Positions 1 through 54,628 of a DNA stretch of 54,628 nucleotides are shown piece after piece. Numbering within the stretch: the first letter of the stretch is position 1; each line of letters begins with the position of its first letter. The notes beneath the pieces are model-generated. The model saw only the letters and a program-made list of their open reading frames with translations, did no database searches and was not told where the DNA came from. Both the position numbers and the translations under genes were made by a program. The stretch comes from Lachnospiraceae bacterium (GTDB lineage Bacteria; Bacillota; Clostridia; Lachnospirales; Lachnospiraceae), in the NCBI GenBank assembly GCA_024684215.1, contig JAIKXH010000031.1, positions 1 to 54,628 of the forward strand. The letters run 5' to 3'.

Positions 1-723
1 GTTGTAGTGGTTACGATAGTAAGTAAGATAGCGGGAGCGGCAAAGGATGTAGCATCTACCTTCTCCGATGTGGCAGAGCTGGCCAAGGCAGTTAAAGATG
101 CGGGTATTACAAAGGGGGATGTTTTAGAACAGCCCCCAAAATCTGTTTCCGGAGTAACAAGTATTATCCTGCCGGCAATCAACAGGGATTTCCCGGATTT
201 TGATTACAACGAAGCCAAAGCAAGAGCGGAAGCCGTACTGGTTTCTTATTTGCAGGCCATTGCCACAAAGGATAAAGAGGTACTTAGCGAAGGGTATGAT
301 GAGCTTAGGACAAAGCTGGAAAATCATATCAGAGAGCTTTTAAACAAAAACTACACCGAGTGTTTTGACAATATCAAAATACACCGCACGGAGATAAATA
401 ATTACAGTAAGACAAAAGGCAGGTGCATAATCACATTCCAGACATCAGTGGAATATATGCACTATGTGAAAGATGAGGAAGGAAAGTTAATTTCCGGTGA
501 TGAGCAGGTAAAAGAGCAGAGCAAGTACAATGTGGACATGATATATGTCCAGGACAGAGATGCGGGTGATAACAATTATCAGGCAGGTATGGGCCTCAAT
601 TGTCCCAACTGCGGAGCACCTCTTAAGATGCTTGGAGCTAAAAAGTGCGCTTACTGCGGCACACCGATTATGGAACTGAATATAAAGTCGTGGAATTTCA
701 GCGATGTTAAGGAGATGGCCTGA
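1..723 (+). CDS. Zinc-ribbon protein with Tim44-like domain (5' partial)
   Basis: The reading frame is open to the first base of the window, so the true start probably lies upstream; GTG at 7 is only the first internal candidate. The visible 238 residues hold an Ala/Lys-rich N-terminal stretch, then an alpha/beta region (about 65-180) that looks like the Tim44-like fold found in bacterial membrane-associated proteins, then a zinc ribbon near the C-terminus with the pairs CPNC and CAYC (about residues 200-218). Such proteins often carry an N-terminal membrane segment, which would be missing here. It ends 15 bases before the propeller/HD-GYP gene, so the two are probably co-transcribed. The function is unknown. 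The Tim44-like call rests on overall resemblance and is moderate; the zinc ribbon is clear. Confidence 0.6.
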   Translation, partial: VVVVTIVSKIAGAAKDVASTFSDVAELAKAVKDAGITKGDVLEQPPKSVSGVTSIILPAINRDFPDFDYNEAKARAEAVLVSYLQAIATKDKEVLSEGYDELRTKLENHIRELLNKNYTECFDNIKIHRTEINNYSKTKGRCIITFQTSVEYMHYVKDEEGKLISGDEQVKEQSKYNVDMIYVQDRDAGDNNYQAGMGLNCPNCGAPLKMLGAKKCAYCGTPIMELNIKSWNFSDVKEMA

Positions 724-738
724 TATCAAGGAGATTTT

Positions 739-3700
739 ATGAGAGAGAAGAGACTGATACGCTTAGTACTGAGTGCCGCATTAACCGTCTTTCTTACTTT
801 GAACTGTTTTAGTATGGACGGTTTTGCAGCAAAGAATCGAGAGATTCTGGGGGAAGGGACAGATTTTACGGCAATTTTGTACGACTCGTCAAATGGTCTT
901 CCGACATCTGAGGCAAATGCTATTGCACAGAGCTCGGACGGTTTTATTTGGCTGGGTGGATACAGCGGATTTATCAGATACGATGGAACTGAGTTTCATC
1001 GATTTGATTCGTCGAGCGGAATTTCCAGCGTTTTCAGTCTCTATGTAGATGAAAGTGACCGTGTTTGGATAGGAACAAATGAAAACGGATTGTCCTATTA
1101 CGACCACGGCACTATTTTTAATTACGGAAGAGCGGAGGAGATGAATTCCTATTCCGTAAGGGCCATAAGTGAAGACAAAGAAGGAAATATCCTGGTTGCA
1201 ACCACTCAGGGTATGGCATATGTTGCGCCGGATCTAAGTCTTCATCCTATAAATGACTCGAGAATAAATGACCAGTATATTGATGCTCTTATCAGATCCG
1301 AGAGCGGAGATGTATTCGGACTGACCAAAGAAGGAGCCTTCTTTGAAGTAAATAATCTAAGTATTACCGCATATCACGAACCCGGTGTCTTTGGGGAAAA
1401 TGCGGTTAACTGTCTGTATCCCGATCCCGATGATGATTCAATACTCTATATGGGAACTACCGACGACGAGGTTCTCGTCGTTTCTATGGGAGAAACTCTG
1501 GAAATAGTAGAAAAAGTAAACACCGGAAATCTTTCCAACATCAACTGTATCAGAAAGAACAAGGATAAAATATGGCTTTGCGCCACCGACGGAATCGGTT
1601 ATCTTGACAAAGATTTACAGTTCTGTGAGGTGAGTGATATCCCAATGACCGGAGCTGTCGGTTCTATGATGGTTGACCACGAAGGTAACCTTTGGTTCAC
1701 ATCCACAAGGCAGGGCGTTATGAAAATCGTCCCCGACAGATTCAGCGATTTAAGCAAAATCGTTCAGTTCCCTTCCGTCGTTGTAAACACCACCTGCGTG
1801 GTAGATAATCTTTTGTATGTAGGTACCGATAACGGCCTTAAAATAATAGATTTAAGTACACACGAGATGGTGGAGAATAATTTCACCAAGCAGCTTTCAG
1901 ACATAAGAATCCGCTGCATAATGCAGGACAGTGGCGGCAATTTATGGGTATGCTCCCACGGAGAACATGGACTTATATGTAAAAAGAAGGGCGGAAGCGT
2001 AATAGAGTTTAATGCCAGAAAAGGTATTGAAGATCCCAAGAAAATGTTTAGAACGGTTACGGAAACATCGGACGGAAGAATAATCGCCGTTACCGGCTCT
2101 AATGTATATGTGATAGAAGATTTTAACATTACGGGCTGTTACAGCAACGACACGATTGGAAAGGAGCCGGTGCTCTGCGCGTGCGAAGGAGATGACGGAA
2201 TACTTTATTTCGGTACCGACGGAGGCGGAATCTGCGTTGTCGAAAAGAATAAGGTATCGAGAATTGAAGTAACCGATGGTTTGACCAGCGGCGTTGTAAT
2301 GAGAATTAAAAAGGACGAAGACAGAAATCTGTACTGGATAATAACATCCAATTCCATCCAGTATATGAAGGACGGAGTTATAACCGCGGTAACGGAATTT
2401 CCCTACTCAAACAACTACGATATTTTTACCGATGATGTGGGCGGTGCCTGGGTTTTATCTTCAAACGGAATATACATAACCAAAGTAGATCAGCTTCTTG
2501 AAAACAAAAATATAGAATACACTTTCTACAACACAAAGAGTGGTCTTCCGTATACTCCGACCGGAAATTCCAGAAACTGCGTATCGGACGGAATATTATA
2601 TATTTCGGGAACTACCGGAATATGCGCCGTTGATATAAATAAAGACGGTATAACCACTGAGGACGTGAGGCTGGTTATTTCTTCGGTATGCATAGACGAT
2701 AAAACCACCGTTCCCTGCAACGAATCGTCTATAACGATTCCTGCCGGAAGCAAGAGATTCAGAATAGATGCTTACGTTATAACCTACGGCCTCGGAAACC
2801 CCAGAATCAGTTATATGCTTGAAGGCTTTGACAGAGAACCGATTTACATGACGAAGCAGGAACTTAAAACCATCAGCTATACCAATATAAACGGAGGCAG
2901 ATATACTTTTACAATTAATGTTTTGGACGATGAGACGGGAGAGGTCGTAAAGACTGCATCCTACGGTATCGTAAAGGAAACATCCATATACGAAAATACC
3001 TGGTTTTGGATCGTCTTTATGATAATCGGTATCTTTATAATCGCATTTATATTATGGAATTATTTCCGCAAGAAAAATGACATCCTTATAGCAAAGCAAA
3101 AGGAAGACCAGAAATTTATCGATGAGATCTTAAAAACCTTTGCAAAATGTATAGATATGAGGGACCAGCAAAACAGAGGACATTCCTTCAGAGTTGCATA
3201 TTATACAAGACTTCTGGCGGATAAGCTCGCCTACAAGAGAGGATACAGCGAAGAACAGGTACACGAATTCCATAATATAGCGCTTTTGCATGATATCGGA
3301 AAACTCAGTATTCCCGATGCTATCCTAAACAAGAAAGAAAGACTTGATGATGAAGAATACAAGATAATGAAAACTCACGCACAGAAGGGAGAAGAGCTTT
3401 TAAAGAATGTAAAGATCGTAAAAAATCTCGCAATCGGTGCAGGTGCTCACCATGAGAGAATTGACGGAAAAGGATACCCGAGGGGATTATCGGGTGATGA
3501 GATACCTGAGGTTGCAAGAATAATAGCGGTGGCGGATACCTTTGATGCCATGTATTCCACAAGACCGTACAGAAAGCAGCTCGAGCTCTCGACAGTACTT
3601 GAGGAAATAAAGAGGATCAGAGGAGTTCAGTTAGATCCCGAGGTGGTGGATGCGCTCTTAGAACTTGCGAATGAGGGCATGCTAAACAAAGAAAAAGCCG

Positions 3701-3813
3701 AGGCTGAGGTAGAAAAAGCACCGGAGATCGTACTATATGAGGAAACAGATTCAGGGGAGGATTTGGCTAAGAAAAATGAGGAGTTTTTGAATAGTCTGGG
3801 ACTGAAAGGATAA
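739..3813 (+). CDS. Secreted beta-propeller sensor with cytoplasmic HD-GYP c-di-GMP phosphodiesterase
   Basis: A 1024-residue transmembrane receptor. A signal peptide or anchor (residues 1-30) is followed by a long run of two-component-regulator propeller repeats (about 40-640, recurring WIG/WLC/WFT-type strands), a Y_Y_Y-like beta-sandwich (about 650-745), one membrane helix (about 754-778) and an HD-GYP domain (about 800-980). The metal-binding HDIGK (H851, D852) and the HHERIDGKGYP motif (from H904) are intact, so hydrolysis of c-di-GMP is expected. The start is set by AAGGAG at 728-733, five bases before ATG. It belongs to the propeller sensor family known from Bacteroides hybrid two-component systems, but here the output is a phosphodiesterase. 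The sensor half is homologous to that of the hybrid kinase at 40027. The ligand is unknown; a carbohydrate is an inference from the neighbours. Confidence 0.88.
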   Translation: MREKRLIRLVLSAALTVFLTLNCFSMDGFAAKNREILGEGTDFTAILYDSSNGLPTSEANAIAQSSDGFIWLGGYSGFIRYDGTEFHRFDSSSGISSVFSLYVDESDRVWIGTNENGLSYYDHGTIFNYGRAEEMNSYSVRAISEDKEGNILVATTQGMAYVAPDLSLHPINDSRINDQYIDALIRSESGDVFGLTKEGAFFEVNNLSITAYHEPGVFGENAVNCLYPDPDDDSILYMGTTDDEVLVVSMGETLEIVEKVNTGNLSNINCIRKNKDKIWLCATDGIGYLDKDLQFCEVSDIPMTGAVGSMMVDHEGNLWFTSTRQGVMKIVPDRFSDLSKIVQFPSVVVNTTCVVDNLLYVGTDNGLKIIDLSTHEMVENNFTKQLSDIRIRCIMQDSGGNLWVCSHGEHGLICKKKGGSVIEFNARKGIEDPKKMFRTVTETSDGRIIAVTGSNVYVIEDFNITGCYSNDTIGKEPVLCACEGDDGILYFGTDGGGICVVEKNKVSRIEVTDGLTSGVVMRIKKDEDRNLYWIITSNSIQYMKDGVITAVTEFPYSNNYDIFTDDVGGAWVLSSNGIYITKVDQLLENKNIEYTFYNTKSGLPYTPTGNSRNCVSDGILYISGTTGICAVDINKDGITTEDVRLVISSVCIDDKTTVPCNESSITIPAGSKRFRIDAYVITYGLGNPRISYMLEGFDREPIYMTKQELKTISYTNINGGRYTFTINVLDDETGEVVKTASYGIVKETSIYENTWFWIVFMIIGIFIIAFILWNYFRKKNDILIAKQKEDQKFIDEILKTFAKCIDMRDQQNRGHSFRVAYYTRLLADKLAYKRGYSEEQVHEFHNIALLHDIGKLSIPDAILNKKERLDDEEYKIMKTHAQKGEELLKNVKIVKNLAIGAGAHHERIDGKGYPRGLSGDEIPEVARIIAVADTFDAMYSTRPYRKQLELSTVLEEIKRIRGVQLDPEVVDALLELANEGMLNKEKAEAEVEKAPEIVLYEETDSGEDLAKKNEEFLNSLGLKG

Positions 3814-3818
3814 GGCCT

Positions 3819-5243
3819 ATGCTTAACATATTTACTAAAAAGGGGCAGGAGTCAAATATTAAAAGAGAGCAGATGCATCCGATGATCATGCTGGTTTGCA
3901 TAGTTATTCTATGCGCACTTGCATCATATATCATCCCGGCGGGAACCTATGAGAGGGTTTACGATGCTGCGCTTGACAGAGAGATAGTTGATGCGAGCAG
4001 CTTTACATTTATCGAAAGAAATCCGACCGGAATTATGGACCTTCTCATGTCACTTACAAAAGGTCTTCAAAATGCGGCGGGAATTATTTTCTTTTTGCTT
4101 ATAGTCGGCGGAATGTTTTCTATCTTAAATGCCACAGGCGCCTTGAATGTGGGAATAGCAAATCTGTTAAAAGCATTTAAGGGAAGCTATTATTTTCTGA
4201 TTCCTGTATTCATGCTTTTATTTGGAGCAGGTTCGGCACTTTGCGGAAACTTTGAGGAATTTCTTGTTTTTGTTCCGCTTGTTCTTGCATGCTGTATGAC
4301 TCTTGGGCTGGACTCCCTTGTGGCGGTGGGCATAATATTTATGGCTGCAACGGCCGGATACGCCGGAGCTATCACCAATCCGTTTACGGTCGGCATTGCT
4401 CAGCAGATATCCGGACTTGAATTGTTTTCCGGAATGGGACTTAGAGTGGCATTGTTTTTATCTCTTGAGGCGGCATCCATCGGTTATATTATATATTATG
4501 CCAACAGAATCAGGAAAAACCCAAGGCTCAGTTATTCCTATGAGTATGACAGAGTAAATAATATAGATAAGAAAATAGACCTTAATGCCATTCCCAAATT
4601 AACAGTACGTCAGGCCTTTGTTATCATGGTCTTTGCAATAGGAATAGGATTTTCAATAGCCGGCATAATCATTTGGGGATATTATATAGACGAACTGTCC
4701 GGAATTTTCCTTGCGACGGGTATTGTGGCGGGACTGGTAGGAGGTTTAAACGCAAATAAAATCTGCGAAGCTTTTATAAAGGGCTGTAAGGATATGATCC
4801 TTCCCTGTATCATGATAGGACTGGCCAACTCGGCGGTCGTGATTTTGCAGGAAGCAAATGTACTTGATACCATGCTCTACGGGCTTTCCCTTCTCATAGC
4901 AAAGTTCCCGAAAAGTATAATGGCTTACGGAATGTTTGTGGCTCATGAGCTCTTTAATGTCGTGGTTCCTTCGGGTTCGGCCCAGGCAAGCGCGGTCATG
5001 CCGGTGTTTGTCCCTCTTTCGGACGCAAACGGCATATCGAGACAGATTTCGGTGCTTTCTTATCAGATGGGTGATGCTTTTACCAATATCATGGCTCCCA
5101 CAGGAGGAGAGATTCTGGCAGCTTTGGCCATCTGCAAGGTACCTTTTGTAAAATGGGTGAGATTCCTTATACCGTTATTCATACTTTGGTGGGTTATAGC
5201 GCTTGCATTTATAATAATAGCCACTCAGATAGGGTATGTATAA
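3819..5243 (+). CDS. YfcC family membrane carrier (C4-dicarboxylate/amino-acid type)
   Basis: A 474-residue polytopic membrane protein with about twelve hydrophobic helices. Family marks include the N-terminal segment ending in IIPAGTYER, the central GSALCGNFEEF and ATAGYAGAITNPF stretches, and a late SGSAQASAVMPVFVPL segment, as in the YfcC/C4-dicarboxylate anaerobic carrier family (arginine/ornithine-exchanger relatives). The length is normal for the family. The substrate cannot be read from the sequence; amino acids or dicarboxylates are the usual candidates. It begins five bases after the HD-GYP gene, so it is translated from the same message, which ties transport to the receptor upstream. 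No terminator is evident in the 235 bases that follow. Confidence 0.8.
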   Translation: MLNIFTKKGQESNIKREQMHPMIMLVCIVILCALASYIIPAGTYERVYDAALDREIVDASSFTFIERNPTGIMDLLMSLTKGLQNAAGIIFFLLIVGGMFSILNATGALNVGIANLLKAFKGSYYFLIPVFMLLFGAGSALCGNFEEFLVFVPLVLACCMTLGLDSLVAVGIIFMAATAGYAGAITNPFTVGIAQQISGLELFSGMGLRVALFLSLEAASIGYIIYYANRIRKNPRLSYSYEYDRVNNIDKKIDLNAIPKLTVRQAFVIMVFAIGIGFSIAGIIIWGYYIDELSGIFLATGIVAGLVGGLNANKICEAFIKGCKDMILPCIMIGLANSAVVILQEANVLDTMLYGLSLLIAKFPKSIMAYGMFVAHELFNVVVPSGSAQASAVMPVFVPLSDANGISRQISVLSYQMGDAFTNIMAPTGGEILAALAICKVPFVKWVRFLIPLFILWWVIALAFIIIATQIGYV

Positions 5244-5357
5244 CAGATCCATGCGGTATATAACGGTTTACATTTGGCATATATAACTGCTTACATAGGG
5301 AATATATTTGAAAAGTTATTTAAATATTTAATTGTTGGTGATAAAGCCCTAATTTGC

Positions 5358-5387
5358 TTGACAGTTAATTATGTAAAATAGTAAAAT
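5358..5387 (+). promoter_or_regulatory. Sigma-A-type promoter for response regulator
   Basis: TTGACA at 5358-5363 and TAAAAT at 5382-5387 are separated by 18 bases. It lies in a 235-base AT-rich gap and reads towards the response regulator at 5479. Just downstream, TTAAAATACGTA (5390-5401) is nearly repeated as TTAAAAATACGTA (5405-5417), a possible regulator site. Confidence 0.6.
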
Positions 5388-5478
5388 TATTAAAATACGT
5401 AGAGTTAAAAATACGTATTTAATGAAATATGTAGCACGGCTTACTGATGTTGTTTCCTGTTAGTGCCAGAGGATAAAT

Positions 5479-6237
5479 ATGGCAAATATATTAGTTATCA
5501 GAGAGGGCAGGAAGTACTTAACTTCTTCACTTCTCGACTATATTGAAAAATATGGTCACAACATAATAGAGATGGAGCCGGAAATGAAGTCAATCAGCTC
5601 TCTTACGGAAAATCCCGATATCTGTATGATCATCGTGGAATCTTCCATGACTGAGAAATCCCAGGCCCTTGTATTTTTGCGAGATATGACCATTGAGAAT
5701 GATATCCCGCTGTTTTTGCTTGGATATCCCATAGATATTGAGGGCATCAGGAACATTATAACCGCCTCCGCGATTGAGGAAGAGATATTCAGACCCTTTG
5801 ATGTAAAGGAGATAGCGGCGCATATAGATGAGTTCCTTGAAGCGCAGGGAAATATAGTCAAAAAGAAGATACTGGTGGTTGACGATTCGGGCGTAATGCT
5901 TAGAAATGTCAAGAATTTGCTTGGCGATAAGTATCAGGTCATACTTGCAAACTCCGGCGCTATGGCGGTAAAGTACCTAAGTCTGGATAAGCCGGATTTG
6001 GTGCTCCTTGATTACGAAATGCCGGTTATAAACGGTAAACAAGTCCTTGAGATAGTCAGGACGGAGCAGGATTTTGCGGGAGTTCCGGTAATATTCCTTA
6101 CCGGTAAAAATGACAGGCATACGATCATGGATGTTATGGGACTTAAGCCTGAAGGATATTTGCTTAAGTCTATGTCATCGGAAGCCTTCGTACAGGCGAT
6201 AGACGAATTCTTTGAAAAAAAGAGAATCCTGGGATAA
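5479..6237 (+). CDS. Two-domain response regulator: pseudo-receiver plus receiver, no DNA-binding domain
   Basis: 252 residues. The C-terminal half (about 130-250) is a canonical CheY-like receiver: acidic pair D135-D136 in VVDDSG, phosphoacceptor D178 in LLDYEMP, T/K switch positions in FLTGKND and the late YLLKS. The N-terminal half (1-125) has the size and alternating pattern of a receiver but lacks the acidic pocket and a clear phosphoacceptor, so it is read as a degenerate receiver. No helix-turn-helix or enzymatic output is present, so it should act by protein contact or as a phosphate carrier. It is a close paralogue of the regulator at 44841, including the shared LLDYEMPV.NG and LKP.GYLLKS segments. 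It is transcribed alone. The partner kinase is not adjacent; the propeller hybrid kinase at 40027 is a candidate. Confidence 0.85.
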   Translation: MANILVIREGRKYLTSSLLDYIEKYGHNIIEMEPEMKSISSLTENPDICMIIVESSMTEKSQALVFLRDMTIENDIPLFLLGYPIDIEGIRNIITASAIEEEIFRPFDVKEIAAHIDEFLEAQGNIVKKKILVVDDSGVMLRNVKNLLGDKYQVILANSGAMAVKYLSLDKPDLVLLDYEMPVINGKQVLEIVRTEQDFAGVPVIFLTGKNDRHTIMDVMGLKPEGYLLKSMSSEAFVQAIDEFFEKKRILG

Positions 6238-6249
6238 CATTTTAAAAGA

Positions 6250-6307
6250 GGCAGTTACTGTTCGATTATATTTGAATGGTAGCTGCCTGTTTGAGTGTAA
6301 AAACAGG
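6250..6307 (+). other. Overlapping hairpins in the murE leader
   Basis: GGCAGTTAC (6250-6258) can pair with GTAGCTGCC (6279-6287), and CCTGTTT (6286-6292) with AAACAGG (6301-6307). The two stems share the CC at 6286-6287, so they partly exclude each other. The first could be a weak end for the response regulator transcript, although no T-run follows. The second ends about eight bases before the murE ribosome binding site. Confidence 0.35.
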
Positions 6308-6324
6308 TGATAAAAGGAGATTTT

Positions 6325-7791
6325 ATGAGACTTAAGGAATTGATAGAAGAGGCTAAAGTAACAAAGGTTACGGGTGATGAAAATGTTGATATTCGCTCCC
6401 TTTGCTATGACTCAAGAAAAGTTGAAAACGGTTCTGCCTTTGTATGTATTAAAGGTGCAAAATTCGACGGACATGATGCCGCGCTTGAGGCAGCTAAAAA
6501 CGGTGCGGTTGCTATTGTAGCCGAGCATGAGATAGAAGGACTTACCGGAGTGACAACGGTTATCTGCGAGGATACCAGATATGCTCTTGCGTTTATGAGT
6601 GCAGCGTGGTTTGGACATCCCGCAAGAAAACTAAAGACCATAGGAGTCACCGGCACAAAAGGAAAGACCACTACCACATGCCTTGTAAAGGCGGTGCTTG
6701 AGCATTCGGGCAGAAAAGTGGGACTTATCGGAACCATAGAGACGATTATCGGCGATGAGCATATTCCGGCAAAAAATACCACTCCCGAATCATATGTGCT
6801 TCAGGAGACCTTTGCAAAGATGGTTGAGGCAGGACTTGATACCGTTGTTATGGAGGTTTCAAGCCAGGCCCTTATGCAACACAGATGTGAAGGATTTGTG
6901 TATGATCTCGGTATTTTCACGAACCTTTCTCCGGATCATATAGGACCCGACGAGCACTCAAGTATAGAGGAATATATAGAATGCAAGGCTATGCTCTTTA
7001 AACAGTGCAGGGTTGGAATAATCAATAAAGACGACAGTCATTATGAGCAGATAATCAAAGACCACACCTGCAGCCTTGAAAGCTTTGGGCTTTCTAAAGA
7101 CTGTGACCTTAGGGCTGAGGATATTGTGCTCGATAAAAAGGCGGGACATTTGGGAGTTACATTTAAAACAAGCGGTGCTCTTTCCATGGATGTAAAGATT
7201 CCCACACCCGGCAGATTCAGCGTTTACAATGCTCTTTGTGCCATAGCTATTTGCAGGCATTTTGATATAAATGAGGATGATATAAAGACAGCTCTTTTAA
7301 ATACCCAGGTAAAGGGCAGAATAGAAAAAGTTAAGGTTTCGGACGATTATACCGTCCTTATCGACTATGCCCACAATGCAATGTCTTTGGAAAGCATTTT
7401 GACCACTCTTAAAGAGTATGATCCCGGCAGGCTTGTATGCCTTTTCGGATGCGGCGGAAACAGAGCTAAATCAAGGCGCTACGAGATGGGAGAGGTGAGC
7501 GGACGACTTGCCGATTTTACAATTATCACTTCGGATAATCCCAGATTTGAGGAGCCTCTCGATATCATCGCTGACATTAAAATCGGAATGGCAAAAACCG
7601 ACGGAAAATATATTGAGATACCCGACAGAAAAGAAGCCATCAGGTATGCTTTAAAGAATGCAATACGCGGCGATATCATAGTCCTTGCGGGAAAGGGTCA
7701 TGAGGACTATCAGGAGATTAAGGGCGTAAAGCACCCCATGGACGAGAGAGTGCTTATCGCAGAGGTTATAAAGGAAGAAAACATACATTAA
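6325..7791 (+). CDS. murE: UDP-N-acetylmuramyl-tripeptide synthetase (meso-DAP type)
   Basis: Cytoplasmic Mur ligase that adds the third amino acid to UDP-MurNAc-dipeptide using ATP. The 488 residues show the Mur N-domain, the P-loop GVTGTKGKTTTT, the central DHIGPDEH and YNALCAIAICR segments, and the C-domain with TSDNPRFEEP. DNPR is the signature that selects meso-diaminopimelate, so the peptidoglycan is probably DAP-type. ATG at 6325 is chosen because AAAGGAGA lies just before it; an in-frame GTG at 6307 falls upstream of that binding site and inside a hairpin. It precedes priA, as often in Lachnospiraceae. Confidence 0.95.
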   Translation: MRLKELIEEAKVTKVTGDENVDIRSLCYDSRKVENGSAFVCIKGAKFDGHDAALEAAKNGAVAIVAEHEIEGLTGVTTVICEDTRYALAFMSAAWFGHPARKLKTIGVTGTKGKTTTTCLVKAVLEHSGRKVGLIGTIETIIGDEHIPAKNTTPESYVLQETFAKMVEAGLDTVVMEVSSQALMQHRCEGFVYDLGIFTNLSPDHIGPDEHSSIEEYIECKAMLFKQCRVGIINKDDSHYEQIIKDHTCSLESFGLSKDCDLRAEDIVLDKKAGHLGVTFKTSGALSMDVKIPTPGRFSVYNALCAIAICRHFDINEDDIKTALLNTQVKGRIEKVKVSDDYTVLIDYAHNAMSLESILTTLKEYDPGRLVCLFGCGGNRAKSRRYEMGEVSGRLADFTIITSDNPRFEEPLDIIADIKIGMAKTDGKYIEIPDRKEAIRYALKNAIRGDIIVLAGKGHEDYQEIKGVKHPMDERVLIAEVIKEENIH

Positions 7792-7816
7792 TGCAAACAG
7801 TCTTTTGATGTTTGCA
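7792..7816 (+). other. Perfect 8-bp hairpin between murE and priA
   Basis: TGCAAACA (7792-7799) and TGTTTGCA (7809-7816) form a perfect stem directly after the murE stop. No T-run follows, so it is more likely a processing or stability element than a full terminator. Confidence 0.35.
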
Positions 7817-7864
7817 AAGAAAATTACGAAAACGGTAAAAGGAAACTGCTAAAGGAAAACGGCA

Positions 7865-10111
7865 ATGTACAGATTTGCGGATGTAATAATTGATATATCG
7901 CTCGATAAGTTAGACAGACCGTTTTCTTATCGTATTCCGGACAGGCTCCTGGGAAGGCTTGAAATCGGCATGAGGGTACTTGTGCCTTTTGGCGCGGGCA
8001 ATACCACTAAAAAGGCATACATAATCGCACTAAAGGAAAATACCGAGTACGACTTGTCAAAGGTCAAGGATATACAGGACATCGCAAAGGATGCCGTCAC
8101 CATTTTGGAAAAGCAGTTTTTGCTTGCGGCCTTTATTCGAAAAAATTACGGAGGCACGTTAAACCAAGCTCTAAAGGTTGTACTTCCCGCAAAAACCAGC
8201 GTTAAAAAGCTTTTACTAAGGGAAGTTGTACGTATTATGGAGCGCGATGAGATTATTTCATTAAAGGGAGAGGCTCTAAGAAAACACCAGAATGCAAAGG
8301 TCAAGCTTTTGGATGCGCTTTTAGAGCAGGAAAGCATTCCCTATGAATGGATAACCGGAAAGCTCGGAGTGTCATCACAGACAATATTGTCACTTGAAAA
8401 AGCCGGAGCTTTGAAGATAAATTCGGTTACAAAATACCGAGACCCGGTAAAATTTGAAAACGCCGAGGACGACAGGAAAAACTTAAGTGACGAACAAAGA
8501 CTGATCGTCGATGAAATTGAAAAGGATTTTGATAACGGAAACCCCGGAAAATATCTTATCCACGGAATCACCGGAAGCGGTAAGACAGAAGTCTATATGG
8601 CACTTATCGAAAATGTGATAAAAAGGGGCAGACAGGCGATTTTTCTGATACCGGAAATAGCCCTTACATATCAGACGCTTCTTCGGTTTTACAAAAGATT
8701 CGGAAACAGAGTCAGCGTTATGAACTCCACACTTTCGCCGGGTGAAAAATACGATCAGTGCATGAGAGCAAGGGACGGCGAGATTGATATAGTAATAGGC
8801 CCGAGGTCGGCGCTTTTTGTTCCTTTCAAAAATCTTGGAATGATCGTTATGGACGAGGAGCATGAGACCAGCTATAAATCTGAGCTGACACCCAAATATC
8901 ACACTTTCGGTGTAGCAAAATACCTTGCTAAAATTACTGATTCCGCACTGGTTTTGGGGTCTGCAACTCCTTCTTTGGAAGCGTATTACATGGCTAAAAA
9001 CGGGGAAATGCGTCTTTTTAAACTCACAAAAAGACTAACCGGCGGCGAGCTTCCCGAGGTCTTTTGTGTGGATATGAGGCAGGAGCTTAACAGCGGAAAC
9101 AAATCCATTTTTTCAAGAAAGTTAAAAAGCCTTATTGAGGACAGGCTTGAAAAGAATGAGCAGAGTATGCTCTTTTTAAACAGAAGAGGGTACAGCGGCT
9201 TTATATCCTGCAGAGCATGCGGAGAGGTTATAAAGTGTCCTCATTGTGATGTCTCTTTGTCAGAGCATTACGGCGGGAGAATGGTGTGCCACTATTGCGG
9301 TTACGAGACTAAAAAGCCCGCCGTATGTCCTAAATGCGGTTCAAAATATATTGCCGGATTTAAAGCCGGTACCGAACAGATAGAACAGCTCCTGCAAAAA
9401 GAATTCCCCGGAGTAAAGACGCTTAGGATGGATGCGGATACCACATCGACAAAGGATTCTTATGAAAAAATCCTGTCAGCCTTTGCAAATGAAGAGGCAC
9501 AGATTTTAGTAGGAACCCAGATGATTGTTAAGGGCCACGATTTTCCCAAAGTGACTCTGGTCGGAGTTATTGCTGCTGATATGTCTCTTGGAAGTGCGGA
9601 TTACAGAGCTTCGGAGAGAACCTTCCAACTTATTACCCAGGCTGTTGGAAGAGCGGGAAGAGGACAAAGACCGGGAAATGCGGTTATACAGACCTATAAG
9701 CCGGATCATTATGCAATAGAATTTGCCAAAAACCAGGATTATGAAGGCTTTTATGAGGAAGAGATAGCTTACAGAGAAATGCTTTCTTATCCCCCTGTAG
9801 CGCATATGCTGGCGGTGCTTGTTATGGGAGCGGATGAAGCGGCGGTATTAAAGCTTTCGCAGTCTTTATCGCAAAGAGCAAAGGAGTATTCAAAAGCTGA
9901 GAATATTTCAGAGAGCGCAATGCCCGTACTCGGCCCGACGCAGGCGGTAATAGGGCGTATTAAGGATTTATATCGATACGTTATATACATTAAAGCTGAC
10001 AATTATGATATACTTGTAAGCGTCAAAGATTCCCTGGAGGAGTATTTAAAGTTAAATCCTCCCGGAAGGGAATATATACAGTTTGATTTTGATCCGATAA
10101 ATGCTTTTTAG
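7865..10111 (+). CDS. priA: Primosomal protein N', replication restart helicase
   Basis: 748-residue 3'-to-5' DNA helicase that reloads the replisome at stalled forks. The N-terminal DNA-binding domain (RPFSYRIP...GMRVLVPFG) is followed by the Walker A motif GITGSGKTEVYM, the DEEH box in MDEEHETSYKSE, a zinc module with eight cysteines (CRAC, CPHC, CHYC, CPKC), and helicase motifs V-VI in VGTQMIVKGHDFP and ITQAVGRAGRG. Length and order are normal for PriA. It is the first gene of the conserved priA-def-fmt-rsmB-rlmN-prpC-prkC-rsgA block. The start at ATG 7865 has a weak AAAGG upstream. Confidence 0.95.
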   Translation: MYRFADVIIDISLDKLDRPFSYRIPDRLLGRLEIGMRVLVPFGAGNTTKKAYIIALKENTEYDLSKVKDIQDIAKDAVTILEKQFLLAAFIRKNYGGTLNQALKVVLPAKTSVKKLLLREVVRIMERDEIISLKGEALRKHQNAKVKLLDALLEQESIPYEWITGKLGVSSQTILSLEKAGALKINSVTKYRDPVKFENAEDDRKNLSDEQRLIVDEIEKDFDNGNPGKYLIHGITGSGKTEVYMALIENVIKRGRQAIFLIPEIALTYQTLLRFYKRFGNRVSVMNSTLSPGEKYDQCMRARDGEIDIVIGPRSALFVPFKNLGMIVMDEEHETSYKSELTPKYHTFGVAKYLAKITDSALVLGSATPSLEAYYMAKNGEMRLFKLTKRLTGGELPEVFCVDMRQELNSGNKSIFSRKLKSLIEDRLEKNEQSMLFLNRRGYSGFISCRACGEVIKCPHCDVSLSEHYGGRMVCHYCGYETKKPAVCPKCGSKYIAGFKAGTEQIEQLLQKEFPGVKTLRMDADTTSTKDSYEKILSAFANEEAQILVGTQMIVKGHDFPKVTLVGVIAADMSLGSADYRASERTFQLITQAVGRAGRGQRPGNAVIQTYKPDHYAIEFAKNQDYEGFYEEEIAYREMLSYPPVAHMLAVLVMGADEAAVLKLSQSLSQRAKEYSKAENISESAMPVLGPTQAVIGRIKDLYRYVIYIKADNYDILVSVKDSLEEYLKLNPPGREYIQFDFDPINAF

Positions 10112-10165
10112 GATCATTTTGATTAGACAGAGATTAGTTTTTTAATCGGTTAGGAGATTTTTTTT

Positions 10166-10645
10166 ATGGCAATCAGAAATATCAGAGAGTTCGGAGATCC
10201 CGTGCTCAATAAACAATGTAAGGAAGTAACCGAGGTTACTCCGAGAATAAGAGAACTTATCGAGGATATGCTTGATACGATGTATGCCGCCAACGGCGTC
10301 GGACTTGCCGCACCTCAGGTGGGAATATTAAAAAGAATCGTCGTTATAGATACAACCGGAGAAGATCCGCATATCCTTATCAATCCCAGGATAATCGAAA
10401 CAGAGGGAGAGCAGACCGGTAGTGAGGGATGCCTTTCTTTACCCGGAAAAGCAGGGACTGTGACCAGACCCATGAAGGTAAAGTGCACTGCTTACGATGT
10501 TGAAATGAACGAGTTTACTCTCGAGGGAGAAGGACTTCTTGCCAGAGCAATCTGCCATGAGTGCGATCATCTTGAGGGACACCTTTACACCGAGAAGGTT
10601 GAAGGCGATGTATACGAAGTCAGATACGAGGAGAATGAGGATTAA
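10166..10645 (+). CDS. def: Peptide deformylase
   Basis: Removes the formyl group from the N-terminal methionine of nascent proteins. The 159 residues contain all three family motifs: GVGLAAPQVG (44-53), EGCLS with metal ligand C89, and HECDH with metal ligands H131 and H135 and catalytic E132. TAGGAG precedes the ATG. The stop codon overlaps the fmt start by one base (TAATG), so the enzymes that add and remove formyl groups are translationally coupled. Confidence 0.96.
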   Translation: MAIRNIREFGDPVLNKQCKEVTEVTPRIRELIEDMLDTMYAANGVGLAAPQVGILKRIVVIDTTGEDPHILINPRIIETEGEQTGSEGCLSLPGKAGTVTRPMKVKCTAYDVEMNEFTLEGEGLLARAICHECDHLEGHLYTEKVEGDVYEVRYEENED

Positions 10646-11592
10646 TGAAGATAGTTTTTATGGGAACTCCGGATTTTGCGGCCGGTGCCTTAAAAGCTTT
10701 GATTGAAGCGGGACATGATATAAAGCTGGTCGTTACCCAACCTGACAGAGCAAAGGGCAGAAGTGATAAGCTTATCCCTTCACCTGTAAAGGAAGTGGCT
10801 TTAGAGCATGATATACCTGTGTTTCAGCCTCTGAAGATAAAGACGCCGGAATCTGTGGCAGAACTTAAAAAGGTTGATGCCGATATATTTGTAGTTGCGG
10901 CATTCGGACAGATAATATCAAAGGAAATCCTTGATATGCCTAGGCTTGGATGCGTAAATATCCATGCGTCTCTTCTTCCGAAATACCGCGGAGCTTCACC
11001 TATTCAGAGAGTTATCCTTGACGGCGAGGAAAAAACCGGCGTTACCATTATGCAGATGGATGAAGGAATTGATACCGGCGATATGCTCTACAAGGTGGAA
11101 ACAAAGATATCTGATGAGGATACTTTTGAAACACTTCATGACAGACTTACCTTGCTAGGTGCAAAGGCTATCACCGAAGCGCTTCCTTTATTGGAAAAGG
11201 GTGAACTGACACCAAAAAAGCAGGATGACTCACTTAGCTGCTATGCAAAGCTTATAAAAAAAGAAATGGGAAAGATTGATTTTTCCAAGAGTGCCGCAGA
11301 GGTATCAAGGCTTGTAAGAGGCATGAACCCGTGGCCCAGCGCATTTACTTTTTTAAACTCTAAGCAGCTTAAGGTGTGGAAGGTTTCCGTTACCGAAGAG
11401 GCTATGCTTTCGGAAAGTGAGAGAACTTTTGATGCCGGTAAAATATGCCGCGTTTCAAAGAACGATTTTTCTGTAAGATGCGGTGAGGGTGCGGTAAATA
11501 TCTCAGAGCTTCAGCTTGAGGGTAAAAAGCGCATGAGCACAAAGGACTTTTTGCTCGGAGTAAAGCTCGAAGAGGGAACTGCTTTAGGATAG
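10645..11592 (+). CDS. fmt: Methionyl-tRNA formyltransferase
   Basis: 315-residue cytoplasmic enzyme that formylates initiator Met-tRNA using 10-formyl-tetrahydrofolate. The Rossmann core starts with KIVFMGTPDFAAGAL. The catalytic segment NIHASLLPKYRGASPIQ carries the Asn and His, and the downstream TGVTIMQMDEGIDTGDML is typical. The C-terminal OB-fold tRNA-binding domain is present (about 205-310). The start overlaps the last base of def. In many relatives a zinc metallopeptidase gene follows fmt; here there are only 92 bases with a short tandem repeat before rsmB. Confidence 0.96.
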   Translation: MKIVFMGTPDFAAGALKALIEAGHDIKLVVTQPDRAKGRSDKLIPSPVKEVALEHDIPVFQPLKIKTPESVAELKKVDADIFVVAAFGQIISKEILDMPRLGCVNIHASLLPKYRGASPIQRVILDGEEKTGVTIMQMDEGIDTGDMLYKVETKISDEDTFETLHDRLTLLGAKAITEALPLLEKGELTPKKQDDSLSCYAKLIKKEMGKIDFSKSAAEVSRLVRGMNPWPSAFTFLNSKQLKVWKVSVTEEAMLSESERTFDAGKICRVSKNDFSVRCGEGAVNISELQLEGKKRMSTKDFLLGVKLEEGTALG

Positions 11593-11594
11593 GC

Positions 11595-11633
11595 CTTAAA
11601 GACAGAGCTTAAAGACAGAGCTTAAAGACAGAG
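11595..11633 (+). repeat. Three exact 13-bp tandem repeats
   Basis: The unit CTTAAAGACAGAG occurs three times head to tail at 11595-11607, 11608-11620 and 11621-11633, beginning three bases after the fmt stop. The copies are identical, which points to recent slippage or to repeated regulator sites. The next bases (CTTTGAG) begin like a fourth, decayed copy. Confidence 0.9.
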
Positions 11634-11684
11634 CTTTGAGATAGTACCCTCAAAGATTTCAGACATTATTAAGAGATTTGTTTT

Positions 11685-12992
11685 ATGGAACAGACAAGAG
11701 AAATAGTTTTAGACGGGCTCCTTACTTTCGAGAAGGAGCTTAGTTTTTCCAACAAACTTATAAACGATATATTGGATAAATATGATTATTTGGAGGCGCG
11801 TGACAAGGCATTTATCAAGCGCCTCTTTGAAGGTTGCGTAGAAAGAAGGATCGAGCTGGATTATCACATCGGTTCTTTTTCCAGCCTGCCGGTAAATAAA
11901 ATGAAGCCCCTTATCAGGAATCTTTTAAGAATGGGCACATACCAGATATTATATATGGATAATATCCCGGACAGAGCGGCGATAAACGAGGCCGTATCAC
12001 TTGCGAAAAAGAGGGGCTTTTCAAAGCTTTCCGGATTTGTTAACGCTATTTTGAGAAAAGTGTCCTCAAATAAGGAAAACTTATCGTTCCCCGACAGTAA
12101 AAAAGAACCGGTAAGATACTTGTCGGTTAAATACTCCGTTCCCGAGTGGATATGCGAAAAATGGATGAAAGAGTATGGGAATGAAGAGGCTGAGAAAATC
12201 CTAGAAAGCCTTCTTTTAATAAGACCTGTAAGCATCAGATTTAAAAGAGATCTCAGCCCTGAGAGAATAGACGAGCTCGTAAGCAAAATGCAGGAATCAG
12301 GGGTGAGTCTTGAAAAGGATGACAGGCTATCATATGTATACAGGGCGACCCATATTGAAGGAATAAAGTCGCTGCCCGGCTATGAGGACGGGCTCTTTGC
12401 GGTACAGGATATAAGTTCATCTCTTGCGATAGAGGCGCTCGAAATAAAAGAAGGGGACACTGTATATGATGCGTGCGCGGCTCCGGGCGGAAAAAGTATT
12501 TTAGCCGCTGAGATTGCAGGAAGTACAGGAAGGGTTATCTCTAACGATGTAAGCGAGGACAAGGTGGCTCTTATAGAGGAAAATGCCCTGCGAATGAAGG
12601 CCGGTAATATTACCGCAAGAGTTTTTGATGCCACAGATTTTGACGGGGATATGGAAGAAAAGGCGGACTGCCTTATTTTGGATGTACCCTGCAGCGGACT
12701 GGGAATACTTGGCAAAAAAAGAGATATCAAGTATAATGCATCTCCGGACGGATTAAAGGAACTTTCCGACTTGCAGTTTAAGATAGTAAACGCATCATAT
12801 AAGTATGTAAAAAAAGGCGGAAAACTTTTATACTCCACCTGTACCATAAATAAAAACGAAAACGAAAAGCAGATAGAAAGAATATGCGATAAGCTGCCGT
12901 TTAAGGTTGTAAAGGGGCCGGTGCAGCTTTTACCCCACAGGGATAATTGTGACGGATTCTTTTACTGCGTACTTGAAAGAACAGAAGGATAG
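11685..12992 (+). CDS. rsmB: 16S rRNA m5C967 methyltransferase
   Basis: 435 residues. An N-terminal NusB-like RNA-binding domain (about 1-140) precedes an S-adenosylmethionine-dependent methyltransferase domain with the SAM loop DACAAPGGKS. The two cysteines of the m5C mechanism are present: C336 in DVPCSG and C386 in YSTCTI. It modifies the small ribosomal subunit rRNA. It lies two bases upstream of rlmN, so the rRNA modification genes are coupled. Confidence 0.95.
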   Translation: MEQTREIVLDGLLTFEKELSFSNKLINDILDKYDYLEARDKAFIKRLFEGCVERRIELDYHIGSFSSLPVNKMKPLIRNLLRMGTYQILYMDNIPDRAAINEAVSLAKKRGFSKLSGFVNAILRKVSSNKENLSFPDSKKEPVRYLSVKYSVPEWICEKWMKEYGNEEAEKILESLLLIRPVSIRFKRDLSPERIDELVSKMQESGVSLEKDDRLSYVYRATHIEGIKSLPGYEDGLFAVQDISSSLAIEALEIKEGDTVYDACAAPGGKSILAAEIAGSTGRVISNDVSEDKVALIEENALRMKAGNITARVFDATDFDGDMEEKADCLILDVPCSGLGILGKKRDIKYNASPDGLKELSDLQFKIVNASYKYVKKGGKLLYSTCTINKNENEKQIERICDKLPFKVVKGPVQLLPHRDNCDGFFYCVLERTEG

Positions 12993-12994
12993 AT

Positions 12995-14023
12995 ATGGAT
13001 TTACGTTCTCTTTCTTATGAAGAATTAAAGGATTCTTTGGCGGAAATGGGCGAAAAGCCCTTCAGAGCCGGTCAGATTTATGAGTGGCTCCATAAAAAGT
13101 GCATAAGAAGTCTGGACGAGATGACAAATATCAGCAAAGACCTGAAAATTAAACTTTCAGAAAAGTATGAATTCGGTTCTTTTGAGACTGTCAGAATGCA
13201 GGAGTCCAAAATAGACGGAACCAGGAAATATCTTTTTGCGGTAGGCGACGGAAATATGATTGAGAGCGTACTCATGCGCTATCATCACGGCAATTCCGTA
13301 TGTATATCGTCACAGGTAGGATGCAGGATGGGCTGTGCCTTTTGTGCATCCACTATTGACGGACTGGTAAGAAATCTCACCGTAGGAGAGATGCTCGGAC
13401 AGATTTATGAGATTCAGAGGGATACGGGTGAGAGAGTATCAAATGTCGTCGTTATGGGAAGCGGCGAGCCTATGGACAATTTTGACAATATAGTCAAATT
13501 TATAGGTATGCTTACCGATGAAAGAGGTCTTAATATAAGCCAGAGGAATTTAACCATATCTACCTGCGGACTGGTGGATAGGATTAGGGAACTGGCCGAT
13601 AAAGAGTTTCAGATAACGCTTGCCATTTCGCTCCATGCCACGACAGATGAACGCAGAAGGCAGCTTATGCCCATAGCGAACAGATATTCCATAAAAGAGA
13701 TAACTGATGCTTGTGCGTATTATTTCGAAAAGACCGGCAGGAGGATTACTTTTGAGTACAGCTTAGTCGGAGGCGTAAACGATTCGGAGGAGGAAGCGGA
13801 GGCTCTTTCAAAGATCGCAAAGCCCCTTCATGCACACATAAATCTGATCCCTGTCAATCCGATTAAGGAAAGGGATTTTGTGCCCTCGAAAGACCGCAAA
13901 ATCCACGCTTTCCAAAATAAACTTGAAAAAAATGGAATAAATGTTACTATTAGAAGGGAAATGGGACGGGATATAGATGGCGCCTGCGGCCAGCTCAGAC
14001 GTAAGGTTATGACAGGCGACTGA
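12995..14023 (+). CDS. rlmN: 23S rRNA (adenine2503-C2)/tRNA methyltransferase, radical SAM
   Basis: 342-residue radical SAM enzyme. The cluster ligands are C110, C114 and C117 in CRMGCAFC. The GSGEPMDN SAM-binding segment follows, and the conserved C-terminal cysteine C331 in DGACGQLRRK is the methyl-transfer partner residue. It methylates A2503 of 23S rRNA and A37 of some tRNAs. The start is two bases after rsmB. The length is normal. Cfr-type resistance paralogues also have this fold, but synteny and the family motifs favour RlmN. Confidence 0.96.
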   Translation: MDLRSLSYEELKDSLAEMGEKPFRAGQIYEWLHKKCIRSLDEMTNISKDLKIKLSEKYEFGSFETVRMQESKIDGTRKYLFAVGDGNMIESVLMRYHHGNSVCISSQVGCRMGCAFCASTIDGLVRNLTVGEMLGQIYEIQRDTGERVSNVVVMGSGEPMDNFDNIVKFIGMLTDERGLNISQRNLTISTCGLVDRIRELADKEFQITLAISLHATTDERRRQLMPIANRYSIKEITDACAYYFEKTGRRITFEYSLVGGVNDSEEEAEALSKIAKPLHAHINLIPVNPIKERDFVPSKDRKIHAFQNKLEKNGINVTIRREMGRDIDGACGQLRRKVMTGD

Positions 14024-14059
14024 CGTATTTACACGCCATTTTCGGGACGGAGACTAAAC

Positions 14060-14791
14060 GTGCTTACTTGCTCTTCCAGAACAGATATTGGAAAGAAAAG
14101 AAAAATTAATCAGGATTATGTCTATGCATATACCGAGAAGATAGGAAATCTCTCGAACCTTTTTATCGTTGCGGACGGTATGGGAGGTCACGCGGCCGGA
14201 GACTACGCCTCCAGGACTGCGGTGGATGTTATGGAGGAATTCATTGAATCCTCCTTCGAGAAAAATTCTCAGACGCTTCTCGTTAAAGCGGTTGAAACAG
14301 CCAACAGCGAGGTGTTTTCAAGGGCCGGTGCCAATAAGCAGTACGAGGGCATGGGAACCACCGTTGTGGCTGCTACTTTTGTCGGCAGATTTTTGCAGGT
14401 TGTCAATGTCGGAGACAGCCGTTTATATTTGCTCAGGGCCGGTGATATCAGACAGATCAGTGTCGATAATTCCCTCGTTGAAGATATGATCAGAAGCGGA
14501 GGAATCACCAGAGAACAGGCCAAAAATCACCCGGATAAAAATATCATTACCAGAGCGGTGGGAGTCAAGGATTATGTTGAATGTGACGTTTACACCGAGG
14601 AGCTTAAAAGCGGCGATATAATTATGCTTTGCTCCGATGGCCTTACTAATATGGTAGATGATGATGATATTTGCAGAATCATTTTTGAAGCCGCGGATCT
14701 TAAAGAAGCGGTGGAAAAACTTGTGGATTCTGCTAACGAGCAGGGTGGCAAGGACAATATTTCGGTAGTGCTCGTTAAATATGAGGATTGA
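14060..14791 (+). CDS. prpC: PP2C-family serine/threonine protein phosphatase
   Basis: 243-residue metal-dependent phosphatase that reverses phosphorylation by the PASTA kinase encoded next to it. Metal-site motifs are visible: RTDIGKKRKINQD near the N-terminus, VADGMGGHAAGD (about 36-47), GDSRLY, CSDGLTNMV and GGKDNISVV. It uses a GTG start with GGACGGAG upstream (14044-14051). The end overlaps the 5' leader of the kinase gene: the kinase ATG used here lies five bases after this stop. The phosphatase-kinase pair is a standard Firmicutes module controlling growth and cell wall synthesis. Confidence 0.94.
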   Translation: MLTCSSRTDIGKKRKINQDYVYAYTEKIGNLSNLFIVADGMGGHAAGDYASRTAVDVMEEFIESSFEKNSQTLLVKAVETANSEVFSRAGANKQYEGMGTTVVAATFVGRFLQVVNVGDSRLYLLRAGDIRQISVDNSLVEDMIRSGGITREQAKNHPDKNIITRAVGVKDYVECDVYTEELKSGDIIMLCSDGLTNMVDDDDICRIIFEAADLKEAVEKLVDSANEQGGKDNISVVLVKYED

Positions 14792-14795
14792 TTTC

Positions 14796-17147
14796 ATGGT
14801 TAAGATAGGAATGACGATAAATGACAGATATGAGATTATAGAAAAAATCGGTACAGGCGGAATGTCCGATGTCTATAAGGCTCTTGATACAAAGTTAAAC
14901 AGGAATGTCGCTATAAAGGTGTTAAAGGCGGAATTCGGAGAGAACGAGAATTTCGTATCCAAATTTCGTGTTGAGGCCCAGGCGGCAGCAGGCCTGATGC
15001 ACTCCAATATAGTAAATGTTTACGATGTAGGTGAGGAAAATGATATCCACTATATCGTTATGGAGCTTGTTGAGGGTATTACCTTAAAGAAATATATCGA
15101 GAAAAAGGCAAGGCTTACCTATAAAGAGGCTGTAAGCATAGCAATTCAGGTCAGCCTTGGAATCGAAGCGGCACATGCTGCAAGGATCATTCACAGAGAT
15201 ATCAAGCCTCAAAACATTATTATATCAAGAGACGGCAAGGTTAAGGTTACCGATTTCGGTATCGCAAAGGCAGCTACCAGCAACACCATTACATCTAATG
15301 TTATGGGGTCGGTTCACTACACTTCACCGGAGCAGGCCCGCGGCGGATATTCCGATGAAAAGAGTGATATTTATTCACTGGGTATAACTATGTTTGAGAT
15401 GCTTACCGGCAGAGTGCCCTTTAACGGAGAAACCACCGTTGCCATAGCTATCAAGCATATTCAGGAGCCCATGCCCTCTCCGAGGGAGTATGTGCCTGAG
15501 ATACCTGCATGCGTTGAATCAATTATTTTCAAGTGCTGTGAGAAATCTCCCGACAGAAGATATCAGAGTATGGGAGACCTTATAAGCGACTTAAAGCAGG
15601 CGCTTCTTACTCCCGACGTTGATTTTGTTGTCAGGGACGAGCAGGATATTTTAGGCGGCACAAGGACTGTATCCGATGAGGATATGGCAAAGATCAAAAA
15701 TTCACAGACCGGTAAGATTTTCAATGAAGTGGAGTCTCATATGATGAAGCTTGCACCCGGTGCTGTGACATCCTCCGGTTCTAAGGAGCAGTATTATTCC
15801 GAAGAATACAATCAGGATGAGTATCATGACGGTTACGAAGGCAGTTACGATAACGGTGCTTATGAAGCCGGATATGATGAAGGAAATTACAGCGAAGACG
15901 GTTACACCGGAGAGGAATACAGCGGTGAGGGTTACACCGGAGAGATGTATCCCGAGAACTATGATGATAACTATAACCGTGTGAGCGGACTTGAGGACGA
16001 GGAAGATTACAATCCCAAGATGGAAAAGATCACTACCATCATAGCAATAGCTGCCGGTGTTGTAATTCTTATTATAATTATAATACTTGCGGTAACGATT
16101 ATCGGAAAGATGAGTTCTAAATCATCGGCGCCGGAGGATACTCAAACAGAACAGACAAGCCCTGTTGTGGTCGGAGGCGAAGACGAGCAGACAACCGTTG
16201 TTGAGGAGCTTGTAAAGCTTCCCGCTATGGTGGGCAAGGATATCGATACCGTTAGAAACGAGCTTTTTGCGCTCGGACTTACCGTTAATCCCGTTTATGA
16301 AGAGTCTGATACTATAGATGCAGGACTTATCATTGAGGTTACGGATGCAGACGGAAAAGCCGTTTCGGAAGGAAGCGAAGTAAAAAAAGGCACCATCATA
16401 AATCTAAAGGTGAGCAGCGGCGTCAGCGGAATCCAGGTTCCTGCCGTGAGCGGAGTTACCTACGAGTCGGCTGTCAACGCCCTTACCAAGGTCGGATTTT
16501 TGGTGACAAAGGTTGAGCAGTTTGATGCCAATATTGCGGAAGGATATGTTATCGGAGTGCTGCCTGAGACCGGATCGACCGTTCCCAAGGGAAGCACCAT
16601 TCAGATAATAGTGAGCAAAGGAGTAGAGGATACATCCGTAAAGGTGCCCAATGTTGTAGGTATACCTACGGAAGAGGCCATCGCAAAGATTATTGAAGCC
16701 GGCCTTACCATGGGAAAGAGTACTTCTGTAAACAGTGATACGATTCAAAAGGATTATGTATGCCAGCAGTCTGTTGCTGCGGATACTTATGTTGAAAAGG
16801 GAACTACCGTTGACCTGCAGATAAGCCTCGGAGCCGTTCAGGTTTCATACAAGTATGAGGCGAGCATTGAAGCTCCCACCGCTTCGGAGGCTTCGGATTA
16901 TGTTTCCGGAGTAAATGTAAAAATCGTGGTTAAAGATGCTGACGGCAAGACTATAATTGAGGCTTCCACAGTAAGCTTCCCCTATGTCGGAGCTACTTGT
17001 TACGGACTTTCCACTCCGAACGGAACCATTGAAATGACCTATGATGTAAATCATGCCGAAGTAAAGGATGAGAGCGGAAATGTTACAACTGCCGCTTATA
17101 CTGAGGAAAAGACCTTCACCAGAGCTGTCACTTTTGTCCAGGAATAA
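14796..17147 (+). CDS. prkC: Ser/Thr protein kinase with extracellular PASTA repeats
   Basis: Transmembrane kinase that senses muropeptides or lipid II in relatives. The kinase domain (about 8-270) shows the GTGGMSDVY glycine loop, the catalytic loop HRDIKPQN (H133, D135), DFG, and an activation loop ending in GSVHYTSPEQARG. A Tyr/Gly/Glu-rich linker (about 325-400) has repeated YTGE/YSGE units. One membrane helix follows (about 411-437), then three PASTA repeats (about 470-690) and an extra C-terminal beta-rich domain of about 90 residues. ATG 14796 is preferred over an in-frame ATG at 14781 because GAGG at 14783-14786 serves it. The gene ends six bases before rsgA. Confidence 0.94.
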   Translation: MVKIGMTINDRYEIIEKIGTGGMSDVYKALDTKLNRNVAIKVLKAEFGENENFVSKFRVEAQAAAGLMHSNIVNVYDVGEENDIHYIVMELVEGITLKKYIEKKARLTYKEAVSIAIQVSLGIEAAHAARIIHRDIKPQNIIISRDGKVKVTDFGIAKAATSNTITSNVMGSVHYTSPEQARGGYSDEKSDIYSLGITMFEMLTGRVPFNGETTVAIAIKHIQEPMPSPREYVPEIPACVESIIFKCCEKSPDRRYQSMGDLISDLKQALLTPDVDFVVRDEQDILGGTRTVSDEDMAKIKNSQTGKIFNEVESHMMKLAPGAVTSSGSKEQYYSEEYNQDEYHDGYEGSYDNGAYEAGYDEGNYSEDGYTGEEYSGEGYTGEMYPENYDDNYNRVSGLEDEEDYNPKMEKITTIIAIAAGVVILIIIIILAVTIIGKMSSKSSAPEDTQTEQTSPVVVGGEDEQTTVVEELVKLPAMVGKDIDTVRNELFALGLTVNPVYEESDTIDAGLIIEVTDADGKAVSEGSEVKKGTIINLKVSSGVSGIQVPAVSGVTYESAVNALTKVGFLVTKVEQFDANIAEGYVIGVLPETGSTVPKGSTIQIIVSKGVEDTSVKVPNVVGIPTEEAIAKIIEAGLTMGKSTSVNSDTIQKDYVCQQSVAADTYVEKGTTVDLQISLGAVQVSYKYEASIEAPTASEASDYVSGVNVKIVVKDADGKTIIEASTVSFPYVGATCYGLSTPNGTIEMTYDVNHAEVKDESGNVTTAAYTEEKTFTRAVTFVQE

Positions 17148-17153
17148 CTATAT

Positions 17154-18047
17154 ATGCCAAATAAAGGGAAAATTATAAAAGGAATCGGCGGTTTTTACTA
17201 TGTAAAGACCGCCGAATGCATATACGAATGTAAGGCGAGAGGCGTTTTCAGAAAAGACAACAAAAAGCCTCTTGTCGGTGACGACTGCCTTGTGGATGTT
17301 ATCGACAAGGAAAAAATGATAGGCAATGTCACAGAGCTTTTGGACCGAAAGAACGAACTCATAAGACCTGCTGTCGCAAATGTGGACCAGGCACTGGTTA
17401 TTTTTGCTGTAGCACATCCTCAGCCGCCACTGGGACTTGTTGACAGAATGCTTATACTGCTTGAAAGGCAGGGCCTTCCGTGTGCGGTGGTATTTAACAA
17501 ATCCGATCTTGATGATAAGGGAGCGGGAGATAATTTCAAACGCATATACGAATCTGCGGGATATCAAGTATTCATTGTAAGTGCCAAAGAAAAGAAGGGT
17601 CTGGAGGAACTAAAGGAATACCTTAAAGGAAAGACCACCACGGTGGCAGGGCCTTCCGGCGTAGGAAAATCTTCTCTTATAAATCTGCTCGCCGAAAAAG
17701 AGGTTATGGCTACCGGAGAGATATCGGAAAAGATTGAAAGGGGAAAGCATACCACCAGACATTCGGAGCTTTTTTCTCTCTGGGACGACGGCGAGACCTT
17801 TATCTGCGATACTCCCGGGTTTTCAAGCTTAGAACTTTATGTATGCGGAGTTGAAAAAGAAGAGCTTTGGCAATGCTATCCTGAATTTGTACCCGAAGAG
17901 CCCTGTTGCAGGTTTGCGGGATGTGCACATATTTCCGAGCCTGACTGCGGCATAAAAAAGGCGGTGGCAGAGGGCCGCATCGCAAAAGAAAGATATGAAA
18001 ATTATAAGCTTTTATATGAAGGGCTAAAGTCAAGAAAAAAATATTGA
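17154..18047 (+). CDS. rsgA: Small ribosomal subunit biogenesis GTPase
   Basis: 297-residue circularly permuted GTPase that helps mature the 30S subunit. An OB-fold N-terminus (about 1-70) is followed by the permuted order G4 (NKSD), then G1 (GPSGVGKSSLIN), G2 region and G3 (DTPGF). A C-terminal zinc domain has CRFAGCAHISEPDC. Length and order match the family. It closes the conserved priA-rsgA block. The usual next genes in Firmicutes (rpe, thiamine pyrophosphokinase) are absent here. Confidence 0.95.
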   Translation: MPNKGKIIKGIGGFYYVKTAECIYECKARGVFRKDNKKPLVGDDCLVDVIDKEKMIGNVTELLDRKNELIRPAVANVDQALVIFAVAHPQPPLGLVDRMLILLERQGLPCAVVFNKSDLDDKGAGDNFKRIYESAGYQVFIVSAKEKKGLEELKEYLKGKTTTVAGPSGVGKSSLINLLAEKEVMATGEISEKIERGKHTTRHSELFSLWDDGETFICDTPGFSSLELYVCGVEKEELWQCYPEFVPEEPCCRFAGCAHISEPDCGIKKAVAEGRIAKERYENYKLLYEGLKSRKKY

Positions 18048-18118
18048 TTTTGTAAATTTTGTAATATCCTATAATTATTCCACAATTTATGGTGGTAAGA
18101 TTTAGCAAATTATTAGAA

Positions 18119-18148
18119 TTTACAATTGTACATAGGCTATGCTATTAT
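18119..18148 (+). promoter_or_regulatory. Possible promoter of the uracil permease gene
   Basis: TTTACA (18119-18124) and TATTAT (18143-18148) are spaced by 18 bases, with TG two bases before the -10. It fits the position but overlaps the hairpin at 18136-18174, so either the promoter or the RNA reading of that hairpin must give way. Confidence 0.4.
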
Positions 18149-18224
18149 TTATCTCGGTAAATAGTGGTCATAGCTTCTATTATGTCAACTTTTATACCAT
18201 ATCTTGTGTCTAGATGCGTAGACA
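18136..18224 (+). promoter_or_regulatory. Hairpin-rich leader or operator before the uracil permease
   Basis: GCTATG (18136-18141) pairs with CATAGC (18169-18174), enclosing a second stem of CTATT(A)TTTA with TAAATAG. A further hairpin TGTCTA (18207-18212) with TAGACA (18219-18224) lies just before the ribosome binding site. I found no match to the purine riboswitch core or to the PyrR-binding loop, so the class is unknown. The rest of the 18048-18252 gap is AT-rich with no other visible feature. Confidence 0.4.
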
Positions 18225-18252
18225 TCTCTTTAAATTTTGGAGGAGAAAACTT

Positions 18253-19617
18253 ATGAAACTCATTTATCAGGTGGACGATAAGGTTAAATTCGGACCTCTT
18301 GTCGTCTTTGCAATCCAGCAGCTTTTGGCAATCATGACAGCAACACTTGTTGTACCTCTCATTATCGGTAACGATATGAGCCCTGCGGCGGCACTTTTCG
18401 GAGCAGGTGTAGGAACACTCATCTATGTGCTCTTTACAAAGAGAAAGAGTCCCGTGTTCCTCGGTTCATCATTTGCTTTCCTCGGTTCAATGGCAGCGGC
18501 TTTTGCCGGAGGCGTTTCAATGAGCCTCGGATATGTAGGACTTATCCTTGGTGCAGTATTTGCCGGACTTGTTTATGTAGTGATTGCTCTTATTGTTAAG
18601 CTTGTCGGCGTTGATTGGATCAACAAGCTTATGCCTGCGGTTGTTATCGGACCCACAGTTGCAATCATCGGACTTTCACTTGCCGGTAACGCGGTAGGAG
18701 ATATCCTTACCGGTGGTGTTAAGGTTGACGGAGCTCCCGTAGCTACCCCTGTTGTTGCACTTATCGCCGGACTTGTTACATTATTTGTTACCATGCTTTG
18801 CTCAACCTACGGTAAAAAGACCGCAAAGCTTATTCCTTTCATCTTTGGTATTCTTGCCGGATATGCTTTCTGCCTCATCCTTACCATTATCGGTAATGCT
18901 GCAGGCATTGATTCCATCAAGCTTCTTTCCTTTGATTCCTTCAAAGCTCTTGCTCCCGAAGGAAAAGTCGGAATCGGAACCTTCTTTGCAGTACCTGATT
19001 TTACATTTATCAAAGCAAGCAAGGGTGTCGGAGAATTAAACGGTGCATATATCGCACAGATCGCAGCAGCATATATTCCTGTTGCATTCGTTGTATTTGC
19101 AGAGCATATAGCCGATCACAAGAATATTTCTTCCATCATTGAAAAGGATCTCTTAAAGGAGCCCGGACTTCACAGAACTCTCCTCGGAGACGGTGTTGGT
19201 TCTATGGTGGGTGCATTCTTTGGCGGATGTCCCAACACCACTTACGGTGAGTCGATCGGATGTGTTGCCATCACCAAGAACGCTTCTGTTTATACTATCA
19301 TTACTGCAGCTTGCGGAGCGATAATCATTTCTTTCCTTTCACCTTTTATCGCTTTTGTTAATTCAATTCCCAGCTGTGTAATGGGCGGTGTATGTATGGC
19401 TCTTTACGGATTCATCGCTGTAAGCGGTCTAAAGATGATTCAGAATGTTAACCTTAACAAAAACAAGAATCTCTTTGTTGTATCCGTTATCCTTATTGCC
19501 GGTATCGGCGGACTTACACTTCACTTCGGACAGGTTACCATCACTGAAGTTGCTTGTGCACTTATCCTTGGTATCATTACCAACCTTGTTTTAAAGAAAG
19601 CTCCCGAAGAGGAGTAA
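18253..19617 (+). CDS. uraA: Uracil/xanthine permease, NCS2 family (uracil-type)
   Basis: 454-residue inner-membrane nucleobase:proton symporter with about fourteen hydrophobic segments. The uracil-type signature residues are recognisable: the Glu in VVFAEHIADH and the Glu in CPNTTYGESIG, and PGLHRTLLGDG between them is typical of UraA. ATG 18253 is chosen because GGAGGAG (18239-18245) sits before it; an upstream in-frame ATG at 18214 lies inside a hairpin and would add an unlikely basic leader. Proximity to carB supports uracil over xanthine as substrate. It probably feeds pyrimidine salvage. Confidence 0.9.
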   Translation: MKLIYQVDDKVKFGPLVVFAIQQLLAIMTATLVVPLIIGNDMSPAAALFGAGVGTLIYVLFTKRKSPVFLGSSFAFLGSMAAAFAGGVSMSLGYVGLILGAVFAGLVYVVIALIVKLVGVDWINKLMPAVVIGPTVAIIGLSLAGNAVGDILTGGVKVDGAPVATPVVALIAGLVTLFVTMLCSTYGKKTAKLIPFIFGILAGYAFCLILTIIGNAAGIDSIKLLSFDSFKALAPEGKVGIGTFFAVPDFTFIKASKGVGELNGAYIAQIAAAYIPVAFVVFAEHIADHKNISSIIEKDLLKEPGLHRTLLGDGVGSMVGAFFGGCPNTTYGESIGCVAITKNASVYTIITAACGAIIISFLSPFIAFVNSIPSCVMGGVCMALYGFIAVSGLKMIQNVNLNKNKNLFVVSVILIAGIGGLTLHFGQVTITEVACALILGIITNLVLKKAPEEE

Positions 19618-19634
19618 CATAAAGAAATATGACG

Positions 19635-19722
19635 ATATCTCAGTGAGAGATAAAACTCACTGAGATATTGTTATACATAGGCGCCTTTTATATACCCGAA
19701 AGGGCTTCTATGTATAACAATA
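19635..19722 (+). promoter_or_regulatory. Twin long hairpins in the carB leader
   Basis: Stem 1 is 13 perfect base pairs: ATATCTCAGTGAG (19635-19647) with CTCACTGAGATAT (19656-19668). Stem 2 is 15 perfect base pairs (19666-19680 with 19708-19722), and its loop holds an inner 7-bp stem (19683-19689 with 19699-19705, one wobble). The two stems share bases 19666-19668. Neither is followed by a T-run. The carB start codon is 30 bases downstream. Stem 1 may also end uraA transcripts. Confidence 0.6.
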
Positions 19723-19752
19723 ATTAAACAAAGAAAAGCGAGGATTATTTTT

Positions 19753-22700
19753 ATGCCAAAGCGTGAAGACATCAACAAAGTACTTATAATCGGTTCCGGT
19801 CCTATTATTATCGGACAGGCTTGTGAATTTGACTATTCCGGAACCCAGGCTTGTAAAGCTTTAAAAAAGCTTGGATACGAGATCGTACTTGTAAACTCCA
19901 ATCCGGCAACCATTATGACAGACCCTGAGACAGCTGATGTTACTTATATCGAGCCGCTTAATGTAAACAGACTTGAGCAGATAATCGCAAAGGAACGTCC
20001 CGATGCACTCCTTCCCAATTTAGGCGGACAGTCCGGACTCAATCTTTGCGCTGAACTTAACAAGGCCGGAATCCTTGATAAATATAACGTAAAAGTTATA
20101 GGTGTACAGGTTGATGCCATAGAGCGCGGCGAGGACCGTATCGAGTTTAAAAAGACTATGAACAGCCTCGGAATAGAGATGGCAAGGTCCGAAGTTGCTT
20201 ACTCCGTAGATGAGGCACTTGCAATTGCCGATAAGCTCGGATACCCCGTAGTACTTCGTCCCGCATATACCATGGGCGGAGCAGGCGGTGGTCTTGTTTA
20301 TAACAAAGAGGAATTAAAAACCGTATGTGCAAGAGGACTTCAGGCCTCCCTTGTAGGACAGGTTCTCGTAGAGGAATCTATTCTCGGGTGGGAAGAGCTT
20401 GAACTTGAAGTGGTAAGAGACAGCGAAGGCAATATGATCACGGTTTGTTTCATCGAGAACATCGATCCTCTCGGAGTTCACACCGGTGACTCGTTCTGTT
20501 CTGCCCCTATGCTCACCATTTCACAGGAAGTCCAGGACAGATTACAGGAGCAGGCTTACAAAATCGTAGACAAGGTTCAGGTTATAGGCGGTACCAATGT
20601 ACAGTTCGCTCACGATCCTGTCAGTGACAGAATTATTGTTATAGAGATTAATCCCCGCACCTCGCGCTCATCAGCACTTGCTTCAAAGGCAACCGGATTC
20701 CCTATTGCGCTTGTATCCGCTATGCTTGCATGCGGCCTTACATTAAAGGATATCCCTTGCGGAAAGTATGGCACTTTAGACAAATATGTACCCGATGGTG
20801 ATTATGTCGTAATTAAATTTGCTAGATGGGCATTTGAAAAATTCAAAGGTGTTGAGGATAAGCTCGGAACCCAGATGCGTGCCGTAGGTGAGGTTATGAG
20901 CATCGGAAAGAACTTCAAGGAGGCATTCCAGAAGGCTATCCGTTCTCTTGAGACAGGCAGATACGGCCTCGGTCATGTAAAAGATTTTGATACTCTTACA
21001 AAAGAGCAGCTTTTAAATAAGCTTGCGGTTCCCTCAAGCGAGAGATATTTCCTCATCTATGAAGCGCTCAGGAAGGGTGCAACATCTCAGGAAATATTTG
21101 ATATCACCAAGGTTAAGCATTACTTCCTTGACCAGATGAGAGAACTTGTTGAGGAAGAGGAAGAAATATTAAAGAATAAAGGAAATATGCTCTCCGATGA
21201 TGCGCTTACAAAAGCTAAGAAGGACGGCTTCTCCGATAAGTATTTAAGTAAGCTTTTAGAGATTCCCGAGCAGGACATAAGAAACCGCAGAAAAGAAATA
21301 GGTGTGGTAGAAAACTGGGAAGGTGTACATGTAAGCGGCACAAAGGACAGCGCTTACTACTATTCCAGCTATAATTGCAAGGATGCGGACCCTGTATCAA
21401 ACAATAAAAAGATTATGATCCTTGGCGGCGGTCCCAACCGTATCGGACAGGGTATTGAATTTGACTATTGCTGCGTACATGCAGCTATGGCATTAAAGAA
21501 GCTTGGCTTTGAAACCATTATAGTAAACTGCAATCCGGAGACTGTTTCAACGGACTATGATACATCAGATAAGCTCTATTTTGAGCCTCTTACTTTGGAG
21601 GATGTACTCAGTATCTACGAAAAGGAAAAGCCCCTTGGAGTTATTGCACAGTTCGGAGGACAAACTCCTCTTAACCTCGCTGCAGAGCTTAAGAAAAACG
21701 GTGTAAATATCCTCGGAACATCACCTGAAGTGATAGACCTTGCAGAGGATAGAGACCAGTTTAGGGCGCTTATGGACAAGCTTGGAATTCCTATGCCCGA
21801 GTCCGGAATGGCTACAACTGTTGATGAAGCGATCGCTATTGCCGGAAAGATCGGATATCCTGTTATGGTGCGTCCTTCTTACGTACTTGGCGGAAGAGGA
21901 ATGGAAGTGGTATATGACGATGAAGCTATGACCGATTATATGCGCGCTGCTGTCGGTGTTACACCCGACAGACCGATACTTATCGACCGTTTCTTAAATC
22001 ATGCTATGGAATGTGAGTCCGATGCTATATGTGACGGAACCCATGCATTCGTGCCTGCTGTTATGGAGCATATCGAGCTTGCGGGTGTTCACTCCGGCGA
22101 CTCGGCTTGTATAATCCCTTCTGCGCATATCCCCGCAGAAAATGTGGAGACCATCAAAGAATATACCAGAAAGATTGCGGAAGAGATGCATGTAAGAGGC
22201 CTTATGAACATGCAATATGCCATCGAAAACGGCAAGGTATTTGTGCTCGAAGCCAACCCCAGAGCATCCAGAACAGTTCCTCTTGTATCAAAGGTATGTA
22301 ATATCAGAATGGTTCCTCTTGCTACAGAAATCATTACATCAGAGCTTACAGGAAAACCTTCACCCGTTCCTGCTTTAAAGGAAAAGAACATCCCTTACTA
22401 TGGAGTAAAGGAAGCTGCATTTCCCTTCAATATGTTCCAGGAGGTAGACCCCATCCTCGGACCCGAGATGAGATCGACAGGCGAGGTTCTTGGACTTTCT
22501 CCCTCATACGGAGAGGCTTTTGTAAAGGCACAGGAAGGCGTTCAGTCACCTCTTCCCATGGGCGGTACGGTGCTTCTTTCCGTCAACAGAAAGGACAAGG
22601 CTGAGATTGCAAAGGTTGCACAGATGTTTGAGGAGGACGGATTTAATATCCTTGCCACCGGCAAAACCTATGAGATCATTACCGAAGCAGGCGTAAAGGC

Positions 22701-22974
22701 TACCCTTATAAAGAAGCTCTATGAGGGAAGACCCAATGTGCTTGATGCAATAGAAAACGGCGAGATAGACCTTATAATCAACTCACCCGTAGGAAAGGAC
22801 AGCGTAAATGACGACAGCTATTTAAGAAAGGCTGCCGTTAGAAAGAAGATTCCTTACATCACCACAATTGCAGCAGCAAGTGCAGCCGCAGACGGAATCA
22901 GATACATGAAATCCGGAAAGCATAATGAGATCAAATCTCTCCAGAAGCTCCATTCAGAGATTACGGATTTATAA
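19753..22974 (+). CDS. carB: Carbamoyl-phosphate synthase large chain
   Basis: 1073 residues, normal for the family. It makes carbamoyl phosphate from bicarbonate, ATP and ammonia supplied by the small subunit, for pyrimidine and arginine synthesis. Two homologous ATP-grasp halves are visible: KVLIIGSGPIIIGQACEFDYSG at the start of the first and KIMILGGGPNRIGQGIEFDY-type sequence opening the second (about residue 550), with the C-terminal allosteric domain (about 935-1073). The small subunit gene carA is not adjacent, so the gene stands alone. Start ATG 19753 follows GCGAGGA. A strong terminator lies 70 bases after the stop. Confidence 0.96.
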   Translation: MPKREDINKVLIIGSGPIIIGQACEFDYSGTQACKALKKLGYEIVLVNSNPATIMTDPETADVTYIEPLNVNRLEQIIAKERPDALLPNLGGQSGLNLCAELNKAGILDKYNVKVIGVQVDAIERGEDRIEFKKTMNSLGIEMARSEVAYSVDEALAIADKLGYPVVLRPAYTMGGAGGGLVYNKEELKTVCARGLQASLVGQVLVEESILGWEELELEVVRDSEGNMITVCFIENIDPLGVHTGDSFCSAPMLTISQEVQDRLQEQAYKIVDKVQVIGGTNVQFAHDPVSDRIIVIEINPRTSRSSALASKATGFPIALVSAMLACGLTLKDIPCGKYGTLDKYVPDGDYVVIKFARWAFEKFKGVEDKLGTQMRAVGEVMSIGKNFKEAFQKAIRSLETGRYGLGHVKDFDTLTKEQLLNKLAVPSSERYFLIYEALRKGATSQEIFDITKVKHYFLDQMRELVEEEEEILKNKGNMLSDDALTKAKKDGFSDKYLSKLLEIPEQDIRNRRKEIGVVENWEGVHVSGTKDSAYYYSSYNCKDADPVSNNKKIMILGGGPNRIGQGIEFDYCCVHAAMALKKLGFETIIVNCNPETVSTDYDTSDKLYFEPLTLEDVLSIYEKEKPLGVIAQFGGQTPLNLAAELKKNGVNILGTSPEVIDLAEDRDQFRALMDKLGIPMPESGMATTVDEAIAIAGKIGYPVMVRPSYVLGGRGMEVVYDDEAMTDYMRAAVGVTPDRPILIDRFLNHAMECESDAICDGTHAFVPAVMEHIELAGVHSGDSACIIPSAHIPAENVETIKEYTRKIAEEMHVRGLMNMQYAIENGKVFVLEANPRASRTVPLVSKVCNIRMVPLATEIITSELTGKPSPVPALKEKNIPYYGVKEAAFPFNMFQEVDPILGPEMRSTGEVLGLSPSYGEAFVKAQEGVQSPLPMGGTVLLSVNRKDKAEIAKVAQMFEEDGFNILATGKTYEIITEAGVKATLIKKLYEGRPNVLDAIENGEIDLIINSPVGKDSVNDDSYLRKAAVRKKIPYITTIAAASAAADGIRYMKSGKHNEIKSLQKLHSEITDL

Positions 22975-23045
22975 TTTTTGGAACAATTTTTATATAAAGA
23001 CATATTTAATAACCTTATAATCTAATTGTTAGAGAATGTGTCCGC

Positions 23046-23081
23046 AAAAAAAAGCCGCCTCTGACAAAGGGCGGCTTTTTT
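23046..23081 (+). terminator. Intrinsic terminator between carB and the GH3 gene
   Basis: A-run, then GCCGCC (23054-23059) pairing with GGCGGC (23070-23075), then six T. It is a classical Rho-independent terminator. It ends only about five bases before the GH3 ribosome binding site, and a TATAAT (23016-23021) lies upstream of it, so it may also act as an attenuator of the GH3 gene. Confidence 0.88.
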
Positions 23082-23095
23082 GGAAAAGAGGTAAT

Positions 23096-25963
23096 ATGAA
23101 ACTTAAATACGAAGATTATGAAAATACAGCAAGAAGGGCAGTTTCTGAGGGCGTAGTCCTTTTGAAGAACAAGGATAATGTTCTCCCGATAAAAAAAGAT
23201 GCAAGGGTTGCTTTGTTTGGACGTATACAGAGCCATTACTATAAATCCGGCACCGGTTCCGGAGGAATGGTAAATGCAGGAAAAGTGTGGACATTTCCTG
23301 AGGCCTTTAAACGTGAAAATATTAAACTTAACGAAGAATTAAAGGCACTCTATGAGGAATTTGACAAAACTCACCCCTATGATATGGGAGCGGGTTTTGG
23401 AAGCGAGCCCTGGAGTCAGGAGGAAATGGAACTTGATAAGGCCGTAGCGAAAAAGGCGGCAGGGGAATCAGATATTGCGATCGTGATTATAGGACGCACT
23501 GCCGGAGAAGAGCAGGATTATAGAAACGAGCCGGGGGCATATAAGATTTCCGAAACGGAAAAAAATATGCTCATGACAGTAAGAGAAGCCTTCGACAAGA
23601 TGGTTGTCATTATGAATGTGAGCGCCGTTCTCGATATGGAGGATGTAGAAAAAGCACAGCCTGATGCCATTTTATATGCATGGCAGGGAGGGCAGGTCGG
23701 AGCCCTCGGAACGGTGGATGTTATTGTAGGAAACGTTAGCCCTTCCGGTAAGCTCACGGACACTATAGCAAAGAAAATAGAGGATACTCCCGCATTTCCT
23801 AACTTTGGAAGAATAGACTATAACTGCTATGCGGAAGATATTTATGTGGGTTATAAATGGTACAGCACCTTTAACAAAAAGGCCGTACTTTATCCTTTCG
23901 GATTCGGACTTTCATATACAAGCTTTAGAGTTGATCCAAAGGAGTGTTTAATCAGAGACCATATGGGCAAGATCATATCCATGGAAGATTTAATCTTTGC
24001 CAATAAAACCATTGCTGAGAAGGGCGCAGTGATAGAGGTGTCCTTTGTGGTTGAAAATACCGGAAATTATCCCGGAAAAGAGGTAGTTGAGGTATACTTA
24101 AAAGCCCCGCAGGGCAAGCTTGGAAAGCCTGCTATATCTCTTGCGGGATTTACTAAAACTAAGGAACTGAAACCCGGTGAAAAGGCTCTTGCCACCGTAA
24201 AGATAGATCCTTACCTGATATCATCCTATGATGATTTGGGGGTTACGGGACATGAATACTGCTATGTTTTGGAAGAAGGCGAATATGAGTTCCTTTCGGG
24301 TGATTGCTCTGACAATCTTAAAAAAGCCGGTGGATTTACATTGGCAGAAACCTTGGTCACTGAGAAGCTTTCACAACAGATGGCGCCTATAAAAGCATTT
24401 AGGAGAGTGCGTCCCCGACAGGATAATACAGTAGAGGAAGGCTTTAAGCCCGAATACGAAGAAGTCCCTTTGGCAAAGGTAAAAGATATTGATGTAGCAA
24501 AAAATGACAATCCTAAGTGCGAAGCATATAACGGTGATAAGGGAATAAAGCTTATTGATGTCAAAAACGGCAAAGCCACTATGGATGAATTTATAGCGCA
24601 GCTCTCTGATGAGGATCTCGCAGCCATAGTCAGAGGAGAAGGTATGGGAAGCCCCAAGGTTACCGCAGGCACCGCTGCGGCTTTCGGAGGAGTAAGCCCT
24701 GCACTTAAAAACTTCGGAATCCCTTGCGGATGCTGCTCGGACGGACCTTCCGGTATGAGGATGGACTGCGGAACCAGAGCCTTCAGTCTTCCCAACGGAA
24801 CACTTCTTGCCTGCACATGGAATACCGAGTTAAACGAAAAACTTTTCGGAATGCTCGGAATAGAGATGACCAAAAACAAGATTGATGTTCTCCTTGGCCC
24901 CGGAATCAATATTCACCGCCATCCCTTAAATGGCAGAAATTTTGAGTATTTCTCGGAAGATCCGCTTATGACGGGACGTATGGCAGCAGCGCAATTTAGA
25001 GGACTTAAGAGCGCCGGCGTATCCGGAACTTTAAAGCATTTTTGCGGAAACAATCAGGAGACCCACAGACATGATATCGACAGCGTCATATCAGAGAGAG
25101 CACTCAGAGAAGTTTATTTAAAGGGCTTTGAGATTGCGATAAAAGAAGGCGGAGCAGACTCTGTAATGACTACTTACGGCGCTGTAAACGGATCATGGAC
25201 CAATTCAAGACATGACCTTTGCACCTGCATTTTAAGAGAAGAGTGGGGCTTTAAGGGAATCGTGATGACCGACTGGTGGGCCAAGATCGGTGATGTGGAC
25301 GGTAAGATTTCAAGGAATGATTTTGCAAGATGCGTACTTGCGCAGAATGATTTTTATGCAGTATGCCCCGATGCCGCTGTAAATTCCAGTGATGATAATC
25401 TTTTAAGCGAGCTTGCTTCGGGGGGCATCACCAGAGGACAGATGGCAAGATGCGCCGCAAATATCTGTGCATTTTTGGAAAATACCCATGCATTTGAGAG
25501 AATAAACGGAAAAGAGCCAAAGCTCGAGCTTGAAGGCTTCGATGATGCTGAAGGCGGAATAGATGCTGCGAATGTTGAATATTTCGATATAGAGGACGGT
25601 ACGGTAATAGATCTGTCAAATGTATTATCGGTTCAGGGATGTCTGTACGCTTTCGGATTAAATGTTAAAAAGCCCGGATGCTACAAAATGGTTATTACCG
25701 GAAAGAGCGATCTTTCCGAGCTTGCCCAGATTCCCATCGGAATATTCTTCCAGAGTATTCCGAGCGGTACCTTTACCTTTAACGGGACGGGCGGAGAATA
25801 TAAGAGCCTTGAGCGAAAAGTGCTTCTTTCCAATAAATACGGCGTTATGAGATTTTATTTTGGCGGAAACGGACTAAAACTTAAGGATTTAAAATTTATC
25901 TATGAAAAGGACTATGATCCGGCTCTTGGATGGGACGGATATGCCGATTATATAAAAGGATAA
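23096..25963 (+). CDS. GH3 glycoside hydrolase with reversed domain order (beta-glucosidase/xylosidase type)
   Basis: 955 residues. The usual GH3 C-terminal domain comes first (about 5-290, starting ARRAVSEGVVLLKNKDNVLP), then a fibronectin-III-like module (from about 325, after FGFGLSYTSF), then the (beta/alpha)8 catalytic domain (about 490-790) with SDGPSGMR, GPGINIHRHPLNGRNFEYFSED-type motif and the nucleophile D726 in GIVMTDWW. This permuted order is known from Butyrivibrio and Ruminococcus beta-glucosidases. A further C-terminal beta-rich region (about 840-955) resembles a carbohydrate-binding module. No signal peptide: cytoplasmic. ATG 23096 is used because AAGAGGT precedes it; an in-frame ATG at 23036 lies upstream of the terminator. 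The exact sugar is not certain. Confidence 0.9.
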   Translation: MKLKYEDYENTARRAVSEGVVLLKNKDNVLPIKKDARVALFGRIQSHYYKSGTGSGGMVNAGKVWTFPEAFKRENIKLNEELKALYEEFDKTHPYDMGAGFGSEPWSQEEMELDKAVAKKAAGESDIAIVIIGRTAGEEQDYRNEPGAYKISETEKNMLMTVREAFDKMVVIMNVSAVLDMEDVEKAQPDAILYAWQGGQVGALGTVDVIVGNVSPSGKLTDTIAKKIEDTPAFPNFGRIDYNCYAEDIYVGYKWYSTFNKKAVLYPFGFGLSYTSFRVDPKECLIRDHMGKIISMEDLIFANKTIAEKGAVIEVSFVVENTGNYPGKEVVEVYLKAPQGKLGKPAISLAGFTKTKELKPGEKALATVKIDPYLISSYDDLGVTGHEYCYVLEEGEYEFLSGDCSDNLKKAGGFTLAETLVTEKLSQQMAPIKAFRRVRPRQDNTVEEGFKPEYEEVPLAKVKDIDVAKNDNPKCEAYNGDKGIKLIDVKNGKATMDEFIAQLSDEDLAAIVRGEGMGSPKVTAGTAAAFGGVSPALKNFGIPCGCCSDGPSGMRMDCGTRAFSLPNGTLLACTWNTELNEKLFGMLGIEMTKNKIDVLLGPGINIHRHPLNGRNFEYFSEDPLMTGRMAAAQFRGLKSAGVSGTLKHFCGNNQETHRHDIDSVISERALREVYLKGFEIAIKEGGADSVMTTYGAVNGSWTNSRHDLCTCILREEWGFKGIVMTDWWAKIGDVDGKISRNDFARCVLAQNDFYAVCPDAAVNSSDDNLLSELASGGITRGQMARCAANICAFLENTHAFERINGKEPKLELEGFDDAEGGIDAANVEYFDIEDGTVIDLSNVLSVQGCLYAFGLNVKKPGCYKMVITGKSDLSELAQIPIGIFFQSIPSGTFTFNGTGGEYKSLERKVLLSNKYGVMRFYFGGNGLKLKDLKFIYEKDYDPALGWDGYADYIKG

Positions 25964-26016
25964 AAACGTAAAGAAGGAAACTGTATCAAATCGGGAGTAA
26001 AAACTTAACAGATGTG

Positions 26017-26045
26017 TTTACTAATCATACCATTTTTAGTAAAAT
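26017..26045 (+). promoter_or_regulatory. Promoter with inverted repeat, diguanylate cyclase gene
   Basis: TTTACT (26017-26022) and TAAAAT (26040-26045) are spaced by 17 bases. The same bases form an inverted repeat, TTTACTA (26017-26023) and TAGTAAA (26037-26043), which would let a dimeric regulator cover both promoter elements. Confidence 0.55.
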
Positions 26046-26086
26046 ATATGTAGGATTTTCACAAACATCAGAGAGGTTGCCCGAGT

Positions 26087-27862
26087 TTGAAGATTGACAT
26101 TAAAGAGTTGGGAGTTAATGTATCCCCGATAATCTATTTCAATGTATCCCTCTATGAAGATTACCGCGTGGGAAAGTATGACCATGACGGAAGGGAATTC
26201 ATCGGAGGAAATCTCAATTCACTGTTTTATGAATTGGGAATAAATGATGAATGTAAAAATGAAATAGAGAACTTTTTAAAAAATGTTAAAGAAAAAGGTG
26301 AGTCCAGAATAATCACCTTTATTATGAACCGCAATGAGCTACCCCATCTTGTAGATATTACCGGAAGGTATCTGCAGGATGAGGAGCTTTGCTATGCCAT
26401 AAGTATCTGGGATATCGCAAACCTCGAGACACACTGTATGGAATACCAGACCAATATGCTCAAATATAAGGGCATGCTCGGTATGTCCGGACAGATATAT
26501 TTTGACTATTTTTTGGATTCTAACCAGATCGTTGCATACAGATATGTGGGCAGAAAATCCATCAGACTTTTCTATGACACCTTTGATGTCTTTATGGAAA
26601 AGATCATGGAGAATGCGGAATTAAATGACAGAAATGTTGTGGCTATTGAAAATTTAAAAGAGCAGCTCAGAGAAGGGAAGAGCAATGTAGATATAACCAT
26701 AAAGAGCGGCATGCTTCATATGGACGGAAAGATTCAAAAGCTTTTGTTTAAGGCGAGATATGATTCCCTCGGCGGAAAGAGAATGATGTACGGAATCATC
26801 ACCAATCTTTCGGGCGATGAGAATGATCTGCCGTACTATATGACCAATGCGGGACTGGATTCCGCAACGGGTGTGTTAAGTAAAAGGTCTATAATCGAGT
26901 ATTCCGATTATGTGTTTAACAGCGAAGCGACAAAGCACCGTAAGCACTATATGGCTTTGATCGATATAGATGATTTTAAGAGAATTAACGATAATTTCGG
27001 CCATCAGGTGGGAGACCAGGCTATCTCCATACTGGCAAACGTTCTCTCTGATATGGTTAGAGATAACGGAATGGTGGGCAGATACGGCGGAGACGAATTC
27101 TTTATTCTCACAGATAAGATAGAGGATGAAGAGGTACTTAGAAGCTTGCTTCGAAGAATCAGATCCAACGTTCAGACACTGGCCGCGGAGACTCTTTCAA
27201 TAGAAAAATTCACCCTGTCCATAGGAATATCAACTTATCCCGATGACGGAGACAATTATAAGGATTTGCTTGCCATTGCGGACAAATGCCTGTATATAGC
27301 CAAGGAAAAGGGTAAAGACAGATATATTATTTACAGGCCGGAAATGCACAGCGGTATTGAAACCGGCAGTGTTAAAAAGAGTATTTCGTCTTATGACGAA
27401 CAGTCAAAGGCAATAAACCGTGTGGTTGTAAGCCTTTTTAAGGAAGGCGAAAAGGCTGTCGCTGAGTCTATGTCCGATATTGTAAAAAGCTTTGACCTTG
27501 ACAGTATAGATATTTTTTACAAGGACATGGCGTCAGCTGCGTACAGCTGCGGAAAATACCCTTCGGGGCTTGTTGCCGAGGACTTTTTCAGGGACGAAAG
27601 CTATGGGGAGATGTTTGACTTAAACGGAGTGCATGTACTTAACAATCTGCCAACGCTCAGACATACGCACGAGGCCATTTATGATATGCTCTCGGAAAAG
27701 AAATGTATGTCTGCGATCCAGATTGCCCAGCCGTCTTTTGAAAATCCGGAATATTTCTTTACATGCAATATGCTTAACAGAAATCATAAATGGAGTGATG
27801 CCGAGGTGAGCAATCTATGCCTTTTCGGGACGCTTATATATGAGATTTTGCTTAAATCATGA
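26087..27862 (+). CDS. Diguanylate cyclase with PAS-like N-terminus and GAF-like C-terminus
   Basis: 591-residue soluble enzyme that makes c-di-GMP from two GTP. The N-terminal 260 residues look like two PAS-type sensory folds. The GGDEF domain (about 265-425) has an intact GGDEF signature at 334-338 in GRYGGDEFFIL and the DDFKRINDNFGHQVGD segment. The inhibitory I-site position reads RDNG instead of RxxD, so product feedback is probably lost. The C-terminal 160 residues end in KWSDAEVSNLCLFGTLIYEIL, typical of a GAF domain. It uses a TTG start with GAGAGG (26071-26076) ten bases upstream. Transcribed alone, between a palindromic promoter and a terminator. The signal is unknown. Confidence 0.85.
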   Translation: MKIDIKELGVNVSPIIYFNVSLYEDYRVGKYDHDGREFIGGNLNSLFYELGINDECKNEIENFLKNVKEKGESRIITFIMNRNELPHLVDITGRYLQDEELCYAISIWDIANLETHCMEYQTNMLKYKGMLGMSGQIYFDYFLDSNQIVAYRYVGRKSIRLFYDTFDVFMEKIMENAELNDRNVVAIENLKEQLREGKSNVDITIKSGMLHMDGKIQKLLFKARYDSLGGKRMMYGIITNLSGDENDLPYYMTNAGLDSATGVLSKRSIIEYSDYVFNSEATKHRKHYMALIDIDDFKRINDNFGHQVGDQAISILANVLSDMVRDNGMVGRYGGDEFFILTDKIEDEEVLRSLLRRIRSNVQTLAAETLSIEKFTLSIGISTYPDDGDNYKDLLAIADKCLYIAKEKGKDRYIIYRPEMHSGIETGSVKKSISSYDEQSKAINRVVVSLFKEGEKAVAESMSDIVKSFDLDSIDIFYKDMASAAYSCGKYPSGLVAEDFFRDESYGEMFDLNGVHVLNNLPTLRHTHEAIYDMLSEKKCMSAIQIAQPSFENPEYFFTCNMLNRNHKWSDAEVSNLCLFGTLIYEILLKS

Positions 27863-27864
27863 TT

Positions 27865-27898
27865 AAAACCTTCGCCCTTATAAGGGGCGGAGGTTTTT
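27865..27898 (+). terminator. Intrinsic terminator after the diguanylate cyclase gene
   Basis: AACCTTCGCCC (27867-27877) pairs with GGGCGGAGGTT (27885-27895) with one wobble and is followed by T residues. It begins three bases after the stop codon. Confidence 0.85.
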
Positions 27899-27995
27899 GT
27901 GATATAAAACTGCTTACTTTTGATTAAAAAAAAATCCGCGCAATATTTGAGCGTAGGCATTTGCTAAATGGGAAGTTTTTTGATTATTCATGACC

Positions 27996-28027
27996 TATAC
28001 TATATTTGCGGTATTATATCGCAAATA
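27996..28027 (+). promoter_or_regulatory. uxuAB promoter -10 and palindromic operator
   Basis: A -10 element TATACT (27996-28001) is followed at once by the palindrome TATTTGCG (28003-28010), nine bases, CGCAAATA (28020-28027). I do not see a convincing -35. A palindrome just after the -10 is the usual place for a repressor that responds to a sugar acid. The repressor itself is not encoded in this window. Confidence 0.55.
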
Positions 28028-28061
28028 ATAATAGTTATGTTTAGAGGAAGAGGAATTCGAA

Positions 28062-29147
28062 ATGGAAATGACACTACGTTGGTACGGATCAAAATTTGAT
28101 ACTGTTACCTTAAAGCAAATCAGACAGATTCCCGGTGTTACCGGAGTAATTACCACACTTTATGATACACAGCCCGGAGAGGTTTGGCCCAGAGAGAGAA
28201 TCAAAGCATTAAAGGATGAGGTCGCTGCGGCCGGACTTCATATTTCCGGAATCGAGAGCGTTAATATTCATGATGCTATCAAGACCGGTGCCCCCGAGAG
28301 AGATATGTATATAGACAACTATATCGAGACGCTCGAAAATCTCGGAAAAGAAGACATACATCTTGTATGCTACAATTTTATGCCTGTATTTGACTGGACC
28401 AGAACCGAGCTTGCAAGAGTACGCCCCGACGGATCTACTGTGCTTGCATATACTCAGGAGGCGGTTGATGCCATAAAGCCCGAGAATATGTTTGATATGA
28501 TATCGGGAGATGCAAACGGCGCAATTCTTCCCGGATGGGAGCCTGAGAGAATGGCACATATTAAAGAGCTTTTTGAACAGTACAAGGATATCGATGATGA
28601 GAAGCTTTTTGCAAATCTTAAGTATTTCCTCGAGAGAATCATGCCCGTATGCGACAAATACGATATCAATATGGCAATTCATCCCGACGATCCCGCATGG
28701 AGTGTTTTCGGACTTCCCAGAATCATCATCAACAAAAAGAATATCTTAAGAATGATGCAGATGGTTGACAATCCTCATAACGGTGTTACCTTCTGCTCAG
28801 GCTCATACGGAACAAATCTTGAGAACGATCTTCCCGATATGATCAGATCTCTTAAGGGCAGAATACATTTTGCACATGTAAGAAACCTTAAATTCCATTC
28901 ACCCACAAATTTTGAGGAATCAGCGCATCTTTCAAGTGACGGTACATTTGACATGTACGAGATCATGAAGGCTCTCTACGATATAGACTTTGACGGTCCT
29001 ATCCGTCCCGACCACGGACGTATGATCTGGGATGAGGTGGCTATGCCCGGATACGGACTTTATGACAGAGCTCTCGGAGCAACATACCTTAACGGACTTT
29101 GGGAGGCTATTGAAAAGAGTCATACGAGAGGAGTAGAGAGAAGATGA
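28062..29147 (+). CDS. uxuA: D-mannonate dehydratase
   Basis: 361-residue cytoplasmic enzyme that converts D-mannonate to 2-keto-3-deoxy-gluconate in hexuronate breakdown. The N-terminus MTLRWYGSKFDTVTLKQIRQIPGVTG-like, the CYNFMPVFDWTRTEL segment, MAIHPDDPAW, HFAHVRNLK and RPDHGRMIW are diagnostic of UxuA, and the Cys/His metal ligands lie in these last motifs. AGAGGAAGAGG precedes the ATG. The stop overlaps the uxuB start as ATGA. It handles glucuronate released from glucuronoxylan. Confidence 0.95.
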   Translation: MEMTLRWYGSKFDTVTLKQIRQIPGVTGVITTLYDTQPGEVWPRERIKALKDEVAAAGLHISGIESVNIHDAIKTGAPERDMYIDNYIETLENLGKEDIHLVCYNFMPVFDWTRTELARVRPDGSTVLAYTQEAVDAIKPENMFDMISGDANGAILPGWEPERMAHIKELFEQYKDIDDEKLFANLKYFLERIMPVCDKYDINMAIHPDDPAWSVFGLPRIIINKKNILRMMQMVDNPHNGVTFCSGSYGTNLENDLPDMIRSLKGRIHFAHVRNLKFHSPTNFEESAHLSSDGTFDMYEIMKALYDIDFDGPIRPDHGRMIWDEVAMPGYGLYDRALGATYLNGLWEAIEKSHTRGVERR

Positions 29148-30748
29148 AATTAAACAAAGAGGGAATAAAGAGCAGTGAGTGGTCGCAAAAAGGCTATGAG
29201 CTCCCGAAATTCGATATTGAAAAGGTTAATGAAAACACTGTAAAGGAGCCCGAGTGGGTGCATTTTGGCGGCGGAAATCTTTTCCGTGCATTCCATGCCG
29301 CACTTGCTCAGGATATGATTGAAAAAGGATATTCCGATAAGGGTGTTACCGTTATAGAGGGCTTTGACTATGAGATAGTCGAAAAATCCTACAGAGGAAA
29401 CGATAATCTTTCTGTACTCATCACTTTAAAGAGCAACGGCTCTATCGGAAAGAGAGTTATAGGCTCTGTTTCAGAGTCATGTATTTTGGATTCCGATAAT
29501 GAAAAAGAGTACAGCAGACTTAAGGAGATATTTACTTCAAAATCTCTTAAGATGGCTACATTTACCATTACCGAAAAGGGCTACAGCCTTGTAAATGCAA
29601 AGGGAGAGACCACTCCCGCGGTGCTTTCCGATTTTGAGGCCGGACCCGACAAGCCCGCTACATATATAGGCAAAGTTTCATCGCTTTTGTATGCGAGATT
29701 TAAGGCAGGCGCTCTTCCTATCGCCATGGTATCAACCGATAACTGCTCCCATAACGGAGATAAGTTATATGCGGCTGTCAGCGCATTTGCAAAAGCGTGG
29801 TGCGCTAACGGAAAAGCTGATAAAGCATTTGCTGATTATATAAACGATAAAAGTAAGGTCTCATTCCCCTGGTCTATGATCGACAAGATCACACCCAGAC
29901 CCGATGCCTCTGTAGAGGAGATTTTAAAGAAGGACGGACTCGAGGGATTAGAACCGGTGGTTACTTCAAAAGGAACTTATGTGGCACCTTTTGTAAATGC
30001 GGAAGAGACTCAGTATCTTGTCATCGAGGACGAGTTCCCTGCAGGAAGACCTGCTCTTGATAAGGTTGGAGTCATCTTTACCGACAAGGAGACTGTTGAT
30101 AAGGTTGAGAAGATGAAGGTATGCACATGCCTGAATCCTCTTCACACAGCGCTTGCCGTTTACGGATGCATCCTCGGATTTACACGTATATCAGATGAGA
30201 TGAAGGATGAGGATTTAAGAAAACTCGTTGAAACCATTGGTTACAAAGAAGGACTCCCCGTTGTAGTTAATCCCGGAGTGCTCGATCCCAAGGAATTCAT
30301 CGATACCGTATTAAATGTGCGCGTACCCAATCCTTTTATGCCCGACACTCCCCAGAGAATCGCTACGGATACTTCTCAGAAGCTTCCTATCAGATTCGGC
30401 GAGACCATCAAAAATTACATGAAGTCGGGCTTAAATCTTTCGGATCTTAAGTGCATTCCTTTCGTATTTGCCGGATGGATGAGATATCTGATGGCCGTAG
30501 ATGACAACGGAAATGCATTTAAGCCCAGTGATGATCCGAGACTTGAGGCTGCAAGTGCAGTCGTTTCGGATATCAAACTCGGCGATAAGGTTACTGCCGA
30601 TAAGCTTAAGGCTCTGCTCTCAGATTCCACGATTTGGGGCGTGAATCTCTTTGACGCAGGCCTCGCTGAAACAGTAGTAGCCTACTTTAATGAACTTATT
30701 GCAGGCGTAGGCGCAGTCCGCCGCACCCTGCATGATATTGTAAGTTAG
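29144..30748 (+). CDS. uxuB: D-mannonate oxidoreductase (fructuronate reductase), polyol dehydrogenase family
   Basis: 534-residue NAD-dependent enzyme interconverting D-fructuronate and D-mannonate, the step before UxuA. The N-terminal Rossmann segment VHFGGGNLFRAFHAAL and the active-site region KVCTCLNPLHTALAVYG with the conserved Lys, Asn and His identify the long-chain mannitol dehydrogenase family. Four-base overlap with uxuA and the pathway fit make the fructuronate assignment strong. The isomerase uxaC and the kdgK/kdgA genes are not in this window. Confidence 0.92.
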   Translation: MKLNKEGIKSSEWSQKGYELPKFDIEKVNENTVKEPEWVHFGGGNLFRAFHAALAQDMIEKGYSDKGVTVIEGFDYEIVEKSYRGNDNLSVLITLKSNGSIGKRVIGSVSESCILDSDNEKEYSRLKEIFTSKSLKMATFTITEKGYSLVNAKGETTPAVLSDFEAGPDKPATYIGKVSSLLYARFKAGALPIAMVSTDNCSHNGDKLYAAVSAFAKAWCANGKADKAFADYINDKSKVSFPWSMIDKITPRPDASVEEILKKDGLEGLEPVVTSKGTYVAPFVNAEETQYLVIEDEFPAGRPALDKVGVIFTDKETVDKVEKMKVCTCLNPLHTALAVYGCILGFTRISDEMKDEDLRKLVETIGYKEGLPVVVNPGVLDPKEFIDTVLNVRVPNPFMPDTPQRIATDTSQKLPIRFGETIKNYMKSGLNLSDLKCIPFVFAGWMRYLMAVDDNGNAFKPSDDPRLEAASAVVSDIKLGDKVTADKLKALLSDSTIWGVNLFDAGLAETVVAYFNELIAGVGAVRRTLHDIVS

Positions 30749-30763
30749 TCGCAGGAAAGCTGC

Positions 30764-30967
30764 GGGTAACTCCATATGTGATCTGCTTCGCCTGTCGGGA
30801 GCGCAAGCGTAGTACCTGAGCATAAAACGGTCCCGACGAAATTGTTCGAGCAGCTCGCCATGATGAGGCGAGCGTCGCGAGTTAAAGTCGGGCGTTTTTG
30901 TACTTTGCGAAGGCAGACGAAGCGCCGGCGCGGAGACTCGGCAAGCAGATTATATATGGAGTTACCC
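30764..30967 (+). repeat. 204-bp GC-rich palindromic element, possible structured RNA or MITE-like repeat
   Basis: The outer 25 bases (30764-30788 and 30943-30967) are inverted repeats that pair completely as RNA, the two differences being G-U wobbles. Inside, GTCGGGA (30794-30800) can pair with TCCCGAC (30831-30837), or CCCGAC (30832-30837) can pair with GTCGGG (30887-30892), which is followed by CG and five T. A separate stem is GCTCGCC (30853-30859) with GGCGAGC (30867-30873). The element is visibly richer in GC than its surroundings and fills most of the uxuB to EF-G-like gap. No open frame in it is convincing. Confidence 0.65.
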
Positions 30968-31014
30968 AAAGCTTCACTCGCAGTAACAAAAATAAATATT
31001 GAGGAGGTATCGGC

Positions 31015-33084
31015 ATGAATGTTTTTACGACTGACAAAATCAGAAATGTGGTACTGCTTGGTCACGGGGGATGCGGAAAGACTTCACTGGTTGAAGCCAT
31101 GGCATTTCTCGCGGGGGCGACTAAGCGCATGGGAACTGTTACGGGCGGAAATACCCTGAGCGATTTCGATAAAGAAGAGATCAAAAGAGGCTTTTCCGTT
31201 AAGACTTCTGTGCTGCCTATAATCTGGGGAGATTATAAGCTGAACATTTTGGATACACCCGGTTCACCGGATTTTATCGGTGAGACCGAAGAAGCGCTTT
31301 CTGTTGCCGATGCCGCCATTATTGTTGTATCCGGTAAGGCCGGAATTGAATCCGGAACGAAGAGAGCCTGGGCCATGTGCGAAAAAAGGAAAATGCCCAG
31401 AATGGTATTTGTAACGGACATGGATATCGACAAAGCCTCCTTCAGAAAGGTGGTGCAGGACCTTCAGGAAATGTACGGAAAAAGGATTGCACCTTTCCAT
31501 TTACCAATAAGAGAGCATGAGCAGTTTGTCGGCTATGTAAATGTTATTCAGCAAAAAGCCAAAAAGTGGAATGCTCACGGTACGGTAGATAAATTTGATG
31601 TTCCGGATTATTCACAAGAAAACCTTAAAATCTGCCGCGACGTACTCTTAGAGGCGGTTGCGGAAACAAGCGAAGAATTCATGGACAGATACTTTAACGG
31701 CGATGAATTCTCCGAGGATGAGATAAGACAGGCTATGAGAGTCGGCGTATTTAACGGCGATATCGTTCCTGTGCTTATGGGGTCAAACACTCTTGCCAGA
31801 GGTATGTATACCCTTATGGCGGATATAGTAAAATACTTCCCAAGCCCCGACAGATGCAAATGTGCGGGTATCAATACAGTTTCAAACGATGTATTTGAAG
31901 CTGATTACGATTTCTCAAAGCCAAAGTCTGCATATGTATTCAAAACTATAGCAGACCCTTATATCGGCAAATATTCACTTATAAAAGTTAATTCAGGCGT
32001 GCTCAAACCCGATGATATTATGTACAACTATCACAGGGATGCGGATGAAAAGATCGGCAAGCTGTTTTGCTTTAACGGATCAAAGCCCGAGGATGTGACA
32101 GAACTTCATGCCGGAGATATCGGGGCACTCGCAAAGCTTTCCGTCACTCAGACTACCGACAGTTTATCTACCAGAAAAAATCCCGTAACATATCTTAGGG
32201 CACAGATATCAAAGCCTTATACCTACAGGGCTTACAGAGCTGTCAAAAAAGGTGATGAGGATAAAATCTCACAGGCTCTTTCAAAAATGATGGCAGAGGA
32301 CCTCACTATTAAATGTGAGAACGACAGCGAGAACGCACAGTCACTGATTTACGGTATCAGCGGTCAGCACCTTGAGGTAGTTCAGAGCATACTTTCGGAA
32401 AAATACAAAGTTGATATAGAACTTGACAGACCGAGAATTGCTTTTAAGGAAACTATCCTTAAAAAGACCGATACCGAGTATAAATATAAAAAGCAGTCCG
32501 GAGGACACGGACAGTACGGTCACGTAAAGATCATTATGGAGCCTTCATACGATACCGATACTCCGTATGTGTTTGAACAGACAGTTGTGGGCGGTGCGGT
32601 TCCGAAAAACTATTTCCCTGCAGTAGAAAAAGGAATAGCCGAGGCTGTAAAGGGAGGACCCCTTGCCGGATACCCCGTTAGAGGAGTGAAGGTTACATTA
32701 TACGATGGAAGCTATCACACCGTTGACTCTTCAGAGCTTGCATTTAAGGTTGCTACCGAACAGGCATTTAAACAGGGCTTTATGGAGGCTTCGCCCGTAC
32801 TCTTAGAGCCTATTGCAACGCTTAGCGTATCCGCTCCCGATGAGTTTACCGGAGATGTAATGGGCGATTTAAATAAAAGGCGTGGTAAGGTCCTTGGCAT
32901 GAATCCTACCGGTGAAGGATATCAGGAGATAGTTGCGGAAGTGCCGTATTTAGAGCTTTTTGAGTATGATACAAAGCTATATTCCATGACAAAAGGAAGC
33001 GGTGTGTTCTCATACGAATTTGCAAGATATGAACAGGCACCGTCGGATATCGAAAAAAAGCAGATAGAAGCGGCAAAAAATTAA
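31015..33084 (+). CDS. EF-G-like translation factor GTPase
   Basis: 689 residues with the five-domain EF-G order. G1 is GHGGCGKTS (16-24) and G3 is DTPG (from D80). The G4 motif, normally NKxD, reads TDMD (134-137), so guanine recognition may be altered or use other residues. Domain IV is present (KQSGGHGQYGHVKI, then FKVATEQAFKQGF). It is not in the usual rpsL-rpsG-fusA-tuf setting, so it is probably the EF-G paralogue class common in Clostridia rather than the main elongation factor. Proposed roles for that class (recycling, ribosome rescue) are not shown by the sequence. GAGGAGGT precedes the ATG. Confidence 0.88.
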   Translation: MNVFTTDKIRNVVLLGHGGCGKTSLVEAMAFLAGATKRMGTVTGGNTLSDFDKEEIKRGFSVKTSVLPIIWGDYKLNILDTPGSPDFIGETEEALSVADAAIIVVSGKAGIESGTKRAWAMCEKRKMPRMVFVTDMDIDKASFRKVVQDLQEMYGKRIAPFHLPIREHEQFVGYVNVIQQKAKKWNAHGTVDKFDVPDYSQENLKICRDVLLEAVAETSEEFMDRYFNGDEFSEDEIRQAMRVGVFNGDIVPVLMGSNTLARGMYTLMADIVKYFPSPDRCKCAGINTVSNDVFEADYDFSKPKSAYVFKTIADPYIGKYSLIKVNSGVLKPDDIMYNYHRDADEKIGKLFCFNGSKPEDVTELHAGDIGALAKLSVTQTTDSLSTRKNPVTYLRAQISKPYTYRAYRAVKKGDEDKISQALSKMMAEDLTIKCENDSENAQSLIYGISGQHLEVVQSILSEKYKVDIELDRPRIAFKETILKKTDTEYKYKKQSGGHGQYGHVKIIMEPSYDTDTPYVFEQTVVGGAVPKNYFPAVEKGIAEAVKGGPLAGYPVRGVKVTLYDGSYHTVDSSELAFKVATEQAFKQGFMEASPVLLEPIATLSVSAPDEFTGDVMGDLNKRRGKVLGMNPTGEGYQEIVAEVPYLELFEYDTKLYSMTKGSGVFSYEFARYEQAPSDIEKKQIEAAKN

Positions 33085-33111
33085 TAAAAACTGCATATTT
33101 ACGCCAATCTA

Positions 33112-33120
33112 TGTTATAAT
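33112..33120 (+). promoter_or_regulatory. Extended -10 promoter for the GH2/signalling operon
   Basis: TGTTATAAT gives a perfect TATAAT (33115-33120) with the extended TGn. The -35 region is weak. It lies about 50 bases before the GH2 start and is the only good promoter I see before 45614, so it may drive the whole GH2-EAL-HD-GYP-kinase-regulator unit. Confidence 0.5.
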
Positions 33121-33171
33121 AATATATCGCCTTAACGGCATAATGATTTATTCTTGGGAGATATATTAAAG

Positions 33172-36100
33172 ATGTTTTCAAAAAAGCTTTTTAACGACGG
33201 CTGGGAATTTGTAAAACAAAGGCCGGATACAAAGCCGGAGGAACTTTCCGGGGCTTTGTTTAAAGCAGTTAACATTCCTCATGACTGGCTCATATACCAG
33301 GGCAATGATTTATATGAGGACGGCACGGGTTTTTACAGAAAGAGATTTAAGCTTGATAAGAGGCCGGACAGAAAATACGAGCTTTATTTTGAAGGCGTCT
33401 ATATGGACACCACCGTATATGTCAACGGGCATGCGGTGGGAGAATGGAAATACGGTTATTCTAGTTTTTTCTTTGACATTACTGAATTTGTCACAAACGG
33501 GGACAATGAGGTGCTTGTTAGGGTGGAGTTCAGATCTCCTAACAGCAGATGGTACAGCGGGGCGGGAATATATAGGGATGTTTATCTGATTGAGAATTGC
33601 GATACTCATATTGTGACTGACAGCCTGTATATTTCCGCCAAACCTGTTTTAGGGGACGGGGAAGTTTTAAACGAAAATACAGACCTTTCCGGAAAATGGA
33701 TCGTGAAGGTGAGCGCAGAGGTTAGCTGCCCCACTGTCCGCAGTAAGATGACACTTTGGTTTCCAAAGGCGGGAAAGAGCCACTCTGCTCTTATCGGTGC
33801 CGTGGAAAAAGAAAAATTACAGGATAATACAGTCAGAGTAGAATTTACAGAGGAGTTTGAAAGCCCCGAGCTTTGGTCACTTGAAAGCCCTGATCTATAT
33901 GATGCGGTCATATGTGTCACCAATCCCGACGGAGATTATGAGCATACCGATAAAAAGCTTGGTCCCGGCGGTCCTAAAGGGGACAGGCTTGAATGCAATT
34001 TTGGATTCAGAAGCTTTTGCTTTAACAGCGATAAAGGCTTTTTCATTAACGGCTCTCACATAAAGATTAACGGTGTTTGCGAACATCACGATTTGGGGGC
34101 CATAGGCGCCGCATTTAACAAAAGTGCCATGCGCAGGAAATTTAATATATTAAGACAGATGGGCGTTAATGCAGTAAGGACCGCTCACAATATGCCTGCT
34201 CCGGCTTTGCTTGATCTTGCCGATGAAATGGGATTTTTGATCTTTGACGAATCCTTTGATATGTGGGAAGGAGCAAAGACTGAGTTCGACTATGCGAGAT
34301 TTTTTAAAGAGTGGAATGAAAAGGATGTCAGAAGCTGGATCAGAAGAGACAGAAATCACCCTTCAATCTTTATGTGGAGCATAGGAAATGAAATATATGA
34401 CACACATACTCCCAGAGGCTTGGAAGTCACAAAGATGCTTCAAAAAAATGTCAGGGAGAATGACTTTTTTGAGAATGCGGCCATAGGTATAGGCTCTAAC
34501 TATATGCCGTGGGAGGGTGCACAGAATTGTGCGGACGTTTTAAAGTATGCCGGATACAATTACGGTGAAAAGCTTTATGACGATCATCATGAAAAGCACC
34601 CTGACTGGTATATTTTCGGAAGCGAGACATCATCCACCGTTCAGAGCAGAGGAATTTATCATTTCCCCTACGAAAAGAGCACGCTTGCGGATGACAACGA
34701 TCAATGCTCATGCCTGGGCAACTCTACAACAAGCTGGGGAGCACCCAATCCGGAGTATTGTATAAAAGCTGAAAGAGATCATGAATTTTCCCTTGGCCAG
34801 TTTTTATGGTCAGGTTTTGATTATATCGGAGAACCTACTCCTTATCACACCAGAAATTCATACTTTGGTCAGATAGATACTGCCGGATTTGCGAAGGACT
34901 CATTCTATGTATACAAGTCTGCATGGACAGATTACAAAAAAGAGCCCTTTGTACATGTTTTCCCTTATTGGGATTTTAATCCCGGACAGACCATCGATGT
35001 GAGAATAGCATCAAATGCACCTGAGGTAGAGCTTTTTGTTAACGGCAAATCAGCCGGAAGACAAAAGATAGACCACGCTCACGGGGATGTGCTTACCGGC
35101 AATTACAAAGCAATTTACGAGCCCGGTGAGATAACCGCCGTTTGCTATGATGAAAACGGCAAAGAATTGGACAGATGCTCGAGGCACTCATTTAAAGATA
35201 CCGCAAAGCTTGTACTTAAGCAGTATGCACCGGACGAAAAGCTCTATGCCGGGGCAGGAGATATGGCATTTGTGGAAGTGAGCGCCGTAGATAAAGACGG
35301 ATACCCTGTTGAAAATGCTTGCGATATGGTGAATGTTTCCGTATCGGGGGCAGGCTTTATTGCGGGCCTTGATAACGGTGATTCTACGGATACCGATGAA
35401 TATAAGGGCAATCACAAGAGACTGTTTGCCGGAAAAATGTTAATCATGATCGGCATCGGCGAGGAAAAGGGAGAGGTTATCGTAAATGTTTCTTCCGGTG
35501 AAAGCATCAAAGAAAGCCTTACTTTTGAGGTTACCGGAAAGAAAAAAACAGACGGTATTTCTCTTATACCCGAATGCTTTACGGATTATGAGAATGCAAA
35601 GAATGAGCCGATTCCCAGAATCAGGAAAATTGAGTTGATCAGTGACTCGCCCAAAGTACTGGGAAAAGATAATTCAGAAATCACTGTAAAAGCAGTGCTT
35701 TTACCTGAAGGCATCGGAGCATATTACAGTGGCAGCGATATTATCTGGAAGGTCGTAAATGACGGCGGAATAGATTCAAATATTGCGGTTATAGAAAATA
35801 CCGGAGACTTTTGTGCAAAGATTAAGGCTTTGGGAGACGGCGACTTTAGAGTAAGATGCATGGCAAAATGCGGATGCTCTGCCGCAAAAGTAATATCCGA
35901 GCTTGACTACCTCGCTCAGGGAATAGGGGAGGCACTTCTTGATCCCTACGGTTTTATATCGGGCGGACTCTGGAGCTACTGCGAGGGAGAAATCGGAATA
36001 GGTAACGAAAAGGGTGTTTCCTTTGCAAGGGGAGAGAAAAGCGTTATAGGATTTGAAAATATAGATTTCGGCTCCTACGGTTCAGATGAAATAACAATCC

Positions 36101-36693
36101 CTATATTCCATCTCTCAAGTGATCCTTTTGAATTTGAGATTTGGGACGGTAAACCTGACACGGAAGGAAGCATAAAGCTTCTTGAATGTAAGTATCAAAA
36201 GGAAATGATATGGAATGTATATCAGGAGGAAACGTATAAGCTTCCCGGCAGATTAAAGGGAATAAAAAATCTTTATTTTAAAGCCTTTGATAAGGCCCAC
36301 GTAAAGGGATTTTCCTTTAAAAAGATCGAGAAAGCATACGCACTTATAAATGCCGGTGAATGTGACAGTGTCTACGGTGACAGCTTTGAGAAAAAGGATA
36401 GTCGCATAGACGGAATAGGAAATAATGTAACTGTGGAATTTACCGATATGGATTTCGGTACGGACAGTGCAGCCAGGATTCTGATTTCCGGAAAAACCCA
36501 CATTCCCGTCAATACCATTCATCTTTTGTTTGATAACGGAAATGATGTCTCGAGGGATATTATAGAATTTAGTGCAAACAAGGGTGATACCCAGAGTTTT
36601 GACATAAGCCCTATTACAGGAAAAGGTACGGTCAGATTTGTGTTTTTACCCGGCAGCAGTTTTGATTTTAAGTCTTTTAAGTTCGAAAAATAA
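33172..36693 (+). CDS. GH2 family glycoside hydrolase (beta-galactosidase type) with C-terminal binding-like modules
   Basis: 1173 residues, no signal peptide. GH2 sugar-binding sandwich (about 1-180, FNDGWEF, IPHDW), immunoglobulin-like domain (about 190-280), then the (beta/alpha)8 catalytic domain with DESFDMW, acid/base E407 in MWSIGNEI and nucleophile E485 in FGSETSS. After about residue 600 come Ig-like domains of the type seen in long beta-galactosidases, then two beta-sandwich repeats at about 920-1055 and 1065-1173 that resemble CBM6. The substrate may be a beta-galactoside, but a beta-glucuronide or other is possible. ATG 33172 follows GGGAG; a TTG at 33154 is rejected. It is 26 bases before the EAL gene. 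Confidence 0.85.
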   Translation: MFSKKLFNDGWEFVKQRPDTKPEELSGALFKAVNIPHDWLIYQGNDLYEDGTGFYRKRFKLDKRPDRKYELYFEGVYMDTTVYVNGHAVGEWKYGYSSFFFDITEFVTNGDNEVLVRVEFRSPNSRWYSGAGIYRDVYLIENCDTHIVTDSLYISAKPVLGDGEVLNENTDLSGKWIVKVSAEVSCPTVRSKMTLWFPKAGKSHSALIGAVEKEKLQDNTVRVEFTEEFESPELWSLESPDLYDAVICVTNPDGDYEHTDKKLGPGGPKGDRLECNFGFRSFCFNSDKGFFINGSHIKINGVCEHHDLGAIGAAFNKSAMRRKFNILRQMGVNAVRTAHNMPAPALLDLADEMGFLIFDESFDMWEGAKTEFDYARFFKEWNEKDVRSWIRRDRNHPSIFMWSIGNEIYDTHTPRGLEVTKMLQKNVRENDFFENAAIGIGSNYMPWEGAQNCADVLKYAGYNYGEKLYDDHHEKHPDWYIFGSETSSTVQSRGIYHFPYEKSTLADDNDQCSCLGNSTTSWGAPNPEYCIKAERDHEFSLGQFLWSGFDYIGEPTPYHTRNSYFGQIDTAGFAKDSFYVYKSAWTDYKKEPFVHVFPYWDFNPGQTIDVRIASNAPEVELFVNGKSAGRQKIDHAHGDVLTGNYKAIYEPGEITAVCYDENGKELDRCSRHSFKDTAKLVLKQYAPDEKLYAGAGDMAFVEVSAVDKDGYPVENACDMVNVSVSGAGFIAGLDNGDSTDTDEYKGNHKRLFAGKMLIMIGIGEEKGEVIVNVSSGESIKESLTFEVTGKKKTDGISLIPECFTDYENAKNEPIPRIRKIELISDSPKVLGKDNSEITVKAVLLPEGIGAYYSGSDIIWKVVNDGGIDSNIAVIENTGDFCAKIKALGDGDFRVRCMAKCGCSAAKVISELDYLAQGIGEALLDPYGFISGGLWSYCEGEIGIGNEKGVSFARGEKSVIGFENIDFGSYGSDEITIPIFHLSSDPFEFEIWDGKPDTEGSIKLLECKYQKEMIWNVYQEETYKLPGRLKGIKNLYFKAFDKAHVKGFSFKKIEKAYALINAGECDSVYGDSFEKKDSRIDGIGNNVTVEFTDMDFGTDSAARILISGKTHIPVNTIHLLFDNGNDVSRDIIEFSANKGDTQSFDISPITGKGTVRFVFLPGSSFDFKSFKFEK

Positions 36694-36719
36694 CAGCATG
36701 TTTTTTGAGGTGATATAAA

Positions 36720-38654
36720 ATGACTTTTGTTCAGTGGTTAAGTAAGAATTATGATTTTATATTTATTCTGGTCATAATAGGATATACCATTATATCCAAC
36801 AGTAAAATGTACAGCAGTGTGCGTAAGAAATTCATCGCACTTGCGGTGCTTACTTTATTGGAGGCATTTATCAGTCAGCTCGAGGATTATTTTTCGACTT
36901 TCGAATACCGAAATGTAATGCGTTATTTGCTTTCTACCGCGGGATATATTATAAGGCCGACGATCATATATGTTATCCTGCTCATTGTAGTCAGAACAGA
37001 CAGCGTAAAAAGACAGATAATGTATGGTATTCCGCTTGCGCTTGTATCGCTGATCCTCATAATAGACCTTCCCTTCGGAAACGTTTATTATTTTACTGAG
37101 AGTAACAATCATGCCACAGGCAAGCTATTCTTCCTTACATACGGAATCCTGGTGCTTTACCTGATCATGATAGTTTTATTTATCATAATCAAATGCGATC
37201 TTGCGAACAATATAGCGGAGTTTGTGACGGTTCTTGTTGCCATAGGCTTTGTTGTGATTAACATAATCGGAGAGACCGTTTTGGATGGTTTTTCGGGGCA
37301 TACGCAGGTGGTTATAGCGCTGGCGGTACTGATTTATGCGATATATTTCAAAAGCACCGAAGACAGGATTGAAAAAACTCAGCTTGAAATGACCGAGATA
37401 AAAACCGGACTTTTCAATGAACATGCCTGTGTTGCGCTTATAAACCAAAAGAGCAAAGAAGGCACTTTGACAGACTATGCAACGATTTATTTTGACCTTG
37501 TCAGATTCGGACTTATAAACGATCAGTACGGAATGGAAATAGGAAATGTAGTACTGGTTGAATATGCTAAAAAATTGAGCGGTATGTTAAGAAGCGATGA
37601 GATACTTGCCAGACAGGGAAGTGACAGGTTTATCGCCGTTGTCCTTAAAAGAAATCTGGATATCATTCTGGATGTTTTAAAGGGAATGGAGGTTAAATTT
37701 AAAGAGGACGGAGATGAATATGATGTAAATATCAGCGCTCACATGGGTATCTATAAAATAGACGATCCTACGCTTTTGGGTGAGGAAATTATCTCGAATG
37801 CATACTCTGCACTTACATACGGTAAGTCAAACGGTAACGAGATAACTTATCTTACTCCTGAACTTAAGCAGATGCTCAGGGATCAGAAACAGTTCGGAAT
37901 GGATATTCCCGTGGCGATGGCAAACGAGGAATTCATTGTATACTATCAGCCAAAAGTAAACAGTAAAACATCCACTCTTTGCGGTGCAGAGGCTCTTGTC
38001 AGGTGGCTCAGAAACGGCTCGCTTGTTCCGCCGGGTCAGTTCATTCCTATTTTGGAAACAAAAGACCTTATGTGCGACATGGACTTTTATATGCTCAGAC
38101 ATGTCTGCGCGGACATATCCAAATGGATTGAACAGGGACTTGTACCTCCCACCATATCGGTCAACTTTTCAAGAAGAGGACTTTCCAATTCGCATCTTGC
38201 GGAAGATATAGATGCCGTTGTAAATGAGTATCATGTCCCCAAAAAGATGATAGAGATAGAAATCACCGAAACTATAGATGAGTTCCCCATAAGCGTGCTT
38301 AATGCTTTTGTAGATGATCTTCACAGGCTTGGATATAAAGTAGCCGTAGACGATTTCGGAAGCGGAAGCTCATCGCTTAGTCTCTTGAGGGAAGTAACCT
38401 TTGATACACTTAAGATTGATAAGGGATTTGTGGACAGAGCATATGCAAAGGATTTAACAATCCTCAGCTATATGATAAAGCTTGCCAAGGCTCTTGGCGT
38501 GGAAGTCCTTGCGGAGGGCGTTGAGCAAAAAGAACAGGTTGAAACACTCTCATCTCTGGGATGTGATATTATTCAGGGATATTATTATGACAGGCCGCTC
38601 CCTAAGGAGAATTTCGAAAAAAGAATTATCAGCAGGAGATATGTAAATGGATAA
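36720..38654 (+). CDS. Membrane c-di-GMP phosphodiesterase: multi-TM sensor, degenerate GGDEF, EAL
   Basis: 644 residues. About seven membrane helices (8-220) form an N-terminal sensor resembling the histidine-kinase-type 7TM module. The GGDEF domain (about 225-385) has GSDRF at 300-304 where GGDEF should be, so it cannot be a normal cyclase. The EAL domain (about 390-640) is intact: E424-A425-L426 in AEALVRW, EITET, VDDFGSG and AEGVEQ. Hydrolysis of c-di-GMP is expected, perhaps with the dead GGDEF binding GTP as an activator, as in known proteins of this design. It lies between GH2 and the HD-GYP gene, overlapping the latter by eight bases. Confidence 0.88.
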   Translation: MTFVQWLSKNYDFIFILVIIGYTIISNSKMYSSVRKKFIALAVLTLLEAFISQLEDYFSTFEYRNVMRYLLSTAGYIIRPTIIYVILLIVVRTDSVKRQIMYGIPLALVSLILIIDLPFGNVYYFTESNNHATGKLFFLTYGILVLYLIMIVLFIIIKCDLANNIAEFVTVLVAIGFVVINIIGETVLDGFSGHTQVVIALAVLIYAIYFKSTEDRIEKTQLEMTEIKTGLFNEHACVALINQKSKEGTLTDYATIYFDLVRFGLINDQYGMEIGNVVLVEYAKKLSGMLRSDEILARQGSDRFIAVVLKRNLDIILDVLKGMEVKFKEDGDEYDVNISAHMGIYKIDDPTLLGEEIISNAYSALTYGKSNGNEITYLTPELKQMLRDQKQFGMDIPVAMANEEFIVYYQPKVNSKTSTLCGAEALVRWLRNGSLVPPGQFIPILETKDLMCDMDFYMLRHVCADISKWIEQGLVPPTISVNFSRRGLSNSHLAEDIDAVVNEYHVPKKMIEIEITETIDEFPISVLNAFVDDLHRLGYKVAVDDFGSGSSSLSLLREVTFDTLKIDKGFVDRAYAKDLTILSYMIKLAKALGVEVLAEGVEQKEQVETLSSLGCDIIQGYYYDRPLPKENFEKRIISRRYVNG

Positions 38655-39993
38655 GATAAGGTTAATGAAAAAGATAGTTAAGATTTTAGCGATAGCCATG
38701 GCGGCGATTTTGGTTATCTTGATAATTGCCTTTATTGGACATGTCGTAAAGATTAATAATTATAATATGTTGGAAAGAGAGATCACATCCGATTCCACAA
38801 CTACGGAAGCGATGGTTGATATCCATCCGAGGGGTGGAGTTACCGACTCCTGGGAAAAGGAAAACACTGGACTTGGATTTAAACTTAACGCTAAAATATA
38901 TGAGCTTGTGGTAACCAACAATTCGCAGACTCTTATGGATGACTGGAAACTGCGCATAAATATTCACGATGACTGTTACCTCAACAATGGATGGTGCGGT
39001 AAATTTGAGATTCACCAGTTTGACGAGGAAAAGGGCGAGCAGGTTCAGACCATTGACCTTAGAAATTACGATGTCTCGGAGATAACCATAAATTACACCA
39101 TGGGTGGACAGGACCTTTTGATTCCGCTGACCGAAGGTGATTATATCATCTATCTTCCCGATGGCTCGGGTGTTGCGGGAGAGGTACCCATAAAAGGAAG
39201 TGCCGATTTTTCCGGCTCTGTAGTATGCGGAATAATCATTTACAACAAATTAGGTTCGATCGATCTGTCCGATTATGTGTTTAATTACAATCTTCATTTG
39301 ACATATTGGGAAGGAAGCATCGGAAGATTCTTTACAGTGTCATTCCCTGCCTGGGCTCTTTTGATGATTGTGCTGGGAGTTATATTCCTTATGACTGTTC
39401 AGTTTGAGGAAAGATTTATAATTCAAGGCAAGATACTTGAGGAGGTTTTGGGGGTAACTTGCTCTTTGGCTGATTCAAAGGATTATTATTCAAAAGAACA
39501 TTCAAAAAGATGTGCCAATTATTCTAGACTCATAGCCGAGAAACTCGGTATGGATAAGAACGATTGTGATACGGTTTACTATGCGGCACTTTTGCATAAC
39601 ATCGGAAACTATTATGTACCCGAGCAGATACTTAGGAAAAACGGAAAGCTTACCACTGAGGAATACAATCAGGTAAAGACACATACAACCAAGGGTGCGG
39701 AGCTTTTAAAGGAATTACAGCATATTCCGCATGCGGATGAGGCGGCCTTATACCATCATGAAAGATATGACGGAACAGGTTATCCTACCGGCAAAAAGGG
39801 TGAGGAAATACCTCTTGTGGCAAGAATTGTAGCCGTTGCCGATGCATTTGACGCCATGAGCATTGACAGGCCATACAGAAAGAAGTTTATGAGGGAACAG
39901 ATAAGGGAGGAATTTATAAAGAACAGAGGAACCCAATTCGATCCTACTATAGTCGGAGTTTTCCTTGATATTATGGGAGAGTTGGATCTGTAA
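38647..39993 (+). CDS. HD-GYP-like receptor with carbohydrate-binding-like ectodomain and altered HD motif
   Basis: 448 residues. An N-terminal helix (about 10-32) and a second (about 238-260) bracket an extracytoplasmic beta-sandwich (about 50-235) with the pattern VTNNSQTLMDDWKL...NNGWCGKFE and a late SADFSGSVVCGII, which resembles the CBM2 cellulose-binding fold. The cytoplasmic HD-GYP domain (about 270-445) keeps HHERYDGTGYP (H370 onward, GYP at 378-380), but the HDxGK motif reads H317-N318-I-G-N. The Asp of the HD pair is a metal ligand, so catalysis is doubtful and it may be a c-di-GMP-responsive or sensory protein. Its start lies inside the end of the EAL gene, so translation is coupled. 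Confidence 0.82.
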   Translation: MDKIRLMKKIVKILAIAMAAILVILIIAFIGHVVKINNYNMLEREITSDSTTTEAMVDIHPRGGVTDSWEKENTGLGFKLNAKIYELVVTNNSQTLMDDWKLRINIHDDCYLNNGWCGKFEIHQFDEEKGEQVQTIDLRNYDVSEITINYTMGGQDLLIPLTEGDYIIYLPDGSGVAGEVPIKGSADFSGSVVCGIIIYNKLGSIDLSDYVFNYNLHLTYWEGSIGRFFTVSFPAWALLMIVLGVIFLMTVQFEERFIIQGKILEEVLGVTCSLADSKDYYSKEHSKRCANYSRLIAEKLGMDKNDCDTVYYAALLHNIGNYYVPEQILRKNGKLTTEEYNQVKTHTTKGAELLKELQHIPHADEAALYHHERYDGTGYPTGKKGEEIPLVARIVAVADAFDAMSIDRPYRKKFMREQIREEFIKNRGTQFDPTIVGVFLDIMGELDL

Positions 39994-40026
39994 TTTATCA
40001 GCCAAACAAACGGGAGCTTGTAAACA

Positions 40027-43000
40027 ATGAATAAGTGGAACAAAAGAATTATTATTGCATTTTTGGGAATACTTCTTAATATTGCCGGAAGATATTTTGC
40101 ATACAGATTCCAGGTGCCTTCTTACGCGAATGTGCTTGGAACAATAATCGCTGCATATTTTGAGGGACCCATAGTGGCCGGTATTGTAGCAGTTATAAGC
40201 TGCTGCGGCTCAACGATTTTTTCAAGGACGGATCTGTATTTTGTTGTGGCAGATCTGGCCGTGGCCGTTACTGCCGGATTTCTCGGCAAAAAGAACAGGT
40301 ACTTTGAAAACATTTTGCTTACCATAAGTTCCACTGCCCTTTTTGCGATAGTAAGAGGTGTTGTATTTGCTTTTGTAAACTACTTTTTATATAGCGGAAG
40401 AACCGGAATGGTTATGTCGGACGCAATAATAGATTACCTTAGCAATATTAATTTTCCCCTTAGTTTTAGCTATTTGATAGCAGCTGTTCATGTTGCGTTT
40501 ACTGATGTGTTTATCGCTTGTTTTATCATATATCTCGGAATAGGAGTTACAAGACTTTATAAGAAAAAGAAAAAGGCCAAAAAGCTTAAAAAGGCTCTTG
40601 GCGGAGGCATAAGTCTTGTTATTCTTACCGCAGTTTTGACCACCGGAGTTTTCGCTTATATAAAGACTGATTCGTATGCCGGAAGCGGAGTATACTTTAT
40701 CGAAAAGATTTATAATGCAGAGAACGGCCTGGTCGGCGGATGCCTTAATGACATTGACATGACAAAAGACGGTACCATGTGGATAGGTACATACGGAGGA
40801 CTCTACCGTTTTAACGGATCTTCGTTTTTCCTGATAGACGATATCAAAAATGTCAGATCGATTCAGGCTTTATATGTAGATGATTATGACAGACTTTGGG
40901 TCGGGACTCAGAATGCCGGAATAACGCTTCTTAACATAGATAAAAGCTATGATACCATCGATATGTCTGTGGGCTTACCCTCCAATGCCGTTAAGGATAT
41001 AATATCGGACTCCAATGGCCTCTTCTATGTGGCTACTACCGGCGGTGTCATGGTTTATGAATACGGAGAAGACGGATTAAATATAATTAAGACTTATGAA
41101 TCCATCGCAAATATGAAGCGCTTCTCCGCCGACGAAAACGGAAGAGTTGTAGGACTTAACACCATTGGCGAGATTTATGTATTTGAAAACGGCGAAATAA
41201 TCATCAAAGAGACCTTTGATACATTGAGTCCTACCAGCGCAACCTTTGACAAGGAAGGATTTTTGTATCTGGGAACCGATTCAGAGCTTATAGTTAAGTA
41301 TTCCGTGGCAATGCACGGACTGGATAAGGAAAAAATCTATAATGCAAAGGATCTTAAACACATCAAAGATGTTTTCTTTGATGACTCCGGTTATATGTAT
41401 ATAGCCTCTGACAGCGGTATCGGATATATCGATGAGAGTGGTAATGCCAGTGTTATAGAAACAGGTGATTTCGATAACGGAATCGACACTATTTTTAAAG
41501 ATTATCAGGGTAATTTATGGTTTACTTCATCGAGATGCGGCCTTTTATCCCTCAGCAAATCTTCATTCAGTGATATGTTCAGGCTCTGTAATGCCAACTC
41601 GGCGGTATGTAATGCCATAAAAGAGTGGAACGGATATCTCTATGTGGGAACCGATGACGGTCTTAAGATTTTAAACATTGAGGACGGAAAAACAGTCTTT
41701 TCGAGGACCTCTTCCTGGTTTGAAGATACCAGAGTAAGATGTATGACTATGGATAAATCGGGAAAACTTCTTGTTGCAACGAACGGTGAGGGAGTTATGG
41801 CTCTTAGCAATATGTCCAAGATTGAGCCGTATGATAAAGGAGATAACCCTGAAAAGAAAGTAAGGCTGGTATACAGATTAAAGAGCGGAGATATAGTTAC
41901 CTCCAGCGATAACGGACTTATATTTTTTAATGACGGAGTGGAATATAAAAGGCTGCGGCTTAATGCCGAGCTTGGCGGCGGTACTATTTTGAATCTGTTA
42001 GAGAGCGGCGGAACGCTGCTCGCCGGAAGCGACGGAGACGGTATCGCAATTATCAAGGATGGAAATGTACTTAAGTATATAACCAGAGACGACGGTCTTG
42101 ATTCCGGAGTTATTTTAAGAATAGTTGAAGATGAGATCGGTTCCGGATACTTTGTGCTTACCGGAAGCGGAATCAACTATATGACCGACAGATATGAGAT
42201 CAGCGAGCTTTCCGTACCCTATTTTAACAACTTTGACCTGGTTCAGTATGAAGATAAAGTATTCATTATAGGTGGAGCCGGTATTTTCGTTGTTAATTAT
42301 GAGGCGCTCATGGAAGGAGCGGGAAATGATGCCTTTAAGCTATTGGATATAAAGGCCGGACTCCCCGGAAGCCTTACCAGTAATGCATGGAATTACGTAA
42401 GCTATGACGGATTTTTGTATGTGTGCGGCAACAACGGTATTTACTCACTCGATCTCGATGATTATGAAATAGATGTTACAGATTACCTTACCAAAATCAC
42501 AGCTATAAAGCTTGACGGAGAATACAATGACGTAACTGAAATCGGAGGAATAGATGTACCGAGAGGAACCGAAAAGGTTGAGCTCTCATTGGAAATCAAT
42601 AACTATACCACGACAGATCCCAATGTCAGATATTATATGGTGGGTGTTGATAAAGAGAAAGTCACCGTTCCATCCAGCGAGCTGGAGACCGTTTCGTATC
42701 TTAAGCTTCCATATGGAGATCACGATTTCCACATTGAAGTTCTCGATGATGACGGAAAAGTTATAAAGGAGCAGATTTACACCATCACCAAGGAGAGGGA
42801 GCTTTATGAGACCGCCGCATTCCAGGCATATTTCTACTCCATACTTATTCTGTTTGTGATATTCCTTGTTATTTCCATTGTGCAGGGTGCACTTATGGCA
42901 CAAGATAAAAAGGAAAACAATAAGCACGAAAAGGTTGTTACGCAGCTTGAGAGAGAAAAGGCAGAGGCACTTGAACGTGCACTTCATATGGAGGAGGATG

Positions 43001-44835
43001 CCAACAGGACAAAGTCGGAATTCCTTGCAAATATGTCTCATGAGATCCGTACACCTATAAATGCAATCATAGGTATGGATACCATGATTATGCGTGAGGC
43101 CAATCAGGCGGAGATAAAGGGATACGCAAAGGATATCCATAATGCAAGTAAGACACTTCTTGCACTCATCAATGATATTTTGGATTTTTCAAAGATAGAG
43201 TCCGGAAAGCTTGAGCTTGTTTTGGGAGAATACGATTTAAGTCTTGTTATAAATGACCTTGTAAACATGATAAAGCCCAAGGCCGACGGAAAGCATTTAA
43301 AGCTGGAGGTAAAGGTTAATCCCGATATCCCCAACGGCTTATATGGCGATGAAGTTCGAATAGAACAGATAATAATCAATATATTAAATAATGCAATCAA
43401 GTATACCGAAAAGGGAACCGTTACTTTCTCGGTTGATTATGAAGACGCTGAAGGCGGAGCAATAAAGTTAAAGATCAGTGTAAAAGATACCGGTATAGGA
43501 ATTAAGCCGGAAGACATTGAAAAGCTTTTCTCACCTTATCAGAGAATTGATGAGCAGAGAAATAAAAAGATTGAAGGAACCGGCCTTGGTATGAGTATTA
43601 CCAAGAACCTCCTTGAAAAGATGGGCAGCCATCTTGAAGTTACAAGCGTATACGGAGAAGGCTCCAATTTCTCCTTCGAGATAATTCAGCCTGTCAGAAC
43701 CTTTGATAAAATCGGTGATTTTAAGGTTAAGGCAGAAGGCAAAGATACCGTTATCACCGATGTTGAAAGATATCACGCACCCGATGCTCATATTCTTATA
43801 GTTGATGATGTGGAGATGAACCTCATCGTTGCAACGAGCCTGCTTAAGCGAATACAGATCGGAATAGAGACTGCAAATTGCGGTAAAGACGCCATCGCCC
43901 TCGCTAAGCAAAAGCATTATGACATTATTTTGCTCGACTCGATGATGCCGGAAATGAGCGGAGAAGAGACCATGGGACATATTAAGGCCGAGTGTCCCGA
44001 AAATGCCGATACGCCTATAATAGTTCTCACTGCGCATGCCGTTAAAGGTGCAAGAGAGGAGTATTTGAGACTCGGATATACAAATTACCTCTCAAAGCCG
44101 CTGGACGGAATTAAGCTTGAAGCTATGTTGCAGAGCTATTTGCCGGATGATAAGATAATTCCCGTCGATGAGCAGGAAATCGCTAAAAATAATGAACTTG
44201 CCGGAAATGATGAGTACTGCGAAGGCTCCGTGCTTGGCAAGATCGGTCAGATTGAAGGCATTGAGCTTTCAAAGGGCATTGAGACTGCCGGCGGAGAGGA
44301 TGCTTACGGCGTCATCTGCCGAAACTTTTACGATACGGCCAAGATGCGTATGGGAATGATAAAGGATACCTTTGAGCGTGAAGATATTCAGAATTATACC
44401 ATTCAGGTCCATGCACTTAAGAGTTCTGCAAGATTAATCGGTGCATACAGTTTTTCCGAAAAAGCTCTTGAACTTGAAACTGCGGGAAGAGAATCCAATA
44501 TTTCCCTGATTAAGGAAAAGACAGGAAGTATTTTGGAGGAGTATAACTGGTTCTATGATAAGTTCGCTGAAATCTTCGGAGCTGAGGAAGAAAAAGAAGA
44601 CGAGGATGATAAGCCCGAATTATCCGAAGAGGATTTAAAAGGAAATCTTAATGATATGGCCGAACTTTTGGAGGCATTTGATTTTGATACTGCCAAAGAG
44701 CTTTTTGATTCCTTTGAGGATTATAAGCTTCCGGAAGATTTTAAAGATATGTACAGTGCTATTAAGTCCGCTATGGCTGAAGTGGATAGGGACAGCGTAA
44801 TTAAATTGATTCACATTTACAACCAGGAGGATTGA
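40027..44835 (+). CDS. Giant hybrid histidine kinase: membrane domain, propeller sensor, HisKA, HATPase, receiver, Hpt
   Basis: 1602 residues. An N-terminal five- to six-helix membrane domain (1-185) recalls ECF-transporter S components. A further helix (about 198-215) leads to a double beta-propeller (about 230-830), a Y_Y_Y-like sandwich (about 840-905) and a helix (about 935-960). The kinase has H1005 in SHEIRTP, N-box NILNNAIKYT, and G-boxes DTGIGI and GTGLGM. The receiver has VDD and phosphoacceptor D1304 in LLDSMMPE. The Hpt domain has H1462 in VHALKSSARL. A Glu/Asp-rich linker and a helical tail follow (about 1510-1602). There is no DNA-binding domain, so phosphate must go to another protein, probably the regulator five bases downstream. 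Confidence 0.9.
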   Translation: MNKWNKRIIIAFLGILLNIAGRYFAYRFQVPSYANVLGTIIAAYFEGPIVAGIVAVISCCGSTIFSRTDLYFVVADLAVAVTAGFLGKKNRYFENILLTISSTALFAIVRGVVFAFVNYFLYSGRTGMVMSDAIIDYLSNINFPLSFSYLIAAVHVAFTDVFIACFIIYLGIGVTRLYKKKKKAKKLKKALGGGISLVILTAVLTTGVFAYIKTDSYAGSGVYFIEKIYNAENGLVGGCLNDIDMTKDGTMWIGTYGGLYRFNGSSFFLIDDIKNVRSIQALYVDDYDRLWVGTQNAGITLLNIDKSYDTIDMSVGLPSNAVKDIISDSNGLFYVATTGGVMVYEYGEDGLNIIKTYESIANMKRFSADENGRVVGLNTIGEIYVFENGEIIIKETFDTLSPTSATFDKEGFLYLGTDSELIVKYSVAMHGLDKEKIYNAKDLKHIKDVFFDDSGYMYIASDSGIGYIDESGNASVIETGDFDNGIDTIFKDYQGNLWFTSSRCGLLSLSKSSFSDMFRLCNANSAVCNAIKEWNGYLYVGTDDGLKILNIEDGKTVFSRTSSWFEDTRVRCMTMDKSGKLLVATNGEGVMALSNMSKIEPYDKGDNPEKKVRLVYRLKSGDIVTSSDNGLIFFNDGVEYKRLRLNAELGGGTILNLLESGGTLLAGSDGDGIAIIKDGNVLKYITRDDGLDSGVILRIVEDEIGSGYFVLTGSGINYMTDRYEISELSVPYFNNFDLVQYEDKVFIIGGAGIFVVNYEALMEGAGNDAFKLLDIKAGLPGSLTSNAWNYVSYDGFLYVCGNNGIYSLDLDDYEIDVTDYLTKITAIKLDGEYNDVTEIGGIDVPRGTEKVELSLEINNYTTTDPNVRYYMVGVDKEKVTVPSSELETVSYLKLPYGDHDFHIEVLDDDGKVIKEQIYTITKERELYETAAFQAYFYSILILFVIFLVISIVQGALMAQDKKENNKHEKVVTQLEREKAEALERALHMEEDANRTKSEFLANMSHEIRTPINAIIGMDTMIMREANQAEIKGYAKDIHNASKTLLALINDILDFSKIESGKLELVLGEYDLSLVINDLVNMIKPKADGKHLKLEVKVNPDIPNGLYGDEVRIEQIIINILNNAIKYTEKGTVTFSVDYEDAEGGAIKLKISVKDTGIGIKPEDIEKLFSPYQRIDEQRNKKIEGTGLGMSITKNLLEKMGSHLEVTSVYGEGSNFSFEIIQPVRTFDKIGDFKVKAEGKDTVITDVERYHAPDAHILIVDDVEMNLIVATSLLKRIQIGIETANCGKDAIALAKQKHYDIILLDSMMPEMSGEETMGHIKAECPENADTPIIVLTAHAVKGAREEYLRLGYTNYLSKPLDGIKLEAMLQSYLPDDKIIPVDEQEIAKNNELAGNDEYCEGSVLGKIGQIEGIELSKGIETAGGEDAYGVICRNFYDTAKMRMGMIKDTFEREDIQNYTIQVHALKSSARLIGAYSFSEKALELETAGRESNISLIKEKTGSILEEYNWFYDKFAEIFGAEEEKEDEDDKPELSEEDLKGNLNDMAELLEAFDFDTAKELFDSFEDYKLPEDFKDMYSAIKSAMAEVDRDSVIKLIHIYNQED

Positions 44836-44840
44836 TTTGA

Positions 44841-45614
44841 ATGATGGAAAAAACCATACTTTTTATTTCGGACAGGGAATCGTTCATAATTAAGTCTATA
44901 ATCAAAAACATCGAAAATGCCGGTGTAAAGTGTACTTTTTGCCAGCTTAAGGTAAATGAGCTGATGAAGTATAAAGAAGACATAAACGGAGATATTTACC
45001 TTTATATCGATGATAAAAATGATATCGACGAAATGGGCAGCACCTATCTGAGAGATATGGTTAAGGATATGGATTATAATCTTTACCTTATCGGTTATAA
45101 GGAAGATGTGGACCAGTTAAAGGCTGAAGTTTTTAGCGGATGTGTGGCCGGGGAGTATATGAGACCGGTAAATGCCGGAACCTTGGCAACAGATATAGTT
45201 AACAGCTCCAGTGACGAGAACCGTAAAAGCAGGATGAAACATATACTTGTTGTTGATGATTCCGGTACTATGCTCACCACGATAAAGAGCTGGCTTGACG
45301 ATAAGTATCGCGTTACGCCTGTTAACTCCGCTATGAATGCCATAAGCTTTCTTTCAAAGGAGCGTCCGGACCTTATACTTTTGGATTATGAGATGCCTGT
45401 GTGCAACGGACCGAAGTTTTTGGAGATGATGAGGACCGATGTGGACTGCGGAGATATTCCTGTTATGTTTCTCACGGGACATGACGATGCCGGAAGCGTA
45501 AGGAGCGTTTTAGCACTCAAGCCTGTCGGATATTTGCTTAAATCCTTGCCAAAGGAGAAAATAGTCGGAGAGGTGGATGCCTTCTTCCAAAAGCAGAAAT
45601 TAAAGATGCAATGA
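44841..45614 (+). CDS. Two-domain response regulator: pseudo-receiver plus receiver
   Basis: 257 residues. The C-terminal receiver (about 132-255) is complete: VVDDSG acidic pair, phosphoacceptor D182 in LLDYEMP, FLTGHDD and YLLKS. The N-terminal half is receiver-sized but without the conserved pocket. There is no output domain. It starts five bases after the hybrid kinase and has AGGAGG (44825-44830) inside the kinase's last codons, so the two are translated together and it is the obvious acceptor from the kinase's Hpt. A close paralogue lies at 5479. A second ATG at 44844 is possible. Confidence 0.88.
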   Translation: MMEKTILFISDRESFIIKSIIKNIENAGVKCTFCQLKVNELMKYKEDINGDIYLYIDDKNDIDEMGSTYLRDMVKDMDYNLYLIGYKEDVDQLKAEVFSGCVAGEYMRPVNAGTLATDIVNSSSDENRKSRMKHILVVDDSGTMLTTIKSWLDDKYRVTPVNSAMNAISFLSKERPDLILLDYEMPVCNGPKFLEMMRTDVDCGDIPVMFLTGHDDAGSVRSVLALKPVGYLLKSLPKEKIVGEVDAFFQKQKLKMQ

Positions 45615-45625
45615 TGTGGTTTTAA

Positions 45626-45659
45626 AGCGTAGCAGTTTATGACTGCTACGCTGTTTTTT
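45626..45659 (+). terminator. Intrinsic terminator of the signalling operon
   Basis: AGCGTAGCAG (45626-45635) pairs perfectly with CTGCTACGCT (45643-45652) and is followed by G and seven T. It closes the unit that begins with the GH2 gene. Confidence 0.9.
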
Positions 45660-45822
45660 TGCACAAGGGAAATATGGCAGTAGCATTTTTGGCAATGGTG
45701 TTAATAAAGCCGATACGATTTTGGATGAGATGAATTTGTAGAATAAAAACCCAAAATACAACTACAAGTAGAAAAATATGTATACTATAGTAATAACACA
45801 ATTTATAATTGAAAATAGATAT

Positions 45823-45850
45823 TTGGTTCAACTGATACGTATGGTATACT
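45823..45850 (+). promoter_or_regulatory. Promoter for the ABC transporter pair
   Basis: TTGGTT (45823-45828) and TATACT (45845-45850) are spaced by 16 bases, and TGG before the -10 makes it an extended -10. The gap 45615-45954 (340 bases) otherwise holds only the terminator at 45626 and AT-rich sequence; about 105 bases lie between this promoter and the start codon. Confidence 0.55.
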
Positions 45851-45954
45851 CTGAATGAATCAACTAAGCAATGAGTTTTACTCTATAGTTGTTGTCGGAA
45901 AAAATGAAAAAGACATTTGCCGATAAATAATCGGTCGGGGAGGGAGAAAACATC

Positions 45955-47853
45955 ATGTCAGACTTTAAAGAAAGCAAAGATAATCCTTTGCACAAAGATT
46001 TCGGTATATGGAGTAATACGAAGTATATATTTAAAAAGATGGCGAAATACTATCCATCTGTTATAGCAATAATGCTGCTCGGCGTTATCTGTAACTCGGT
46101 TTTGTCATATTTTTGGGGGATTTTCGGAAAGTATGTCATAGATATCATTGAGGCGGGGATGTCTAAAAAAGAGGCAGTAACGGCGCTTATAAAGCTCATT
46201 GCTTTTCTCGGAAGCATAGCAGTAGCTTTACAAGTTGGCGTGGCGGTATGGAATCATAAATGCTGGTACAGATACATCTTTGTGAGAATGTATATGATAA
46301 CCGAGAGAGTTTCAAAGGTTCTTCGCATAAATTTTGAACTTTTGGAGAGGCCGGACGTACTTGATATCTCAGAGAGAGCGGCACAGGCTACGGGCGGAAA
46401 TTGGAACGGCGTTGAAGGAATGATGCAATATACGGAGCAGATACTTCAAAGCTTAGTTACCACGGTAGTCACATTTGTTGCCGTCACCGTTCTTGACTGG
46501 AGACTGATACTGGCGCTGGTGGTTTTATGCGCACTTCAGTTTTTATTTTACAGATGGGTCGTAAAAAAGGATAAAAAAGAAGTATGGGATAAGCTCTCAA
46601 ACACCTGGAGAAAGACAAATTATATGGAAAGGGTCACCCAGGATTTTGAGTACGCCAAGGATATAAGACTCTTTTCGCTCAGCGAATTTTTGGCTGCCAA
46701 GCAACAGAAGGTTTATGACGGCAAGATAAAGAGACTTGATTATCATCATAATATATGGTTTGTAAACGGCGTGGTAAGCCAGATGCTTTACGTATTTATG
46801 AGAATACTTATATATGGCGCCTTGTACGCGGCCGTATTCAAGGACAATTTAAGTATCGGTAATTTTACTTTGTTTTTATCGCTTGCATTGGCTTTTTCCG
46901 GGGCACTTCAAAATATGCTTCAACGATTCGGCGATTTAAAAAGATGCTCTCTTGAGACCGACGATTTCAGATCGTTTGTAGAGCTTGACTTAGGTGACGA
47001 TGAAAAAGACTGCATACCTCTTAAGAAGGCGGATTCGTACGAGATAGAGTTTAAGAATGTCAGCTACAAATACCGTAAGGCGGACGGATATGCTTTAAAG
47101 AATCTAAATCTGAAGCTGAAAAAGGGTGAAAAGCTTGCGGTAGTAGGACTTAACGGCGCGGGTAAAACTACGATGATAAAGCTTCTCCTTAGGCTCTATG
47201 ATCCGACTGAGGGCGTGATCACGCTAAACGGAGTGGACATCAAAAAATATAAGAGAGAGGATTATTATAAGCTCTTTTCTCCTGTTTTCCAGGATATAGA
47301 TATCTTTGCTTTTTTGATGAGCGAGAACATCGCGATGGAAGACAGAGAAAAGCTTGATATAAAAAAGGCCGAAAAAGCGGTAAGAGATGCGGGACTTTCC
47401 GACAAGATAGACAGTCTGCCAAGGGGAGTTGAAACACCGCTTACCAATATAGTCGAAGACGACGGAATAGATTTATCAGGTGGCGAAAAGCAAAAGCTTG
47501 CACTTGCAAGAGCGCTTTATAAGGGCGCAAAGATAATCGTTTTGGACGAGCCAACATCTGCGCTTGATGCTATAGCGGAGCAGCAGCTTTACGAAAAATT
47601 TGACGATATGGTAGGAGATAAGTCTGCGGTTTATATTTCACACAGGCTTGCATCCACCAGATTTTGCGACCGGATTGCAATGTTCAAAGAAGGACGCATG
47701 GTTGAGTACGGATCTCATGACGAACTGATGGACAAAGGCGGCGAGTATGCGCAGATGTTTAATGTTCAGGCTCAGTATTACAAAGAGGGTGTAAATGACC
47801 AAGATAATGAAGGGGGCATAAATGAAGGAAAGGGGGAGAGTATCTATGCGTAA
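45955..47853 (+). CDS. ABC exporter half-transporter, subunit 1
   Basis: 632 residues, permease and ATPase fused. Six membrane helices (about 30-330) precede the nucleotide-binding domain with Walker A GLNGAGKTT, signature DLSGGEKQK, Walker B IIVLDEPTSALD and H-loop YISHRLAS. It should pair with the next gene product as a heterodimeric exporter of the MsbA/LmrA type. The cargo cannot be read; no peptide precursor or modification gene is adjacent. GGGGAGGGAG precedes the ATG. The stop overlaps the next start by eight bases. Confidence 0.88.
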   Translation: MSDFKESKDNPLHKDFGIWSNTKYIFKKMAKYYPSVIAIMLLGVICNSVLSYFWGIFGKYVIDIIEAGMSKKEAVTALIKLIAFLGSIAVALQVGVAVWNHKCWYRYIFVRMYMITERVSKVLRINFELLERPDVLDISERAAQATGGNWNGVEGMMQYTEQILQSLVTTVVTFVAVTVLDWRLILALVVLCALQFLFYRWVVKKDKKEVWDKLSNTWRKTNYMERVTQDFEYAKDIRLFSLSEFLAAKQQKVYDGKIKRLDYHHNIWFVNGVVSQMLYVFMRILIYGALYAAVFKDNLSIGNFTLFLSLALAFSGALQNMLQRFGDLKRCSLETDDFRSFVELDLGDDEKDCIPLKKADSYEIEFKNVSYKYRKADGYALKNLNLKLKKGEKLAVVGLNGAGKTTMIKLLLRLYDPTEGVITLNGVDIKKYKREDYYKLFSPVFQDIDIFAFLMSENIAMEDREKLDIKKAEKAVRDAGLSDKIDSLPRGVETPLTNIVEDDGIDLSGGEKQKLALARALYKGAKIIVLDEPTSALDAIAEQQLYEKFDDMVGDKSAVYISHRLASTRFCDRIAMFKEGRMVEYGSHDELMDKGGEYAQMFNVQAQYYKEGVNDQDNEGGINEGKGESIYA

Positions 47854-49654
47854 AGATAATAACGGAGCAACCTCGCAGATAAAAAAAATAGCAGAGGTTG
47901 TCAAGGTGCTTTTTTCCACTGCGGGAAAGAAATATCCGCTTTTTTTTGCGGCGGAGAGCTTTAAGACTGTTTTACTTATATTACAGCCGTTTGTGGCACT
48001 TTATATTTCGCCGCTTATAGTTGATGAGATCGTGGGGGAGAGAAACTTAAAAAAGCTCATCATATATGCGCTCGTGCTTATAATAGGCGAATTTGTTTTA
48101 CAGGTACTTGTAAGCAAGTGCGGTAACGCTATAAGCAAGTATAAAGAGAGGCTTGATAATTATTTTAACGTGCTTATCGGAAAACATTCGATGGAACTGG
48201 ATTTTCAGCTCACCGAAGATAAAGCAGCGCTTGAACAGATTGAAAAAGCCAGAACCGGTATGAGCTGGTATTCCGAGGGAGTTTACGGTGTTGCCGAAGC
48301 GGTATTTTCCTTTATCGGAAATGTGTTTAAGGTGGCGGGATTTGTCACCGTACTGGCAATGCATGCACCCTTACTTTTAGTATTTATAGCAGTTTATGTA
48401 ATCATCAATTTCTTTATCACCGTAAAGATAAACAAGATAAGCATAGAGGCTTTTGCGAAGCTTTCCAAGGTCAACAGACTTTTCGGATACTTTGGATGGG
48501 AAATCGTGGATATCAGGTTTGGTAAGGATATCAGGCTTTACGGGGCCGACAATATGATGCTGGATTCATGGAAAAAGAACACTGATGCCAGCAATAAACA
48601 CTGGAAATGGCAGGGCAATACCCAGTATAAATACGGTGTTTTGTCAAGCCTTCTCGGGGTGCTACGAACCATTCTTTCGTATTTTTATGTTGCTTATCTG
48701 GCAATCTCGGGAAACTTCGGAGTAGCCATATTTACTCAGCTTATCGCAGCGCAGGGAGGACTCGATGCGACTCTCGGCGGACTGATATGGAATGTTACGG
48801 ATCTTGTCAGAAAGTGCAACTACGCTTATGAGTATGTTTTGTTTATGAACTACCCCGCAGCACTTACAAAAGGAGACAAAGCTCTCGAGAAGAAAGACCA
48901 TGAGATTGAGTTTAAGCACGTAAGCTTTGCATATCCGGGAACCGATCGAAAGGTCCTTGATGATATAAGCATAAAAATAGCTCCGGGCGAGCATTTATCC
49001 ATAGTTGGACTTAACGGTGCCGGAAAGACCACATTTATAAAGCTTCTCTGCAGGCTTTACGATCCCACTGAAGGGGAGATACTTTTAGACGGCGTAAATA
49101 TAAAAGAGTATGACTATAAGCAGTATATGGAGCAGTTTGCACCGGTGTTCCAGGATTTCAGGCTCTTTGCGCTCACTTTAGGAGACAATATCTCATTTGA
49201 CAGAGCTACCTCAGAAAAAGAGCAAAAAAGGATCGATGAGCTTATTAAGCTTGTAGGTCTCGAAACGCTTATGGAAAAGCTCGATAAAGGCAAAGACAGC
49301 AACATTTTTAAGTACTTCGACGAGGAAGGTATAGAGCCCTCGGGCGGCGAGCAGCAAAAGATAGCCATAGCAAGAGCACTGTACAAGGATTCGCCCGTTG
49401 TAATACTTGATGAGCCGACAGCGGCCTTAGACCCTATAGCAGAGTACGATATTTACCGTCAGTTTAATACTCTCATCGGAGGAAAAAGCGCATTCTACAT
49501 ATCTCACAGGCTCTCAAGCTGCCAGTTCTGCGACAAGATCGCGGTATTTAGCGGCGGCAAGATAGCGGAGTACGGTACCCATGAGCAGCTTGAAAAGATT
49601 GCAGGGGGTATATATGCCACAATGTTTGAAGCACAGGCCAAGTATTACAGATAA
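47846..49654 (+). CDS. ABC exporter half-transporter, subunit 2
   Basis: 602 residues. Six membrane helices (about 25-320) are followed by an ATPase with Walker A GLNGAGKTT, signature EPSGGEQQK, Walker B VVILDEPTAALD and H-loop YISHRLSS. The signature has Pro where subunit 1 has Leu, a mild asymmetry common in heterodimeric exporters. ATG 47846 is preferred because AGGGGGAG at 47831-47838 serves it; the in-frame ATG at 47822 would extend 24 bases further into subunit 1. A 35-bp tandem repeat begins at its stop codon. Confidence 0.87.
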   Translation: MRKDNNGATSQIKKIAEVVKVLFSTAGKKYPLFFAAESFKTVLLILQPFVALYISPLIVDEIVGERNLKKLIIYALVLIIGEFVLQVLVSKCGNAISKYKERLDNYFNVLIGKHSMELDFQLTEDKAALEQIEKARTGMSWYSEGVYGVAEAVFSFIGNVFKVAGFVTVLAMHAPLLLVFIAVYVIINFFITVKINKISIEAFAKLSKVNRLFGYFGWEIVDIRFGKDIRLYGADNMMLDSWKKNTDASNKHWKWQGNTQYKYGVLSSLLGVLRTILSYFYVAYLAISGNFGVAIFTQLIAAQGGLDATLGGLIWNVTDLVRKCNYAYEYVLFMNYPAALTKGDKALEKKDHEIEFKHVSFAYPGTDRKVLDDISIKIAPGEHLSIVGLNGAGKTTFIKLLCRLYDPTEGEILLDGVNIKEYDYKQYMEQFAPVFQDFRLFALTLGDNISFDRATSEKEQKRIDELIKLVGLETLMEKLDKGKDSNIFKYFDEEGIEPSGGEQQKIAIARALYKDSPVVILDEPTAALDPIAEYDIYRQFNTLIGGKSAFYISHRLSSCQFCDKIAVFSGGKIAEYGTHEQLEKIAGGIYATMFEAQAKYYR

Positions 49655-49740
49655 ATCCCGGCGCAGGTAAAGGCCTGCGCCGCGGATAGTATACGGCTTA
49701 GGCAAAGGCCTGCGCCGCGGATAAATACCGGCGCGGGTAA
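49653..49740 (+). repeat. 35-bp GC-rich tandem repeat, 2.5 copies
   Basis: Two full 35-base units (49653-49687 and 49688-49722) and an 18-base third (49723-49740). The last 18 bases of each full unit are identical (CAAAGGCCTGCGCCGCGG-like core). Within unit 1, GGCGCAGG and CCTGCGCC form an 8-bp hairpin. It starts inside the stop codon of the ABC gene and contrasts strongly with the AT-rich flank. Confidence 0.8.
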
Positions 49741-49801
49741 CAACGCAAAATATGACCAGCCCTTAACAAAAGATAGTGAGTAAGAAAAAGCCCGTTATGA
49801 T

Positions 49802-49842
49802 AGATTTTGAGTATGAGGAATTATACTCAAAATCTATTTTTT
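49802..49842 (+). terminator. Terminator or palindromic operator before the GH8 gene
   Basis: AGATTTTGAGTAT (49802-49814) and ATACTCAAAATCT (49823-49835) are a perfect 13-bp stem with an 8-base loop, followed by A and six T. It probably ends the ABC operon. Its symmetry and its place 55 bases before GH8 also fit a regulator site. Confidence 0.75.
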
Positions 49843-49897
49843 GTGCCTGATTTATTTTTGTTTTTTTGGCGAAAATTTTTAAGTGAGGGAGAGAGTA

Positions 49898-51025
49898 ATG
49901 AACCCGAATTACAGAAACGTATTTGCACAGGTCGGTATTCCGGAGAGTGAAGTAGAAGCCAGGCTTAAGGAGTTAAAGGAGCAATTCTTCCACGGAGATG
50001 ACTCTTTTTACCATGAAACAGCTGACGGCATGGCTTATCTTGAGGATACCGGCAATTTTGATGCCAGAACTGAAGGAATGAGTTACGGCATGATGATCTG
50101 CCTTCAGCTTGACATGAAGGAAGAGTTTGACCGCATCTGGAAATGGGCAAAAAAGTATATGTACATGACCGAAGGCTATAACGAGGGATATTTTGCATGG
50201 TCATGTGCCACCGACGGAAAGAAAAATGCCGACGGAGCAGCTCCCGACGGAGAAGAGTTTTTTGCTATGTCTTTACTGTTTGCAAGCCACAGATGGGGAG
50301 ACGGCGAGGGAGATTTAAACTACTCCGAGCAGGCCAAGGCCATTTTAAAGGCAATGGTACATAAGGGAGAAAACGGACGCGAGGGCGTTCCCATGTTTAA
50401 CAGAGATAATCATCAGATTCTCTTTGTGCCGGGCATTGATTATACCGACCCTTCTTACCACTTGCCTCATTTCTATGAACTTTGGGCAAAGTGGGGCAAT
50501 GAAGAAGACAAGGAATTTTTTGAAAAAGCAGCCAAGGTAAGTCGTGAGTATCTGGCTAAAGCCTGCCACGAAAAGACCGGATTTTCCGCTGAGTATGCGG
50601 AATTTGACGGATCGCCCATGTCACGCCCCATCCCCTGGACAAAGGACAGACATGACTGGTTTTTCAGCGATGCGTACAGGACTGCAGCCAATATCGGACT
50701 TGATTATGCATGGTTTGGAAAAGACGAGGGTCAGGTTAAGGCAGCATACAATATCCAGAGATTTCTGCTTGAAGATATGAGAAATGATTCTTATCACATT
50801 TACGAAGTCGACGGAAAGATAGCCGGTGAAAAAGCACTTCACCCCTTTGCCATAACCGCAACCGTTGCACAGAGCACTCTTGCGACAGAACTTGACGATG
50901 TGGCTGCGGAGTGGGTAAAGAAGTTTTACAATATGCCGCTTCGCACCGGAGAGAGAAGATATTACGATAACTGTCTGTATATGTTTGCTTTCCTTGCACT
51001 CAGCGGAAACTACAGGATTTATTAA
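49898..51025 (+). CDS. GH8 reducing-end xylose-releasing exo-oligoxylanase
   Basis: 375 residues, close to the length of the Rex enzymes. It removes xylose from the reducing end of xylo-oligosaccharides. The general acid is E59 in RTEGMSYGM and the probable base D258 in FFSDAYRTAAN, both in the typical GH8 (alpha/alpha)6 setting. Aromatic motifs AWSCATDG and DGEEFFAMSLLFAS are as in Rex. No signal peptide: cytoplasmic. ATG 49898 follows GAGGGAGAG; an in-frame GTG at 49883 lies upstream of that site. First gene of a three-gene xylan cluster. Confidence 0.88.
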   Translation: MNPNYRNVFAQVGIPESEVEARLKELKEQFFHGDDSFYHETADGMAYLEDTGNFDARTEGMSYGMMICLQLDMKEEFDRIWKWAKKYMYMTEGYNEGYFAWSCATDGKKNADGAAPDGEEFFAMSLLFASHRWGDGEGDLNYSEQAKAILKAMVHKGENGREGVPMFNRDNHQILFVPGIDYTDPSYHLPHFYELWAKWGNEEDKEFFEKAAKVSREYLAKACHEKTGFSAEYAEFDGSPMSRPIPWTKDRHDWFFSDAYRTAANIGLDYAWFGKDEGQVKAAYNIQRFLLEDMRNDSYHIYEVDGKIAGEKALHPFAITATVAQSTLATELDDVAAEWVKKFYNMPLRTGERRYYDNCLYMFAFLALSGNYRIY

Positions 51026-51088
51026 TTTTAGCCTAAGGATGCAAGCACGATAAATCTGCAAATATGAGTCAGACAGGAGGCTATAATA

Positions 51089-52825
51089 ATGACAGAAGAA
51101 AGAAGAGGGCCGGTAGCACCCAAGGATCCCACAGCAAAGAGACCTTGCTACTTTATCATGAAAAACAAGGATGTTTGCGCATCTCCCCAGGCAGATGGCA
51201 GAGGCATCCAGTTTATATACGAGAGTGACGGCAGACTTAAAGCGGCTGCAAAACTGGTTGGAAGCTTAGAGGATGAAAACATGATCTCCGAACTTGATAC
51301 GGTTTCCGGAATCAGAAAACAGGTTCATTCTATCGGCGTCTCGGTTCAAAAGCCCGGAGAGCCCTGCGATGTTAAATTTGCTTTTCAGATGTACGGACAC
51401 ACCGATCCTTACGTATCGGGAACCACTCTTTATATGACCGTTCCTTCAGACGGAATGGAAATGGTGATGGAGCTTGATAAGTGTGAGTGGTCGGACGATG
51501 ATAATACTCCGGGCCAGATCAGATTTGAGTTCCCTGAGGCCGGAATGCAGGCGAAGGTTTCGGTATGCTTTTATGTGAATGACGGTTATAACGCTCCAGA
51601 GCAAAAGACCGATAAAGAAATTGATTTTGAAAGCCCCGTATACCGCGAAATGATTGAAAGATCGCTTCTTCAAAAAGGAAATACTTCGAGGCTTAAAAAG
51701 GCTGTTGATAAGGCAAGACGCGGCGAGGAAGTAACCGTCGGATTTATAGGCGGTTCCATCACTCAGGGAGCCGGTGCGATTCCGATAAACGATAAGTGCT
51801 ATGCCTACAATGCATTTAAGGGATTTTGCGATTTGGCGGGCAGAGGATATGAAGACAATGTCAAGTATGTAAAAGCCGGCGTGGGGGGTACGCCTTCCGA
51901 GGTTGGCATGCTCAGGTATGAAAATGACGTCCTTGATAACGGAAATATCACTCCCGATGTTATGATCGTTGAATTTGCGGTTAATGATGAAGGCGACGAA
52001 ACCAAGGGCGAATGCTACGATTCACTTGTAAGAAAGATTTACAACAGTCCGAATAAACCCGCTGTAATCCTTCTTTTTGCAGTATTTGTTGACGGATACA
52101 ATCTTGAGGAAAGACTCAAATGCGTAGGCGAAGCTTACAGCCTTCCTATGGTGAGCACGAAAAAGAGCGTATACGATCAGTTCTACTACAGCGAAGAAGA
52201 GGGCGGAATCGTTTCCAAGAATCAATATTTCTATGATATGTATCATCCGACAAATGTTGGTCACAAGATTATGGCGGACGGACTGATAAATATGTTCAAG
52301 ATTGCTGATGAGTCTCCAATGGAGGATGATTTTGATATCACGAACATCAAACCTCCTAAGGGCGGAGAGTTTGAAAATGTTTACTTTATTGACAGAGCAA
52401 ATATTGATTCGAGTAAAGCAATCGTAAGCTACGATATTGGAGCTTTTACCGGTCACAGCACCGAGCTTCAGTATTGTGAAAGAAATCTTGATCTCGGAGG
52501 TTCTCCCGAATTTAACAATAACTGGTTATATGACGGAAAATCTTGTGAAGATAAAACGAAGGCGGTATTTACAGCCAGAGTTAATTGCAGCGCACTCCTT
52601 GTGGCATACATGGATTCGGCATCAATAGAAGTAGGAACTGCGCAGGTTTTTGTAGACGGGGAGGAAAAGCTTTCCATAGATCCGCATATCGTTGGCTGGC
52701 AGCATTGCAATGCGGTTATCGCATTCAGAGGCGGAGAGAGAAAAGAAAGAGAAATAAAAGTAGTCATTCCCGAAAAAGATGTCGATAAGAGATTTACGCT
52801 TCTTGGCTTCGGGATAGTTGATTAA
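51089..52825 (+). CDS. SGNH/GDSL-family esterase, probable acetylxylan esterase
   Basis: 578 residues, no signal peptide. An N-terminal beta-sandwich (about 20-190) precedes an SGNH hydrolase domain (about 205-410): nucleophile S223 in GFIGGSITQG, oxyanion Gly in GVGGTPSE, Asn in EFAVND, and the Asp-His pair D383 and H386 in DMYHPTNVGH. A second beta-sandwich of about 140 residues ends the protein. The setting between GH8 and GH43 argues for removal of acetyl groups from imported xylo-oligosaccharides. The acyl specificity is inferred only from context. AGGAGGC precedes the ATG. Confidence 0.85.
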   Translation: MTEERRGPVAPKDPTAKRPCYFIMKNKDVCASPQADGRGIQFIYESDGRLKAAAKLVGSLEDENMISELDTVSGIRKQVHSIGVSVQKPGEPCDVKFAFQMYGHTDPYVSGTTLYMTVPSDGMEMVMELDKCEWSDDDNTPGQIRFEFPEAGMQAKVSVCFYVNDGYNAPEQKTDKEIDFESPVYREMIERSLLQKGNTSRLKKAVDKARRGEEVTVGFIGGSITQGAGAIPINDKCYAYNAFKGFCDLAGRGYEDNVKYVKAGVGGTPSEVGMLRYENDVLDNGNITPDVMIVEFAVNDEGDETKGECYDSLVRKIYNSPNKPAVILLFAVFVDGYNLEERLKCVGEAYSLPMVSTKKSVYDQFYYSEEEGGIVSKNQYFYDMYHPTNVGHKIMADGLINMFKIADESPMEDDFDITNIKPPKGGEFENVYFIDRANIDSSKAIVSYDIGAFTGHSTELQYCERNLDLGGSPEFNNNWLYDGKSCEDKTKAVFTARVNCSALLVAYMDSASIEVGTAQVFVDGEEKLSIDPHIVGWQHCNAVIAFRGGERKEREIKVVIPEKDVDKRFTLLGFGIVD

Positions 52826-52833
52826 GGAGCATA

Positions 52834-54369
52834 ATGAAAAAACAGGTAAATCCTATTTTAAAAATGGATTATCCGGATCCGGATGTAATACGTGTAGGTG
52901 ATACTTATTATATGGTTTCCACCACTATGTATTTTATGCCCGGTTGCGTAATTTTAAGATCATACGATCTGGCTGAGTGGGAAATTGTCGGATATGTTTA
53001 CGATAAACTTGACGACTCACCGGAAGAAAGAATGGAGCTTGAAAGAAACGAATATGCCGGCGGAATGTGGGCACCATGTATCAGGTATCATGAGGGAGTT
53101 TTTTATATCTCTTTCAGGAGCAACAGCGGCGGAAAGAATTATATTTATCGTGCTGTCGATATTGAAGGCCCCTGGAAGAAAAATATACTTGAGGGCAGTT
53201 ATCACGACTCATCCCTTTTGTTCGATGATGACGGCAGAAAGTATATAGTTTACGGCAATACACAGATACACATAACCGAGCTTAACGAGGATCTTACCGG
53301 ACCAAGAAAAGGCGGATTGAACAGGATGCTTATCGAGGATAAGACTGATCATGGGCTTGGATATGAGGGATCACATATTTATAAAATCGGCGAGTATTAT
53401 TATCTGTTTGTTATTAACTGGCCCATAGGCGGGGTGAGAACCGAGAGCTGTTTTAGATCAAAATCTCTTGAAGGAGAATTTGAGGGAGGCGTAGTTCTTT
53501 CCTGTGGCACCGATTATTCCCCTACAGGAGTAGCGCAGGGCGGTATTATAGAGACTCTAAATGGCAAATGGTTCGGAATTTTGTTCCAGGATATGGGAGC
53601 TGTTGGAAGAATTCCCGTACTTGTACCTGTGACCTGGAAGGATGACTTTCCTGTATTTGGAGAAAACGGAAAGGTTCCGGATAAGCTTGAAGTGATAAGT
53701 TCAAGACCCAATTACCCTTATGAACCTTTGTACACTTCGGATAGATTTATTCCAAAAGACGACGTTCCGAAGGAAAAACAGCTTGCGCTTCCCTGGCAAT
53801 GGAATCACCAGCCGGACAATAATCTTTGGAGACTTTTGCCAGAAGGTGGTCTTGAGATAAAGACCGATAAGATTGCGATCAATCTTACTCATGCTAAAAA
53901 TACTCTTACGCAGCGTATGCTTTGGCCGGCCTGTGGGGCTGAGGTTACAATTGACGCATCTTCCATGCAGGACGGAGATATAGCAGGCTTGTGTGCACTC
54001 CAATACTGCTACGGAATGGTGGGCATATTAAAAGAACTCGGTACTTACTATCTTGTAAGAATAGTCAGAAATACCGAAAAAGATAAAGACAATATGGCAA
54101 GAGCCGACTTTATGCCCGGAGATCTCACGGACAAGATCAGGCTTGAAGGCCCCGAGGTTACCGTCTACCTCAAAGCAAATTTTGAGGAGTTTAAAGACAG
54201 ACTGGATTTCTATTATTTCAAAAACGATAAATTTGTAAAAGTGGGGACTCCTCACAAGATGGAATTTCGATTGTCACATTTTACCGGCAACAGATTCGGC
54301 CTTTGCTATTATTCAACCAAAAAGAGCGGCGGAAGAGCGGTATTTAAAAACTTTGTTTACAGCAATTGA
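52834..54369 (+). CDS. GH43 beta-xylosidase/arabinofuranosidase
   Basis: 511 residues. The five-bladed propeller catalytic domain (about 1-300) has the base Asp in MDYPDPDVIRVGDTYYMVS (D15), the pKa-tuning Asp in HDSSLLFDDDG and the acid Glu in YEGSHIYK. A C-terminal beta-sandwich (about 310-511) is the usual GH43 accessory domain of the xylosidase subfamilies. No signal peptide. It starts eight bases after the esterase stop with AAGGAG. It should release xylose or arabinose from xylo-oligosaccharides in the cytoplasm, completing the work of GH8. Confidence 0.9.
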   Translation: MKKQVNPILKMDYPDPDVIRVGDTYYMVSTTMYFMPGCVILRSYDLAEWEIVGYVYDKLDDSPEERMELERNEYAGGMWAPCIRYHEGVFYISFRSNSGGKNYIYRAVDIEGPWKKNILEGSYHDSSLLFDDDGRKYIVYGNTQIHITELNEDLTGPRKGGLNRMLIEDKTDHGLGYEGSHIYKIGEYYYLFVINWPIGGVRTESCFRSKSLEGEFEGGVVLSCGTDYSPTGVAQGGIIETLNGKWFGILFQDMGAVGRIPVLVPVTWKDDFPVFGENGKVPDKLEVISSRPNYPYEPLYTSDRFIPKDDVPKEKQLALPWQWNHQPDNNLWRLLPEGGLEIKTDKIAINLTHAKNTLTQRMLWPACGAEVTIDASSMQDGDIAGLCALQYCYGMVGILKELGTYYLVRIVRNTEKDKDNMARADFMPGDLTDKIRLEGPEVTVYLKANFEEFKDRLDFYYFKNDKFVKVGTPHKMEFRLSHFTGNRFGLCYYSTKKSGGRAVFKNFVYSN

Positions 54370-54428
54370 TTTTGTTTGCGGATAAATAACGTTATCAGCC
54401 TTTGCTTTTTGACTACATAGCAATAATT

Positions 54429-54452
54429 GATAAGTATATAGATAAGTATATA
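54429..54452 (+). repeat. Two 12-bp tandem repeats
   Basis: GATAAGTATATA occurs twice head to tail (54429-54440, 54441-54452) between the GH43 stop and the terminator. The function is unknown. Confidence 0.8.
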
Positions 54453-54455
54453 GAA

Positions 54456-54485
54456 AAAATCCGGCATGAAAACATGCCGGATTTT
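54456..54485 (+). terminator. Intrinsic terminator of the xylan cluster
   Basis: AAAATCCGGCATG (54456-54468), loop AAAA, CATGCCGGATTTT (54473-54485) is a perfect 13-bp stem ending in T residues. It closes the GH8-esterase-GH43 unit and lies about 20 bases before the intron start. Confidence 0.92.
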
Positions 54486-54504
54486 GATTTAGTTTGCCCG
54501 CCAT

Positions 54505-54628
54505 GGGCGCGCTCTAACGGGTGAAAGTCCCAAACACGCCTAGGCAACGAGGAAGTGTATAGCTGAACAGCAAGGGTGTCCATCGTGAGGTGGAATCTGA
54601 AGGAAGCTGTAGGCAAACTCTCGGTCCG
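54505..54628 (+). mobile_element. 5' end of a group II intron (cut by window edge)
   Basis: From about 54505 the sequence has the conserved domain I layout of bacterial group II introns common in gut Firmicutes: GGGCGCG start, GGGTGAAAGTCCC, AACACGCC, GGCAACGAGGAAGTGT, GGTGTCCATCGTGAGG and GGAATCTGAAGGAAGC. The first bases depart from the GTGYG consensus, so the exact 5' splice site is uncertain by a few bases. The reverse transcriptase and domains V-VI would lie beyond the window. It sits just after a terminator hairpin, a favoured site of some intron classes. Confidence 0.8.

Follow-up and report, generated by a model that had tools for sequence, protein, structure and literature searches.

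As judged from gene neighborhoods, the conserved unit in the analyzed DNA is formed by four genes, encoding a GGDEF-EAL protein, an HD-GYP protein, a hybrid kinase and a receiver protein. Our preferred reading, held tentatively and at somewhat less than even chances, is that a glycan-sensing envelope complex sets c-di-GMP hydrolysis by the EAL protein through contact, the phosphorelay being an optional branch. The window, that is, the whole analyzed stretch of 54,628 nt from a Lachnospiraceae bacterium, was compared with 17 named relatives, all of them metagenome assemblies. The features considered are as follows.

33172-36693, plus strand: GH2 beta-galactosidase-like enzyme (Pfam/NCBIfam)
36720-38654, plus strand: membrane GGDEF-EAL protein (domain search, motif alignment)
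38647-39993, plus strand: TM-ectodomain-TM-HD-GYP protein with HN replacing HD (HN-GYP)
38740-39318, plus strand: CBM2-like extracellular domain of the HN-GYP protein (hhalign; match at approximately residues 83-137)
39598-39609, plus strand: degenerate HD motif of HN-GYP, Asn318 and Asn321 (alignment to PmGH)
40027-44835, plus strand: hybrid histidine kinase (Pfam domains)
40027-40668, plus strand: N-terminal membrane domain of the kinase, weakly similar to 5TM-LYT / ECF substrate component (Pfam)
40669-42831, plus strand: Reg_prop beta-propeller and Y_Y_Y of the kinase, extracellular (Pfam; outside location predicted from hydropathy)
44584-44832, plus strand: C-terminal domain of the kinase, with no convincing Pfam match (co-occurrence with the receiver protein)
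44841-45614, plus strand: stand-alone response regulator
45626-45652, plus strand: intrinsic-terminator-like hairpin and T-tract (terminator scan)

The five open reading frames of the earlier note and the gaps of 26, -8, 33 and 5 bases between them have been reproduced, as have the domains it had assigned: GH2, GGDEF-EAL, HD-GYP, a HisKA-HATPase-REC-Hpt kinase with Reg_prop/Y_Y_Y, and a receiver protein. The terminator it placed at 45626 is confirmed by a 12-pair stem followed by a T-tract, the top entry of the scan list. A "good promoter" had also been claimed at 33115; the bases TGTTATAAT are present there, but the promoter scan does not list this site, and the region contains 41 promoter-like sites against 41.3 in shuffles. 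In four relatives where GH2 follows EF-G, the distance between them (longest ORF) is 21, 24, 63 and 1 bases, so EF-G may share the transcript. The sole Rfam match in the window is a group II intron fragment at its right end.

A gene order not conserved in relatives would, according to the earlier note, refute its reading, but the order EAL-HD-GYP-kinase is observed in all 16 loci showing the three genes, 15 of which have an 8- or 14-base overlap of the EAL and HD-GYP genes; nine of 15 scorable loci carry the receiver gene too, always directly after the kinase. L052, where the HD-GYP frame is truncated and ends after 96 residues, was excluded from the order, relay and receiver counts, and L039 and L046, whose contigs end inside the kinase, from the latter two. 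Hence, of the claim that five genes form one unit, the part concerning four of them stands (the fourth in the 9 loci mentioned), while the five are not conserved together; the proposed joining of envelope sensors to a c-di-GMP enzyme in a conserved operon agrees with the order in these 16 loci. The block is found in 9 of 31 genomes of the genus. A literature search (titles and abstract openings, with few subscription papers and two result sets seen in part) yielded no description of this operon.

The GH2 gene, by the same comparison, is a clade-specific neighbor and not a fixed part of the block. Its product matches the GalB model below the model's cut-off, and its best solved-structure match is 7cwd. 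Of 14 scorable loci (L044, L046, L048 and L052, with upstream sequence missing, were excluded), five have it next to the block, 14-37 bases before the EAL gene, a spacing that favors the five-gene GH2-linked sensing unit of the earlier note. Against such a unit, nine scorable loci have no GH2 at the block, GH2 homologs (E up to 1e-100) occur in 28 of the 31 genus genomes compared to nine with the block, and L152 carries EF-G, GH2, two ABC genes and a GH8-like gene without the block. GH2 was therefore rejected as a system component; the five-gene unit is highly improbable, appears already largely refuted as a general one, and could hold in one clade only.

Within the block, the EAL phosphodiesterase is the sole competent-looking c-di-GMP enzyme. 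Its catalytic and metal-ligand motifs, scored by the residues which we take to constitute them, are intact in all 16 alignment rows covering the domain, and the EAL fragment of L052 retains these residues within its coverage; the window domain aligns to solved EAL enzymes. The GGDEF motif is degenerate (GSDRF in the window, G[SG]DRF or AGDRF in 16 of 16 covering rows), departing from the diguanylate cyclase pattern GG[DE]EF.

In the HN-GYP protein, Asn318 is found at the position of Asp222 of PmGH, and Asn321 at that of Lys225 (ligand roles of PmGH residues are given in the available text of PMC4159591). The HD diad of HD-GYP phosphodiesterases is HN in all 17 orthologs covering the region, and the nearby Lys is lost in the same 17; none of 25 distinct outgroup ecto-HD-GYPs has lost either the HD Asp or the Lys. 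The equivalents of H189, H221, H250, H276, H277, D305, Y285 and R314, comprising six other metal ligands, the GYP Tyr and the guanine-binding Arg, are invariant in 17 orthologs, and that of K317 is Arg in all but one, which has Lys. The position of the PmGH ligand Glu185 is occupied by Tyr in 16 orthologs and His in one, by Tyr in 5z7c and by Pro in 4r8z. As the bridging Asp and the nearby Lys are replaced, an active HD-GYP is judged unlikely, and the earlier view of it as a second working phosphodiesterase is not retained. The degenerate HD-GYP and GGDEF motifs were absent from the earlier note.

The ectodomain of this protein is like carbohydrate-binding domains (CBM2) at the profile level. 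Pfam applied to the ectodomains of close orthologs alone gave no clear assignment, and therefore a wider alignment was analyzed with hhalign. Comparison with 18 Lachnospiraceae CBM2 domains yielded probability 96.6 (E 5e-10) over 51 columns, which cover roughly half the CBM2 profile, 60 column-shuffle controls reaching at most 1.9, which bears out, for one ectodomain, the claim of carbohydrate-type ectodomains. The Pfam PF00553 search gave no match for the window protein and weak ones (E up to 1) in 13 of 28 relatives, the best being 0.0017, short of the cut-off. The ectodomain profile retrieved nothing significant among PDB sequences, and similarity of the ectodomain to the kinase membrane domain was not found.

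The kinase contains, in this order, a membrane domain, propeller, Y_Y_Y, TM, HisKA, HATPase, REC, Hpt and C-terminal domain; no AraC-type DNA-binding domain was found in it with Pfam. The membrane domain matches 5TM-5TMR_LYT in 10 of 17 orthologs (E up to 1, best 3.6e-6) and ECF_trnsprt in 8 of 17 (E up to 1, best 3e-4). In our reading, the N-terminal half of the response regulator is a pseudo-receiver; its C-terminal receiver is intact and has no output domain, consistent with the claimed lack of a DNA-binding output. The phosphoacceptors of HisKA, REC, Hpt and the terminal REC are present in the window and in all eight other receiver-bearing loci. All nine loci with the receiver have the kinase C-terminal domain, and none of the six without the receiver do; the lowest Pfam E for this domain is 0.0036, reached by a single one of nine members. 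In the genus, 54 of its 93 copies are followed by a pseudo-receiver gene, and HD-GYP genes lie within two genes of such a pair in 5 of 20 sampled cases.

The relay is broken in 6 of 15 scorable loci, exactly those lacking both the receiver and the kinase C-terminal domain, and a receiver ortholog elsewhere in these six genomes was not found (best 38%, paralog level). The propeller/Y_Y_Y is retained in all six kinases; moreover, these loci have kept the sensor, DHp helices, EAL and HN-GYP, which are for the most part clearly constrained, though less so in L038. For four pairs among the relay-broken L047, L048, L050 and L051, pN/pS is 0.07-0.14 in the TM-coiled-coil-HisKA stretch and 0.13-0.25 in the propeller, while for the window and L038 it is 0.44 in the propeller, 0.55 in the membrane domain and 0.28 in the HisKA stretch; many pairs approach saturation at synonymous sites, and use of pN/pS as an exact estimate was dropped. 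Given this weaker constraint, the L038 kinase may be decaying. A single clade of the six relay-broken rows is rejected by the AU test (LG+G4, p 6e-5), p being 0.28 for the five rows without L038, the longest branch. The losses represent at least two independent events, no more than two being firmly so.

Related gene clusters have been found elsewhere. In L090, an EAL-HisKA-HATPase-REC-Hpt fusion has a dual receiver and an ecto-HD-GYP as neighbors, the latter being the closest outgroup to the window HN-GYP (52%). The clusters of L148, L149 and L151 comprise an HD-GYP, a propeller kinase, a dual receiver and a degenerate second HD-GYP; the latter shares the REEF tail motif, but, being 36-46% identical, below most ecto-HD-GYPs, was not assigned to the window subfamily. 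The window also encodes a propeller-HD-GYP fusion at 739-3813.

According to the contact reading, the kinase propeller and the CBM2-like domain would read extracellular plant-glycan cues, and the HN-GYP protein would be a c-di-GMP receptor, not an enzyme. Through contacts with the GGDEF-EAL protein, the kinase DHp helices and the HN-GYP protein would govern its hydrolysis of c-di-GMP, and substrate contact would thus lead to a local c-di-GMP change. Phosphate flow from HisKA through REC and Hpt to the receiver would be a further branch, one that can be dispensed with and that would adjust or report this state, the kinase C-terminal domain and the pseudo-receiver being its docking pair, and relay-less lineages would retain the contact route alone. 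This reading as a whole draws on the constant gene order and overlap, on the intact EAL next to the degenerate GGDEF and HN motifs, on the similar linkages in the L090 fusion, the L148, L149 and L151 clusters and the window fusion, on co-loss of the receiver, relay and C-terminal domain in 6 of 15 loci, and on the constrained sensor parts of L047, L048, L050 and L051. We count against it that no more than two of the relay losses are firmly independent, the weaker constraint in L038 and near-saturated synonymous sites, the C-terminal-domain/pseudo-receiver pairs mostly without adjacent c-di-GMP genes (5 of 20 with HD-GYP), the truncated HD-GYP frame in L052, and the metagenomic origin of all 17 relatives.

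The phosphorelay could instead be central, with the Hpt-phosphorylated receiver binding and switching the EAL or HN-GYP protein, and relay-less lineages losing the system. Such a scheme accommodates the nine of 15 scorable loci where the relay is complete and the receiver gene immediately follows that of the kinase, the strict co-loss, which shows that receiver and kinase act together, and the weaker constraint in L038, and Rec control of c-di-GMP enzymes is a known principle (PMC8041772, available part); we nevertheless regard it as rather unlikely, since EAL, HN-GYP and the sensor part remain open in six loci without relay or receiver and look constrained in L047, L048, L050 and L051, and since this type of kinase/receiver pair mostly has no adjacent c-di-GMP gene. 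An inverse flow, in which c-di-GMP on HN-GYP or on the degenerate GGDEF gates the kinase and the receiver is the output, would resemble ShkA of Caulobacter, activated by c-di-GMP (available text of PMC7010744). It agrees with the HN-GYP retaining most pocket residues, excepting the bridging Asp, but is improbable, as relay-less lineages retain HN-GYP and EAL though their kinase cannot pass phosphate on.

Quite improbable is an inside-out receptor like LapD/DvhD, where c-di-GMP on HN-GYP would alter the CBM2-like ectodomain, e.g. how firmly it holds cellulose or some partner at the surface. The degenerate HD-GYP of DvhD is reported to bind c-di-GMP without hydrolysis, its authors proposing outward signalling (PMC13090378, available part), and the window protein has the TM-ecto-TM-HD-GYP layout; however, there is no protease or adhesin gene among the Pfam-typed subset of window genes, and ecto-HD-GYP relatives, whose HD is intact, point to hydrolysis being controlled from the outside in.

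Comparison with known systems indicates that the operon is most likely built from known parts in a new combination. Bacteroides hybrid two-component systems have a Reg_prop propeller and Y_Y_Y sensor on a hybrid kinase with an AraC-type DNA-binding domain, whereas the window kinase lacks this domain and has an Hpt and a separate receiver. DvhD of Desulfovibrio vulgaris is similarly a membrane protein with an extracytoplasmic domain and an HD-GYP without metal ligands, but, according to the available text of PMC13090378, its HD is SQ and its HH is MN, and it has dCache and PAS domains; the window protein instead has an altered Asp and Lys in the HD motif and a CBM2-like ectodomain, and it is partnered with an EAL protein and a propeller kinase. 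In ShkA-TacA of Caulobacter, a kinase relay is also tied to c-di-GMP, but the kinase is gated by c-di-GMP and the output is a transcription factor (PMC7010744, as far as available), while the window system has no DNA-binding output and its relay is dispensable in some lineages. HmrABCX, also from Caulobacter, resembles it in that a membrane hybrid kinase and putative phosphorelay affect c-di-GMP, but has separate Hpt proteins and acts through the cyclase DgcB; EAL, HD-GYP and a dual receiver are not given as its parts in the available portion of PMC11481889. In GdpX2 and GdpX3 of Xanthomonas, a Reg_prop/Y_Y_Y propeller sensor is coupled to GGDEF in the same polypeptide (PMC6637768, available part), whereas in the window the coupling would be between separate proteins.

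It is possible, though doubtful, that Lachnospiraceae have a class of c-di-GMP signalling complexes built on a giant propeller kinase, which would control, through direct contact, a phosphodiesterase that is a protein of its own, and would have as co-receptor a pseudo-HD-GYP bearing a CBM2. The relay would be an add-on lost on two or more occasions, a pseudokinase receptor being what remains; L148, L149 and L151 would repeat this plan with HD-GYP in place of EAL and a separately degenerating second HD-GYP. The host is a rumen bacterium, and, if the contact reading is true, gut fibre degraders would have a switch from glycan contact to c-di-GMP and a histidine kinase needing no phosphorylation, the relay-less lineages being a natural control experiment. 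Degenerate HD-GYP domains would gain a testable function, and the pair of the kinase C-terminal domain and the pseudo-receiver emerges as widespread and without a Pfam model.

The window takes up an entire contig of 54,628 bases, in a genome of 2.79 Mb in 168 contigs, and in its last bases (54579-54628) a group II intron D1-D4-3 begins, truncated where the contig stops. The five open reading frames (ORFs) of the earlier note and the gaps between them (26, -8, 33 and 5 bases) were confirmed by the ORF check, and its terminator at 45626 was recovered as a strong one by the terminator scan; the promoter proposed at 33115 is unsupported by the promoter scan.

Genes of the window, with Pfam domains
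33172-36693, GH2 enzyme
36720-38654, GGDEF-EAL protein
38647-39993, HD-GYP protein
40027-44835, hybrid histidine kinase (HisKA, HATPase, REC and Hpt, with Reg_prop and Y_Y_Y)
44841-45614, receiver protein of 257 residues, whose second half carries one receiver domain

The first half of the receiver protein has no convincing Pfam match but can be aligned across nine orthologs, and we read it as a putative diverged receiver (pseudo-receiver).

In the genus sample, a search of the 30 other genomes with the membrane/ectodomain region of the HD-GYP protein found eight close and five distant orthologs. The scan of named genome contigs yielded 17 loci, eight of which coincide with these close orthologs; all 17 are labelled as Lachnospiraceae metagenome assemblies, eight of them as from rumen or omasum. 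The EAL, HD-GYP and kinase genes are all visible in 16 of the 18 loci (window included), and they stand in this order in all 16. The remaining two are L046, with only HD-GYP and kinase visible, and L052, with the end of EAL and a 96-residue HD-GYP frame. Between the EAL and HD-GYP genes there is an overlap of 8 or 14 bases in 15 of the 16 loci, the exception being L041, where the ORF caller chose an earlier start.

GH2, which the earlier note had placed in the same unit, precedes the EAL gene in five loci (the window and L036-L039) and is absent there in nine (L040-L043, L045, L047, L049-L051), four loci without upstream sequence being outside this count. Among the 31 genus genomes, 28 have GH2 homologs (E up to 1e-100; in pieces in three of these genomes), and nine have the block that starts with GGDEF-EAL, the own genome included. 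In one genome (G006, locus L152) the window's neighbouring genes (uxuB-like, EF-G, GH2, both ABC genes and the GH8-like gene) stand together and the block is absent; in another (G005, L153) EF-G, GH2 and the ABC genes share one contig and the block lies on a different one. GH2 is thus a neighbour of the block, and a five-gene unit is very improbable. The EF-G-like protein (31015-33084 in the window) is encoded immediately 5' of GH2 in six genus genomes, and the gap of 1-73 bases in relatives (by longest ORF) suggests that the translation factor and the glycosidase may be co-transcribed.

The EAL motifs are intact in all 16 rows covering the domain, and over 16 rows the GGDEF site is G[SG]DRF, once AGDRF. 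In the HD-GYP domain, compared with the reference enzyme PmGH in 17 rows, the position of Asp222 is always occupied by Asn, and that of Lys225 by Asn (15 rows), Thr or Met (one each); in PmGH (PMC4159591) two metals are bridged by Asp222, and Lys225 sits close to the leaving group. The residues matching H189, H221, H250, H276, H277, D305, Y285 and R314 do not vary, Arg stands for K317 in 16 rows and Lys is retained in one, and the ligand Glu185 corresponds to Tyr (16) or His (1), this position being likewise non-Glu in 5z7c and 4r8z, as read from the alignment. HD and Lys are retained in all 25 distinct HD-GYP proteins readable from 34 loci of distant ectodomain relatives (loci without an in-frame GYP motif being excluded). 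Among seven of the nine HD-GYP matches elsewhere in the own genome, HD is present in six, the seventh being cut by a contig end. The change of the HD motif is, in the sequences compared, specific to this operon and fixed, and it would probably abolish hydrolysis. A separate GGDEF protein with intact GGDEF motif is encoded at 26087-27862, approximately 9 kb upstream of the EAL gene.

The ectodomain of the HD-GYP protein has no Pfam match in the window, while 13 of the 28 members of its family match CBM_2 weakly (best 0.0017). In the profile-profile comparison with 18 CBM2 domains from Lachnospiraceae genomes, the 28-member profile scored a probability of 96.6 (E 5e-10, 51 columns) and the 17 close orthologs alone 95.6, compared to at most 1.9 for 60 column shuffles, 0.2 for the reversed profile, 0.3 for a Y_Y_Y domain and 0.2 for two GH2 stretches. 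In the family sample, 39 of 397 genomes contain the ectodomain (E up to 1e-3), at 41 places: 29 long matches (E below 1e-18) and 12 short and weak ones.

In the window and eight loci the HisKA His, the HATPase boxes, the REC Asp and the Hpt His are all preserved, with the receiver gene next in line. The receiver gene is absent in six loci, and three could not be scored.

Kinases of the six loci without the receiver gene
L038: Arg for the HisKA His, deletion of most of the HATPase, Gly for the REC Asp, Arg for the Hpt His
L041: deletion of the HATPase, Glu for Asp, Gln for His
L047 and L050: deletion of the HATPase, Tyr for the Hpt His
L048 and L051: HATPase retained, Glu for Asp, both His retained

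All nine loci with the receiver have the kinase C-terminus (positions 1520-1602), and none of the six without the receiver does. A search of the rest of these six genomes, which are incomplete assemblies, found no ortholog of the receiver: the best receiver-like match in two of them (38%) is only as similar as paralogs are in other genomes, and matches in the other four are partial and weaker. Since they are strictly co-lost, the receiver, the relay and the kinase C-terminal domain form one branch. The best tree (LG+G4) requires three changes of the receiver/relay state. A single clade of all six relay-broken rows is rejected (p 6e-5, LG+G4), while one of five rows without L038 is not (p 0.28); therefore, the relay was lost in at least two events.

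The pN/pS values, computed for eleven pairs, are all rough, because synonymous differences are near saturation. In four relay-broken pairs (L047, L048, L050, L051) they are 0.07-0.14 for the TM-coiled-coil-HisKA part (0.02-0.13 in four intact pairs) and 0.13-0.25 for the propeller (0.12-0.31), while Hpt is looser, with 0.16-0.44 vs 0.04-0.20. L041 compared with two intact rows gives 0.15-0.16 and 0.23-0.29 for the TM-coiled-coil-HisKA part and the propeller, respectively, and the comparison of L038 with the window gives looser values all along the kinase (0.28 and 0.44, with 0.55 for the membrane domain). For the sensor and DHp, constraint is thus evident in one clade and in L041, and questionable in L038. 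At L038 a zinc-ribbon-like membrane protein and an SPFH-like protein (15511-17108, corresponding to L025:13801-15398; both names from reading the sequences) now lie 3' of the decayed kinase.

The sequences show the conserved gene set, the residue states, the co-loss and, in part of the tree, the constraint; a contact route from the sensor to the EAL protein, the ligand class and the direction of the c-di-GMP change are inferred. As the rest of the operon survives the loss of the relay, another output exists, and EAL is the only enzyme left with intact motifs, which argues for a contact route, by which the sensor would act on the EAL protein; we favour this reading tentatively, at somewhat short of even confidence. 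The weak constraint in L038 counts slightly in favour of a model centred on the relay over the contact route, though we still hold that model to be rather unlikely. Gating of the kinase by c-di-GMP is improbable, and an inside-out model slightly less probable still. The nearest precedent found for an HD-GYP receptor is DvhD, those for relays tied to c-di-GMP are ShkA and Hmr, and those for propeller-GGDEF proteins are Xanthomonas GdpX2/3; literature text searches (titles and abstract starts) found no description of the operon.

Related clusters link the same parts in other arrangements. In L148, L149 and L151 two HD-GYP genes enclose a propeller kinase of 1419-1442 residues and a dual receiver. 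The second HD-GYP, which has a REEF tail motif in common with the window's HD-GYP protein, has several degenerate ligands in L149 and L151, and altered HH and GYP with intact HD in L148; its decay looks separate from that in the window, as the two are 36-46% identical, no closer than other HD-GYPs. In L090 an EAL-HisKA-HATPase-REC-Hpt fusion is followed by a dual receiver and an ecto-HD-GYP (the same protein as in L062), which is the outgroup nearest to the window's domain (52%), and in L085, L087 and L088 the ectodomain is on the kinase itself, followed by the dual receiver and then an HD-GYP protein. The 1024-residue protein encoded at 739-3813 of the window, comprising a Reg_prop propeller, Y_Y_Y and HD-GYP with intact HD, is a one-component version of the same idea. 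A second pseudo-receiver/receiver protein (5479-6237, 36% to the focal one) has a DcuC-like carrier on one side, a Mur ligase on the other and no histidine kinase immediately next to it.

The kinase C-terminal domain, unnamed, of about 85 residues and with the motif LLEAFD-DTAKEL (L132-L151), is often paired with pseudo-receiver proteins. It has 93 matches in 25 of the 31 genus genomes, one to seven apiece, and the pseudo-receiver 109 matches in 27; the latter lies within 150 bases 3' of the former in 54 of the 93 cases and in 26 of the best 30, both counts including the focal operon's own copies. In the 20 sampled loci with such a pair, seven neighbour proteins were Pfam-typed, with the HD-GYPs counted in or in addition: glycerol-3-phosphate dehydrogenase, a receiver protein, an AAA ATPase, an ABC ATPase, a solute-binding protein, an isocitrate/isopropylmalate dehydrogenase-type enzyme and HD-GYPs. 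HD-GYP genes lie at most two genes away in five of the 20 loci (L140, L142, L148, L149, L151), and domain models found none within two genes at the other 15; therefore, the two together are a general module, with c-di-GMP among its uses.
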